Assembly (NCBI GenBank): GCA_963965975.1
Contig: OZ014421.1
Coordinates: 4,701,001 to 4,765,000, forward strand
Length of the DNA: 64,000 nt
Direction: 5' to 3'
Source: Xestospongia bergquistia
Taxonomy: Eukaryota; Porifera; Demospongiae; Haplosclerida; Petrosiidae
The notes beneath the pieces were generated by a model, which was given only the letters and a program-made list of their open reading frames with translations, was not told the DNA's origin and ran no database searches. The position numbers and the translations under genes were made by a program. Positions 1 through 64,000 of this stretch are shown one piece after another (position 1 is the stretch's first letter; each line of letters opens with the position of its first letter).

Positions 1-2633
1 AGTTGAATTATTCTCCTATAAGTGCAGCTGTTGATATTGCTCCTGATGTCCGTCAACAAACAGAATCAAACTTCATTGTAGAACCACTTTTTAAAAATTG
101 TCAAATAATTGATCACAGGCTTGTACCTATGAATGTCGAGGATGACTCAACTCCTATTATTGGAAAAGGAGTATTTCTAATAACAAAATTGAAAGTCCAT
201 TTCAAAGGACACACAATATTTGAAGGGAACAATAACACAGCTTTGTGTCTTATCTCAGCTATTGTGATAATTAAGAATGAATCTGAAGTCACATTTTATA
301 ATAATAGAGGCAGCAAAGGTGGAGCAATAGCACTGGAAGAATTTTCAATTATTCGTTATGAAAATGATGTTGTTTTTAATTTTACTTACAACATAGCTAG
401 TTTAGTAGGAGGAGCTATTTATGTCTCAAATCAGGACCAACATCTTTCCTTTGCATCACACACTTGTTTCCTTCAGAGTACCAATAAAAGTGGAGCTCAA
501 AATGTGACTTTTCATTTCCAAAATAATCTATCTAAAAGCGTTAAACATTCCATTTATATTGTGGCATTACACCCCTGTCAATATGGTTGTGAACCGCCTA
601 TCCCATCTAATGTTAATCCTTTTAATAATAACAGTGACAATTGTTTGGGTCAATTTTACCTTCATGATCATGAAGTAATGACTGAAGTATCTGATATCAT
701 ACTTAATATTTCTATGATCACAGTCATACCAGGAAGAGCCACATATTTACCAGTTGAATTTAGAGATGATCTTGGACATAATGTTACACCAATGCCTGTG
801 TGTTTTGCAGAATTTGATCATAATCAGTCACAGCATGGTGTTCATCTTGATCAACTATCAAATGTCATTACAAATAATCAAATTATACTACATGGACAAC
901 CAGGTGGAAAAGGGATCATCACTTTGACTCCTCTTGGCAATCGAGGTTCACAAGTTCAAATTAACTTCAACCTGTCTTATTGTCCTCCAGGCTATGTCAA
1001 CCATAAAGGTAGTTGTCAATGTTCTGCAACAATGGACAGTACTCACTGGTACAATGGTATACTGGGATGTAATGACACAGCAATGGCTGCACTTGTTACA
1101 CCAGGTTTTTGGATGGGGTACATTGGAAATAAAGAAGGTGATGAGTCTGCTGACAACTTATACACTAGTGACTGCCCTTTGGGATATTGTAATGTCTTCT
1201 ACCAAGTTAATGAAAATTCTAATGGACGTTTCAGTCAAGTAAACTCAAATGCAACGAAAAAGGGTCTAAAAGAAGTTATTTGTGCTCATAACAGACGAGG
1301 GACATTATGTGGTGAGTGTGTGCCAGGTACATCAGTATACTATCACTCTAGTTCTTATCAATGTAAGAAAAACAATAACTGTCATCTTGGGGTTTTATTC
1401 TATACAGTATCAGACTTAATACCAATAGTTGTATTATTTACTATTGTTCTCTATTTTAATGTTAGCTTTACCAGTGGATCTGCTTATAGTATTGTCTTTA
1501 TGGCACAACAGTTTAGAAATCTAGAAATAACAGTTCAAGGTGCTATACATTATCAAAGTTAAAGTCTGTTAACAATAGCAAATACTTTGTATAACATCTT
1601 AAACCTCAACTTCTTCACCATTGATAAAATATCATTTTGTATTTGGTCTGGTGCTACTACTCTTGATATATTAGTAATGAAATATGTATCAATACTTTTT
1701 GCCATTAGTCTAGTACTCTTACTAGTATACTTACAAAACTGTTGTTTCTTAAAGTGTAGATGTGGACGACGTAGCTCAGTTGTACAGGGACTAACAGCAT
1801 TTTTAGTCATATGCTACTCACAGTGTACTTATGTGACATTTAATATCCTCAACCAAGAAACACCAAGAGGGATAGGAGGCAAGCTTGCAAACAAAGTTGT
1901 ATTTTTATCTGGAGAGACACCATATTTTAGAGACAAACATCTCTACTATGCCATACCAGCTGTTGTGTGTTTATGTCTTATTGTAGTCCCTGTTCCTCTA
2001 ATTCTTCTCTTTGATCCTCTTCTTTTGAGAATTGAAGATCGTATCAGTTGGTGCTTTTATCGACGACCATGGACTCATACACGTGATCGTTTTAAACCAC
2101 TTCTAGATTCATTTCAAGGTTGTTTTAAAGATCGTTTTCGTTGTTTTGCAGGTTTGTTTTTTTGTTATCATCTAATGATACTTGTAAATATTGTTGTTTC
2201 AATGAACACACTTCAACATCACTTTGATTTGGAGATAATATTGATTCTAATATTAGTTCTACAAGCTATTGTACAACCATTCCGTGACATCACACATAAC
2301 ATCATTGCAATCCTTTCCTTTTGTAACTTGGTAGTTATTAATTTAATAACTATCAGAGTCTATTCATCTGTATCAAACAAAGGTTATACTACAGAGACTC
2401 ATATATTGCAGTGGATACAGACAATATTGGTTTATATGCCTTTATTGGTTGCTACAATCTGGTTGATAAGGAAAGTGATAAAGAAATATATCATGAAAGT
2501 AAAATGTCTCAAGAAGTTATTTTATCAACGAGATGATAAAGAGTATGAAGTTAGTTTGATATATGATAGAGGTGAGAAATATGGCTCAATGGAGGTTGAT
2601 GGTCATCGTCGACGTCATCAAGGACAATCATAA
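1..2633 (+). pseudogene. Array copy 1: beta-helix/multi-pass membrane protein, 5' cut by window, one nonsense codon
   Basis: This is the 3' two thirds of the tandem family; the signal peptide and first beta-helix part lie upstream of the window. The frame runs from base 3 and stops at TAA 1560-1562, where the other copies read CAA (Gln) in the stretch after the first membrane segment. The same frame then continues unbroken to 2633, covering the remaining membrane segments and the tail. Visible parts in order are the second beta-helix block with a GGAIYVSN turn, a beta-sandwich-like segment (from ITVIPGRATYLPVEF), the Cys-rich module (CPPGY, CQCS, GTLCGEC) and the multi-pass region. A single C-to-T change is the only lesion seen, so this could be a recent pseudogene, a null allele or a sequencing error. 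The first ~470 bases match copy 3 almost perfectly, then similarity switches to the other copies. Confidence 0.8.
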
Positions 2634-3265
2634 ACCAATGTATTTGTGTGTACTTTTAATAATAATAATTATATATTATTAGTAGGGGTAGTGTGTACAA
2701 TTATATATTATTAGTAGAGGTCAGGTATGCTTTTATGTCATTAATATTAAGTGTAGTATGTTTTGCTAGTGTGTGCTATTTGATTCAAATTATCAGTAAT
2801 TTATCTTAATCATATAAAATTAATCCAATAATTAATCTTATATAATTAACTTACTGTTGAGTTTATTGTTGATTGTTACATCTAATATTTACACAAATGA
2901 AATGAACACAAAAAAGTGGAGCAAATTACTATTTTTGATGACACAATATTTATTTATGAGATACTTATGTCAAATCTACATTCTACAACATTCTGTTTAC
3001 ATGTCTTAAGATACAGTATTGAACTATAATATCAGTATCTAATTAGAACTAATCACCTGTTAAATGAAGAGAGATGTTGATAATTTCATCCTAACTTTGA
3101 CATCAACAATGGATCTAAATGATTTTTTATCTGTAAAATTTCGTTATAGGGTCTGAGCTAATATTATTTCTACATGTGTCTTAAAAACTGACAAAAATAT
3201 AGAGAAAGTGAAATGGAAATAAAATGACCTTTACAAACATGTAAGAATTTCAGATATAGTTATAT
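2634..3265. other. 3' flank of copy 1, shared with other copies
   Basis: AT-rich non-coding DNA. It opens with two units of the motif TATATTATTAGTAGGGG..GTGTGTACAATTA (2660-2730), which recurs after every better-preserved copy and is expanded at 35,421-36,045. About 2,870-3,265 is nearly identical to 26,570-27,000 after copy 5, so copies 1 and 5 share a recent spacer ancestor. No gene is visible. Confidence 0.7.
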
Positions 3266-3269
3266 GTTT

Positions 3270-3700
3270 AATATTATTAATTATATTTACATGTACTTAG
3301 CATACACAAATACAACTAAAATCATTGCAAGAGTAGGTGTGGTATCTCCTCTCAGCAAAAACAGAAAATGCTGAAAAAATTATTTTTGATTGTTTTAGTG
3401 ATATTCACATGTATTTTGTATGCAGAAATACAGTTGCGACAATTGTGTGTGTAGGTGTAGTGTATCCACCCAGCAAAAATGGAAAAGGCTGAAGTTTTAT
3501 TTTTGCTGGCCTATTAAGTTGTATAGTTGATTGTGTTAATCATATTCACAATGTATTTTGCATGAACAAATGCAGTTAAAACCATTGCAAGAGTATGTGT
3601 GGTGTCTCTGCCCAATCAAAACAGAAAATGTTGAAAAAGTTATTTATCCTGAGCTTTAAGGTGTGTAGTTCATTGTATTAATATTATTTCTGATTAATAA
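3270..3700. repeat. Three diverged tandem units of about 120-140 bp
   Basis: Units start near 3,286, 3,405 and 3,541. Each contains a version of 'CATGTA(C/T)TTTGCATGCA.AAATACAG', then 'GCAAGAGTAGGTGTGGTATCT' and 'CAGCAAAAACAGAAAATGCTGAAAAA'. A single unit lies at 26,990-27,130 after copy 5. The units are decayed and no open frame spans them. Confidence 0.65.
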
Positions 3701-3959
3701 TTTTTTCCAACCAATTCTAATTATAATATCTAATGTCTTGACCAAGGGAATGAGTTCTGGAGCAATAACTTTGAAAACATAATTTAATGTTTATTAATTT
3801 ATTAAGTTTCTGTTGATGTATAATAAAATATAATATACTAACTAATTCTTGACAATATATATTAATAACAGGAAGTATATATTCCATATGTAATAGAACA
3901 CAATTAATAAATATCATTAAAAGTTATTAACGATCAACATAAAACATGAACAACAAACA

Positions 3960-4820
3960 TCAACATAAAACATGAAAGCTTTATAAAACCTTTTATTTCC
4001 ATAATTTGATAACACCATCATATGATGCACTTATTAAAAAATGTTGAGATATTTGATGTTTTTTGTAGGGCATAACAACTAATGAAGTAATAAAGTCTAC
4101 ATGAGATGTGACATGAGACTCAGTAGTCTGTGTAGAATCAGAACCAATCCCAGCAGGATTAATTACATTTCATGTTCTGTTCCATGGACCATCTGATTTG
4201 ACACTTCTGTAAGTACTAGAGTCACTACTTGTTGATAATCCACCTGTTGGTTCACTGAATCTAGTATCATTGAGTCTCTCTGAAAAATGACTTAATTCAT
4301 CTGTTGAGAGTGAGAGTAGCTTATCACATTTTATCTACATAATTTATACCTGTTTTTTTCAATTTATGAGTATGAGGATGCCTTGAAAAAGTGGAGATAA
4401 ATTTGAGGAACCCTCTTGAAGAGATATTAAAATTGATGTATCACTGAACATTAGTCCCCATTCCTGGTTCTGGAAAAGAAAAAAGTAATCAATGTCATTA
4501 AATTGGTAAAACATGATAACTTGATAAATTGTCTGTGTTTATGTTATTAGGTTTATGAATTTAGATTTCTACAGACAGTCAATTAATTTTGATAATCACA
4601 CTTAAGAAAACAGGAAGGGGTTCTCCTTCAGTGCTCCTACAACAACAAATTTCGCTAGCTTTTAAACTGAAATGTCAATATTTATTAATGAATGAAAACA
4701 CAACCAAAGTGTAACTAATGTGTATACAAATTTGTATATGATTTCAAACAGTTACAATGCTTTTAAAACAATTTTTCATCACCTTACTACAATCTACCAC
4801 ATCCAACTGTTCCCAAATAT
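3960..4820 (-). pseudogene. PIK3R4 3'-end fragment in spacer 1-2
   Basis: Bases ~3,970-4,160 match the last PIK3R4 exon region (32,060-32,245), including the WD40 end that gives a ...VIKLWK-stop reading in the intact gene. The match then jumps: ~4,165-4,300 corresponds to 34,200-34,310, ~4,310-4,480 to 34,390-34,560, and ~4,500-4,820 to 34,570-35,390 with gaps. The PIK3R4 segment 32,245-34,200 is missing, and several in-frame breaks are present. Orientation is that of the real gene, antisense to the array. The fragment lacks the MITE found at 35,061-35,240 and so preserves its empty site (around 4,660-4,675). Confidence 0.75.
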
Positions 4821-5303
4821 GTAGATGGCTCTCAAACACCATTTAAAATCATCATACTATTTTCAATACTAATGAATTATCAGATTGACTGTCTACAACA
4901 TCAGTTCAGTAACTATTGATCAGGTTACAACAAAGGCATTCCCTTTAGCACTCATTTTTAAATGACATGACAGCAAGTTAAAAACCTAAGTACAATTTCT
5001 TAAATAGGCTGAAATTACTGACAGTGAATATATTCACAAATGTCATAAAATATTTATAAATATACAGATTATGGCTCAAATGGCATGCCATAAATAAACT
5101 CTTACGTATACATTGAACAATGAATAACAATGTATTCATATTTCTGTAGCATTCTATAGCCATGTCAACACAGCAATGATTTTCTTTTACTATCCAGCAA
5201 TGATTTTGTTTCATAACTTATCATAACAAATCATTAGAGTTGGGCTGTTCAACAAGTTTACAAAGCAAGATTATTTCTTAAGTACTTTGCTACCATTGAA
5301 AAG
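4821..5303. other. 5' flank of copy 2
   Basis: AT-rich non-coding DNA. Around 4,845-4,925 is a remnant of the foldback element seen intact before copies 3 and 5 (shared 'ATCATACTRTTTTCAATACTAATGAAYTATCA'). The stretch just before the start shares 'CTACCATTGAAGAGATG' with other copies but lacks their preceding TTCAG. No promoter can be identified with confidence. Confidence 0.5.
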
Positions 5304-8300
5304 ATGGTCCTACTAATGATGATGTATACTTCAATAGGTCATATCTTCCTTCTTATCTCAATGGATACCTCACATGCTATGACAATGATAAACATCAATG
5401 AAGTAAGTGGTCAAGATAATACTGGTTGCATTAAAAATCCTCCATCACATCCTTGTCAAACTCTTGATTATGCTGTAAGCAATATTCAAATAACTAATAG
5501 CGTTGGCATTTATCTTGAGTCTGAACTTGTATCACTTAAGAATGTTGTGACATTTAACAATTGGAATAATGTCACAGTCTATGGAAAAGGTCCTAAACTA
5601 ACTACAATAAAATGTGAATTAGATGATGGTAATAAAGCAGGTCTTGTCTTTGAAAATTCTAAAGGGGTCCAGTTAAAAAAAATAACTATCATGAATTGCT
5701 CTGTGTCTAAAAATTTCACTGACACATTTCCTTATCAAAGTGGTCTCATCATAATCAATACAACTGATATCAATATACAGAGTATCTTTGTCATTGAAAA
5801 TAATGGATTTGGTGCTGTATTGATAAACAATGAAGGAGTCATCAAAATAAATTCCTCACTATTTTCAAACAATTCATTAGATCCTACTCTAGACTCTATT
5901 CATGGAGGTGGTGGTATGTTTATTATGGTATCAGCATGTAGTCCAATATCAAAACAATGTCCTACATCCCTTACTATAGGACATGGAAACTATACAATTT
6001 TGGACTCAAACTTTACACACAATAATCGTATCAAACCTAATGTTACTGGAGAGTGGACAGTATCATTTGGAGGTGAATTAAATATATTTTTGAGATGGAA
6101 TTCAAAAGAGAATCATTTCCAAATTTCTAACAGTTTGTTTGATAATAACACAGCAGTTGGAGGAGGAGGAATGGGTCTAGCTATTAGAGACACAGCTAAT
6201 AATAACAAGATAACAATAGATAATTGCTGTTTTCATTGCAATAATGGTAGTACATATGGAGGAGGAGGGGGAGGTATAAAAATGAGTGTATATTCCATTA
6301 ATAAAATAAGCAGTCCATACAACAATAATATCATCATTAACAAGTGTAACTTTATTGCTAATACTGCAATTAATGGAGCAGGAACCAGTCTTTTTGCAAG
6401 TTCAAGGTTAAATAATTCATATACCAACATACTTATCTTCATTTTTTGCACATGGCGATTCAATTATTCTTCTATAAGTGCAGCTGTAGATATTGCTCCT
6501 GATGTCCGTCAACAAACTGACTCAAACTTCATTGTAGAACCTCTCTTTAAAAATTGTCAAATCATAGGACACAATCCAAACCCAATGAAAGGTAACAATT
6601 CCACTCTTTTTATTGGAAAGGGAATATTTCTGATAACAAAACTGAAAGTCTACTTTGAAGGACAAATAATACTTAAATACAACCATGACACAGCTTTGTG
6701 TCTTATTTCAGCTACTCTCATAACTAAGAATGGATCTGAAGTCACATTTTATGATAACAAAGGCATCAATGGTGGAGCAATAGCACTGAAAGAATTTTCA
6801 ATTATTCAATATGAAGATAATGTCACTTTTAATTTTACTCGCAACATAGCTAGTTTAGTAGGAGGAGCTATTTATGTCTCAAATCAGGAAGAACATCTCT
6901 TCTTTGCATCACACACTTGTTTCCTTCACAGTACCAATAAAAGAGGAGCTCAAAATGTGACCTTTCATTTCAAAAATAATCTATCTAAAAACATTCCTCA
7001 TTCCATTTATATTGTGGCATTACATCCCTGCCAATATATTTGTGATCTACATAATCCATCTAATGTTAACCCTTTCAATGATAACAGTAATAATTGTTTG
7101 GGTCAATTTTACTTTCATGATCAATAATCTTTTGAAGTACTAACTGAAGTATCTGATATTATACTTAATATTTCTATGATTACAGTCATACCAGGAAGAG
7201 CAACATATTTACCAGTTGAATTTAGAGATGATCTTGGACATAATATTACACAAATAACTATATGTTTCACGGAAATTAATCATAAACACAAACAACATGG
7301 TGTTCATCTTGATCCATTATCATATGTCATTACAAATAATCAAATTATATTACATGGACAGCCAGGTGAAAGTGGAAGAGTTATCTTGACTCCTGTTGGC
7401 ACACGAGATACACAAGTCCACATTAACTTCAACATATCTCATTGTCCTCCAGGCTATGTCATCCATAAAGGTAGTTGTCAATGTTCTGCAACAATGGACA
7501 GTACTCACTGGTACAATGGTATACTGGGATGTAATGACACAGCAATGGCTGCACTTGTTACACCAGGTTTTTGGATGGGGTACATTGGAAATAGAGAAGG
7601 TGATGAATCTGCTGACAACTTGTACACTGGTGACTGCCCTTTGGGATATTGTAATTTGTTCTACCAATTTAATGAAAATTCTAATGGACGTTTCAGTCAA
7701 GTAAAATCAAATCCAACGAAAAGGGTCTAGAGGCAGTTATTTGTGCTCATAACCGACGAGGGACATTATGTGGTGAGTGTGTCCCAGGTACATCAGTATA
7801 CTATCACTCTAGCTCTTATCAATGTAAGAAAAACAAGAACTGTCATCTTGGCTTTTTATTCTATACAGTATCAGAGTTAATACCAGTAGTTGTATTATTT
7901 ACTATTGTTCTCTATTTTGATATTAGCTTTACCAGTGGATCTGCTTATAGTATTGTCTTTATGGCACAACAGTTTCAAAGTCTGGGGATAACAGTTCAAG
8001 TTGCTATACATTATCAAAGTCAAAGTCTGTTAACAGTAGCAAATAGTTTGTACAACATTTTAAACCTCAACTTCTTTAACATTGATGAACTATCATTTTG
8101 TATTTGGTCTGGTGCTACTACTCTTGATACATTAGTAATGAAATATGTATCAATACTTTTTGCCATTAGTCTAGTACTCTTACTAGTATACTTACAAGAC
8201 TGTTGTTTCTCAAAGTGTAGATGTGGACGACGTAGCTCAGTTGTACAGGGACTAACAGCATTTTTAGTCATATGCTACTCACAATGTACTTATGTGACAT

Positions 8301-9094
8301 TCAATATCCTCAACCAAGAAACACCAAGAGGGATGGGAGGCAAGCTTGCAAACAGAGTTGTATTTTTATCAGGAGAGATACCATATTTTAGAGACAAACA
8401 TCTCTACTATGTCATACCAGCTGTTCTGTGTTTATGTCTTATTGTAGTCCCTGTTCCTCTAATTCTTCTCTTTGATCCACTTCTTTTGAGAATTGAAGAT
8501 CGTATCAGTTGGTGCTTTTATCGACGACCATGGACTCGTTTTCGTGATCGTTTTAAACCTCTTCTGGATTCATTTCAAGGTTGTTTTAAAGATCGTTTTC
8601 GTTGTTTTGCTGGCTTGTTTTTTTGTTATCATCTAATGATACTTGTAAATATTGTAATTTCAATGAACACACTTCAACATCACTATGTATTGGAAATAAT
8701 ATTGATTCTAATACTAGTTCTACAAGCTATTATGCAACCATTCCGTGACACCACTCATAACATCATTGCAGTCCTCTCCTCTTGTAACTTGGTAGTTATT
8801 AATGTAATAACTACTAGAGTCTATTCATCTGTATCAAACAAAGGTTATACTACAGAGACACATATATTGCAGTGGATACAGACAATATTGGTTTATATGC
8901 CTTTATTGGTTGCTACAATCTGGTTGATAAAGAAAGTAATAAGGAAATATTTTATGAAAGTGAAATGTCTCAAGAAGCTATTGTATCAACCAGATTATAA
9001 ACAGTATGAAGTTTGTTTGATATATGATAGAGGTAAGATATATGGCTCAATGGAGGTTGATGGTCATAATCGACATTGTCAAGGACTATCATGA
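5304..9094 (+). pseudogene. Array copy 2: beta-helix/multi-pass membrane protein, nonsense plus frameshift
   Basis: Full-length relative of copies 4 and 5. The start at 5304 opens a hydrophobic signal peptide ending near THAMTM. The frame runs to TAA 7125-7127, where homologues have CAA in a DQQS motif, and resumes in frame to ~7,717. There one A is missing from a run (AACGAAAAGGG against AACGAAAAAGGG in copy 1), shifting the frame; the membrane region continues in the new frame to 9094. All domains are present: N-terminal beta-helix repeats with GGGG turns, second GGAI beta-helix block, beta-sandwich-like segment, Cys-rich module, membrane segments and basic tail. Two lesions make it a probable pseudogene, though sequence otherwise stays close to the open copies, so inactivation is recent. 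Confidence 0.85.
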
Positions 9095-9954
9095 AACAAT
9101 GTATTTGAGTGTACTTTTGATACAATAGTAGTGATTGTATATTATTAGTAGGGGTCGTGTGTATAATAATATATTATCTTAGTAGGGGTCAGGTGTGCTA
9201 TTAAATCATTAATATTAACTGTATATTATTAGTAGTTTGTTTTGGTAGTGTGTGTTATTTGATTCAAATTATCAGTAATTAATCTTATAACAAAGAGGCC
9301 AAAAGCAAAACGATATAATTCAAATCAAGGAAGACAAGGCTGGAATCAAAATAGAGGACCATCTTACCATAATTGACTTACTGTTAAGTTTATTGTTGAT
9401 TATTACATTATTTATACATTTAATATATACACAAATGGAATGAAAACAGAAAAAGGGGAGTGAATTACTATTTTTGATGACAGAGTATTTATTTATGAGA
9501 TATTTATGTCAAGTTTATATTCTATACGTTTCTGTGTAAGATACAGTATTGAACTATAATATTAGTATCTAATTAGAACTATATCAACCTGTTAAATGAA
9601 GGGATGTAGGTAATTTCATCAACAACAATAGCTCCAGATGATTTCTTGATATGTAGAATTTTACCTGAACTGGTCTGGACAACATAAGGTTGACAACTTC
9701 ATTATATTAATATTATTTCTACATATCTCTTAGAAAACTAACAAAAATATAGAGAAAATGAAATGGAAATAACATGAACTTTACAAACATGTAAGAGTTT
9801 GCAAATATTCAGATATAATTATATGTTTATTAATTAATTTCTAATTCTTAGTTTTTGACAATATAGATACATTAATAGCTGGAAGTATATTTCATATATA
9901 TTAGAAGAAAATTAATAGATATCATTAGAAGTTATTAATGACTAACATAAACAT
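9095..9954. other. 3' flank of copy 2
   Basis: AT-rich, no gene. It holds two to three relics of the TATTATTAGTAGGGGTC motif (9,130-9,240) and the family-wide block 'ACAGTATTGAACTATAATATTAGTATCTAATTAGAACTA' (~9,545). The section from about 9,110 is the closest array relative of the DNA found inside a PIK3R4 intron at 35,396-36,210. Confidence 0.6.
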
Positions 9955-10640
9955 CATAGCTTCATAAAAGACTTTTTATTTCCATAATTTGATAACACCA
10001 TTATGTGATGCACTTATTAAAAAATGTTGAGATATTTGATGTTTTTTGTAGGACATAACAGCTAATGAAATAATATAGTCTGCATGAGATGTGACATGAG
10101 ACTCAGTAGTCTGAGTAGAATCAGAACCAATCAATTTTAGAAGCTGTGTTTAGTTCACATCAACTCCTTCAATTACTGCAGTAATTTACAGAATAAACTG
10201 GTATACATAAAAAATATTTTAAAAGTAAAATTATTGTGATGAGGGAAGGAGAAGTGAGTGATGTGAACCTATAATAGATGACATACACAGAAGGTGCTTG
10301 ATAGAACAGATAATACAAATAGCCTCTATCCATTCCTTGTATATCTATAAAAGAAGGAAGAGAGAAGAGCAGAAAATAAATTCATATTCTCATGAAATAC
10401 TAGTTAGTTGTATACCTCTGGCATATAAAGTGTTCTTATTGCTCAATAAAGAAAGTTTTTAAACTGAAATGTCAATATTTATTAAGAAATGAAAACACAA
10501 TGCAAATTTGTATATGATTGCAAACAATTATAATATTTTAAAAACAATTTTTTATCACCTTACTACAATCTACCATGTTAAACTGTTCCTAAATATGTAG
10601 ATGGTTCTCTAACATCATTTAAAATATCAAAGAGCAATGC
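9955..10640 (-). pseudogene. PIK3R4 fragment in spacer 2-3
   Basis: Bases ~9,960-10,200 match the end of PIK3R4 (32,075-32,345), ~10,225-10,450 match 33,840-34,060 (the WD40 exon region rich in GGTGCTTGATAGAAC), and ~10,455-10,640 match the intron at 35,240-35,390. Intervening exons are deleted and frames are broken. Orientation is antisense to the array, as in the other spacers. Confidence 0.7.
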
Positions 10641-10920
10641 CATATTAGTATCTATGGAAATGACTATAAACAGAGTCTGCATAACATAGATCTATTATTC
10701 TTTTAAACCATAATCTTAATCCTAGTGACAACAGTTTATTATTCCCAAAAACATAGGTCATCAATACTAAAAAAACGACTCTCCTAAACAGCATGACAAC
10801 AACTTTACATACCTAATTGTAATTTATTAAATAACTAAGAAATTATTCACATAAGTTATTTGAATAATTTCATACATTGAACAATTAAAAATGCATATTT
10901 CTTTAGCATTCTCATTGTAA
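10641..10920. other. Spacer upstream of copy 3
   Basis: AT-rich DNA resembling 21,225-21,600 (for example 'ATCAAASAGCAATGCCATATTAGTATC.ATGGAAATGA'). No coding signal or clear repeat is seen. Confidence 0.4.
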
Positions 10921-11072
10921 CATCTGGTTGGTTGTTTTAACTAATATATGTTGTATGTAGTTATATGACACAAACTAACAATAACATCATATGGTTTTCA
11001 TTATTAATGAACTATCAAGTTGATTGCTTACTCTATTAATAATCAAAACAGTATAATGTTTACTTTTAGTTT
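10921..11072. repeat. Foldback (MITE-like) element before copy 3
   Basis: Imperfect long inverted repeat. The left arm contains 'TGTATGTAGTTATATGACACAAACTAACA', and the right arm contains 'AAAACAGTATAATGTTTACTTTTAGTTT', which pairs with 'CATCATATGGTTTTCATTATTAATG'. It is the same element as 22,170-22,383 and 27,272-27,472. The right arm ends about 25 bases before the start codon of copy 3. Confidence 0.65.
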
Positions 11073-11097
11073 AAGTACTTCAGCAACCATTGAAGAG

Positions 11098-14000
11098 ATG
11101 TTCCTACTAATGATGTTGTATTTTTCAGTGACTATTCTCTCCCTCCTTATCTCAATGGAGACTTCACATGCTATGATGATAACCATTAATAAAGTAAGTG
11201 GTCAAGATAATGCTAGTTGCATTAATAGTCCTCTATCACATCCTTGTCAAACTCTTGACCATGTTGTAAGCAATATTCAAATAACTAACAATGTTGGTAT
11301 TTATCTTGAGTCTGAACTTGTATCACTTAAGAGTGTTGTTATATTTAACAATTGGAATAATGTCACAGTCTATGGAAAAGGTCCTAAACTAACTACAATA
11401 AAATGTGAATTAGATAAAGGTGATAGAGCAGGTCTTGTCTTTGAAAGGTACAGTTAAGAAAACTAACTATTATGAATTGCTCTGTGTCTAAAAATTTCAC
11501 TGAAAATGATACATTTCCTTATCAAAGTGGTCTTATCATAATCAATACAACTGATATCAATATACAGAGTATCTTTGTCATTGAAAATAATGGATTTGGT
11601 GCTGTATTGATAAACAATGAAGGAGTCATCAAAATAAATTCCTCACTATTTTCAAACAATTCATTAGATCCTACTCTAGACTCTATTCATGGAGGTGGTG
11701 GTATGTTTATTATGGTATCAGCATGTAGTCCAATGTCAAAACAATGTCCTACATCCCTTACTATAGGACATGGGAACTATACAATTTTGGACTCAAACTT
11801 TACACACAATAATCGTATCAAACCTAATGTTACTGAACAATGGACAGTGTCATATGGAGGTGGATTAAATATATTTTTGAGATGGGGTTCAGAAGAGAAT
11901 GTTTTCCAAATTTCTAACAGTTTGTTTGATAATAACACAGCAGTTGGAGGAGGAGGAATGGGTCTAGCTATTAGAAACACAGCTAATAATAACAAGATAA
12001 CAATAGATAATTGCTGTTTTCATTACAATAATGCCAGTAAACAACAAGGAGGAGGGGGAGGCATAAAAGTGAGTGTAAATTCTTACACTATAACAAATGA
12101 TCCAGATAGCCCACATAACAACACTATTATTATTGAAATGTGTAATTTCATTAATAATACTGCAATGTATGGTGCAGGAACAAATGTTGTAGCAAGTACA
12201 GTGTTTGACAAAAAAACACACAACAACAACCTAACCTTCAGCTTTTGTAGATGGCAGTTCAATTATTCTCCTGTCAGTGCAGCTGTTGATATTGCTCCTG
12301 ATGTCCGTCAACAAACAGAATCAAACTTCATTGTAGAACCACTTTTTAAAAATTGTCAAATAATTGATCACAGGCTTGTACCTATGAATGTCGAGGATGA
12401 CTCAACTCCTATTATTGGAAAAGGAGTATTTCTAATAACAAAATTGAAAGTCCATTTCAAAGGACACACAATATTTGAAGGGAACAATAACACAGCTTTG
12501 TGTCTTATCTCAGCTATTGTGATAATTAAGAATGAATCTGAAGTCACATTTTATAATAATAGAGGCAGCAAAGGTGGAGCAATAGCACTGGAAGAATTTT
12601 CAATTATTCGTTATGAAAATGATGTTGTTTTTAATTTTACTTACAACATAGCTAGTTTAGTAGGAGGAGCTATTTATGTCTCAAATCAGGACCAACATCT
12701 TTCCTTTGCATCACACACTTGTTTCTTAGAGAGCTTTACCAAAAGAATAAATGAAACTAAAAATGTGACTTTCCATTTCTGGAGTAATAAAGCAAAATAC
12801 TATAATAATTCCATTTATACAGTAGCATTACATCCCTGCAAATATGTTTGTGATCCACCTATCCCATCTAATGTTAACCCTTTCAATGAAAGCAGTAATA
12901 ATTGTTTGGGTCAATTTTACTTTCGTGATCAACAATCTCATGAAGTAATGACTGAAGCATCCTATATAATACTTCATGCAAATAACATTAAAATCATACC
13001 AGGAGTATCAACATACTTACATATTGAATGCAAAGATGATCTTGGACAGATTGTCACATTAATAACTGTGTATTTTGCAGAGGTTCTAAACAAATGTAAT
13101 CAACAACATAATGCTCTGGATTGTCATGATCCAGTATCACTTGTCATTATAAATAATCAAATTACACTACATGGACAACCAGGTGAAAAAGGTATCATCA
13201 CTTTGACTCCTCTTGGCAATCGAGGCTCACAAGTTCAAATTAACTTCACCCTGTCTTATTGTCCTCCAGGCTATGTCATCCATAAGCGTAGTTGTCAATG
13301 TTCTGCAACAATGGACAGTACTCACTGGTATAATGGTATACTGGGATGCAATGACACAGCAATGGCTGCACTTGTTACACCAGGTTTTTGGATGGGGTAC
13401 ATTGGAAATAAAGAAGGTGATGAGTCTGCTGACAACTTGTACACTAGTGACTGCCCTTTGGGATATTGTAATGTCTTCTACCAAGTTTATGAAAATTCTA
13501 ATGGACGTTTCAGTCAAGTAAAATCAAATCCAACAAGAAAGGGTCTAGAGGCAATAATTTGTGCTCATAACAGACGAGGGACTTTATGTGGTGAGTGTGT
13601 CCCAGGTACATCAGTATACTATCACTCTAGTTCTTATCAATGTAACAAAAACAAGAACTGTCATCTTGGCTTTTTATTCTATACAGTATCAGAGTTAATA
13701 CCAGTAGTTATATTATTTACAATTGTTCTCTATTTTAATGTTAGCTTTACCAGTGGATCTGCTTATAGTATTGTCTTTATGGCACAACAGTTTCATGCTC
13801 TTGAAATAACAGTTCAAGGTGCTATACATTATCAAAGTCAAATTCTGTTAACAATAGCATATACTGTGTACAACATTTTAAACCTCAACTTCTTTAACAT
13901 TGAGAAACTATCATTTTGTATTTGGTCTGGTGCTACTACTCTTGATACATTAGTAATGAAATATGTATCAATACTTTTTGCCATTAGTCTAGTACTGTTA

Positions 14001-14912
14001 CTAGTATACTTACAAGACTGTTGTTTCTCAAAATGTAGATGTGGACGACGTAGCTCAGTTGTACAGGGACTAACAGCATTTTTAGTCATATGCTACTCAC
14101 AGTGTACATATGTGACATTTAATATTCTCAGCAAAGAAACACCAAGTGGGATGGGAGGCAAGCTTGCAAACAGAGTTGTATTTTTATCAGGAGAGATACC
14201 ATATTTTAGAGACAAACATCTCTACTATGCCATACCAGCTGTTGTTTGTTTATGTCTTATTGTAGTCCCTGTTCCTCTAATACTTCTCTTTGATCCTCTT
14301 CTTTTGAGAATTGAAGATCGTATCAGTTGGTGCTTTTATCGACAACCATGGACTCGTATACGTGATCGTTTTAAACCACTTCTGGATTCATTTCAAGGTT
14401 GTTTTAAAGATCGTTTTCGTTGTTTTGCAGGTTTGTTCTTTTGTTATCATCTAATGATACCTGCAAGATTTGTTATTTCAATGAACACACTTCAATATTA
14501 CTATGTATTGGAGATAATATTAATTCTAATATTAGTTCTACAAGCTATTGTACAACCATTCCATGACATCACACATAACATCATTGCAGTCCTCTCTTTT
14601 TGTAACTTGGTAGTTATTAATTTAATAACTATCAGAGTCTACTCGTCTGTATCAAACAAAGGTTATACTACAGAGACTCATATATTGCAGTGGATACAGA
14701 CAATATTGGTTTATATGCCTTTATTGGTTGCTACAATCTGGTTGATGAAGAAAGTGATAAGGAAATATTTTATGAAAGTGAAATGTCTCAAGAAATCATT
14801 GTATCAACCAGATGATAAAGAGTATGAAGTTAGTTTGATATATGATAGAGGTGAGAAATATGGCTCAATGGAGGTTGATGGTCATTGTCGACATCGTCAA
14901 GGACTATCATGA
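11098..14912 (+). pseudogene. Array copy 3: beta-helix/multi-pass membrane protein, frameshift in N-terminal part, divergent cassettes
   Basis: The start at 11098 gives a signal peptide (MFLLMMLYF...). The frame breaks near 11,443-11,450, where about 10 bases are missing relative to copies 4 and 5 (GAAAGGTACAGTTAAG against a longer GAAAATTGTCAAGGGGTCC form). The rest is open from 11,472 to 14,912. The later frame starts with MNCSVSKNF, has no signal peptide, and would probably not reach the membrane correctly by itself. Two stretches diverge strongly from the other copies: ~12,080-12,250 (beta-helix repeats before the FNYSP motif) and ~12,726-13,150 (ESFTKRINETKN... through the beta-sandwich-like segment). 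The flanking blocks are almost identical to copies 1, 2 and 4. With one deletion only, a sequencing or allele problem cannot be excluded. Confidence 0.85.
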
Positions 14913-15314
14913 AACAATTATATATTATTAGTAGGGGTCAGGTGTGCTTTAAGTCATTAATATTAATTGTATATTAGTAGTAGTTTGTTTTGATAGTTTG
15001 TGCTATTTGATTCCAATTATTAGTAATTAATCTTATATAGTTAACTTACTGTTGAGTTTATTGTTGATTGTTACATTATTTGAACATTTAATATCTGCAC
15101 AAATGAATCCAAAATTGTAAGCAAAAGGGGAGGGTCCACTAGAAGTACTGTTTTTGATGACACAGCATTTTATTTCTGATACTACAGAGATAGCTAGTTA
15201 TGTCCTGCTTATTATTTATTCATGTGTTCATATCTTAAGATACAGTATTGACATATAATACTTATAAACTAGATCTATTTCAACCTGCTAAATAAAGGGA
15301 TTTGTGTGATTTCA
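14913..15314. other. 3' flank of copy 3
   Basis: AT-rich, no gene. It contains one TATTATTAGTAGGGGTCAGGTGTGC motif immediately after the stop and the shared 'CTTACTGTTGAGTTTATTGTTGATTGTTACA' block. Confidence 0.6.
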
Positions 15315-15329
15315 GAGAGAAAGAAAAAT

Positions 15330-15367
<38 letters not shown>

Positions 15368-15368
15368 T
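15315..15368. repeat. (GA)n microsatellite
   Basis: GAGAGA-rich run. It sits where the PIK3R4-derived fragment begins and corresponds to the GA run at 34,309-34,390 in the intact gene. Confidence 0.85.
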
Positions 15369-15700
15369 AGCTTATCACATTTTATGTACATAATTTATAC
15401 CTGCTTTTTTAATTTATGAATACTTTAGGAGAATACCTTGAATGGAATAGATTGACTTTAACTTCTTAGTTTATGATTTAGGTCCTAAACTTTAGGATAT
15501 GGGTTTGAGATTATTAAAGGTTGGGTTTATTATCACTTATATGATTCTTGAAGATTGACTAACACTAACATGAAGAAATATTGATTGTGGAAGAACTTCT
15601 TGTAGTTCTTTGAGGTCAAATACACCTCAGAAAGGACCAGGAAAGGAACTCTCATTCAGTGTTTCTACAGCAACAAATTCAATTAGTTTAAACTCAAAAA
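15369..15700 (-). pseudogene. PIK3R4 fragment in spacer 3-4
   Basis: Matches intact PIK3R4 34,390-34,460 and then 34,690-35,060. It includes the exon encoding the [12 protein letters not shown] segment, here reading 'GGAAGAACTTCTTGTAGTTCTTTGAGGTCAAAT' on the plus strand. Internal parts are lost. Antisense to the array. Confidence 0.7.
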
Positions 15701-15932
15701 TTATAAGTTTAATAAATATGACAACACAACAAAAGTGAATATATCTATTTATTAATTAATAATGATTCAAGTTTGTCCAAAATATTTCAGTTTCACAACA
15801 AATTCCCAAGATCATTTTTATCATTGACTATATGATTATGTATCTTATGACATCTAATTGATAACAGCTGCTCAATAAGACTACAGAGACAGATTCTTTC
15901 ATTTAGAATAAATTTGGCTACACTTCCTAATA
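15701..15932. other. 5' flank of copy 4
   Basis: AT-rich, no coding signal. Compared with other copies the sequence before the start has lost the GAAGAGATG start, so the first usable ATG is the next one in frame. Confidence 0.4.
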
Positions 15933-18900
15933 ATGATGATGTATGTTTCAATGGGTCTTATATTCCTTCTTATCTCAATGGTGACTTCACATGCTATGAT
16001 GATAATCATTAATAAAGTAAGTGGTCAAGATAATGCTAGTTGCATTAATAGTCCTCCATCACATCCTTGTCAAACTCTTGACTATGTTGTAAGCAATATT
16101 AAAACAACTAACAATGTTAGCATTTATCTTGAGAGTGAACTTGTATCACTTAAGAGTGTTGTTACATTTAACAATTGGAATAATGTCACAGTCTATGGAA
16201 AAGGTCCTAAACTAACTACAATAAAATGTGAAATGGATGATGGTAATAAAGCAGGTCTTGTCTTTGAAAATTGTCAAGGGGTCCAGTTAAGAAAACTAAC
16301 TATTATGAATTGCTCTGTGTCTAAAAATTTCACTGAAAATGATACATTACCTTATCAAAGCGGTCTTATCATAATCAATACAACTGATATCAATATACAG
16401 AGTATCTTTGTCATTGAAAATAATGGATTTGGTGCTGTATTGATAAACAATGAAGGAGTCATCAAAATAAATTCCTCACTATTTTCAAACAATTCATTAG
16501 ATCCTACTCTAGACTCTATTCATGGAGGTGGTGGTATGTTTATTATGGTATCAGCATGTAGTCCAATATCAACACAATGTCCTACATTCCTTACTATAGG
16601 ACATGGAAACTATACAATTTTGGACTCAAACTTTACACACAATAATCGTATCAAACCTAATGTTACTGAACAATGGACAGTATCATATGGAGGTGGATTA
16701 AATATATTTTTGAGATGGAATTCAAAAGAGAATCATTTCCGAATTTCTAACAGTTTGTTTGATAGTAACACAGCAGTTGGAGGAGGAGGAATGGGTCTAG
16801 CTATTAGAAACACAGCTAATAATAACAAGATAACAATAGATAATTGCTGTTTTCATTACAATAATGGTAGTACATATGGAGGAGGAGGGGGAGGTTTAAA
16901 AGTGAGTGTATATGCCATTAATAAAACAAACAGTCCATACAACAATACTATCATCATTAACAAGTGTAACTTTATTGCTAATACTGCAATTTATGGAGCA
17001 GGAACCAGTCTTTTTGCAAGTTCAAGATTAAATAATTCATATACCAACATGCTTATCTTTATCTTTTCTACATGGCAATTCAATTTTTCTCCTATAAGTG
17101 CAGCTGTAGATATTGCTCCTGATGTCCGCCAACAAACTGAATCAAACTTCATAGTAGAACCTCTCTTTAAAAATTGTCAAATACTTTACCACAGTCCAAA
17201 CCCAATGAAAGGTAACAATTCCACTCTTTTTATTGGAAAGGGAATATTTCTGATAACAAAACTGAAAGTCTACTTTGAAGGACAAACAATATTTGTACAC
17301 AACCATAACACAGCTTTGTGTCTTATTTCAGCTTCTGTGATAATTAAGAATGGATCTGAAGTCACATTTTATGATAACAGAGGCATCAATGGTGGAGCAA
17401 TAGCACTGAAAGAATTCTCAATTATTCATTATGAAAATGATGTCACTTTTAATTTTACTCACAACATAGCTAGTTTAGTAGGAGGAGCTATTTATGTATC
17501 AAATCAGGAAGAACATCTCTCCTTTGCATCACACACATGTTTTCTTCAGAGTACCAATAAAGTTGGAGCTCAAAATGTCACCTTTCATTTCAAAAATAAT
17601 CTATCTAAAAATATTCCTCATTCCATTTATATTGTGGCATTACATCCCTGCCAATATACTTGTGATCCTCATATCCCATCTAATGTTAACCCTTTCAATG
17701 ATGAGAGTGATAATTGTTTAGGTCAATTTTACTTTCATGATCAACAATCTTTTGAAGTAGTAACTGAAGTATCTGATATCATAGTTAATATTTCTATGAT
17801 CACAGTCATACCAGGAAGAGCAACATATTTACCAGTTGAATTTAGAGATGATCTTGGACATAATATTACATCAATGACTGTGTGTTTTGTAGAATTTGAT
17901 CATAATCAGCCACACCATAGTGTTCATCTCGACCCACTATCAAACATCATTACAAACAATCAAATTATATTACATGGACAGCCAGGTGAAAGTGGAACAG
18001 TTATCTTGACTCCTGTTGGCACACGAGATACACAAGTCCACATTAACTTCAACATATCTCATTGTCCTCCAGGCTATGTCATCCATAAAGGTAGTTGTCA
18101 ATGTTCTGCAACAATGGACAGTACTTACTGGTACAATGGTATACTGGGATGTAATGACACAGCAATGGCTGCACTCGTTACACCAGGTTTTTGGATGGGA
18201 TACATTGGAAATAGAGAAGGTGATGAATCTGCTGACAACTTGTACACTAGTGACTGCCCTTTGGAATATTGTAATTTGTTCTACCAAATTAATGAAAATT
18301 CTAATGGACGTTTCAGTCAAGTAAAATCAAATCCAACAAGAAAGGGTCTAGAGGCAGTTATTTGTGCTCATAACAGACAAGGGACATTATGTGGTGAGTG
18401 TGTCCCAGGTACATCAGTATACTATCACTCTAGTTCTTATCAATGTAAGAAAAACAAGAACTGTCATCTTGGCTTTTTATTCTATACAGTATCAGAGTTA
18501 ATACCAGTAGTTGTATTATTTACTATTGTTCTCTATTTTAATATTAGCTTTACCAGTGGATCTGCTTATAGTATTGTCTTTATGGCACAACAGTTTAGAA
18601 GTCTGGAAATAACAGTTCAAGGTGCTATACATTATCAAAGTCAAATTCTGTTAACAATAGCGAATACTGTGTACAACATTTTAAACCTCAACTTCTTTAA
18701 CATTGATAAACTATCATTTTGTATTTGGTCTAGTGCTACTACTCTTGATACATTAGTAATGAAATATGTATCAATACTTTTTGCCATTAGTCTAGTACTG
18801 TTACTAGTATACTTACAAGACTGTTGTTTCTCAAAGTGTAGATGTGGACGACGTAGTTCAGTTGTACAAGGACTAACAGCATTTTTAGTAATATGTTACT

Positions 18901-19715
18901 CACAGTGTACATATGTGACATTTAATATTCTCAACCAAGAAACACCAATAGGAATGGGAGGCAAGCACACAAGCACAGTTGTATTTTTATCTGGAGAGAT
19001 ACCATATTTTAGAGACAAACATCTCTACTATGCCATACCAGCTGTTCTGTGTTTATGTCTTATTGTAGTCCCTGTTCCTCTAATACTTCTCTTTGATCCT
19101 CTTCTTTTGAGAATTGAAGATCGTATCAGTTGGTGCTTTTGTCTACAACCATGGACTCGTATACGTGATCGTTTTAAACCACTTCTGGATTCATTTCAAG
19201 GTTGTTTTAAAGATCGTTTTCGTTGTTTTGCAGGTTTGTTTTTTTGTTATCATCTAATGATACTTGTAAATATTGTCACTGCAATGAACACACTTCAATA
19301 TTACTATGTATTGGAAATAATATTAATTCTAATACTAGTTCTACAAGCTATTGTACAACCATTCCGTGACATCACTCATAACATCATTGCAGTCCTCTCC
19401 TTTTGTAACTTGGTAGTTATTAATTTAATAACTATTAGAGTCTATTCATCTGTATCAAACAAAGGTTATACTACAGAGACTCATATATTGCAGTGGATAC
19501 AGACAATATTGGTTTATATGCCTTTATTGGTTGCTACAATCTGGTTGATGAAGAAAGTAATGAGGAAATATTTTATGAAAGTGAAATGTCTGAAGAAGTC
19601 ATTTTATCAACCAGATGATAAAGAGTATGAAGTTAGTTTGATATATGATAGAGGTGAGATATATGGCTCAATGGAGGTTGATGGTCATTGTCAACATTGT
19701 CAAGGACAATCATAA
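15933..19715 (+). CDS. Array copy 4: intact secreted-start beta-helix/multi-pass membrane protein, 1,260 aa
   Basis: The best preserved member, uninterrupted. Residues 1-21 form a signal peptide. Residues ~30-400 are pectin-lyase-like beta-helix repeats: a C..SPPSHPCQTL entry motif and Gly-rich turns such as GGGGMF, GGGGMGLAI and GGGGGG. Residues ~400-540 are a second helix block (GGAIAL, GGAIYVSN) like that of polymorphic outer-membrane proteins. About 620-710 looks like a beta-sandwich (ITVIPGRATYLPVEF...INFNISHCPPGY). About 711-845 is Cys-rich (CQCS, DCPLEYC, GTLCGEC). Hydrophobic segments lie near 846-870, 943-962, 976-999, 1032-1056, 1098-1119, 1125-1145, 1150-1171 and 1186-1207. The tail (1208-1260) is basic then acidic (KKVMRKYFMKVK, DDKEYEV). 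Many NxS/T sequons suggest a glycosylated extracellular part. A surface receptor or adhesion role is inferred from architecture; I recognise no named family. No introns, unlike PIK3R4 and KYAT3 next door. Confidence 0.88.
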   Translation: MMMYVSMGLIFLLISMVTSHAMMIIINKVSGQDNASCINSPPSHPCQTLDYVVSNIKTTNNVSIYLESELVSLKSVVTFNNWNNVTVYGKGPKLTTIKCEMDDGNKAGLVFENCQGVQLRKLTIMNCSVSKNFTENDTLPYQSGLIIINTTDINIQSIFVIENNGFGAVLINNEGVIKINSSLFSNNSLDPTLDSIHGGGGMFIMVSACSPISTQCPTFLTIGHGNYTILDSNFTHNNRIKPNVTEQWTVSYGGGLNIFLRWNSKENHFRISNSLFDSNTAVGGGGMGLAIRNTANNNKITIDNCCFHYNNGSTYGGGGGGLKVSVYAINKTNSPYNNTIIINKCNFIANTAIYGAGTSLFASSRLNNSYTNMLIFIFSTWQFNFSPISAAVDIAPDVRQQTESNFIVEPLFKNCQILYHSPNPMKGNNSTLFIGKGIFLITKLKVYFEGQTIFVHNHNTALCLISASVIIKNGSEVTFYDNRGINGGAIALKEFSIIHYENDVTFNFTHNIASLVGGAIYVSNQEEHLSFASHTCFLQSTNKVGAQNVTFHFKNNLSKNIPHSIYIVALHPCQYTCDPHIPSNVNPFNDESDNCLGQFYFHDQQSFEVVTEVSDIIVNISMITVIPGRATYLPVEFRDDLGHNITSMTVCFVEFDHNQPHHSVHLDPLSNIITNNQIILHGQPGESGTVILTPVGTRDTQVHINFNISHCPPGYVIHKGSCQCSATMDSTYWYNGILGCNDTAMAALVTPGFWMGYIGNREGDESADNLYTSDCPLEYCNLFYQINENSNGRFSQVKSNPTRKGLEAVICAHNRQGTLCGECVPGTSVYYHSSSYQCKKNKNCHLGFLFYTVSELIPVVVLFTIVLYFNISFTSGSAYSIVFMAQQFRSLEITVQGAIHYQSQILLTIANTVYNILNLNFFNIDKLSFCIWSSATTLDTLVMKYVSILFAISLVLLLVYLQDCCFSKCRCGRRSSVVQGLTAFLVICYSQCTYVTFNILNQETPIGMGGKHTSTVVFLSGEIPYFRDKHLYYAIPAVLCLCLIVVPVPLILLFDPLLLRIEDRISWCFCLQPWTRIRDRFKPLLDSFQGCFKDRFRCFAGLFFCYHLMILVNIVTAMNTLQYYYVLEIILILILVLQAIVQPFRDITHNIIAVLSFCNLVVINLITIRVYSSVSNKGYTTETHILQWIQTILVYMPLLVATIWLMKKVMRKYFMKVKCLKKSFYQPDDKEYEVSLIYDRGEIYGSMEVDGHCQHCQGQS

Positions 19716-20509
19716 AACAATATATTTGTGTGTACTTTTAATACAATATTAATAATTATGTATTATTATTAGTAAAGGGAAGTGTGTGCAATTATATATT
19801 ATTATAGTCGGAATCAGGTGTGCTTTCAGTTATTAATATTAATTATATATTAGTAGTAGTAGTGTTTTTTGATTGTTTATGCTATTAGATTCAAATTATC
19901 AGTAAATAATCTTATACAATTGACTTACTGTTGAGTTTATTGTTGATTGTTACATCATTTGAAAAAGAGTAAACAAAACAGAAGGAATCACTGTAATTAT
20001 GTTTCTGATTATAGAGCATTGTTTATGAGATACTTATGTCAAATTTATATTTTGTAAGTCTCTGTGTAAATGTCTTAAGATAGAGTATTGAATTATGATA
20101 TTAGCATGTAATTAGAACTATATCAACCTGATAAATGAAAGGATATAGGTATTTCATCCTAACTTTGATATAAACACATATAAATAGCTCCAGATGATTC
20201 TTGATATGTAAAATTTCACTTGAAGTGGTTCTTGACAACATAAGGCTGGCAATTTCATTATAGGATCTGAATTAATATTATTTCTACATTTGTCTCAGAA
20301 ATGTGAATTAATATTATTTCTACATTTGTCTCAGAAAAGTGACAAAAATATAGAAAAAATGAAATGGAAATAACATGAACTTTAGAAACATGTAAGAGGT
20401 TACAGATATTAAGATATAATTATATGCTTATTAATTAATTCTTGACAATATTTTATTAATAACTAGAAGCATATCATATATATATCAGAAGAAAATTAAC
20501 AGATATCAT
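19716..20509. other. 3' flank of copy 4
   Basis: AT-rich, no gene. It contains TATTATTAGTA motifs after the stop and a perfect ~40-bp tandem duplication at 20,268-20,335 (GAATTAATATTATTTCTAC repeated). From ~19,965 it matches 31,540-32,040 after copy 6. Confidence 0.6.
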
Positions 20510-20910
20510 TAAAAGTTATAAATGATAAACAAAAACATGACAGCTTTGAGTTTATTAAAGGTTGAGCTTATATGATCCTTAAAGCTGAACAAATATCCCA
20601 ACAATCTATTATTATTATAAAATGAAATCATCAATATTACCAGCTGTAACTGGGGAACGATCTTGCTATTGCCTCTTCTATTAACAAAAATACACAAAAT
20701 TAATACATCTATCAATTCAATATTCCTTAAACAATTACATACCTTGACTTATTAGTGGATACAAATTGTGGTTGACTAATACTCTCATATATAATAGATA
20801 TTGATTGTGAAAGAACTTATCGTAGTTCTTTGAGGTCAACTAAATTTTAGAAAGGAGCAGAAAGGGGCTCTCCTTCGGTGCTTCTACAACAACAAATTCA
20901 GTTAGCTTAT
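20510..20910 (-). pseudogene. PIK3R4 fragment in spacer 4-5
   Basis: Matches intact PIK3R4 ~34,690-35,060, including the exon encoding the ELQQVLPRS region and its flanking splice sites. A few substitutions and indels break the frame. Antisense to the array. Confidence 0.7.
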
Positions 20911-21036
20911 AAACTATATACAAATTGCAACAAACAATTTAACATAATAATATAACAGAACAAGAATATACTATTTGTAATAATGAAGGTAATTGTAGAC
21001 AATCTAGAAATTATTATTATTAACTTGTATTATTTT

Positions 21037-21150
21037 CAGTCAATTCATGTAACACTAGTACTATTACTGGACTGGGTGTACTAGTTGGTATATTGTTGAT
21101 TGTAGTGATAACTTGTTTTGTATATGCAAACAATTATACAATTTTTCATC
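21037..21150 (+). other. Possible relic exon encoding a transmembrane segment
   Basis: After TATTTTCAG (a good acceptor, ending at 21,039) a short frame reads NSCNTSTITGLGVLVGILLI and continues VVITCFVYA. That is a typical single-pass membrane helix with small-residue motifs and a sequon. It has no start codon and no visible downstream exon, and the DNA after it matches the spacer sequence near 4,770. It may be a leftover exon of an unrelated receptor gene or chance. Confidence 0.3.
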
Positions 21151-21627
21151 ACCTTACTACAATCTACCATATCAAACTGTTCCCAAATATGTAAATGGCT
21201 CTCTAACATCATTCAAAATATCAAACAGCAATGCCATATTAGTATCCATGGAAATGATTAATCTGATTAAATGCTTAATCTTCTTAACAGTAAGGTATTT
21301 GTTTAAACTATAGACCTAATATTTCTTTTAAAACCTATTCTTAACTACAATGACAACAGTTTAAGATTCTCAGAGAACTAGCTAGGCTGTCAATACTAAT
21401 AGTAAGTAAATGTGTAACTACCCCTCAAAAAAGGGGGTTCTCCTTTGGCACTCAATTCTAAACAACATGACAATAGATGTACATATCTAATGATAAATTA
21501 TTTAAAAAAATAAAATTACTTGAATAAATTCTTAACTGAACAATGTAAAATGCATATTTCTGTAGCATTCTATCTACACTATAAAAGCTACTTGGTTGAT
21601 TTAACCAATACATGGATTACTGTAAAA
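21151..21627. other. Spacer sequence without a visible gene
   Basis: AT-rich. 21,130-21,230 resembles 4,780-4,860 and 10,550-10,650. Nothing else recognisable. Confidence 0.4.
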
Positions 21628-21686
21628 GCTAGTCTCATCCACTTTTTACCTGGGGGCATGACAGTCTGGGGACGAGACTAGTAAAA
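21628..21686. repeat. Small inverted repeat
   Basis: CTAGTCTCATCC... is mirrored by ...GGGGACGAGACTAG about 35 bases on. This could form a hairpin or be the remains of a terminal-inverted-repeat element. A diverged half copy (GCTAGTCTTATCCACAGACT) lies at ~27,481. Confidence 0.45.
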
Positions 21687-22192
21687 GATGTTTGGTTGAT
21701 TTAACTAATATGGGTATCACTGTAACAGCTGTTTGGTTGATTTAACTAATACAGGTATCACTCCAACACCTGTTTGGTTGAATTAACTAATACAGGTATC
21801 ACTGTAACAGCTGTTTGGTTGATTTAACTAATACAGGTATCACTGTAACAGCTGTTTGGTTGATTTAACTAATATGGGTATCACTGTAACAGCTGTTTGA
21901 TTGATTTAACTAATACAGGCATCACTGTAACAGCTGTTTGGTTGATTTAACTAATTGGGTATCACTGTAACAGCTGTTTCATTGATTTAACTAATACAGG
22001 TATTACTGTAACAGCTGTTTGGTTGATTTAACTAATACGAGTATCACTGTAACAGCTGTTTGGTTGATTTAACTAATACGAGTATCACTGTAACAGCTGT
22101 TTGGTTTATTTAACTAATTGGGTATCACTGTAACAGCTGTTTGGTTGATTTAACTAATTGGGTATCACTGTAACAGCTGTTTGGTTAATTAT
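21687..22192. repeat. ~41-bp minisatellite, about 12 units, upstream of copy 5
   Basis: The unit reads TATCACTGTAACAGCTGTTTGGTTGATTTAACTAATACAGG; some units are shortened to 39 bases by AATTGGG in place of AATACAGG. Nearly every unit carries the palindrome CAGCTG, an E-box consensus. The last unit runs directly into the foldback element (TTTGGTTAATTATCTAACACATA), whose arm end resembles the unit, so the array probably grew from the element's terminus. Confidence 0.85.
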
Positions 22193-22383
22193 CTAACACA
22201 TATTGTATGTAATTAATTGATACAAACTAACAGTAACCATCATACTGTTTTTAATACTAATGAACTATCAAATTGACTGTCTAGTACATTAATAATTAAA
22301 ACAGTATGATGTTTACTTTCAGTTTGTATTAATTAAATACATGTAACCTGTATAACCATAATAAAATTGATTAAATCAACCAA
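22170..22383. repeat. Foldback (MITE-like) element before copy 5
   Basis: Arms of about 80-90 bases: 'TGGTTAATTATCTAACACAT...ACCATCATACTGTTTTTAAT' at the left, and the reverse complement of 'ATTAAAACAGTATGATGTTTAC...TTGATTAAATCAACCA' at the right, with a short spacer. It corresponds to 27,272-27,472 in opposite orientation. It ends ~200 bases before the start of copy 5. Confidence 0.75.
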
Positions 22384-22579
22384 TCACATTTTGAAGTGTT
22401 ATAACCACTATATATACAACAACAAATATGTTTGCTATCCAAATATTTTTTCATTTTCATAACTTTTTATAACAAACTAAGTTATCAGCAATAGAGAAAT
22501 TAATCAAATCCATTAGCAAAAACAATTGTGCTGCTCAAAAAAACTACAAATCAATTTTGCTTCAGCTACCATTGAAGAG

Positions 22580-25500
22580 ATGCTCCTACTAATAATGGTG
22601 TATGCTTCAATGGATATTCTCTTCCTTCTTTTCTCAATGGACACTTCACATGCTGTGATGATAACCATTAATAATGTAAGTGGTCAAGATAATATTAGTT
22701 GCATTAATAGTCCTCCATCACATCCTTGTCAAACTCTCGACTATGTTGTGAGCAATATTAAAACAACTTACAATGTTAGCATTTATCTTGAGAGTGAACT
22801 TGTACCACTTAAGAGTGTTGTTACATTTAACAATTGGAATAATGTCACAGTCTATGGAAAAGGTCCTAAACTAACTACAATAAAATGTGAATTGGATGAT
22901 GGTGATAAAGCAGGTCTTGTCTTTGAAAATTCTCAAGGAGTCCAGTTAAGAAAACTAACTATTATGAATTGCTCTGTGTCTAAGAATTTCACTGATACAT
23001 TTCCTTATCAAAGTGGTCTTATCATAATCAATACAACTGATATCAATATACAGAGTATCTTTGTCATTGAAAATAATGGATTTGGTGCTGTACTGATAAA
23101 CAATGAAGGAGTCATCAAAATAAATTCCTCACTGTTTTCAAACAATTCATTAGATCCTACTCTAGACTCTATTCATGGAGGTGGTGGTATGTTTATTATG
23201 GTATCAGCATGTAGTCCAACATCAACACAATGTCCTACATCCCTTACTACAGGACATGAAAACTATACAATTTTGGATTCAAACTTTACACACAATAATC
23301 GTATTAAACCTAACGTTCCTGGACAGTGGACAGTGTCATATGGAGGTGGATTAAATATATTTTTGAGATGGGGTTCAAAAAATAATGTTTTCCAAATTTC
23401 TAACAGTTTGTTTGATAGTAACACAGCAGTTGGAGGAGGAGGAATGGGTCTAGCTATTAGAGACACAGCTAATAATAACAAGATAACAATAGATAATTGC
23501 TGTTTTCATTACAATAATGGCAGTAAATATGGAGGAGGAGGGGGAGGTATAAAAGTGAGTGTATATTCCATTAATAAAACAAACAGTCCATACAACAATA
23601 CTATCATCATTAACAAGTGTAACTTCACCTTTAATACTGCAATTTATGGTGCAGGAACCAGTCTTTTTGCAAGTTCAAGATTAAATAATTTATATACCAA
23701 CATTGTCATCTTCAGCTTCTGTATATGGCAGGTCAATTATTCTCCTATAAGTGCAGCTGTAGATATTGCTCCTGATGTCCGTCAACAAACAGACTCAAAC
23801 TTTATTGTAGAACCTCTCTTTAAAAATTGTCAAATAATTGATCACAGGCTTGTACCCATGAAAGGTAACAATTCCACTCTTTTTATGGGAAAGGGAATAT
23901 TTCTGATAACAAAACTGAAAGTCTACTTTGAAGGACAAATAATATTTAAATACAACCATGACACAGCTTTGTGTCTTATTTCAGCTACTCTCATAATTAA
24001 GAATGGATCTGAAGTCACATTTTATCATAACAGAGGCATCAATGGTGGAGCAATAGCACTGAAAGAATTCTCAATTATTCAATATGAAGATAATGTCACT
24101 TTTAATTTTACTCACAACGTAGCTAGTTTAGTAGGAGGAGCTATTTATGTCTCAAATCAGGAAGAACATCTCTTCTTTGCATCACACACTTGTTTCCTTC
24201 AGAGTACCAATAAAGGTGGAGCTCAAAATGTGACCTTTCATTTCAAAAATAATCTATCTAAAAACATTCCTCATTCCATTTATATTGTTGCATTACATCC
24301 CTGCCAATATACTTGTGATCTACATATCCCATCTAATGTTAACCCTTTCAATGATGACAGTAATAATTGTTTGGGTCAATTTTACTTTCGTGATCAACAA
24401 TCTTTTGAAGTAGTAACTGAAGTATCTGATATCATAGTTAATATTTCTATGATCACAGTCATACCAGGAAGAGCAACATATTTACCAGTTGAATTTAGAG
24501 ATGATCTTGAACATAATGTTACACAAATAACTATATGTTTCGCGGAAATTAATTATGAACACAAACATCGTGGTGTTCATCTTGATCCACTATCATATGT
24601 CATTACAAATAATCAAATCATATTACATGGACAACCAGGTGAAAGTGGAACAGTCTTCTTAATTCCTGTTGGTAATCGAGTTTCACAAGTTCATATTAAC
24701 TTCACCCTGTCTTATTGTCCTCCAGGATATGTCATCCATAAGCATAGTTGTCAATGTTCTGCAACAATGGACAGTACTTACTGGTACAATGGTATACTGG
24801 GATGTAATGACACAGCAATGGCTGCACTCGTTACACCAGGTTTTTGGATGGGGTACATTGGAGATGGAGAAGGTAATGAGTCTGCTGACAACTTGTACAC
24901 TAGTGACTGCCCTTTAGGATATTGCAAAGTCTTATACCAAAATTCTAAGGGACGTTTCAGTCAAGTAAAATCAAATCCAACAAAAATTGATCTAGAGGCA
25001 GTTATTTGTGCTCATAACAGACGAGGGACATTATGTGGTGAGTGTGTCCCAGGTACATCAGTATACTATCACTCTAGTTCTTATCAATGTAACAAAAACA
25101 AGAACTGTCATCTTGGATTTTTATTCTATACAGTATCAGAGTTAATACCAGTAGTTGTATTATTTACTATTGTTCTCTATTTTGATATTAGCTTTACCAG
25201 TGGATCTGCTTATAGTATTGTTTTTATGGCACAACTATTTCAAAGTCTAGAAATAACAGTTCAAGGTGCTATACATTATCAAAGTCAAAGTCTGTTAACA
25301 ATAGCAAATACTTTGTACAACATTTTAAACCTCAACTTCTTTAACATTGAGAAACTATCATTTTGTATTTGGTCTGGTGCTACTACTCTTGATACATTAG
25401 TAATGAAATATGTATCAATACTTTTTGCCATTAGTCTAGTACTGTTACTAGTATACTTACAAGACTGTTGTTTCTTAAAGTGTAGATGTGGACGACGTAG

Positions 25501-26338
25501 CTCAGTTGTACAGGGACTAACAGCATTTTTAGTAATATGCTACTCACAGTGTACATATGTGACATTTAATATCCTCAACCAAGAAACACCAAGAGGAATG
25601 GGAGGCAAGCTTGCAAACAAAGTTGTATTTTTATCAGGAGAGATACCATATTTTAGAAACAAACATCTCTACTATGCCATACCAGCTGTTCTGTGTTTAT
25701 GTCTTATTGTAGTCCCTGTTCCTCTAATACTTCTCTTTGATCCTCTTTTTTTGAGAATTGAAGATCGTATCAGTTGGTGCTTTTATCGACAACCATGGAC
25801 TCGTATACGTGATCGTTTTAAACCACTTCTGGATTCATTTCAAGGTTGTTTTAAAGATCGTTTTCGTTGTTTTGCAGGTTTTCTATTTTGTTATCATCTA
25901 ATGATACTTGTAAATATTATCATTTCAATGAACACACTTCAATATTACTATGTATTGGAGATAATATTGATTCTAATACTAGTTCTACAAGCTATTGTAC
26001 AACCATTTCGTGACATCACTCATAACATCATTGCAGTCCTTTCCTTTTGTAACTTGGTAGTTATTAATTTAATAACTATTAGAGTCTATTCATCTGTATC
26101 AAACAAAGGTTATACTACAGAGACACATATATTGCAGTGGATACAGACAATATTGGTTTATATGCCTTTATTGGTTGCTACAATCTGGTTGATGAAGAAA
26201 GTAATAAGGAAATATTTTATGAAAGTGAAATGTCTGAAGAAGTCATTGTATCAACCAGATGATAAAGAGTATGAAGTTAGTTTGATATATGATAGAGGTG
26301 AGAAATATGGCTCAATGGAGGTTGATGGCAATCATTAG
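22580..26338 (+). CDS. Array copy 5: intact beta-helix/multi-pass membrane protein, ~1,252 aa
   Basis: Open throughout. An in-frame ATG at 22,526 would add 18 polar residues before the signal peptide. The ATG at 22,580 (MLLLIMVYASMDILF) matches the start used by the other copies and gives a normal signal sequence, so it is preferred. TTTTGCTTCAG just upstream (22,555-22,565) looks like a splice acceptor, so a 5' untranslated exon is possible. The domain order equals copy 4: beta-helix with GGGG turns, second GGAI helix block, beta-sandwich-like segment, Cys-rich module (CPPGY, GTLCGEC), hydrophobic segments and basic tail. Differences from copy 4 include a shorter Cys-rich insert (lacking the NENSNG motif) and an early stop that trims the last residues to MEVDGNH. 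It lies downstream of the E-box minisatellite and the foldback element. Function unknown; a surface receptor is inferred. Confidence 0.87.
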   Translation: MLLLIMVYASMDILFLLFSMDTSHAVMITINNVSGQDNISCINSPPSHPCQTLDYVVSNIKTTYNVSIYLESELVPLKSVVTFNNWNNVTVYGKGPKLTTIKCELDDGDKAGLVFENSQGVQLRKLTIMNCSVSKNFTDTFPYQSGLIIINTTDINIQSIFVIENNGFGAVLINNEGVIKINSSLFSNNSLDPTLDSIHGGGGMFIMVSACSPTSTQCPTSLTTGHENYTILDSNFTHNNRIKPNVPGQWTVSYGGGLNIFLRWGSKNNVFQISNSLFDSNTAVGGGGMGLAIRDTANNNKITIDNCCFHYNNGSKYGGGGGGIKVSVYSINKTNSPYNNTIIINKCNFTFNTAIYGAGTSLFASSRLNNLYTNIVIFSFCIWQVNYSPISAAVDIAPDVRQQTDSNFIVEPLFKNCQIIDHRLVPMKGNNSTLFMGKGIFLITKLKVYFEGQIIFKYNHDTALCLISATLIIKNGSEVTFYHNRGINGGAIALKEFSIIQYEDNVTFNFTHNVASLVGGAIYVSNQEEHLFFASHTCFLQSTNKGGAQNVTFHFKNNLSKNIPHSIYIVALHPCQYTCDLHIPSNVNPFNDDSNNCLGQFYFRDQQSFEVVTEVSDIIVNISMITVIPGRATYLPVEFRDDLEHNVTQITICFAEINYEHKHRGVHLDPLSYVITNNQIILHGQPGESGTVFLIPVGNRVSQVHINFTLSYCPPGYVIHKHSCQCSATMDSTYWYNGILGCNDTAMAALVTPGFWMGYIGDGEGNESADNLYTSDCPLGYCKVLYQNSKGRFSQVKSNPTKIDLEAVICAHNRRGTLCGECVPGTSVYYHSSSYQCNKNKNCHLGFLFYTVSELIPVVVLFTIVLYFDISFTSGSAYSIVFMAQLFQSLEITVQGAIHYQSQSLLTIANTLYNILNLNFFNIEKLSFCIWSGATTLDTLVMKYVSILFAISLVLLLVYLQDCCFLKCRCGRRSSVVQGLTAFLVICYSQCTYVTFNILNQETPRGMGGKLANKVVFLSGEIPYFRNKHLYYAIPAVLCLCLIVVPVPLILLFDPLFLRIEDRISWCFYRQPWTRIRDRFKPLLDSFQGCFKDRFRCFAGFLFCYHLMILVNIIISMNTLQYYYVLEIILILILVLQAIVQPFRDITHNIIAVLSFCNLVVINLITIRVYSSVSNKGYTTETHILQWIQTILVYMPLLVATIWLMKKVIRKYFMKVKCLKKSLYQPDDKEYEVSLIYDRGEKYGSMEVDGNH

Positions 26339-26985
26339 TGTCATCAAAAACAATCATAAAACAATGTATTTGGGTGTACATTAATAATTATATTATTAGT
26401 AAAGGGAAGTGTGTATAATTATATATTATTAGTAGGGGTCAGGTGTACTTTTAAGTTATTAATATTAATTATATATTACTAGTATTTTTTTGGTAGTGTG
26501 TGTTATTTCATTCAAATTATCAGTAATTAATCTTATATAATTGACATACTATTGAGTTTATTGTTGATTGTTATATTATTTGAACATTTAATATTTACAC
26601 AAATGGAATGAACACAGAAAAGGGGAGCTAATTACTTTTTTTGATGACGCAATATATATTTATGACATACTTATGTCAAATCTACATTCTACAACTTTCT
26701 TTTTACATGTCTTAATGTACAGTATTGAACTATAATATCAATATCTAATTAAAACTAATCACCTGTTAAATGAAGAGAGATGTTGGTAACTTCATCCTAA
26801 CTTCGACATCAACAATGGATCTAAATGATTTCTTATCTGTAAAATTTCGTTATAGGGTCTGAGCTAATATTATTTCTACATGTGTCTTAAAAACTGACAA
26901 AAATATAGAGAAAGTGAAATGGAAATAAAATGACCTTTACAAACATGTAAGAATTTCAGATATAGTTATATGTTTAATATTATTA
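26339..26985. other. 3' flank of copy 5
   Basis: AT-rich, no gene. One TATTATTAGTAGGGGTCAGGTG motif at ~26,420. 26,570-26,985 is nearly identical to the flank of copy 1. Confidence 0.6.
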
Positions 26986-27135
26986 ATTATATTCACATGT
27001 ACTTTGCATGCACAAATACAGCTGAGACCATTGCAAGAGTAGGTGTGGTATCTCATCTCAGCAAAAAAATGTTGAAAAAATTATTTTTGTTGAGCTTTAA
27101 GGTGTATAGTTCATTGTATTAATAACTTTAATTAT
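26986..27135. repeat. Single unit of the ~120-140-bp repeat seen at 3,270-3,700
   Basis: Shares 'CACATGTACTTTGCATGCACAAATACAGCTGAGACCATTGCAAGAGTAGGTGTGGTATCTC' with the units after copy 1. Only one unit is present here. Confidence 0.6.
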
Positions 27136-27271
27136 TTCTGATTAATACTTTTTCCAACCAATCTAGGGAATGAGTTCTGATTTGTTAAAGGAAAATTATG
27201 AAACTGAAAAAATGTTTGGATACCAATCAAAGTTGTTGTTGTGTATAGAATGGCTCTCATTGTAAAAACTG

Positions 27272-27472
27272 ATTGGTTGATAACCAATATTATAGTTATA
27301 CAGGTTGTATATAATTAGTTGATGCAAACTGAAAGTAAACATTATACTGTTTTAATTATTAATGTACTAGAGAGTCAATTTGATATTTCATTAGTATTAA
27401 AAACAGTATGATGGTTACTGTTAATTTGTATCAATTAATTATATACAAATATGTGTTAGATAATTAACCAAA
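27272..27472. repeat. Foldback (MITE-like) element
   Basis: Imperfect ~80-bp arms: 'TTGGTTGATAACCAATATTATAGTTATACAGG...' at the left pairs with '...ATATGTGTTAGATAATTAACCAA' at the right. Same family as 10,921-11,072 and 22,170-22,383. Confidence 0.75.
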
Positions 27473-27775
27473 CAGCTTTTGCTAGTCTTATCCACAGACT
27501 CCCACACACTTCAGTTGAAAAGGGAGAAGATAAATTTTACAATGATAGGCCTATATATCTTTAAATATACTGAACATCTTTTACAATGATATAAAATGCT
27601 ACAGAAATATGTATGCATTATTTTTTTATTGTTCAATTAGGAGTTTATTCGACTAATTTTAGTTTATTTAATAATTTATCATTAGATATGTAAACTTCTT
27701 GTCATGTTGTTTAGAACTGAGTGCTAAGGAGAATCTGTTCTCTCAGATGTATTCATTTTTGAATACTTTTTTAAA
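27473..27775. other. Spacer sequence without a visible gene
   Basis: AT-rich; includes a match (inverted) to ~21,440-21,600 from spacer 4-5. No open frame or further repeat is recognised. Confidence 0.4.
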
Positions 27776-28590
27776 TAGAAGAGGCAGTAGCAAGACCACT
27801 CATCAGTTACAGCTGGTAATATTGATGATTTCATTTAATAATAGATTGTAGGGGCTATTTGTCAGCTTAGCTTCATCTTTGAGGATCATATAAGCTCAAC
27901 CTTTAATAACCGCAAACCCTTAAGTTCTGGTTATTAAAAGTAATTGACTGTCTTTTGAAATCTAAATTCCTAAACCAAATATGATGAACACAGACAATTT
28001 ATAAGTTATCATGTATTACTAATTTATTGACATCAATTACTTGTTTCTTTACCTAGAACCAGGAATGGGGGTTAATGTTCAGTGATACATCTATTTTCAT
28101 ATCTCATCAAGAGGGTACCTCAAAGGGATCCCCTCCACTTCATTCAAGGCATTCTCCTAAAAATACTCATAAATTGAAAAAAGCAGTATAAATTATATAC
28201 ATAAAATGTGATAAGCTACTTTCTAGCTATGAGAATATATATGATTTTATTTTCTGTTCTTCTCTCCTCCTTCTCCTATAGATATCCAAGGAATGGATAA
28301 AGGCAATTTGTATTATCCTTTTCAAGCACCTTCTGTGTATGTCACCTATTATGAGTTCAAATCACTCACTTCTCCTACCCTCATCATAATAATTTTACTT
28401 TTAAAATTGTGTTTATGTACACCAGTTCATTCTGTAAATAATTCCAGTAATTGAAGGAGTTGATATGTTATGTCAACTAAAGACAGCTTCTAGAATTAAT
28501 CCTGCTGGGATTGGTTCTGATTATTATACACAGACTACTGAGTCTCATGTCACATCTCATGTACAAAGCAATTTTTTGTTAAATGCTTCA
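27776..28590 (+). pseudogene. PIK3R4 fragment in spacer 5-6, opposite orientation to the others
   Basis: Reading on the plus strand it matches the reverse complement of 34,400-34,830 (27,776-28,210), then of 33,840-33,980 (~28,250-28,375), then of 32,190-32,350 (~28,385-28,575). The last part still reads [15 protein letters not shown] and [12 protein letters not shown], the PIK3R4 C-terminal WD40 segment, and joins directly to the 5' end of copy 6. Unlike spacers 1-2 to 4-5, this piece points the same way as the array, so an inversion occurred here. Confidence 0.75.
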
Positions 28591-28605
28591 TCTACCATTG
28601 AAGAG

Positions 28606-31534
28606 ATGTTTCTAATAATGATGTTGTATTTTCCAGTGAATATTCTCTTCCTTCTTATCTTAGTGGACACTTCACATGCTATGATGATAACCATTAGTAA
28701 AGTAAGTGGTCAAGATAATGCTAGTTGCATTAAAAATCCTCCATCACATTCTTGTCAAACTCTTGACTATGTTGTAAGTAATATTTAAATAACTAACAAT
28801 GTTAGCATTTATCTTGAGTCTGAACTTGTATCACTTAAGAGCATTGCAACATTTAACAATTGGAATAATGTCACAGTCTATAGAAAAGGTCCTAAACTAA
28901 CTACAATAAAATGTAAAATGAATGATGGTAATAAAGGAGGTCTTGTCTTTGAAAATTCTCAAGGGGTCTGTTAAGAAAATTAACTATTATGAATTGCTCT
29001 GTGTCTAAAAATTTCACCGATACATTTCCTTATCAAAGTGGTCTTTATCATAATCAATACAACTGATATCAATATACAGAGTATCTTTGTTGTTAAAAAC
29101 AATGAAGTTACACTTGTTAATGATGATAGTATTGTTGTGTAGACTGTTTATTTTATTAATGGAATATACACTCACTTTTATACCTCCCCCTCCTCCTCCA
29201 TATTTACTGCCATTATTGTAATGAAAATAGCAATTATCTATTATTATCTTGTTATTATTAGCTGTGTCTCTAATAGCTAGACCCATTCCTCCTCCTCCAA
29301 CTGCTGTGTTACTATCAAACAAACTGTTAGAAATTTGGAAAACATTATTTTTTGAACCCCATCTCAAAAATATATTTAATCCACCTCCATATGACACTGT
29401 CCACTCTCCAGTAACATCAGGTTTGATACGATTATTGTGTGTAAAGTTTGAGTCTAAAATTGTATAGTTTCCATGTCCTATAGTAAGGGATGTAGGACAT
29501 TGTGTTGATATTGGACTTCATCGCTAATACTCCAATTTATGGAGCAGGAATCAGTCTTTTTGCAAGTTCAAGATTAAATAATTCATATACCCACATTGTC
29601 ATCTTCGGCTTCTGTACATGGGAGCTGAATTATTATCCTGTGAGTGTAGCTGTTGATATTGCTCCTGATGTCAGTCAGCAAACTGACTCAAACTTCATTG
29701 TAGAACCTCTCTTATTTAAAAACTGCCAAATCATTTACCACAATCCAAACCCAATGAAAGGTAACAATTCCACTCTTTTTATTGGAAAGTCTACTTTGAA
29801 GGACAAACAATATTTGTACACAATTATAAAACAGCTTTATGTCTTATTTCAGCTACTCTCATAATAAAGAATGGATCTGAGGTCATATATTATAATAACA
29901 AAGGCATCAATAGTGGAGCAATAGCACTGCAAGAATTCTAAATTATTCAATTTGAAGACAATATCACTTTTAATTTTATTCACATACAACATAGCTAGTT
30001 TAGTAGGAGGAGCTATTTATGTTTCAAATAAGGAAGAATATCATTCCTTTGCACCACACGCTTGTTTCCTTCAGAGTACCAATAAACGTGGAGCTCAAAA
30101 TGTAACCTTTCATTTCAAAAATAATCTATCTAAAAATATCCCTCATTCTATTTATATTGTGGCATTACATTTTTGCCAATATACTTGTGATCTACATATC
30201 CCATCTAATGTTAACCCTTTCAATGATAACAGTAATAATTGTTTGGGTCAATTTTACTCTCATGATTAGCAATCTTTAGAAGTAGTAACTGAAGTATCTG
30301 ATATCATAGTTAATATTTCTATGATTACAGTCATACCAGGAAGAGCAACATATTTACCAGTTGAATTTAGAGATGATCTTGGACATAATGTTACATCAAT
30401 GACTGTGTATTTTGCAAAATTTGATCATTACCACCGTGAAATGTCATTACAAATAATCCTATTATATTACATGGGCAACCATGTAAAAGAGGAACAGTTA
30501 TCTTGACTCCTGTTGGCACACAAGGTACACAAATCCACATTAACTTCAACCTGTCTCATTGTCCTCTAGGATATGTCAACCATAAAGGTGACTTTAGGAT
30601 ATTGCAATGTCTTCTACCAAGTTTATGAAAATTCTAATGGATGTTTCAGTCAAGTAAAATCAAATCCAACAAAAATTGATCTAGAGGCAGTTATTTGTGC
30701 TCATAACAGACAAAGGACATTATGTGGTGAGTGTGTCAAAGGTACATCAGTATACTATCACTCTAGTTCTTATCAATGTAAGAAAAACAGGAACTGTCAT
30801 CTTGGATTTTTATTCTACACAGTATCAGAGTTAATACCAGTAGTTGTATTATTTACTATTGTTCTCTATTTTAATGTTAGCTTTACCAGTGGATCTGCCT
30901 ATATTATTGTCTTTATGGCACAACAGTTTAGAAGTCTAGAAATAACAGTTCAAGGTGCTATACATTATCAAAGTCAAAGTCTGTTAACAATGGCAAATAC
31001 TTTGTACAACATTTTAAACCTCAACTTCTTTAACATTGAGAAACTATCATTTTGTATTTGGTCTGGTGCTACTACTCTTGATACATTAGTAATGAAATAT
31101 ATATCAATAGTTTTTGCCATTAGTCTAGTACTCTTACTAGTATACTTACAAGACTGTTGTTTCTTAAAGTGTAGATGTGGACGACGTAGCTCATTTGTAC
31201 AAGGACTAACAGCATTTTTAGTCATTTGCTACTCACAGTGTACTTATGTGACATTTAATATCCTCAACCAAGAAACACCAAGAGGGATGGGAGGCAAGCT
31301 TGCAAACAAACTCGTATTTTTATCAGGAGAGATACCATATTTTAGAGACAAACATCTCTACTATGCCATACCAGCTGTTGTGTGTTTATATCTTATTGTA
31401 GTCCCTGTTCCTCTAATTCTTCTCTTTGATCCTCTTCTTTTGAGAATTGAAGATCGTATCAGTTGGTGCTTTTATTGACAACCATGGACTCGTATACGTG
31501 ATCGTTTTAAACCACTTCTGGATTCATTTCAAGG
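28606..31534 (+). pseudogene. Array copy 6: degenerate beta-helix/multi-pass family member with internal inversion and truncated 3' end
   Basis: The signal-peptide start at 28,606 is kept. TAA 28786-28788 replaces a CAA, and small deletions follow near 28,967. From ~29,098 to ~29,514 the gene is inverted and part of the neighbouring beta-helix block is lost. A ~28-base deletion lies near 29,790, with further stops around 29,940 and at 30,267-30,269 (TAG in the DQQS motif). Deletions near 30,440 and 30,588 remove most of the Cys-rich module. TGA 31476-31478 replaces CGA. At ~31,534 the coding similarity ends inside the membrane region and 3' flank-like DNA follows. The longest surviving frame (30,573-31,475) still covers the first membrane segments. 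Clearly non-functional. Confidence 0.92.
29098..29514 (-). repeat. Inverted segment inside copy 6
   Basis: On the minus strand it reads the beta-helix block with SYGGGLNIFLRWGS, SNTAVGGGGMGLAI and YGGGGGGIKVSVYS, as copy 5 does on the plus strand at ~23,215-23,630. The right edge repeats CTTCAT, which also occurs at the other end of the inverted piece. About 150 bases expected between the left flank and the block are absent. Confidence 0.9.
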
Positions 31535-32079
31535 TTATAAACAAAATGGAAGAATCACTGTAATTATGTTTCTGATTATAGAGGATTGTTTATGAGATAC
31601 TTACGTCAAATTTATATTTTGTAAGTTTCTGTGTAAATGTCTTAAAATACAGTATTGAATTATGATATTAGTATGTAATTAAAAATATATCAACCTGATC
31701 AATGAAGGGATATAGGTATTTCATCCTAACTTTGATATCAACAGCTCCAGATGATTCTTGATATGTAAAATTTTACTTGAACTGGTTCTTGACAACATAA
31801 GGTTGACAATTTCATTATATGGTCTGAATTAATATTATTTCTACATTTGTCTTAGAAAACTAACAAAAATATAGAGAAAATGAAATGGAAATAACATGAA
31901 CTTTACAAACTTGTAAGAATTTATAGATATTCAGATATAATTATATGTTTATTAATTAATTCTTGACAATATATATTAATAAATTGAAGTATACTCCATA
32001 TATAATAGAACACAGTTAGCAGATATCATTAAAAGTTATTAACGATTAACATAAAACATGAGAACTTTATAAAAGACTT
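31535..32079. other. Junction of copy 6 flank with the PIK3R4 3' end
   Basis: AT-rich flank similar to 19,965-20,510 after copy 4. Array and PIK3R4 meet tail to tail here. This is the arrangement that appears, decayed, in the upstream spacers. Confidence 0.6.
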
Positions 32080-32084
32080 TTATT
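32079..32084 (-). promoter_or_regulatory. AATAAA poly(A) signal overlapping the PIK3R4 stop codon
   Basis: On the minus strand TGGAAATAAAAG holds both the stop TAA and AATAAA. No other AATAAA is visible in the next ~50 bases, so the 3' UTR may be extremely short. Confidence 0.5.
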
Positions 32085-33516
32085 TCCATAACTTGATAAC
32101 ACCATCATGAGATGCACTTATTAAAAAATGTTGAGATATTTGATGTTTTTTGTAGGGCATAACAGCTAATGAAGTAATAAAGTCTACATGAGATGTGACA
32201 TGAGACTCAGTAGTCTGTGTAGAATCAGAACCAATCCCAGCAGGATTAATTCTAGAAGCTGTCTTTAGTTCACGTAATACATCAACTCCTTCAATTACTT
32301 GAGAACTGAGGAAAATAGTTTACATAATTCAATGGTATACATAAATATTATTTTAAAAGTAAAATCATTATATTTATAGTAATTAAATAGTAATTTAATA
32401 CAAGCTTATTTATGTACATAAGCTATAACGTAGTGTTCATGGTACTATTACTAATTTAGATGTTTCAAACTCTAAATCCTCTTATTCTATTTATAAATAC
32501 CTGTATGTTATATGTATATTGTCAGTTGATGCATCTGGTTTCACAATACAAGTACATTGAGATGAATTATTCAAGTTCCAAAGCCGGATAAACCTGTCTG
32601 ATCCACCAGTTAATAGAACAGGATCATTATCTACTACACAAGTATATAATGCTCTTACACCACAGTGTTGTTGAGGCTGTAGAGGCATAGACAAATAAAT
32701 GAGAAGGATCATGCCTTTAATTTACTAACATTATCAGTCATGTGACCAAATGGTTGCATTGGACTAGCCCATATCATTTGTCGACGTGTTGCTGTCTCCA
32801 TGTCCCATATAGATACTTCATTGTTACCACTAGCTGCTGATATCAGTGAGGATGGTTGATTAGGATGTGCACTTAGTTGCTGTATACGATGTACATAAGC
32901 TAAAAAGGAAAGGATAGAATTAATTTACATTGTATATGAGTGAGTACATGTACGTTTTCCATGTCCTTCATGTTGCCAGTAACGAATAGGCAATTGAAAT
33001 CTCATGTCCCAGATCACATGATACCCCAGACTTGTTCCTAACGCTACCCAGTTTTGGAATGGGTCCAATGCCATTGACAACATGAGACCTTAAAATTCAA
33101 ATTTCTACCTTATTAGTCAGCAATTACAAATCATTACCATATTTTGGATCATTCTTTAAGTCCCATGCTAGTTCTGGAGATCTCAGATCCAGACCACACA
33201 GGTGTCCTTTTGTAGTCATAAAACTCAATATATTTTGTCCACCACTAGAAATTTCACACATCTCAACAACACTACCATAATTATCTAAGTCCAATTGCCA
33301 TTGTAGTATGTCCTTAACTTTAGGGTTTTTCTGTTTTTGTTCTTCAATACTAAATATTTTGTAAAATTAATAATATTTATATAACAACTAACCAAAAAAC
33401 ATGAATTGAACCATTAGTAGAAGCTGAAATAATACTTTGATTACCCAAACAGAAACAACCAGTTTTGATTCTACCACCTGAGAGAGAAAATATAGAAACA
33501 CACACACACACACACA

Positions 33517-33562
<46 letters not shown>

Positions 33563-34306
33563 GACTATAAACCTGTAAATAATACTGACTTTGTTGAGAG
33601 TAAGTAAGACGAGGTTTGTTTATAACATGAAGTCCCTCCATTTTGTTAACATCCCAAAGTTTAGTTGTTCCATCATCAGAAAAAGTAACGAAAAAACTAC
33701 TCTCAGGTAGGACTTTGATTCTATTCAACAGAGAAATAGAAACACTCTCTATTTAATAGTGATCTATGAACTTACTTATTTACTGACTGTAAGTGGTCAT
33801 GAATATGAGCTATTAGTTGTCCTTTTGGGGCCCATCTATGTTGAGGGAAGGAGAGTAATATGAACTCATAATAAATAGGTGACATACGCAGAAGGTGCTT
33901 GATAGAACGGATAATACAAATAACCTCTATCCATTCCTTGCATATCTGTAGGAGAATGGGGAAAGAAGAACAGAAAATCAATTCATATTCTCATGAAATA
34001 CTAGTTAGTTGTATACCTCTGATGTATAAAGCTTTCTTATTGCTCAATAAAGACTGTAAATGTTCCATACATGTTGTTTGTTCAACTAAATAGTTGATAA
34101 ATATAATTGACAAAATATAATATTGTACCTCGTACTAGACTTGGTGGTTTATCAAATACTCTGAAAATATAATTATAATCAACAATATAACATTAAATAC
34201 ATACATTTCATGTTCTGTTCCACCATCTGATTTGACTCTTCTATGAGTACTAGAGTCACTACTGGTATCATTGAGTCTCTCTGAAGAATGACTTAATTCA
34301 TCTGTT

Positions 34307-34348
<42 letters not shown>

Positions 34349-36226
34349 GAGAGACAGAGAGAGAGACAGAGACAGAGACAAAGAGAGAGTAGCTTATCAC
34401 ATTATATATACATAATTTATACCTGCTTTTTTTAATTTATGAGTATTTTTAGGAGAATGCCTTGAATAAAGTGGAGGAGATCCCTTTGAGGCACCGTCTG
34501 GATGAGATATTAAAATTGATGTATCACTGAACATTAACCCCCATTCCTGGTTCTGGTAAAGAAATAAGTAATCAATGTCAATAAATTGGTAATATTTGAT
34601 AACTTGATAAATTGTCTGTGTTTATGTTATTAGGTTTATGAATTTTAGATTTTAATAGACAGTCAATTACTTTTAATAACCAGAACTTAAGGCATTAAGG
34701 TTATTAAAGATTGAGCTTATATTATCCTCAAAGATGGAGCTAGGCTGACAAATACCCTCTACAATCTATTATTAAATGAAATCATCAATATTACCAGCTG
34801 TAACTGATGAGTGGTCTTGCTACTGCCTCTTCTATTAACAAAAATCCACAAAATAAATACAACTATTAATTCAATATTCTTTAAACAAGTACATACCTTG
34901 ACTTATTAGTGGATACAGATTGTGGTTGACTAATACTTTCATATGTAAGAGATATTGATCGTGGAAGAACTTGTTGTAGTTCTTTGAGGTCAACTACGCC
35001 TCGGAAAGGAACAGGAAGGGGCTCTCCTTCAGCGCTCCTACCACAACAAATTCAGTTAATTTTACTGTAAATGTCAAAATTTTCGAGGTGCGGTTGACAC
35101 AAAACGCAAAAATTAGACTCGCGAATAATTAATAATTAATAATCAAATTTTCATGGTTGACACAAAACGTAAAATTATGAGTTCGGGAAAATTTTCCGCG
35201 CGAAAGTTTGAGCGGCAAAAATTTTGACATTTACGGTAAACTGAAACATCAATATTTATTGAGGAATGAAAACACAACCAAAGTGTAACTAATGTGTATA
35301 GAAATTTGTATGTGATTTCAAACAATTATAATGCTTTAAAAACAATATTTCATCACTTTACTACAATCTACCATGTCAACTGTTCCCAAATATGTGCTTT
35401 TAATACAATAGTAGTGATTTTATATTATTAGTAGGGGCAGCGTATACAATTATATATTATTAGTAGGGGCAGTGGGTACAATTATATATTATTAGTAGGG
35501 GCAGTGTGTACAATTATATATTATTAGTAGGGGTAGTGTGTACAATTATATATTATTAGTAGGGGTAGTGTGTACAATTATATATTATTAGTAGGGGTAG
35601 TGTGTACAATTATATATTATTAGTAGGGGCAGTGTGTACAATTATATATTATTAGTAAGGGCAGTGTGTACAATTATATATTATTAGTAGGGGTAGTGTG
35701 TACAATTATATATTATTAGTAGGGGCACTGTGTACAATTATATATTATTAGTAGGGGCAGTGTGTACAATTATATATTATTAGTAGGGGTAGTGTGTACA
35801 ATTATATATTATTAGTAGGGGCAGTGTGTACAATTATATATTATTAGTAAGGGCAGTGTGTACAATTATATATTATTAGTAGGGGTAGTGTGTACAATTA
35901 TATATTATTAGTAGGGGCACTGTGTACAATTATATATTATTAGTAGGGGCAGTGTGTACAATTATATATTATTAGTAGGGGTAGTGTGTACAATTATATA
36001 TTATTAGTAGGGGCAGTGTGTACAATTATATATTATTAGTAGAGGTCAGGTGTGCTATTAAGTCATTAATATTAATTGTATATTATTAGTAGTTTGTTTT
36101 GATAGTGTGTGCTATTTTAAACTCATTCACTGTACACATAACATCATTTACAATAGACTTACTGTTGTCTGTTGCTGTGTTGTTTGAATATTTGCTCTTT
36201 TAATACCTACATAAATTAAAATAAAT

Positions 36227-36276
<50 letters not shown>

Positions 36277-37361
36277 TACCAATAATTGTTTTTCGTGATG
36301 ATTTTGAAGACCCAGCATTATCAACTTCTTAAAAAACTATGTACCAAACAAACAGTGTATTAACATCATAATAAATTCAAACACACTTGTTGTTGAATAG
36401 GATCAACATCAGCTAAAGTAAAAGTCTCAGATTCCATTCCAATTCTTTTACTAAATTCAATTTTTGCTAAACTAGTAGACATGCAAGAAAAAAGACATTT
36501 GAAGCAAAACCAGTTACATTACTAATAAATGTAATGTATCTTCTACCATTCAAAAAGACTGTCCATATTCGGCTGTTTCAATATATAGTCCAGTACAGCA
36601 CGAGGTATAGGGTCCTTTAAAGCATTCAATAATACTAACTATAAATATAATATAAAAAAACAATGACAGTTGAAGTATAGGAGTCCTACTGTGTCATCCA
36701 AATTCAATATAGGATAGTCTAGAAAGGGTTGTATTAGTGGGACTATGTAACATATAGAGTCTATATCATCTAGCTTGTTAGCAGCTGCTAAAACAAAACC
36801 AATGGCTCCATAACGAGCCCAAATATTCTAGTAAAGGAAAAAAACATTTAATTATTAGCAGAATTACCACAACATAGCAGTAATTATTAAAAATTATTGA
36901 AAATATATGTTTTACTTCAGTAGAGGTGGTGTAGCAGTAAGAATGTGTGTGTGGTGCTCACTGGATGAGCTAGAAAGGGCACAATTTGTTGCAAACATGA
37001 GAGAAGAAAGCGTAGGTCAAATAGACCTCTATCACATAGCACAGTCATAGCATTGATAGCTTCACAAATAACAGCTTCCTCAGGATCACTGAGACCCTAA
37101 TAGAAAGGAGGAGGGTTGAGTGACAAAAAAATCATATTATTATAGCGTACTTGCTGTAAGAGAGCTTCTAAAATATCCAGACTTCTTTGGCCTACATGAG
37201 TAACAACATCAACAATAGCATCAAAAAATGAAGCATGTAGCTCCCAATTGTTCTATATTGAAAATGGATACATAAAATGTTATCATAATTGTTAACTCAA
37301 CCTTATCATTTAAAAATGTGATCATGTGTGATAAAATTATCTCTTTAGCTGGAGGGAGAGA

Positions 37362-37439
<78 letters not shown>

Positions 37440-40400
37440 AAGAGAGAGAGAGAGAGACAGATAGAGAGACAGAGAGAGAGACAGAGAAAAAGACAGAGAG
37501 AGATAGAGAAAGACAGAGAGAGAGTATGTGTGTATATTAAATGACACTATAATAACTAGATACCTTTCTGAGCTCCAAAGAACACACACAACTTGCCAGC
37601 ACTATGAATTAAGAAAGCTCTTTTAACATTAGTATCCTAAATAGTAACATAAAATAGAGCATTATGAGGTACAGTTTTAAAAATCAGAGCAACACATTAT
37701 AATGAATTATAAATAACATATTATTAATCTTACATCATCACTGAGCAAATGCATAATAATAGAATGAAATGAATCATGAAGTTGTCCCAATTCAGCATCA
37801 TAAGTTCCTTGAATCTTGGTAGATTAAATAGATACATGTGGACAGACAGATGAATAGATGGATGAATGGCATATAAATGGAAAGATACCTGATAATGGAC
37901 GCTGGTATTTTCATCAGATGCCTCTTGATTTATTTGTAATTGAGCTAACTCTAGGAATCTATACATCAGTAAATAGTCTTCACTTTAAAGTTCACTCTAA
38001 CCTCAGAGCGCTAAGTGCTAAATCAGCCACAGATTCAGCTAAAGCAATACGAACTTCAACATCAATATCTTTAGGAACAGTGAACTAATAATATAAAGAA
38101 AGCTCAGTTCACTCTATCATAGTAGACTAGGGATTGTAATGAAACTAAGATTATAGGAGAGATCAGTTCATTCTATCATAGTAGACTAGGGATTGTAATG
38201 AAACTAAGATTATAGGAGAGATCAGTTCATTCTATAATACTAATGATTATAATATAACTAACATTGTGATTACTAAGAATTTGAGCATTACTGTAAATTG
38301 GCAAAATTTTGTGAATATCAATTTTTGTTTTATTAGTGGTTATGCATATTATCATTATAGTTTGTTAGGTCATATTTTTGTCATTATAAGCAACCAAGAA
38401 AATTTATATAGCACAAACATTTCCGGATTGTATGAAATTAAGTTAATAAATATAACTCTATTCTTGTACAAACTAGAAATAAAAGACATAGGTATAGGAA
38501 CAATTTTGTCATTGAAGGGGGTGGGGGCACCTATGTAATATTTTAACATTGTTCAGTTTAACAATGAGGTATTTCCAAAACAACCAAAATAAAACCTTTT
38601 TCTGTCATTTACACTGACAAAACTTTTTGAAAAGTTTCTAATTTAAATCAGTTGATTGTGAAACCATCTCACAATATACCAAAATATTGGGGGGCACGTG
38701 CTCCCTGTGCCCCCCTCCCCTGTTCCTACACCTATGAAAAAGCACCTCTCTTTGCATTGTGCCTTATTACCAACATGACCACACCCCTGTACTATGCAAA
38801 CAGCACTTAACTGGTTTTAATTTTGGCACTAAATTATCAGTTATCTGTCACTGGTATAGTATGTTGAGACAAAGAAAATAACCTGTTACTGCATTACTTT
38901 ATAACTACACACACATCCCATGCAGCATGTCCAATATGGCATAGATCATGTGGGAAATTCTTTTTCAAATTTACCCATTATATGTGTGATAATAGTAACT
39001 GTCTATTTATTCTACTAACCACAACTGGCAATATATATTCAGGAAAAAGATTAAAATCACTATATGTAGAGAAATTTTATTATTGAATTATTATATAATA
39101 TGCCTTGTACCTTCTAGGAACTCTTCTAATAATACTGAGACAAAATGACAAAGTTCTCACAGCCTCAGCGCGCACTGAACACCAATTGTCTTTGATCAAC
39201 AGATGCTAAGTACAACAAGAGAAGTAAAATACCAAAGACATGATATACAGAACACAATATATCAATACAAACATACCAAGAAGGGTACAATTCTCTCTAA
39301 AATAGTCTCATCTTGAATGTATTGTGCAATACTTTTCATCATTTCCAAGGCTTGTAATTTTGACGCTGCAAACTAAATAGAATAGATATAACTATAGTTT
39401 CAACATCTCATTCCTATCATTCCAGGTTTGTCTTAAGTTTATTCAGTATTACTTTAAACTTCTATTCCAATTATTTAATTTTTATACACTTCATTCCAAT
39501 GCTTTCATTCCTATACTCGCTTACTTGAGCTACTCTTAAATTTGATGTAATAACAGCTAAAACAATGACAAGAACATCTAAAAATAAATATATAAATATT
39601 ATATGTTTCAATAACATATTCAGACATACCACCATAGCCTGTTTCTCTGTCCTGGAGCTTCCGGTTCAGAAATAGGTTTGCTAAAATGGCCTCAATATCT
39701 CCATATAACCTAATGATGAAATAAATGTTTCTCTTTATAAATTGTGTCTTTACTTTTTAATGAATTGATCCGGAGTGAGTTGAGAGACACTTGTAAAAGA
39801 TTTAAAATAGTCGTGAAGAAAAGAATAAAAATATTCAGGAAATATAAGTCCTGTAATGTAATAGATAATATACCATATAAGATATTTTGGGAATTAAAAT
39901 TATCACAAAATACAATAATGAAACTAAATATAATTGTTTTGGAAAGAAACAAACAGAAAACAAAACAAAACACTACATTCAATGTACGTGACAAGAGTTA
40001 ATAATGAGAAGAACAACTAACTACATCCAATCAAAACATTTTATGATATTCTACTATATCGTATATTTACCTTTATATGTTGCTAGATATTTCTCAGCTC
40101 TCATTCTGTCTGTTGCTTTTAATTGAATCATGTGACGTATCATTCGCTATGGCAACCATTAGTTAATATTCATTCGGTGTTAATAATCTTACTTTGACAT
40201 GTTTATCATTAATCCTTTTAAGAAGTGGTTCTGGTGAATATTCCTTTTGAATATAATCCAACAATTGACTTAAATCGAAGAGCTGTTGCCCATCTAAAAA
40301 TAATTCAGCAATTACACACCTAGATATAAAAGATGGAGATAATTAACTATTCTTTTGTCAGTTTGTTTGTATGTCTCTTTGTCTGTCATTTCTTTATGTC

Positions 40401-41928
40401 TTACCCCAAAGAGAATATGTCCATTGCATATGATAAAGGGCTGTAGTGTTTATTCCTCTGTATAGTATCCATAGCAACGTGCCCATGAGAATAGTTACCA
40501 AAGTTACCAAGGACAAATCTACAGAAATGGAGAAATAGACATGAGTGAATATATGACTAGCTACCTTTCAGGAGCAATATAGCATGTTCTTCTTCGAGAA
40601 GTGTCAAAGAAGAAAGCGTAATCTGCTGGATTGTCCTGCAAGTAGAAAACTTATAATGACATTATAATAACTTATAACATACAGCTGGTAGTAAAGTTGG
40701 TTTGAAACTAGCAAAGTCTGTTAACAGTACCCTATAAAGAAGAGAGTTCTTATATCCATCATTCTGTCCATCTATTTACCAATCCCATCCTGTCAATAAG
40801 ACATTTTCAGTTTTAATATCTCCATGATATATCTTTAAATTTTTTAATAATAAAAATAATTAACTCAAAAATATTTACTTTTTTTGAATGACATTCTTCT
40901 AATGCTTTCAACAATTGAAAGACTATCCATTTTTTCTCAATATTATTCAAATATGGACGAGTACTATGACAATAAAGAACGTTACATTATATTAATGTGT
41001 ATATTAAGTCTTACCTGATCCTATCATAGAGATTGTAATGAATGTGTTGTCTCACAATGAAAGCAGCTTTATCAGAGTCCTAAAGTTCATAACAGTACCA
41101 AATAAAAGTCTACAGTTGAAATGTAACAACACATCTGTAGTCTTTTAATTACAAGGGGCATCCCTTCTTTTGGTATTAACAAGGACACAGATTTGTTTAT
41201 TGCAGAGGTGTCCTATATCTAATTTATATTCTCCTAATCTGCTACTTTAGTAGCATATTGCAGCTGCTTCATAAAAGGTGAAAACACTTATTTTAATAGA
41301 CCTACAATCTATTAAGTATACTGTATATTAATTGTACATATGACATTATACTCTTAGAGTGACATTTAAGTATGTCAATGTAATGTATATTGTTAACTTA
41401 CCCAAAAGTGTTGATATGGCAAAACATTAGATATTCCATGAGTTCGTATTTGTATCTCTAATGACAACAAAGGTCAAATTATACACCAATATTAGTAGCT
41501 TAGATTAACATGCTAATATTAAGTATTGTTTAATCCACAACTTTAATTAATTAGGTTAATTAATTGTTAATTAAACTAAATGAACTGGAGTTATCCTCTT
41601 ACCGTGAAGTCGTTTTTCATAAACTTGAAGTTGAACTGACGAGTCAATTTTGGGAAATATTTTGACTACAACTTCAGTACTTGTGCCGTCACTATAGCAA
41701 CAAATAAGAGACAGCTGCTGTATTATATGACACACTTGCTTACTTATACTTTGAACGAGCCACTTTCATAAACCTTGTACTCCCAAGACTAGAACAATGT
41801 GGGTAGTAGGTGGAGCTAAAACAAATACCAACATACCTGAAAGGTTTGCCATAGTCTGGTAGCTCACTGAAGTAGCTCTCCAGAGGAAGAATTTGTGCAG
41901 GAGCAAGTGCTGTCAACTGGTTGCCCAT
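32080..41928 (-). CDS. PIK3R4: PIK3R4/VPS15, regulatory pseudokinase subunit of the VPS34 PI3-kinase (multi-exon)
   Basis: Start codon 41926-41928: [14 protein letters not shown], with Gly2 in an N-myristoylation context. First exons are 41837-41928, 41744-41788 ([15 protein letters not shown]) and 41603-41691 (VVVKIFPK, the ATP-site lysine). The catalytic-loop exon 40780-40832 reads [15 protein letters not shown]. 40683-40731 has DFASFKP in place of DFG, and ~40,568-40,636 has [18 protein letters not shown] repeats follow through about 40,200-36,300 (for example HMITFLNDK at ~37,300, ARYGAIGF at ~36,810). A linker exon lies near 34,900-35,040. The WD40 propeller spans about 33,845-32,080, with [40 protein letters not shown] and a final [15 protein letters not shown]15 holds VPS34 and Beclin-1 in the endosomal and autophagy PI3P complexes (known for the family). 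Introns are mostly 40-60 bp; a few hold repeats. All conserved parts are seen without breaks. Confidence 0.95.
33499..33561. repeat. (CA)n microsatellite in a PIK3R4 intron
   Basis: Run of CACACA with single interruptions. It lies in the intron between two WD40 exons. Confidence 0.95.
34309..34390. repeat. (GA)n/(CAGAGA)n microsatellite in a PIK3R4 intron
   Basis: GAGAGA run with CAGAGA interruptions. A shorter relative sits at 15,315-15,368 in an array spacer. Confidence 0.95.
35061..35240. mobile_element. 180-bp MITE-like element in a PIK3R4 intron
   Basis: Terminal inverted repeats of about 22 bases with one mismatch: TTTACTGTAAATGTCAAAAT at the left, TTTACCGTAAATGTCAAAAT as the right end reversed. 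It is richer in CpG (GCGCGAAAG, CGCGAATAA) than its surroundings. Array spacers at 4,655-4,680, 10,455-10,465 and 20,900-20,910 carry the same intron sequence without it, giving natural empty sites. It has no coding capacity. Copies lie at 52,097-52,275 (inverted) and 53,271-53,450. Confidence 0.85.
35421..36045. repeat. 32-bp minisatellite, about 19 units, in a PIK3R4 intron
   Basis: The unit reads CAATTATATATTATTAGTAGGGGCAGTGTGTA with G/T variants (GGGGTAG, GGGGCAC, AAGGGCAG). One or two units occur in the 3' flanks of the array genes. DNA on both sides (35,396-35,420 and 36,045-36,210) also matches array flanks, so the minisatellite arose from a transferred flank. Copies: 51,292-51,918 and 53,631-54,255. 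Confidence 0.95.
36232..36274. repeat. (GA)n microsatellite
   Basis: Pure GA run in the same PIK3R4 intron as the 32-bp minisatellite. Confidence 0.95.
37349..37526. repeat. (GA)n/(CAGAGA)n microsatellite in a PIK3R4 intron
   Basis: About 180 bases of GAGAGA/CAGAGA. The long Ser/Leu-rich open frame on the minus strand here is a by-product of the repeat. Copies: 49,813-49,985 and 55,559-55,736. Confidence 0.95.
38104..38236. repeat. ~60-bp tandem duplication in a PIK3R4 intron
   Basis: CAGTTCA(C/T)TCTATCATAGTAGACTAGGGATTGTAATGAAACTAAGATTATAGGAGAGAT occurs twice and a third, partial unit follows. Confidence 0.9.
38487..38736. mobile_element. 250-bp MITE-like element in a PIK3R4 intron
   Basis: Ends are CATAGGTATAGGAACA at the left and TGTTCCTACACCTATG at the right, 16-base inverted repeats with one mismatch. 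Inside each end is a G/C-rich block (GGGGGTGGGGGCACC; GGGGGGCACGTGCTCC). No target duplication could be assigned and no transposase frame is present. Copies: 48,606-48,851 and 56,697-56,946. Confidence 0.75.
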
Positions 41929-42065
41929 TCTGACTTAGTTAAATAAATAAGAAACTTGACGTGAAGTCGATAATACTACACAGAATTCTAGTCTTCAGTA
42001 AGCATTTAATGGGCTTTATTTAGAACTTTCTTTGAGTTTTGAGCCCCTCCTATTGACACATAATA
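41929..42065. promoter_or_regulatory. Divergent promoter between PIK3R4 and KYAT3
   Basis: Only 137 bases separate the two start codons, which point away from each other. The interval is AT-rich, lacks an obvious TATA box at a fixed distance from either gene, and contains CTTGACGTGAAG, similar to a CREB/ATF half site. Shared regulation is an inference. Confidence 0.7.
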
Positions 42066-44965
42066 ATGATGGGGTCTAGAGCCTTGCTCTCTTTCTATCA
42101 GCATATTGGGCGTATGTCATACAGAGCAGTACCCACTACTAGATATTTATCAGCTGATGGTTCTCTAATGTCTTCAATAAAACTCAAAGTAAGCTGCAAC
42201 AGTATCCATGTTTTAACCTCTTATTTCCTTTCAACCAGCCTTCTGATCGCATTGTAGGTCATGATAAGAATTTATGGTAAGTGAAGCTATTATTATCAAG
42301 CTAATACATTTAATATTAGGGTAGAGTATGCTGCATTGGCATTAGAAGCAAAGGCCATCAATCTAGGCCAGGTACATGATTATATAACATGTTTGTCTCT
42401 TAAATCATGATGACTATCAAATTGTTTGTATTGTCACAGGGATTTCCTGATTTCAAACCTCCTCAATTTGTAATCGATGCATTAGTTGATTCTACAAAAG
42501 ATATCAAATGTCATCAATACACTCGAGGGCCAGTATGTTCTATTTGTATTAATGGTTCTGTGATTATTGACGTGTTCACTTGTCCAATATCTTAGCATAA
42601 TAAAGTCCATTAGATTTGTTCATGCAATCATTATCATCATCATTCATTTCTCATCCATTGATATATGCAATATTTAATTACATACATAATCCATAGGGTC
42701 ATACTCGTTTGGTACATGCATTGGCTGCACTTCATTCCAAGTTACAAGGACGTGAAATTAATCCAATGACTGAAGTTAGTCAGTCGATAATACCACCTGT
42801 ATTACTTGCTATTATATTTCAGGTGGTCACTGGTGTTGGAGCATATAGTAGCTTACATCAATGTATTCAGGGACATGTTAATCCAGGAGATGAGGTAATG
42901 TCATACTTACTAATACTGTACCTAATATTAACATTGACAACGTTGTCAATGACGTTGTCTAGCTTTAATCAGAAGAGCATGTATAATGAGATAAGCCAAG
43001 AAGACAAGCTACATGAATCTCTTGCTTGTTTGATTTAAATGCCTTGTAGAATTCTCAGGAGATGTGTTGTTAAATTTTGACTAGCCCAATATTGAAGTAG
43101 GCACATGATTCACTATTGTATTGGTTATAATGGATTAATAAAGACTATACAGAAAATAATACAAGTAGTAAGTGAATACAAGCCTCACTGTATTTTTTAA
43201 AAGTTATAAATGTAAATTTACTTTCAAGAGATCTACATGACATTTTAATCGATCATGTTGGATCGTGCCTTTATCTTTTTTCTTATTATATACTCCTGGT
43301 TTAATGATATTAAAAGTAAAGAAGCTTAAAATTATATAAAGCATTAATATGTGACCATGAATTTGTGTTGTTGTATGATGGCATTTCATGTAGTAATTGT
43401 GGTTACAGCTATAGAGGTTGCATGTATAAAGCAGATCTTGATATGCTGTGGATAAAAACGATAAACAATAATGTCGACAGCTAAAATTAACAAAAAGTAA
43501 TTTATCAAGAAAGTTTTAGTTTGAACAAAAGCTATAACTAATTTTTTTGATTGTTGTTGTCGTGGAAGTCTAAAAATATTTAGTGTTACTTTCGTATACA
43601 ATACTATACTATGTCCGATTTGAGAAGAGCCACACAGACATGTGAATAACTTTGCCATTTTACGTGCTATCGACATGGAACTTGGACAATCGATTCAGTT
43701 TGCAAACGTGCATTTTATATGTAAAATTTGGCTCTCTAGTTCTATGAGAAAGTAGCAAACTTCATACATTTTGAATGGCATACCTTTGACATACTTTAAA
43801 TTGCACACCTTCGAGGATTTAATAAATAACAATTTTCGCTTTGAGAAGTCACTCATCTGTCATGTCACGTTTGCAAACTGAATCGATTGTCCAAGTTCCA
43901 TGTCGATAGCACGTAAAATGGCAAAGTTATTCACATGTCTGTGTGGCTCTTCTCAAATCGGACATAGTATAGTATTGTATACGAAAGTAACACTAAATAT
44001 TTTTAGACTTTCACGACAACAACAATGTTAACCTCGTTGCCACCTTACATACGATGCATAATGAATGGCTCTTCTGAACTCACACAGAGTATAATAAAAA
44101 ATGCTACCTTAATTTTAAAACAATTCTTGTGCACCTAATGGTTGTTTTAGTTAAGTAAACTTTCTTTAACGTTCATAACACCTCCTGATTGACGATGTTT
44201 GATATCACAAGAATATTTTATTCATATATAGTGTGATCAATGTTTCTTTGATATTAAAAAGAGTGGGGGACGCGCGAACGCAGTCCCCCCCTACCAAAAA
44301 TTGCGCATCCGAGTCTCCCACGTTTGGGGAGATCGCACACTTCAACCCAGCTAAGTGCAATGCCAGGGTCTCCATGTGGAGGAACCGCCTACTTGATCAC
44401 GGTATCCCCTATGCCAGGTAAGTTAACTCTCAAAACCCGCACATTTTTTCTATATACTCATGAGTAGCTTTTTATTATTGTGGGACATATGTCAATGTCC
44501 ACCCACATATGTCGTGAATGACATTATTGTAATGATATTCATAGTATACGTTGATGTGTCATTTCTACTTATAGGTAATCCTAATTGAACCTTTCTTTGA
44601 CTGCTACAACCCAATGATTGATATAGCAGGTGGCAAGCCAGTTTTTGTGCCTCTACGGCCTTCTCCTATAGCTGTATGTACAGCACATATTACAATACTT
44701 TATTTATATATCATAGCTATTAGTATATTTGTAGCTTAGACATGATTGTGAACATAGTATATTAAACTGTAATCATAGAACACTTGTTCTTGTGTGTACA
44801 GAAGTTATTCTGATAATTTTCTTGTCCTATTTGTAGGATAAAGGAAATGGTCGTTTTCCATTGTATTCAAAAGACTGGTTATTGGATATTGATGAACTGA
44901 GAGGTGTAATTACTTCTAACACTAAAGCTCTTGTTATTAATAATCCTAACAATCCTATTGGAAAA
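42066..44965 (+). CDS. KYAT3: Kynurenine aminotransferase (KYAT3-like), exons 1-8, cut off by the assembly gap
   Basis: Exons: 42066-42188, 42239-42276, 42320-42371, 42440-42532, 42697-42774, 42823-42894, 44575-44673 and 44837-44965. The frame joins cleanly to give an N-terminal ~40-residue basic/hydroxylated leader ([20 protein letters not shown]), consistent with mitochondrial import. It continues with [45 protein letters not shown] and NNPNNPIGK, all fold-type I aminotransferase signatures. The enzyme converts kynurenine to kynurenic acid and acts on cysteine-S-conjugates (family knowledge). The next exon, present at 63,326, is lost in the N gap, so this copy is incomplete here. Exon 6 carries one extra Gly in VVTGVGAY against the usual VTVGAY. 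KYAT3 rather than KYAT1 is chosen on overall resemblance. Confidence 0.9.
43551..44025. repeat. 160-bp near-perfect inverted repeat in KYAT3 intron 6
   Basis: Arms at 43,551-43,710 and 43,866-44,025 are reverse complements with about one mismatch (CGTGGAAGTC against CGTGAAAGTC), separated by 155 bases. The ends read TTGTTGTTGTCGTG. It could be a foldback transposon or an inverted duplication. The arms carry open frames of under 100 codons that I judge spurious. Copy: 61,761-62,235. Confidence 0.9.
44254..44420. other. GC-rich island ending in a perfect splice donor, inside KYAT3 intron 6
   Basis: It begins GTGGGGGACGCGCGAACGCA and ends CCCCTATGCCAG|GTAAGTTAAC. It is clearly richer in G+C than the AT-rich intron. 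A short open frame reads [20 protein letters not shown]. No homologue is recognised. It could be transposon-derived or a cryptic/alternative exon. Copy at 62,464-62,630. Confidence 0.4.
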
Positions 44966-45039
44966 GTAAGATCTTAGATGTATATATTCTGCTTTATAAT
45001 AAGGTCCTGTTTGTCAACTTGTATTGAGTTATTGAATTC

Positions 45040-45239
45040 NNNNNNNNNNNNNNNNNNNNNNNNNNNNNNNNNNNNNNNNNNNNNNNNNNNNNNNNNNNNN
45101 NNNNNNNNNNNNNNNNNNNNNNNNNNNNNNNNNNNNNNNNNNNNNNNNNNNNNNNNNNNNNNNNNNNNNNNNNNNNNNNNNNNNNNNNNNNNNNNNNNNN
45201 NNNNNNNNNNNNNNNNNNNNNNNNNNNNNNNNNNNNNNN
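45040..45239. other. Assembly gap (200 Ns)
   Basis: The gap starts right after TTGAATTC in KYAT3 intron 8. In the other copy (63,248 onward) that point is followed by TG/TC microsatellite DNA, which probably stopped the assembly. Confidence 1.
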
Positions 45240-45325
45240 GTGGTTTGTTTGGGGGATGTGGGGTTGGGTGGGGGTGGGGGGGGGGGGTTGGTGGGGTGGG
45301 TGGGTGGGTTTGGGGGTGATTGTTG
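45240..45325. other. G-rich sequence beside the gap
   Basis: About 85 bases almost entirely G and T, with runs of up to a dozen G. It has no counterpart in the other copies. It looks like a poor read end, although a G-quadruplex-type sequence cannot be excluded. Confidence 0.6.
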
Positions 45326-48300
45326 GGCTCAAAACTCCAGAAAGTTCTAATAAAGCCCATTAAATGCTTACTGAAGACTAGAATTCTGTGTAGTATTATC
45401 GACTTCACGTCAAGTTTCTTATTTATTTAACTAAGTCAGAATGGGCAACCAGTTGACAATGCACAAATTCTTCCTCTGAGAGCTACTTCAGTGAGCTACC
45501 AGACTATGGCAAACCTTTCAGGTATGTTGGTATTTGTTTTAGCTCCACTACTACCCACATTGTTCTAGTCTTGGAGTACAAGTTTATGAAAGTGGCTCGT
45601 TCAAAGTATAAGTAAGCAAGTGTGTCATATAATACAGCAGCTGTCTCTTATTTGTTGCTATAGTGACGCACAAGTACTGAAGTTGTAGTCAAAATATTTC
45701 CCAAAATTGACTCGTCAGTTCAACTTCAATTTTATGAAAAACGACTTCACGGTAAGAGGATAACTCCAGTTCATTTAGTTTAATTAACAATTAATTAACC
45801 TAATTAATTAAAGTTGTGGATTAAACAATACTTAATATTAGCATGTTAATCTAAGCTACTAATATTGGTGTATAATTTGACCTTTGTTGTCATTAGAGAT
45901 ACAAATACGAACTCATGGAATATCTAATGTTTTGCCATATCAACACTTTTGGGTAAGTTAACAATATACATTACATTGACATACTTAAATGTCACTCTAA
46001 GAGTATAATGTCATATGTACAATTAATATACAGTATACTTAATAGATTGTAGGTCTATTAAATAAGTGTTTTCACCTTTTATGAAGCAGGCTGCAATATG
46101 CTACTAAAGTAGCAGATTAGGAGAATATAAATTAGATATAGGACACCTCTGCAATAAACAAATCTGTGTCCTTGTTAATACCAAAAGAAGGGATGCCCCT
46201 TGTAATTAAAAGACTACAGATGTGTTGTTACATTTCAACTGTAGACTTTTATTTGGTACTGTTATAACTTTAGGACTCTGATAAAGCTGCTTTCAATGTG
46301 AGACAACACATTCATTACCAATCTCTATGATAGGATCAGGTAAGACTTAATATACACATTAATATAATGTAACGTTCTTTATTGTCATAGTACTCGTCCA
46401 TATTTGAATAATATTGAGAAAAAATGGATAGTCTTTCAATTGTTGAAAGCATTAGAAGAATGTCATTCAAAAAAAGTAAATATTTTTGAGTTAATTATTT
46501 TTATTATTAAAAAATTTAAAGATATATCATGGAGATATTAAAACTGAAATGTCTTATTGACAGGATGGATTGGTAAATAGATGGACAGAATGATGGATAT
46601 AAGAACTCTCTTCTTTATAGGGTACTGTTAACAGACTTTGCTAGTTTCAAACCAACTTTACTACCAGCTGTATGTTATAAGTTATTATAATGTCATTATA
46701 AGTTTTCTACTTGCAGGACAATCCAGCAGATTACGCTTTCTTCTTTGACACTTCTCGAAGAAGAACATGCTATATTGCTCCTGAAAGGTAGCTAGTCATA
46801 TATTCACTCATGTCTATTTCTCCATTTCTGTAGATTTGTCCTTGGTAACTTTGGTAACTATTCTCATGGGCACGTTGCTATGGATACTATACAGAGGAAT
46901 AAACACTACAGCCCTTTATCATATGCAATGGACATATTCTCTTTGGGGTAAGACATAAAGAAATGACAGACAAAGAGACATACAAACAAACTGACAAAGA
47001 ATAGTTAATTATCTCCATCTTTTATATCTAGGTGTGTAATTGCTGAATTATTTTTAGATGGGCAACAGCTCTTCGATTTAAGTCAATTGTTGGATTATAT
47101 TCAAAAGGAATATTCACCAGAACCACTTCTTAAAGGGATTAATGATAAACATGTCAAAGTAAGATTATTAACACCGAATGAATATTAACTAATGGTTGCC
47201 ATAGCGAATGATACGTCACATGATTCAATTAAAAGCAACAGACAGAATGGAGCTGAGAAATATCTAGCAACATATAAAGGTAAATATACGATATAGTAGA
47301 ATATCATAAATGTTTTGATTGGATGTAGTTAGTTGTTCTTCTCATTATTAACTCTTGTCACGTACATTGAATGTAGTGTTTTGTTTTGTTTTCTGTTTGT
47401 TTCTTTCCAAAACAATTATATTTAGTTTCATTATTGTATTTTGTGATAATTTTAATTCCCAAAATATCTTATATGGTATATTATCTATTACATTACAGGA
47501 CTTATATTTCCTGAATATTTTTATTCTTTTCTTCACGACTATTTTAAATCTTTTACAAGTGTCTCTCAACTCACTCCGGATCAATTCATTAAAAAGTAAA
47601 GACACAATTTATAAAGAGAAACATTTATTTCATCATTAGTTATATGGAGATATTGAGGCCATTTTAGCAAACCTATTTCTGAACCGGAAGCTCCAGGACA
47701 GAGAAACAGGCTATGGTGGTATGTCTGAATATGTTATTGAAACATATAATATTTATATATTTATTTTTAGATGTTCTTGTCATTGTTTAGCTGTTATTAC
47801 ATCAAATTTAAGAGTAGCTCAAGTAAGCGAGTATAGGAATGAAAGCATTGGAATGAAGTGTATAAAAATTAAATAATTGGAATAGAAGTTTAAAGTAATA
47901 CTGAATAAACTTAAGACAAACCTGGAATGATAGGAATGAGATGTTGAAACTATAGTTATATCTATTCTATTTAGTTTGCAGCGTCAAATTACAAGCCTGG
48001 AAATGATGAAAAGTATTGCACAATACATTCAAGATGAGACTATTTTAGAGAGAATTGTACCCTTCTTGGTATGTTGTATTGATATATTGTGTTCTGTATA
48101 TCATGTCTTTGGTATTTTACTTCTCTTGTTGTACTTAGCATCTGTTGATCAAAGACAATTGGTGTTCAGTGCGCGCTGAGGCTGTGAGAACTTTGTCATT
48201 TTGTCTCAGTATTATTAGAAGAGTTCCTAGAAGGTACAAGGCATATTATATAATAATTCAATAATAAAATTTCTCTACATATAGTGATTTTAATCTTTTT

Positions 48301-48605
48301 CCTGAATATATATTGCCAGTTGTGGTTAGTAGAATAAATAGACAGTTACTATTATCACACATATAATGGGTAAATTTGAAAAAGAATTTCCCACATGATC
48401 TATGCCATATTGGACATGCGCATGGGATGTGTGTGTAGTTATAAAGTAATGCAGTAACAGGTTATTTTCTTTGTCTCAACATACTATACCAGTGACAGAT
48501 AACTGATAATTTAGTGCCAAAATTAAAACCATTAAGTGCTGTTTGCATAGTACAGGGGTGTGGTCATGTTGGTAATAAGGCACAATGCAAAGAGAGGTGC
48601 TTTTT

Positions 48606-48851
48606 CATAGGTGTAGGACAGGGGAGGGGCACAGGAGCACGTGCCCCCCAATATTTTGGTATATTGTGAGATGGTTTCACAATCAACTGATTTAAATTAG
48701 AAACTTTTCAAAAAGTTTTGTCAGTGTAAATGACAGAAAAAGGTTTTATTTTGGTTGTTTTGGAAATACCTCATTGTTAAACTGAACAATGTTAAAATAT
48801 TACATAGGTGCCCCCACCCCCTTCAATGACAAAATTGTTCCTATACCTATG
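48606..48851. mobile_element. MITE-like element, copy of 38,487-38,736 in the inverted segment
   Basis: Same terminal repeats (CATAGGTGTAGGACAG... and ...TTGTTCCTATACCTATG), reversed, with several single-base losses in the G-rich part. Confidence 0.7.
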
Positions 48852-49812
48852 TCTTTTATTTCTAGTTTGTACAAGAATAGAGTTATATTTATTAACTTAA
48901 TTTCATACAATCCGGAAATGTTTGTGCTATATAAATTTTCTTGGTTGCTTATAATGACAAAAATATGACCTAACAAACTATAATGATAATATGCATAACC
49001 ACTAATAAAACAAAAATTGATATTCACAAAATTTTGCCAATTACAGTAATGCTCAAATTCTTAGTAATCACAATGTTAGTTATATTATAATCATTAGTAT
49101 TATAGAATGAACTGATCTCTCCTATAATCTTAGTTTCATTACAATCCCTAGTCTACTATGATAGAATAACTGATCTCTCCTATAATCTTAGTTTCATTAC
49201 AATCCCTAGTCTACTATGATAGAGTGAACTGAGCTTTCTTTATATTATTAGTTCACTGTTCCTAAAGATATTGATGTTGAAGTTCCGTATTGCTTTAGCT
49301 GAATCTGTGGCTGATTTAGCACTTAGCGCTCTGAGGTTAGAGTGAACTTTAAAGTGGAAGACTATTTACTGATGTATAGATTCCTAGAGTTAGCTCAATT
49401 ACAAATAAATCAAGAGGCATCTGATGAAAATACCAGCGTCCATTATCAGGTATCTTTCCATTTATATGCCATTCATCCATCTATTCATCTGTCTGTCCAC
49501 ATGTATCTATTTAATCTACCAAGATTCAAGGAACTTATGATGCTGAATTGGGACAACTTCATGATTCATTTCATTCTATTATTATGCATTTGCTCAGTGA
49601 TGATGTAAGATTAATAATATGTTATTTATAATTCATTATAATGTGTTGCTCTGATTTTTAAAACTGTACCTCATAATGCTCTATTTTATGTTACTATTTA
49701 GGATACTAATGTTAAAAGAGCTTTCTTAATTCATAGTGCTGGCAAGTTGTGTGTGTTCTTTGGAGCTCAGAAAGGTATCTAGTTATTATAGTGTCATTTA
49801 ATATACACACAT

Positions 49813-49943
49813 ACTCTCTCTCTGTCTTTCTCTATCTCTCTCTGTCTTTTTCTCTGTCTCTCTCTCTGTCTCTCTATCTGTCTCTCTCTCTCTCTCTTTC
49901 TCTCTGTCTCTGTCTCTGTCTCTCTTCTCTCTCTCTCTCTCTG

Positions 49944-49977
<34 letters not shown>

Positions 49978-49985
49978 TCTCTCCC
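49813..49985. repeat. (TC)n microsatellite, inverted copy of 37,349-37,526
   Basis: TCTCTC/TCTGTC run of slightly different length from the direct copies. Confidence 0.9.
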
Positions 49986-51068
49986 TCCAGCTAAAGAGAT
50001 AATTTTATCACACATGATCACATTTTTAAATGATAAGGTTGAGTTAACAATTATGATAACATTTTATGTATCCATTTTCAATATAGAACAATTGGGAGCT
50101 ACATGCTTCATTTTTTGATGCTATTGTTGATGTTGTTACTCATGTAGGCCAAAGAAGTCTGGATATTTTAGAAGCTCTCTTACAGCAAGTACGCTATAAT
50201 AATATGATTTTTTTGTCACTCAACCCTCCTCCTTTCTATTAGGGTCTCAGTGATCCTGAGGAAGCTGTTATTTGTGAAGCTATCAATGCTATGACTGTGC
50301 TATGTGATAGAGGTCTATTTGACCTACGCTTTCTTCTCTCATGTTTGCAACAAATTGTGCCCTTTCTAGCTCATCCAGTGAGCACCACACACACATTCTT
50401 ACTGCTACACCACCTCTACTGAAGTAAAACATATATTTTCAATAATTTTTAATAATTACTGCTATGTTGTGGTAATTCTGCTAATAATTAAATGTTTTTT
50501 TTCCTTTACTAGAATATTTGGGCTCGTTATGGAGCCATTGGTTTTGTTTAGCAGCTGCTAACAAGCTAGATGATATAGACTCTATATGTTACATAGTCCC
50601 ACTAATACAACCCTTTCTAGACTATCCTATATTGAATTTGGATGACACAGTAGGACTCCTATACTTCAACTGTCATTGTTTTTTTATATTATATTTATAG
50701 TTAGTATTATTGAATGCTTTAAAGGACCCTATACCTCGTGCTGTACTGGACTATATATTGAAACAGCCGAATATGGACAGTCTTTTTGAATGGTAGAAGA
50801 TACATTACATTTATTAGTAATGTAACTGGTTTTGCTTCAAATGTCTTTTTTCTTGCATGTCTACTAGTTTAGCAAAAATTGAATTTAGTAAAAGAATTGG
50901 AATGGAATCTGAGACTTTTACTTTAGCTGATGTTGATCCTATTCAACAACAAGTGTGTTTGAATTTATTATGATGTTAATACACTGTTTGTTTGGTACAT
51001 AGTTTTTTAAGAAGTTGATAATGCTGGGTCTTCAAAATCATCACGAAAAACAATTATTGGTAATTTCT

Positions 51069-51071
<3 letters not shown>

Positions 51072-51106
<35 letters not shown>
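51072..51106. repeat. (TC)n microsatellite, inverted copy of 36,232-36,274
   Basis: TC run, shorter and with a TTC interruption compared with the direct copies. Confidence 0.9.
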
Positions 51107-51111
<5 letters not shown>

Positions 51112-51291
51112 ATTTATTTTAATTTATGTAGGTATTAAAGAGCAAATATTCAAACAACACAGCAACAGACAACAGTAAGTCTATTGTAAATGATGTTATG
51201 TGTACAGTGAATGAGTTAAAATAGCACACACTATCAAAACAAAACTACTAATAATATACAATTAATATTAATGACTTAATAGCACACCTGA

Positions 51292-51918
51292 CCTCTACTA
51301 ATAATATATAATTGTACACACTGCCCCTACTAATAATATATAATTGTACACACTACCCCTACTAATAATATATAATTGTACACACTGCCCCTACTAATAA
51401 TATATAATTGTACACAGTGCCCCTACTAATAATATATAATTGTACACACTACCCCTACTAATAATATATAATTGTACACACTGCCCTTACTAATAATATA
51501 TAATGTACACACTGCCCCTACTAATAATATATAATTGTACACACTACCCCTACTAATAATATATAATTGTACACACTGCCCCTACTAATAATATATAATT
51601 GTACACAGTGCCCCTACTAATAATATATCATTGTACACACTACCCCTACTAATAATATATAATTGTACACACTGCCCTTACTAATAATATATAATTGTAC
51701 ACACTGCCCCTACTAATAATATATAATTGTACACACTACCCCTACTAATAATATATAATTGTACACACTACCCCTACTAATAATATATAATTGTACACAC
51801 TACCCCTACTAATAATATATAATTGTACACACTGCCCCTACTAATAATATATAATTGTACCCACTGCCCCTACTAATAATATATAATTGTATACGCTGCC
51901 CCTACTAATAATATAAAA
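51292..51918. repeat. 32-bp minisatellite, inverted copy
   Basis: Units read TAATAATATATAATTGTACACACTGCCCCTAC. Unit order is that of 35,421-36,045 reversed, with isolated changes (TATAATGTACAC loses a T; ATATCATTG). Confidence 0.9.
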
Positions 51919-52096
51919 TCACTACTATTGTATTAAAAGCACATATTTGGGAACAGTTGACATGGTAGATTGTAGTAAAGTGATGAAATATTGTTTTTAA
52001 AGCATTATAATTGTTTGAAAATCACATACAAATTTCTATACACATTAGTTACACTTTGGTTGTGTTTTCATTCCTCAATAAATATTGATGTTTCAG

Positions 52097-52275
52097 TTTA
52101 CCGTAAATGTCAAAATTTTTGCCGCTCAAACTTTCGCGCGGAAAATTTTCCCGAACTCATAATTTTACGTTTTGTGTCAACCATGAAAATTTGATTATTA
52201 TTATTAATTATTCGCGAGTCTAATTTTTGCGTTTTGTGTCAACCGCACCTCGAAAATTTTGACATTTACAGTAAA
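52097..52275. mobile_element. MITE-like element, copy of 35,061-35,240 in the inverted segment
   Basis: TTTACCGTAAATGTCAAAAT at the left and ...ACATTTACAGTAAA at the right, reversed relative to the intact gene. Confidence 0.8.
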
Positions 52276-53270
52276 ATTAACTGAATTTGTTGTGGTAGGA
52301 GCGCTGAAGGAGAGCCCCTTCCTGTTCCTTTCCGAGGCGTAGTTGACCTCAAAGAACTACAACAAGTTCTTCCACGATCAATATCTCTTACATATGAAAG
52401 TATTAGTCAACCACAATCTGTATCCACTAATAAGTCAAGGTATGTACTTGTTTAAAGAATATTGAATTAATAGTTGTATTTATTTTGTGGATTTTTGTTA
52501 ATAGAAGAGGCAGTAGCAAGACCACTCATCAGTTACAGCTGGTAATATTGATGATTTCATTTAATAATAGATTGTAGAGGGTATTTGTCAGCCTAGCTCC
52601 ATCTTTGAGGATAATATAAGCTCAATCTTTAATAACCTTAATGCCTTAAGTTCTGGTTATTAAAAGTAATTGACTGTCTATTAAAATCTAAAATTCATAA
52701 ACCTAATAACATAAACACAGACAATTTATCAAGTTATCAAACATTAACCCCCATTCCTGGTTCTGGTAAAGAAATAAGTAATCAATGTCAATAAATTGGT
52801 AATATTTGATAACTTGATAAATTGTCTGTGTTTATGTTATTAGGTTTATGAATTTTAGATTTTAATAGACAGTCAATTACTTTTAATAACCAGAACTTAA
52901 GGCATTAAGGTTATTAAAGATTGAGCTTATATTATCCTCAAAGATGGAGCTAGGCTGACAAATACCCTCTACAATCTATTATTAAATGAAATCATCAATA
53001 TTACCAGCTGTAACTGATGAGTGGTCTTGCTACTGCCTCTTCTATTAACAAAAATCCACAAAATAAATACAACTATTAATTCAATATTCTTTAAACAAGT
53101 ACATACCTTGACTTATTAGTGGATACAGATTGTGGTTGACTAATACTTTCATATGTAAGAGATATTGATCGTGGAAGAACTTGTTGTAGTTCTTTGAGGT
53201 CAACTACGCCTCGGAAAGGAACAGGAAGGGGCTCTCCTTCAGCGCTCCTACCACAACAAATTCAGTTAAT

Positions 53271-53450
53271 TTTACTGTAAATGTCAAAATTTTCGAGGTG
53301 CGGTTGACACAAAACGCAAAAATTAGACTCGCGAATAATTAATAATTAATAATCAAATTTTCATGGTTGACACAAAACGTAAAATTATGAGTTCGGGAAA
53401 ATTTTCCGCGCGAAAGTTTGAGCGGCAAAAATTTTGACATTTACGGTAAA
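53271..53450. mobile_element. MITE-like element, direct copy of 35,061-35,240
   Basis: Identical sequence at offset 18,210. Confidence 0.8.
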
Positions 53451-53630
53451 CTGAAACATCAATATTTATTGAGGAATGAAAACACAACCAAAGTGTAACT
53501 AATGTGTATAGAAATTTGTATGTGATTTCAAACAATTATAATGCTTTAAAAACAATATTTCATCACTTTACTACAATCTACCATGTCAACTGTTCCCAAA
53601 TATGTGCTTTTAATACAATAGTAGTGATTT

Positions 53631-54255
53631 TATATTATTAGTAGGGGCAGCGTATACAATTATATATTATTAGTAGGGGCAGTGGGTACAATTATATATT
53701 ATTAGTAGGGGCAGTGTGTACAATTATATATTATTAGTAGGGGTAGTGTGTACAATTATATATTATTAGTAGGGGTAGTGTGTACAATTATATATTATTA
53801 GTAGGGGTAGTGTGTACAATTATATATTATTAGTAGGGGCAGTGTGTACAATTATATATTATTAGTAAGGGCAGTGTGTACAATTATATATTATTAGTAG
53901 GGGTAGTGTGTACAATTATATATTATTAGTAGGGGCACTGTGTACAATTATATATTATTAGTAGGGGCAGTGTGTACAATTATATATTATTAGTAGGGGT
54001 AGTGTGTACAATTATATATTATTAGTAGGGGCAGTGTGTACAATTATATATTATTAGTAAGGGCAGTGTGTACAATTATATATTATTAGTAGGGGTAGTG
54101 TGTACAATTATATATTATTAGTAGGGGCACTGTGTACAATTATATATTATTAGTAGGGGCAGTGTGTACAATTATATATTATTAGTAGGGGTAGTGTGTA
54201 CAATTATATATTATTAGTAGGGGCAGTGTGTACAATTATATATTATTAGTAGAGG
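53631..54255. repeat. 32-bp minisatellite, direct copy of 35,421-36,045
   Basis: Same unit count and the same order of variants. Real independent minisatellites would be expected to differ in length. Confidence 0.95.
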
Positions 54256-54436
54256 TCAGGTGTGCTATTAAGTCATTAATATTAATTGTATATTATTAGT
54301 AGTTTGTTTTGATAGTGTGTGCTATTTTAAACTCATTCACTGTACACATAACATCATTTACAATAGACTTACTGTTGTCTGTTGCTGTGTTGTTTGAATA
54401 TTTGCTCTTTTAATACCTACATAAATTAAAATAAAT

Positions 54437-54441
<5 letters not shown>

Positions 54442-54484
<43 letters not shown>
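54442..54484. repeat. (GA)n microsatellite, direct copy of 36,232-36,274
   Basis: Same GA run length as the first copy, at offset 18,210. Confidence 0.95.
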
Positions 54485-54486
<2 letters not shown>

Positions 54487-55558
54487 TACCAATAATTGTT
54501 TTTCGTGATGATTTTGAAGACCCAGCATTATCAACTTCTTAAAAAACTATGTACCAAACAAACAGTGTATTAACATCATAATAAATTCAAACACACTTGT
54601 TGTTGAATAGGATCAACATCAGCTAAAGTAAAAGTCTCAGATTCCATTCCAATTCTTTTACTAAATTCAATTTTTGCTAAACTAGTAGACATGCAAGAAA
54701 AAAGACATTTGAAGCAAAACCAGTTACATTACTAATAAATGTAATGTATCTTCTACCATTCAAAAAGACTGTCCATATTCGGCTGTTTCAATATATAGTC
54801 CAGTACAGCACGAGGTATAGGGTCCTTTAAAGCATTCAATAATACTAACTATAAATATAATATAAAAAAACAATGACAGTTGAAGTATAGGAGTCCTACT
54901 GTGTCATCCAAATTCAATATAGGATAGTCTAGAAAGGGTTGTATTAGTGGGACTATGTAACATATAGAGTCTATATCATCTAGCTTGTTAGCAGCTGCTA
55001 AAACAAAACCAATGGCTCCATAACGAGCCCAAATATTCTAGTAAAGGAAAAAAACATTTAATTATTAGCAGAATTACCACAACATAGCAGTAATTATTAA
55101 AAATTATTGAAAATATATGTTTTACTTCAGTAGAGGTGGTGTAGCAGTAAGAATGTGTGTGTGGTGCTCACTGGATGAGCTAGAAAGGGCACAATTTGTT
55201 GCAAACATGAGAGAAGAAAGCGTAGGTCAAATAGACCTCTATCACATAGCACAGTCATAGCATTGATAGCTTCACAAATAACAGCTTCCTCAGGATCACT
55301 GAGACCCTAATAGAAAGGAGGAGGGTTGAGTGACAAAAAAATCATATTATTATAGCGTACTTGCTGTAAGAGAGCTTCTAAAATATCCAGACTTCTTTGG
55401 CCTACATGAGTAACAACATCAACAATAGCATCAAAAAATGAAGCATGTAGCTCCCAATTGTTCTATATTGAAAATGGATACATAAAATGTTATCATAATT
55501 GTTAACTCAACCTTATCATTTAAAAATGTGATCATGTGTGATAAAATTATCTCTTTAG

Positions 55559-55571
55559 CTGGAGGGAGAGA

Positions 55572-55649
<78 letters not shown>

Positions 55650-55736
55650 AAGAGAGAGAGAGAGAGACAGATAGAGAGACAGAGAGAGAGACAGAGAAAA
55701 AGACAGAGAGAGATAGAGAAAGACAGAGAGAGAGTA
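55559..55736. repeat. (GA)n microsatellite, direct copy of 37,349-37,526
   Basis: Same length and same CAGAGA interruptions as the first copy. Confidence 0.95.
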
Positions 55737-56696
55737 TGTGTGTATATTAAATGACACTATAATAACTAGATACCTTTCTGAGCTCCAAAGAACACACACA
55801 ACTTGCCAGCACTATGAATTAAGAAAGCTCTTTTAACATTAGTATCCTAAATAGTAACATAAAATAGAGCATTATGAGGTACAGTTTTAAAAATCAGAGC
55901 AACACATTATAATGAATTATAAATAACATATTATTAATCTTACATCATCACTGAGCAAATGCATAATAATAGAATGAAATGAATCATGAAGTTGTCCCAA
56001 TTCAGCATCATAAGTTCCTTGAATCTTGGTAGATTAAATAGATACATGTGGACAGACAGATGAATAGATGGATGAATGGCATATAAATGGAAAGATACCT
56101 GATAATGGACGCTGGTATTTTCATCAGATGCCTCTTGATTTATTTGTAATTGAGCTAACTCTAGGAATCTATACATCAGTAAATAGTCTTCACTTTAAAG
56201 TTCACTCTAACCTCAGAGCGCTAAGTGCTAAATCAGCCACAGATTCAGCTAAAGCAATACGAACTTCAACATCAATATCTTTAGGAACAGTGAACTAATA
56301 ATATAAAGAAAGCTCAGTTCACTCTATCATAGTAGACTAGGGATTGTAATGAAACTAAGATTATAGGAGAGATCAGTTCATTCTATCATAGTAGACTAGG
56401 GATTGTAATGAAACTAAGATTATAGGAGAGATCAGTTCATTCTATAATACTAATGATTATAATATAACTAACATTGTGATTACTAAGAATTTGAGCATTA
56501 CTGTAAATTGGCAAAATTTTGTGAATATCAATTTTTGTTTTATTAGTGGTTATGCATATTATCATTATAGTTTGTTAGGTCATATTTTTGTCATTATAAG
56601 CAACCAAGAAAATTTATATAGCACAAACATTTCCGGATTGTATGAAATTAAGTTAATAAATATAACTCTATTCTTGTACAAACTAGAAATAAAAGA

Positions 56697-56946
56697 CATA
56701 GGTATAGGAACAATTTTGTCATTGAAGGGGGTGGGGGCACCTATGTAATATTTTAACATTGTTCAGTTTAACAATGAGGTATTTCCAAAACAACCAAAAT
56801 AAAACCTTTTTCTGTCATTTACACTGACAAAACTTTTTGAAAAGTTTCTAATTTAAATCAGTTGATTGTGAAACCATCTCACAATATACCAAAATATTGG
56901 GGGGCACGTGCTCCCTGTGCCCCCCTCCCCTGTTCCTACACCTATG
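56697..56946. mobile_element. MITE-like element, direct copy of 38,487-38,736
   Basis: Identical terminal repeats and interior at offset 18,210. Confidence 0.75.
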
Positions 56947-59900
56947 AAAAAGCACCTCTCTTTGCATTGTGCCTTATTACCAACATGACCACACCCCTGT
57001 ACTATGCAAACAGCACTTAACTGGTTTTAATTTTGGCACTAAATTATCAGTTATCTGTCACTGGTATAGTATGTTGAGACAAAGAAAATAACCTGTTACT
57101 GCATTACTTTATAACTACACACACATCCCATGCAGCATGTCCAATATGGCATAGATCATGTGGGAAATTCTTTTTCAAATTTACCCATTATATGTGTGAT
57201 AATAGTAACTGTCTATTTATTCTACTAACCACAACTGGCAATATATATTCAGGAAAAAGATTAAAATCACTATATGTAGAGAAATTTTATTATTGAATTA
57301 TTATATAATATGCCTTGTACCTTCTAGGAACTCTTCTAATAATACTGAGACAAAATGACAAAGTTCTCACAGCCTCAGCGCGCACTGAACACCAATTGTC
57401 TTTGATCAACAGATGCTAAGTACAACAAGAGAAGTAAAATACCAAAGACATGATATACAGAACACAATATATCAATACAAACATACCAAGAAGGGTACAA
57501 TTCTCTCTAAAATAGTCTCATCTTGAATGTATTGTGCAATACTTTTCATCATTTCCAAGGCTTGTAATTTTGACGCTGCAAACTAAATAGAATAGATATA
57601 ACTATAGTTTCAACATCTCATTCCTATCATTCCAGGTTTGTCTTAAGTTTATTCAGTATTACTTTAAACTTCTATTCCAATTATTTAATTTTTATACACT
57701 TCATTCCAATGCTTTCATTCCTATACTCGCTTACTTGAGCTACTCTTAAATTTGATGTAATAACAGCTAAAACAATGACAAGAACATCTAAAAATAAATA
57801 TATAAATATTATATGTTTCAATAACATATTCAGACATACCACCATAGCCTGTTTCTCTGTCCTGGAGCTTCCGGTTCAGAAATAGGTTTGCTAAAATGGC
57901 CTCAATATCTCCATATAACCTAATGATGAAATAAATGTTTCTCTTTATAAATTGTGTCTTTACTTTTTAATGAATTGATCCGGAGTGAGTTGAGAGACAC
58001 TTGTAAAAGATTTAAAATAGTCGTGAAGAAAAGAATAAAAATATTCAGGAAATATAAGTCCTGTAATGTAATAGATAATATACCATATAAGATATTTTGG
58101 GAATTAAAATTATCACAAAATACAATAATGAAACTAAATATAATTGTTTTGGAAAGAAACAAACAGAAAACAAAACAAAACACTACATTCAATGTACGTG
58201 ACAAGAGTTAATAATGAGAAGAACAACTAACTACATCCAATCAAAACATTTTATGATATTCTACTATATCGTATATTTACCTTTATATGTTGCTAGATAT
58301 TTCTCAGCTCTCATTCTGTCTGTTGCTTTTAATTGAATCATGTGACGTATCATTCGCTATGGCAACCATTAGTTAATATTCATTCGGTGTTAATAATCTT
58401 ACTTTGACATGTTTATCATTAATCCTTTTAAGAAGTGGTTCTGGTGAATATTCCTTTTGAATATAATCCAACAATTGACTTAAATCGAAGAGCTGTTGCC
58501 CATCTAAAAATAATTCAGCAATTACACACCTAGATATAAAAGATGGAGATAATTAACTATTCTTTTGTCAGTTTGTTTGTATGTCTCTTTGTCTGTCATT
58601 TCTTTATGTCTTACCCCAAAGAGAATATGTCCATTGCATATGATAAAGGGCTGTAGTGTTTATTCCTCTGTATAGTATCCATAGCAACGTGCCCATGAGA
58701 ATAGTTACCAAAGTTACCAAGGACAAATCTACAGAAATGGAGAAATAGACATGAGTGAATATATGACTAGCTACCTTTCAGGAGCAATATAGCATGTTCT
58801 TCTTCGAGAAGTGTCAAAGAAGAAAGCGTAATCTGCTGGATTGTCCTGCAAGTAGAAAACTTATAATGACATTATAATAACTTATAACATACAGCTGGTA
58901 GTAAAGTTGGTTTGAAACTAGCAAAGTCTGTTAACAGTACCCTATAAAGAAGAGAGTTCTTATATCCATCATTCTGTCCATCTATTTACCAATCCCATCC
59001 TGTCAATAAGACATTTTCAGTTTTAATATCTCCATGATATATCTTTAAATTTTTTAATAATAAAAATAATTAACTCAAAAATATTTACTTTTTTTGAATG
59101 ACATTCTTCTAATGCTTTCAACAATTGAAAGACTATCCATTTTTTCTCAATATTATTCAAATATGGACGAGTACTATGACAATAAAGAACGTTACATTAT
59201 ATTAATGTGTATATTAAGTCTTACCTGATCCTATCATAGAGATTGTAATGAATGTGTTGTCTCACAATGAAAGCAGCTTTATCAGAGTCCTAAAGTTCAT
59301 AACAGTACCAAATAAAAGTCTACAGTTGAAATGTAACAACACATCTGTAGTCTTTTAATTACAAGGGGCATCCCTTCTTTTGGTATTAACAAGGACACAG
59401 ATTTGTTTATTGCAGAGGTGTCCTATATCTAATTTATATTCTCCTAATCTGCTACTTTAGTAGCATATTGCAGCTGCTTCATAAAAGGTGAAAACACTTA
59501 TTTTAATAGACCTACAATCTATTAAGTATACTGTATATTAATTGTACATATGACATTATACTCTTAGAGTGACATTTAAGTATGTCAATGTAATGTATAT
59601 TGTTAACTTACCCAAAAGTGTTGATATGGCAAAACATTAGATATTCCATGAGTTCGTATTTGTATCTCTAATGACAACAAAGGTCAAATTATACACCAAT
59701 ATTAGTAGCTTAGATTAACATGCTAATATTAAGTATTGTTTAATCCACAACTTTAATTAATTAGGTTAATTAATTGTTAATTAAACTAAATGAACTGGAG
59801 TTATCCTCTTACCGTGAAGTCGTTTTTCATAAACTTGAAGTTGAACTGACGAGTCAATTTTGGGAAATATTTTGACTACAACTTCAGTACTTGTGCCGTC

Positions 59901-60138
59901 ACTATAGCAACAAATAAGAGACAGCTGCTGTATTATATGACACACTTGCTTACTTATACTTTGAACGAGCCACTTTCATAAACCTTGTACTCCCAAGACT
60001 AGAACAATGTGGGTAGTAGGTGGAGCTAAAACAAATACCAACATACCTGAAAGGTTTGCCATAGTCTGGTAGCTCACTGAAGTAGCTCTCCAGAGGAAGA
60101 ATTTGTGCAGGAGCAAGTGCTGTCAACTGGTTGCCCAT

Positions 60139-60275
60139 TCTGACTTAGTTAAATAAATAAGAAACTTGACGTGAAGTCGATAATACTACACAGAATTCTA
60201 GTCTTCAGTAAGCATTTAATGGGCTTTATTTAGAACTTTCTTTGAGTTTTGAGCCCCTCCTATTGACACATAATA
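60139..60275. promoter_or_regulatory. Divergent PIK3R4/KYAT3 promoter, second copy
   Basis: Identical to 41,929-42,065. Confidence 0.65.
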
Positions 60276-63200
60276 ATGATGGGGTCTAGAGCCTTGCTCT
60301 CTTTCTATCAGCATATTGGGCGTATGTCATACAGAGCAGTACCCACTACTAGATATTTATCAGCTGATGGTTCTCTAATGTCTTCAATAAAACTCAAAGT
60401 AAGCTGCAACAGTATCCATGTTTTAACCTCTTATTTCCTTTCAACCAGCCTTCTGATCGCATTGTAGGTCATGATAAGAATTTATGGTAAGTGAAGCTAT
60501 TATTATCAAGCTAATACATTTAATATTAGGGTAGAGTATGCTGCATTGGCATTAGAAGCAAAGGCCATCAATCTAGGCCAGGTACATGATTATATAACAT
60601 GTTTGTCTCTTAAATCATGATGACTATCAAATTGTTTGTATTGTCACAGGGATTTCCTGATTTCAAACCTCCTCAATTTGTAATCGATGCATTAGTTGAT
60701 TCTACAAAAGATATCAAATGTCATCAATACACTCGAGGGCCAGTATGTTCTATTTGTATTAATGGTTCTGTGATTATTGACGTGTTCACTTGTCCAATAT
60801 CTTAGCATAATAAAGTCCATTAGATTTGTTCATGCAATCATTATCATCATCATTCATTTCTCATCCATTGATATATGCAATATTTAATTACATACATAAT
60901 CCATAGGGTCATACTCGTTTGGTACATGCATTGGCTGCACTTCATTCCAAGTTACAAGGACGTGAAATTAATCCAATGACTGAAGTTAGTCAGTCGATAA
61001 TACCACCTGTATTACTTGCTATTATATTTCAGGTGGTCACTGGTGTTGGAGCATATAGTAGCTTACATCAATGTATTCAGGGACATGTTAATCCAGGAGA
61101 TGAGGTAATGTCATACTTACTAATACTGTACCTAATATTAACATTGACAACGTTGTCAATGACGTTGTCTAGCTTTAATCAGAAGAGCATGTATAATGAG
61201 ATAAGCCAAGAAGACAAGCTACATGAATCTCTTGCTTGTTTGATTTAAATGCCTTGTAGAATTCTCAGGAGATGTGTTGTTAAATTTTGACTAGCCCAAT
61301 ATTGAAGTAGGCACATGATTCACTATTGTATTGGTTATAATGGATTAATAAAGACTATACAGAAAATAATACAAGTAGTAAGTGAATACAAGCCTCACTG
61401 TATTTTTTAAAAGTTATAAATGTAAATTTACTTTCAAGAGATCTACATGACATTTTAATCGATCATGTTGGATCGTGCCTTTATCTTTTTTCTTATTATA
61501 TACTCCTGGTTTAATGATATTAAAAGTAAAGAAGCTTAAAATTATATAAAGCATTAATATGTGACCATGAATTTGTGTTGTTGTATGATGGCATTTCATG
61601 TAGTAATTGTGGTTACAGCTATAGAGGTTGCATGTATAAAGCAGATCTTGATATGCTGTGGATAAAAACGATAAACAATAATGTCGACAGCTAAAATTAA
61701 CAAAAAGTAATTTATCAAGAAAGTTTTAGTTTGAACAAAAGCTATAACTAATTTTTTTGATTGTTGTTGTCGTGGAAGTCTAAAAATATTTAGTGTTACT
61801 TTCGTATACAATACTATACTATGTCCGATTTGAGAAGAGCCACACAGACATGTGAATAACTTTGCCATTTTACGTGCTATCGACATGGAACTTGGACAAT
61901 CGATTCAGTTTGCAAACGTGCATTTTATATGTAAAATTTGGCTCTCTAGTTCTATGAGAAAGTAGCAAACTTCATACATTTTGAATGGCATACCTTTGAC
62001 ATACTTTAAATTGCACACCTTCGAGGATTTAATAAATAACAATTTTCGCTTTGAGAAGTCACTCATCTGTCATGTCACGTTTGCAAACTGAATCGATTGT
62101 CCAAGTTCCATGTCGATAGCACGTAAAATGGCAAAGTTATTCACATGTCTGTGTGGCTCTTCTCAAATCGGACATAGTATAGTATTGTATACGAAAGTAA
62201 CACTAAATATTTTTAGACTTTCACGACAACAACAATGTTAACCTCGTTGCCACCTTACATACGATGCATAATGAATGGCTCTTCTGAACTCACACAGAGT
62301 ATAATAAAAAATGCTACCTTAATTTTAAAACAATTCTTGTGCACCTAATGGTTGTTTTAGTTAAGTAAACTTTCTTTAACGTTCATAACACCTCCTGATT
62401 GACGATGTTTGATATCACAAGAATATTTTATTCATATATAGTGTGATCAATGTTTCTTTGATATTAAAAAGAGTGGGGGACGCGCGAACGCAGTCCCCCC
62501 CTACCAAAAATTGCGCATCCGAGTCTCCCACGTTTGGGGAGATCGCACACTTCAACCCAGCTAAGTGCAATGCCAGGGTCTCCATGTGGAGGAACCGCCT
62601 ACTTGATCACGGTATCCCCTATGCCAGGTAAGTTAACTCTCAAAACCCGCACATTTTTTCTATATACTCATGAGTAGCTTTTTATTATTGTGGGACATAT
62701 GTCAATGTCCACCCACATATGTCGTGAATGACATTATTGTAATGATATTCATAGTATACGTTGATGTGTCATTTCTACTTATAGGTAATCCTAATTGAAC
62801 CTTTCTTTGACTGCTACAACCCAATGATTGATATAGCAGGTGGCAAGCCAGTTTTTGTGCCTCTACGGCCTTCTCCTATAGCTGTATGTACAGCACATAT
62901 TACAATACTTTATTTATATATCATAGCTATTAGTATATTTGTAGCTTAGACATGATTGTGAACATAGTATATTAAACTGTAATCATAGAACACTTGTTCT
63001 TGTGTGTACAGAAGTTATTCTGATAATTTTCTTGTCCTATTTGTAGGATAAAGGAAATGGTCGTTTTCCATTGTATTCAAAAGACTGGTTATTGGATATT
63101 GATGAACTGAGAGGTGTAATTACTTCTAACACTAAAGCTCTTGTTATTAATAATCCTAACAATCCTATTGGAAAAGTAAGATCTTAGATGTATATATCTG

Positions 63201-63278
63201 CTTTATAATAAGGTCCTGTTTGTCAACTTGTATTGAGTTATTGAATTCTATATTCTCTCTGTGTGTGTGTATCTCTCC

Positions 63279-63322
<44 letters not shown>

Positions 63323-63993
63323 TAGGTATTCACTCGTACAGAATTAGAGAAGATAGCTGAAGTATGCATTAGTAATGACATACTCTGTATAAGTGATGAA
63401 GTGTATGAATGGCTTGTCTATCCTGAACAAGAACACATAAGAATAGGTATGCTAGTCAAATAATTATAGCTCTAGCTCTCCGTGCTGTGTCTAGTATGTA
63501 TATATATATTATGACCATTTTCATATTCTATTATGTTATTATAAATGGCTAGCTACCTAATCTACGAGGTGCTACCTGTTTATAACTAAGGGAATATTCT
63601 CTGTTATGTACTTCTGACTCTTAAATGTAACAGGATAAAAATAACAATTCTTTTGAATTCACTCCAAACACAAACACACTTTTGTCCAACTAAAATTTAA
63701 ACATTGTTGACTGTCATCATATACCAGATTAATCTCCAAGAATTAAGACTATAATCTTATATTCTTCTTATGTAGCTACTATACCTGGTATGTGGGAAAG
63801 AACAATTACTATTGGCAGTGCTGGTAAAACATTCAGTTGTACTGGATGGAAGGTATGTTTATCTAACAATGTAATACCACATGAACGTATCATGACTTAT
63901 TAGATTGGATGGGCTATTGGACCAAGTCATCTTATAAAGAACATGATCAGTGTACATAGTAATGTTGCTTATACAAACCCAACTCCTCTTCAG
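60276..63993 (+). CDS. KYAT3: Kynurenine aminotransferase (KYAT3-like), exons 1-11, continues beyond the window
   Basis: Exons 1-8 repeat the first copy at offset 18,210: 60276-60398, 60449-60486, 60530-60581, 60650-60742, 60907-60984, 61033-61104, 62785-62883, 63047-63175 (the last ends before GTAAGATC). New exons follow: 63326-63446 ([17 protein letters not shown], then [11 protein letters not shown]), 63776-63852 ([25 protein letters not shown]) and 63904-63993 ([12 protein letters not shown], to TNPTPLQ). SDEVYEW contributes the conserved aspartate and tyrosine that contact pyridoxal phosphate. SAGKTFS contains the lysine that forms the internal aldimine. The donor GTATGTT at the window end shows that more exons follow, about one third of the usual ~420-450 residues. 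This is the more complete of the two copies and probably the real gene; it pairs head to head with PIK3R4. Resemblance is highest to mitochondrial KYAT3 ([25 protein letters not shown]). Confidence 0.92.
61761..62235. repeat. 160-bp inverted repeat in KYAT3 intron 6, second copy
   Basis: Identical to 43,551-44,025. Confidence 0.9.
62464..62630. other. GC-rich exon-like island, second copy
   Basis: Identical to 44,254-44,420, with the same CCAG|GTAAGT junction. Confidence 0.4.
63258..63324. repeat. TG/TC microsatellite before KYAT3 exon 9
   Basis: GTGTGTGTGT then TCTGTCTGTC and TCTCTC, serving as the pyrimidine tract of the exon 9 acceptor (CTCTCTAG). In the first copy the assembly breaks just before this point. 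Confidence 0.9.
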
Positions 63994-64000
63994 GTATGTT

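Follow-up and report, generated by a model that had tools for sequence, protein, structure and literature searches.

Pmp-type beta-helix proteins are familiar mainly as adhesins of bacteria and trichomonads, and adhesion GPCRs carry a large ectodomain on a multi-pass membrane core. In Chlamydia, Pmp repeats, including non-canonical GGG turns, are reported from an expanded surface family (PMC10715098). The nearest precedent for the proteins treated here is offered by the trichomonad Pmp-like proteins, an expanded set that carries endocytic tail motifs, raises adhesion and often has a single membrane pass (PMC6701047). The SRCR family of a sponge has undergone a massive expansion of the recognition type, according to PMC10855680, and in the accessible portion of a 2025 survey of choanoflagellate GPCRs the terms 'beta-helix' and 'pectin' are absent (PMC12716839). 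Sponges have no adaptive immunity, which raises the question of how they tell microbes apart and deal with conspecific neighbours. By computation we establish here the anatomy, size, purifying selection and conservation pattern of a very large, intronless, tandemly duplicated cell-surface protein family of the sponge Xestospongia bergquistia, which is uncharacterised and apparently functional; no description of this membrane-protein family was recognised in the open-access literature.

The window, i.e. the whole stretch of 64,000 nucleotides that was analysed, holds six tandem copies, two of them intact, and the gene under study is the fourth in the row (Table 1). It forms a single intact intronless frame with an ATG start and 1260 codons before the stop (the probability of that many stop-free codons at window composition being about 1.6e-44), and the parts that an earlier note on this DNA had listed are present in this one frame, with corrections to the number of membrane segments and to the beta-sandwich. 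The hydrophobic N-terminus behind its claim of a signal peptide is recovered by simple hydropathy, its Cys-rich GTLCGEC module is present as RQGTLCGEC, and so is its charged tail, with a mean of 10.0 K+R across 46 family rows. For its beta-sandwich-like segment the support is weak, consisting of strands in a low-confidence model and of an S-layer hit (E 0.91). The five further copies in the window and the genome-wide family escaped that first reading. A mixture of intact and broken copies is usual for birth-and-death families, and single breaks may be assembly errors.

Table 1. Copies of the family in the window and parts of the intact gene under study (positions count from the first letter of the window)
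Feature	Position	Strand	Evidence or remark
Paralogue truncated at the left edge of the window, with a frame interruption (two frames)	3..2630	+	85% identical (tblastn)
Paralogue, frame broken near residue 800	5316..9091	+	pieces 88% and 90% identical
Paralogue, frame broken near residue 113	11110..14909	+	pieces 83% identical
Intact gene under study	15933..19715	+	open frame; dN/dS with its own cluster <1
Signal-peptide-like start, residues 1-21	15933..15995	+	hydropathy
Predicted Pmp-type right-handed beta-helix ectodomain, residues 22-600	15996..17732	+	repeat motifs above shuffles; family matches
Strand-rich linker, possibly beta-sandwich, residues 601-709	17733..18059	+	weak: low-confidence model
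Cysteine-rich module, residues 710-845	18060..18467	+	invariant Cys in 44 members; DUF7630-like in other members
Membrane region with nine predicted helices, residues 846-1208	18468..19556	+	family hydropathy, loop charges
GCFKDRFRCFAG, the 12-mer with the highest conservation, predicted to lie in the cytosol before TM6	19200..19235	+	3.06 bits per site
QPFRDITHNIIA, predicted to include the cytosolic TM7-TM8 loop	19356..19391	+	2.41 bits per site
Charged tail with YGSM (YxxPhi motif), residues 1209-1260	19557..19712	+	family hydropathy and charges; YxxPhi enrichment across tails
Second intact paralogue	22592..26332	+	89% identical over 1252 residues
Truncated and degenerate paralogue with an inverted part	28618..31535	+	29101-29517 on the minus strand

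The family extends over the whole genome, for which a 146.46-Mb assembly in 21 contigs was scanned. A mitochondrial contig of 18,997 bp carries a cox1 whose frame stays open when TGA is translated as tryptophan, and a silicatein motif was looked for without a hit. A DNA motif of the conserved loop recurs at 215 places, 100 of which were listed (reversed control 0), and a second motif of the same loop at 44 (reversed control 2), both being counts by pattern rather than by inspection of each place. With the membrane part of the gene as query 88 places were recovered, of which 70 belong to open frames of 1000 aa or longer, and a distant paralogue as query gave 107 scored places, all at E <= 4.5e-99 and 93 of them in such frames; the 762 first-look hits of the latter query are candidates and not a gene count. 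Where scored, members thus lie mostly in long open frames, and the family comprises about 250 places or more, in tandem arrays, on at least the contigs C1-C11 and C13-C15. We fetched 46 further loci, of which 43 were aligned with three window members, and 44 rows entered the analysis of invariant residues. Paralogue identity falls to as low as 18% in the membrane part, so most paralogues are old and a recent burst of retrocopies is rejected. A bacterial or viral origin is likewise rejected: five scans of viral and prokaryotic collections recovered no relative at tblastn E <= 1e-3, the paralogues are spread genome-wide and a U1 snRNA lies in the window. The searches made gave no confident match of the whole protein to a named, characterised family.

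The predicted ectodomain was compared with shuffled sequence, with profiles and with solved structures, and these comparisons showed that: 1) Residues 22-600 contain six GG[AGV][ILMVF] turns, where 1000 shuffles have a mean of 0.18 and a maximum of 3, as well as five paired F..N...G[GA] units (shuffled mean 0.26, maximum 4), F..N alone being unexceptional (10 against a mean of 4.55, maximum 12). 2) The Pfam models Chlam_PMP (best E 4.9e-9) and Beta_helix each match 15 of 45 ectodomains at E <= 0.01, and of seven full-length members two score above the cut-off of Chlam_PMP. 3) The window member itself matches Beta_helix at E 0.0061 with 16.6 bits, under the cut-off of 25.9 bits, and shows the Pmp type by motif only, other members showing it by profile. 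4) A profile search of the ectodomain against the PDB retrieves a pectate lyase at E 0.0067. 5) The fetched members closest to the 215-place subfamily (L050, L051 and L052) have three, none and two paired units, respectively; near this subfamily the beta-helix is predicted more from alignment than from motifs. The motif shuffles and the Pfam matches in other ectodomains bear out the earlier reading of Gly-rich beta-helix repeats with GGAI-type turns. N-glycosylation sequons are present in all 44 members (1110 in 35,969 ectodomain residues). Structure prediction followed by fold search, which the earlier note had proposed, gave a poor model of the ectodomain (mean pLDDT 38.6, window-only alignment); it drew 85 Foldseek matches up to E 10, of which none reached E 0.001 (best 0.086), and the 50 listed, judged by their titles, are nearly all beta-helix or beta-solenoid proteins. 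For the membrane region the model, again from the window-only alignment, was unusable at a mean pLDDT of 30.9. The low quality of both comes from alignments that comprised only near-identical window copies.

The repeats liken the family to the chlamydial Pmp proteins (PF02415, Chlam_PMP), with which it shares FxxN and GGA-type beta-helix repeats, GGG turns included, and the expansion of a surface family. In contrast to these bacterial autotransporters, the sponge family has a eukaryotic multi-pass C-terminal half, and no Pfam match to an autotransporter barrel was found in the window protein or in 44 membrane regions.

This C-terminal half begins with a cysteine-rich module, and C711, C724, C811, C820, C823, C838 and C930, together with eight Asn and Gly positions, are invariant in the 44 rows. 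The module is touched by DUF7630 (PF24633), the sole widely recurring Pfam family, which is found in 16 of the 44 members at E <= 0.1 (best 2.3e-4) and covers the module wherever the match position is given; the window member is unmatched, and the model exceeds its cut-off at three places in the genome, one of them in a 1240-aa frame. In the membrane region the earlier note had counted about eight hydrophobic segments and 7-8 passes. The family-averaged profile has nine hydrophobic peaks, and the window protein by itself has seven that pass a stricter threshold. With the N-terminus outside, the mean K+R per loop over 46 rows is 0.4, 4.6, 7.6 and 1.4 inside, with 10.0 in the tail, and 2.3, 3.0, 0.5 and 0.7 outside, and these charges under the nine-pass model fit the positive-inside rule. 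Against this layout, the loop between the first two helices, placed inside, has few charges, and 16 of 44 members bear sequons in it; the remaining loops are not told apart by sequon density. As judged from sequence, the family profile favours nine passes over seven or eight.

The earlier note had also remarked that 7-pass regions are typical of signalling receptors. A new GPCR-like class, with a large ectodomain, a cysteine-rich neck, seven true helices plus extra hydrophobic segments and G-protein signalling, would account for the general plan (a large ectodomain on a multi-pass core, as in adhesion GPCRs, with conserved cytosolic loops) and for the seven strong peaks of the window protein, and the only GPCR-related Pfam match, to NCD3G (the cysteine domain of class C GPCRs), occurs in one of the 44 members at E 0.077. 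However, the 44 membrane regions touched 12 Pfam families at E <= 0.1 without a 7tm or GPS model among them, nor any GPS/GAIN match as in adhesion GPCRs; the membrane-region profile matched nothing among the solved structures of the PDB (best E 1.5), and the nine peaks come with a fitting charge pattern. NCBIfam searches of the same regions gave three families at E 0.015 or worse. On present sequence comparisons no Pfam or PDB family appears to explain the membrane part; the GPCR reading is therefore unsupported, and we regard it as unlikely.

Conservation was scored on 43 members weighted into 25 clusters. It declines from 3.06 bits per site in GCFKDRFRCFAG through 2.41 in the TM7-TM8 loop to 1.67 in the beta-helix and 1.07 in the tail, so that the peak lies on the predicted cytosolic face and the ectodomain and tail are more variable. 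This pattern can be read as one common intracellular partner behind many different outer domains. The genes of the family are under purifying selection: Nei-Gojobori dN/dS ratios in eight clusters (28 members) are 0.30-0.54 in the ectodomain, 0.20-0.58 in the linker and cysteine module, 0.25-0.44 in the membrane part and 0.47-0.81 in the tail. Ratios below 1 in all eight clusters point to functional coding genes. In six of the eight the ratio is modestly higher in the ectodomain than in the membrane part; as the reverse holds in the other two and no cluster average exceeds 1, these ratios do not demonstrate a strong arms race. Fourteen pairs were chosen for comparison, and in 10 of them identical runs are longer than in any of 300 shuffles, which suggests gene conversion, though uneven constraint could mimic it.

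The tails, variable as they are, are enriched in YxxPhi, a pattern present in 38 of 44 (shuffled mean 24.7) and in 23 of 27 representative tails (shuffled mean 14.4), with none of 500 shuffles reaching the observed count in either set. Motifs chosen after viewing the tails are YG[ST]Phi (16 of 44), the [DE]xxPL type (6 of 44) and the xPxRxL type (14 of 44). General dileucine, ITIM, NPxY, PPxY and PDZ patterns showed no clear enrichment in the tails, NPxY being absent from all 44.

Taken together, these features would be explained by endocytic recognition receptors that evolve by birth and death and have one common cytosolic coupling surface, a reading to which we give about an even chance. The protein would sit in the plasma membrane with its long Pmp-type beta-helix outside, carried on the cysteine-rich neck and the nine-pass membrane region, and with its tail inside. 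The outer domain would bind a surface ligand, which might be a glycan or protein of a microbe, a food particle or a neighbouring cell, and the bound receptor would couple to a common partner through one shared cytosolic surface formed by the GC[FY]KDxxRxFAG loop before TM6 and the QP[YF]xxxxxNxxD loop between TM7 and TM8. YxxPhi-type tail motifs and clathrin adaptors would mediate uptake, and tandem duplication, decay and probably gene conversion would diversify the repertoire. Such a system would join many inputs to one output, with uptake. For this reading speak the size of the family, its arrays, the Pmp repeats, the ectodomain sequons, the cytosolic conservation, the YxxPhi motifs, the dN/dS ratios, the long identical runs and the broken copies beside intact ones. 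Against it count the lack of any cluster average above 1, the sequons and few charges of the loop between the first two helices, the tail patterns that show no enrichment, and the weaker repeats of members closest to the 215-place subfamily. By analogy, the trichomonad Pmp-like proteins with their endocytic motifs would be a precedent for the proposed receptor (PMC6701047): they too are eukaryotic and expanded, with Pmp repeats outside and endocytic motifs in the tail. They differ in often having one membrane helix, against nine family-mean peaks here, and in having an NPx[YF] tail motif of their own, which by the NPxY pattern none of the 44 tails here shares.

That the protein is a passive adhesin or matrix anchor, whose membrane region merely holds the ectodomain and takes no part in signalling or regulated uptake, would agree with the role of Pmp-type beta-helices as known bacterial adhesins (PMC10715098); but an anchor would hardly need nine passes with the best-conserved residues on the inner side, and the tail motifs are enriched, and we consider this improbable. 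A channel or transporter that is gated mechanically or chemically and bears an adhesive ectodomain, e.g. a relative of fungal and protist TRP-like or FLC proteins, is quite improbable: nine passes and an N-terminal domain outside would recall FLC-type proteins in general plan, yet PF06011 is not among the Pfam families of the 44 members at E <= 0.1, the PDB profile search brought up no channel, and conservation peaks in a cytosolic loop rather than in an obvious pore. Least credible of all, and very improbable, is a reading in which the membrane region, recruited to a beta-helix, would be distantly related to JAMP (PF05571), a multi-pass protein associated with JNK. In its favour, a family member lies within about 0.4 kb of the JAMP gene; of nine genome matches elsewhere than in the apparent JAMP gene on C8, eight are family members (best E 0.003); Pfam gave a match at 7.4e-4 for one of 44 members; and the local hhalign score is 28.8, the highest value in 60 shuffles being 25.1. 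Against it, all eight family matches lie under the Pfam cut-off; the hhalign probability is 1% for the whole profile and rises to 11% for a sub-profile that aligns only the cysteine module and first helix; the query was joined by eye from exon-like pieces; and JAMP has no beta-helix, its likeness being limited to weak profile similarity over that module and helix.

Receptor and uptake remain the most economical reading, at about even chances. Of the earlier proposal of a surface recognition or adhesion receptor family, the family part is borne out by the 215 and 44 motif places, and the receptor part is the best available reading. A bolder version, possible but doubtful, would see here an undescribed animal receptor superfamily of several hundred intronless genes with its own nine-pass fold, serving as a main recognition repertoire through one common intracellular coupling site. 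If so, that repertoire, directed at microbes, food or self and non-self, would serve an animal without adaptive immunity. The size of the family and its more variable outer domains on a constant core would make it a prime candidate repertoire and a testable gene set, and it would add a multi-pass animal branch to the Pmp-type beta-helix proteins. In the massive expansion of a recognition-type family it is reminiscent of the sponge SRCR proteins, from which it differs in its domain and in being intronless and multi-pass. As for the window as a whole, it contains a U1 snRNA and has a G+C content of 27.6-35.0% in 2-kb steps.

A close relative of the window gene, with a membrane part 91% identical, lies on a different contig (locus L010, G000:C10:4801500-4806800, where G000 is the host genome assembly) and adjoins broken fragments. 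The presence of so close a copy on another contig beside such fragments points to movement between chromosomes. At the end of the array on contig C8, the family member L026 stands about 0.4 kb or less from an apparent host gene for JAMP, the JNK-associated multi-pass membrane protein.

Within the window, three copies of a roughly 10-kb stretch lie between 34530 and 62635, where the inverted arms reach up to 581 bases and are 100% complementary among the matches listed, and where a run of Ns is found near 45.1 kb. This arrangement is either a palindromic duplication of recent origin or an artefact of the assembly. Each direct copy holds one of two equally scoring U1 snRNA genes. On contig C6, the broken cox1-like copies are possibly nuclear mitochondrial insertions.

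Features in the window and on other contigs of the host assembly
Feature	Location	Strand	Remarks
Tandem array	window 21681-22190		41-base unit, 12.5 copies; separates two family gene copies
~10-kb stretch, first direct copy	window 34.5-44.4 kb		
~10-kb stretch, inverted copy	window, about 46.6-52.7 kb		between both direct copies
~10-kb stretch, second direct copy	window 52.7-62.6 kb		offset +18,210 bases from first
U1 snRNA gene	window 44264-44425	-	135.5 bits; first direct copy
U1 snRNA gene	window 62474-62635	-	135.5 bits; second direct copy
Apparent host JAMP gene	G000:C8:785055-786708		loci L055, L056
Broken cox1-like copy	G000:C6:3154917-3155898		nuclear contig
Broken cox1-like copy	G000:C6:3199148-3200446		nuclear contig
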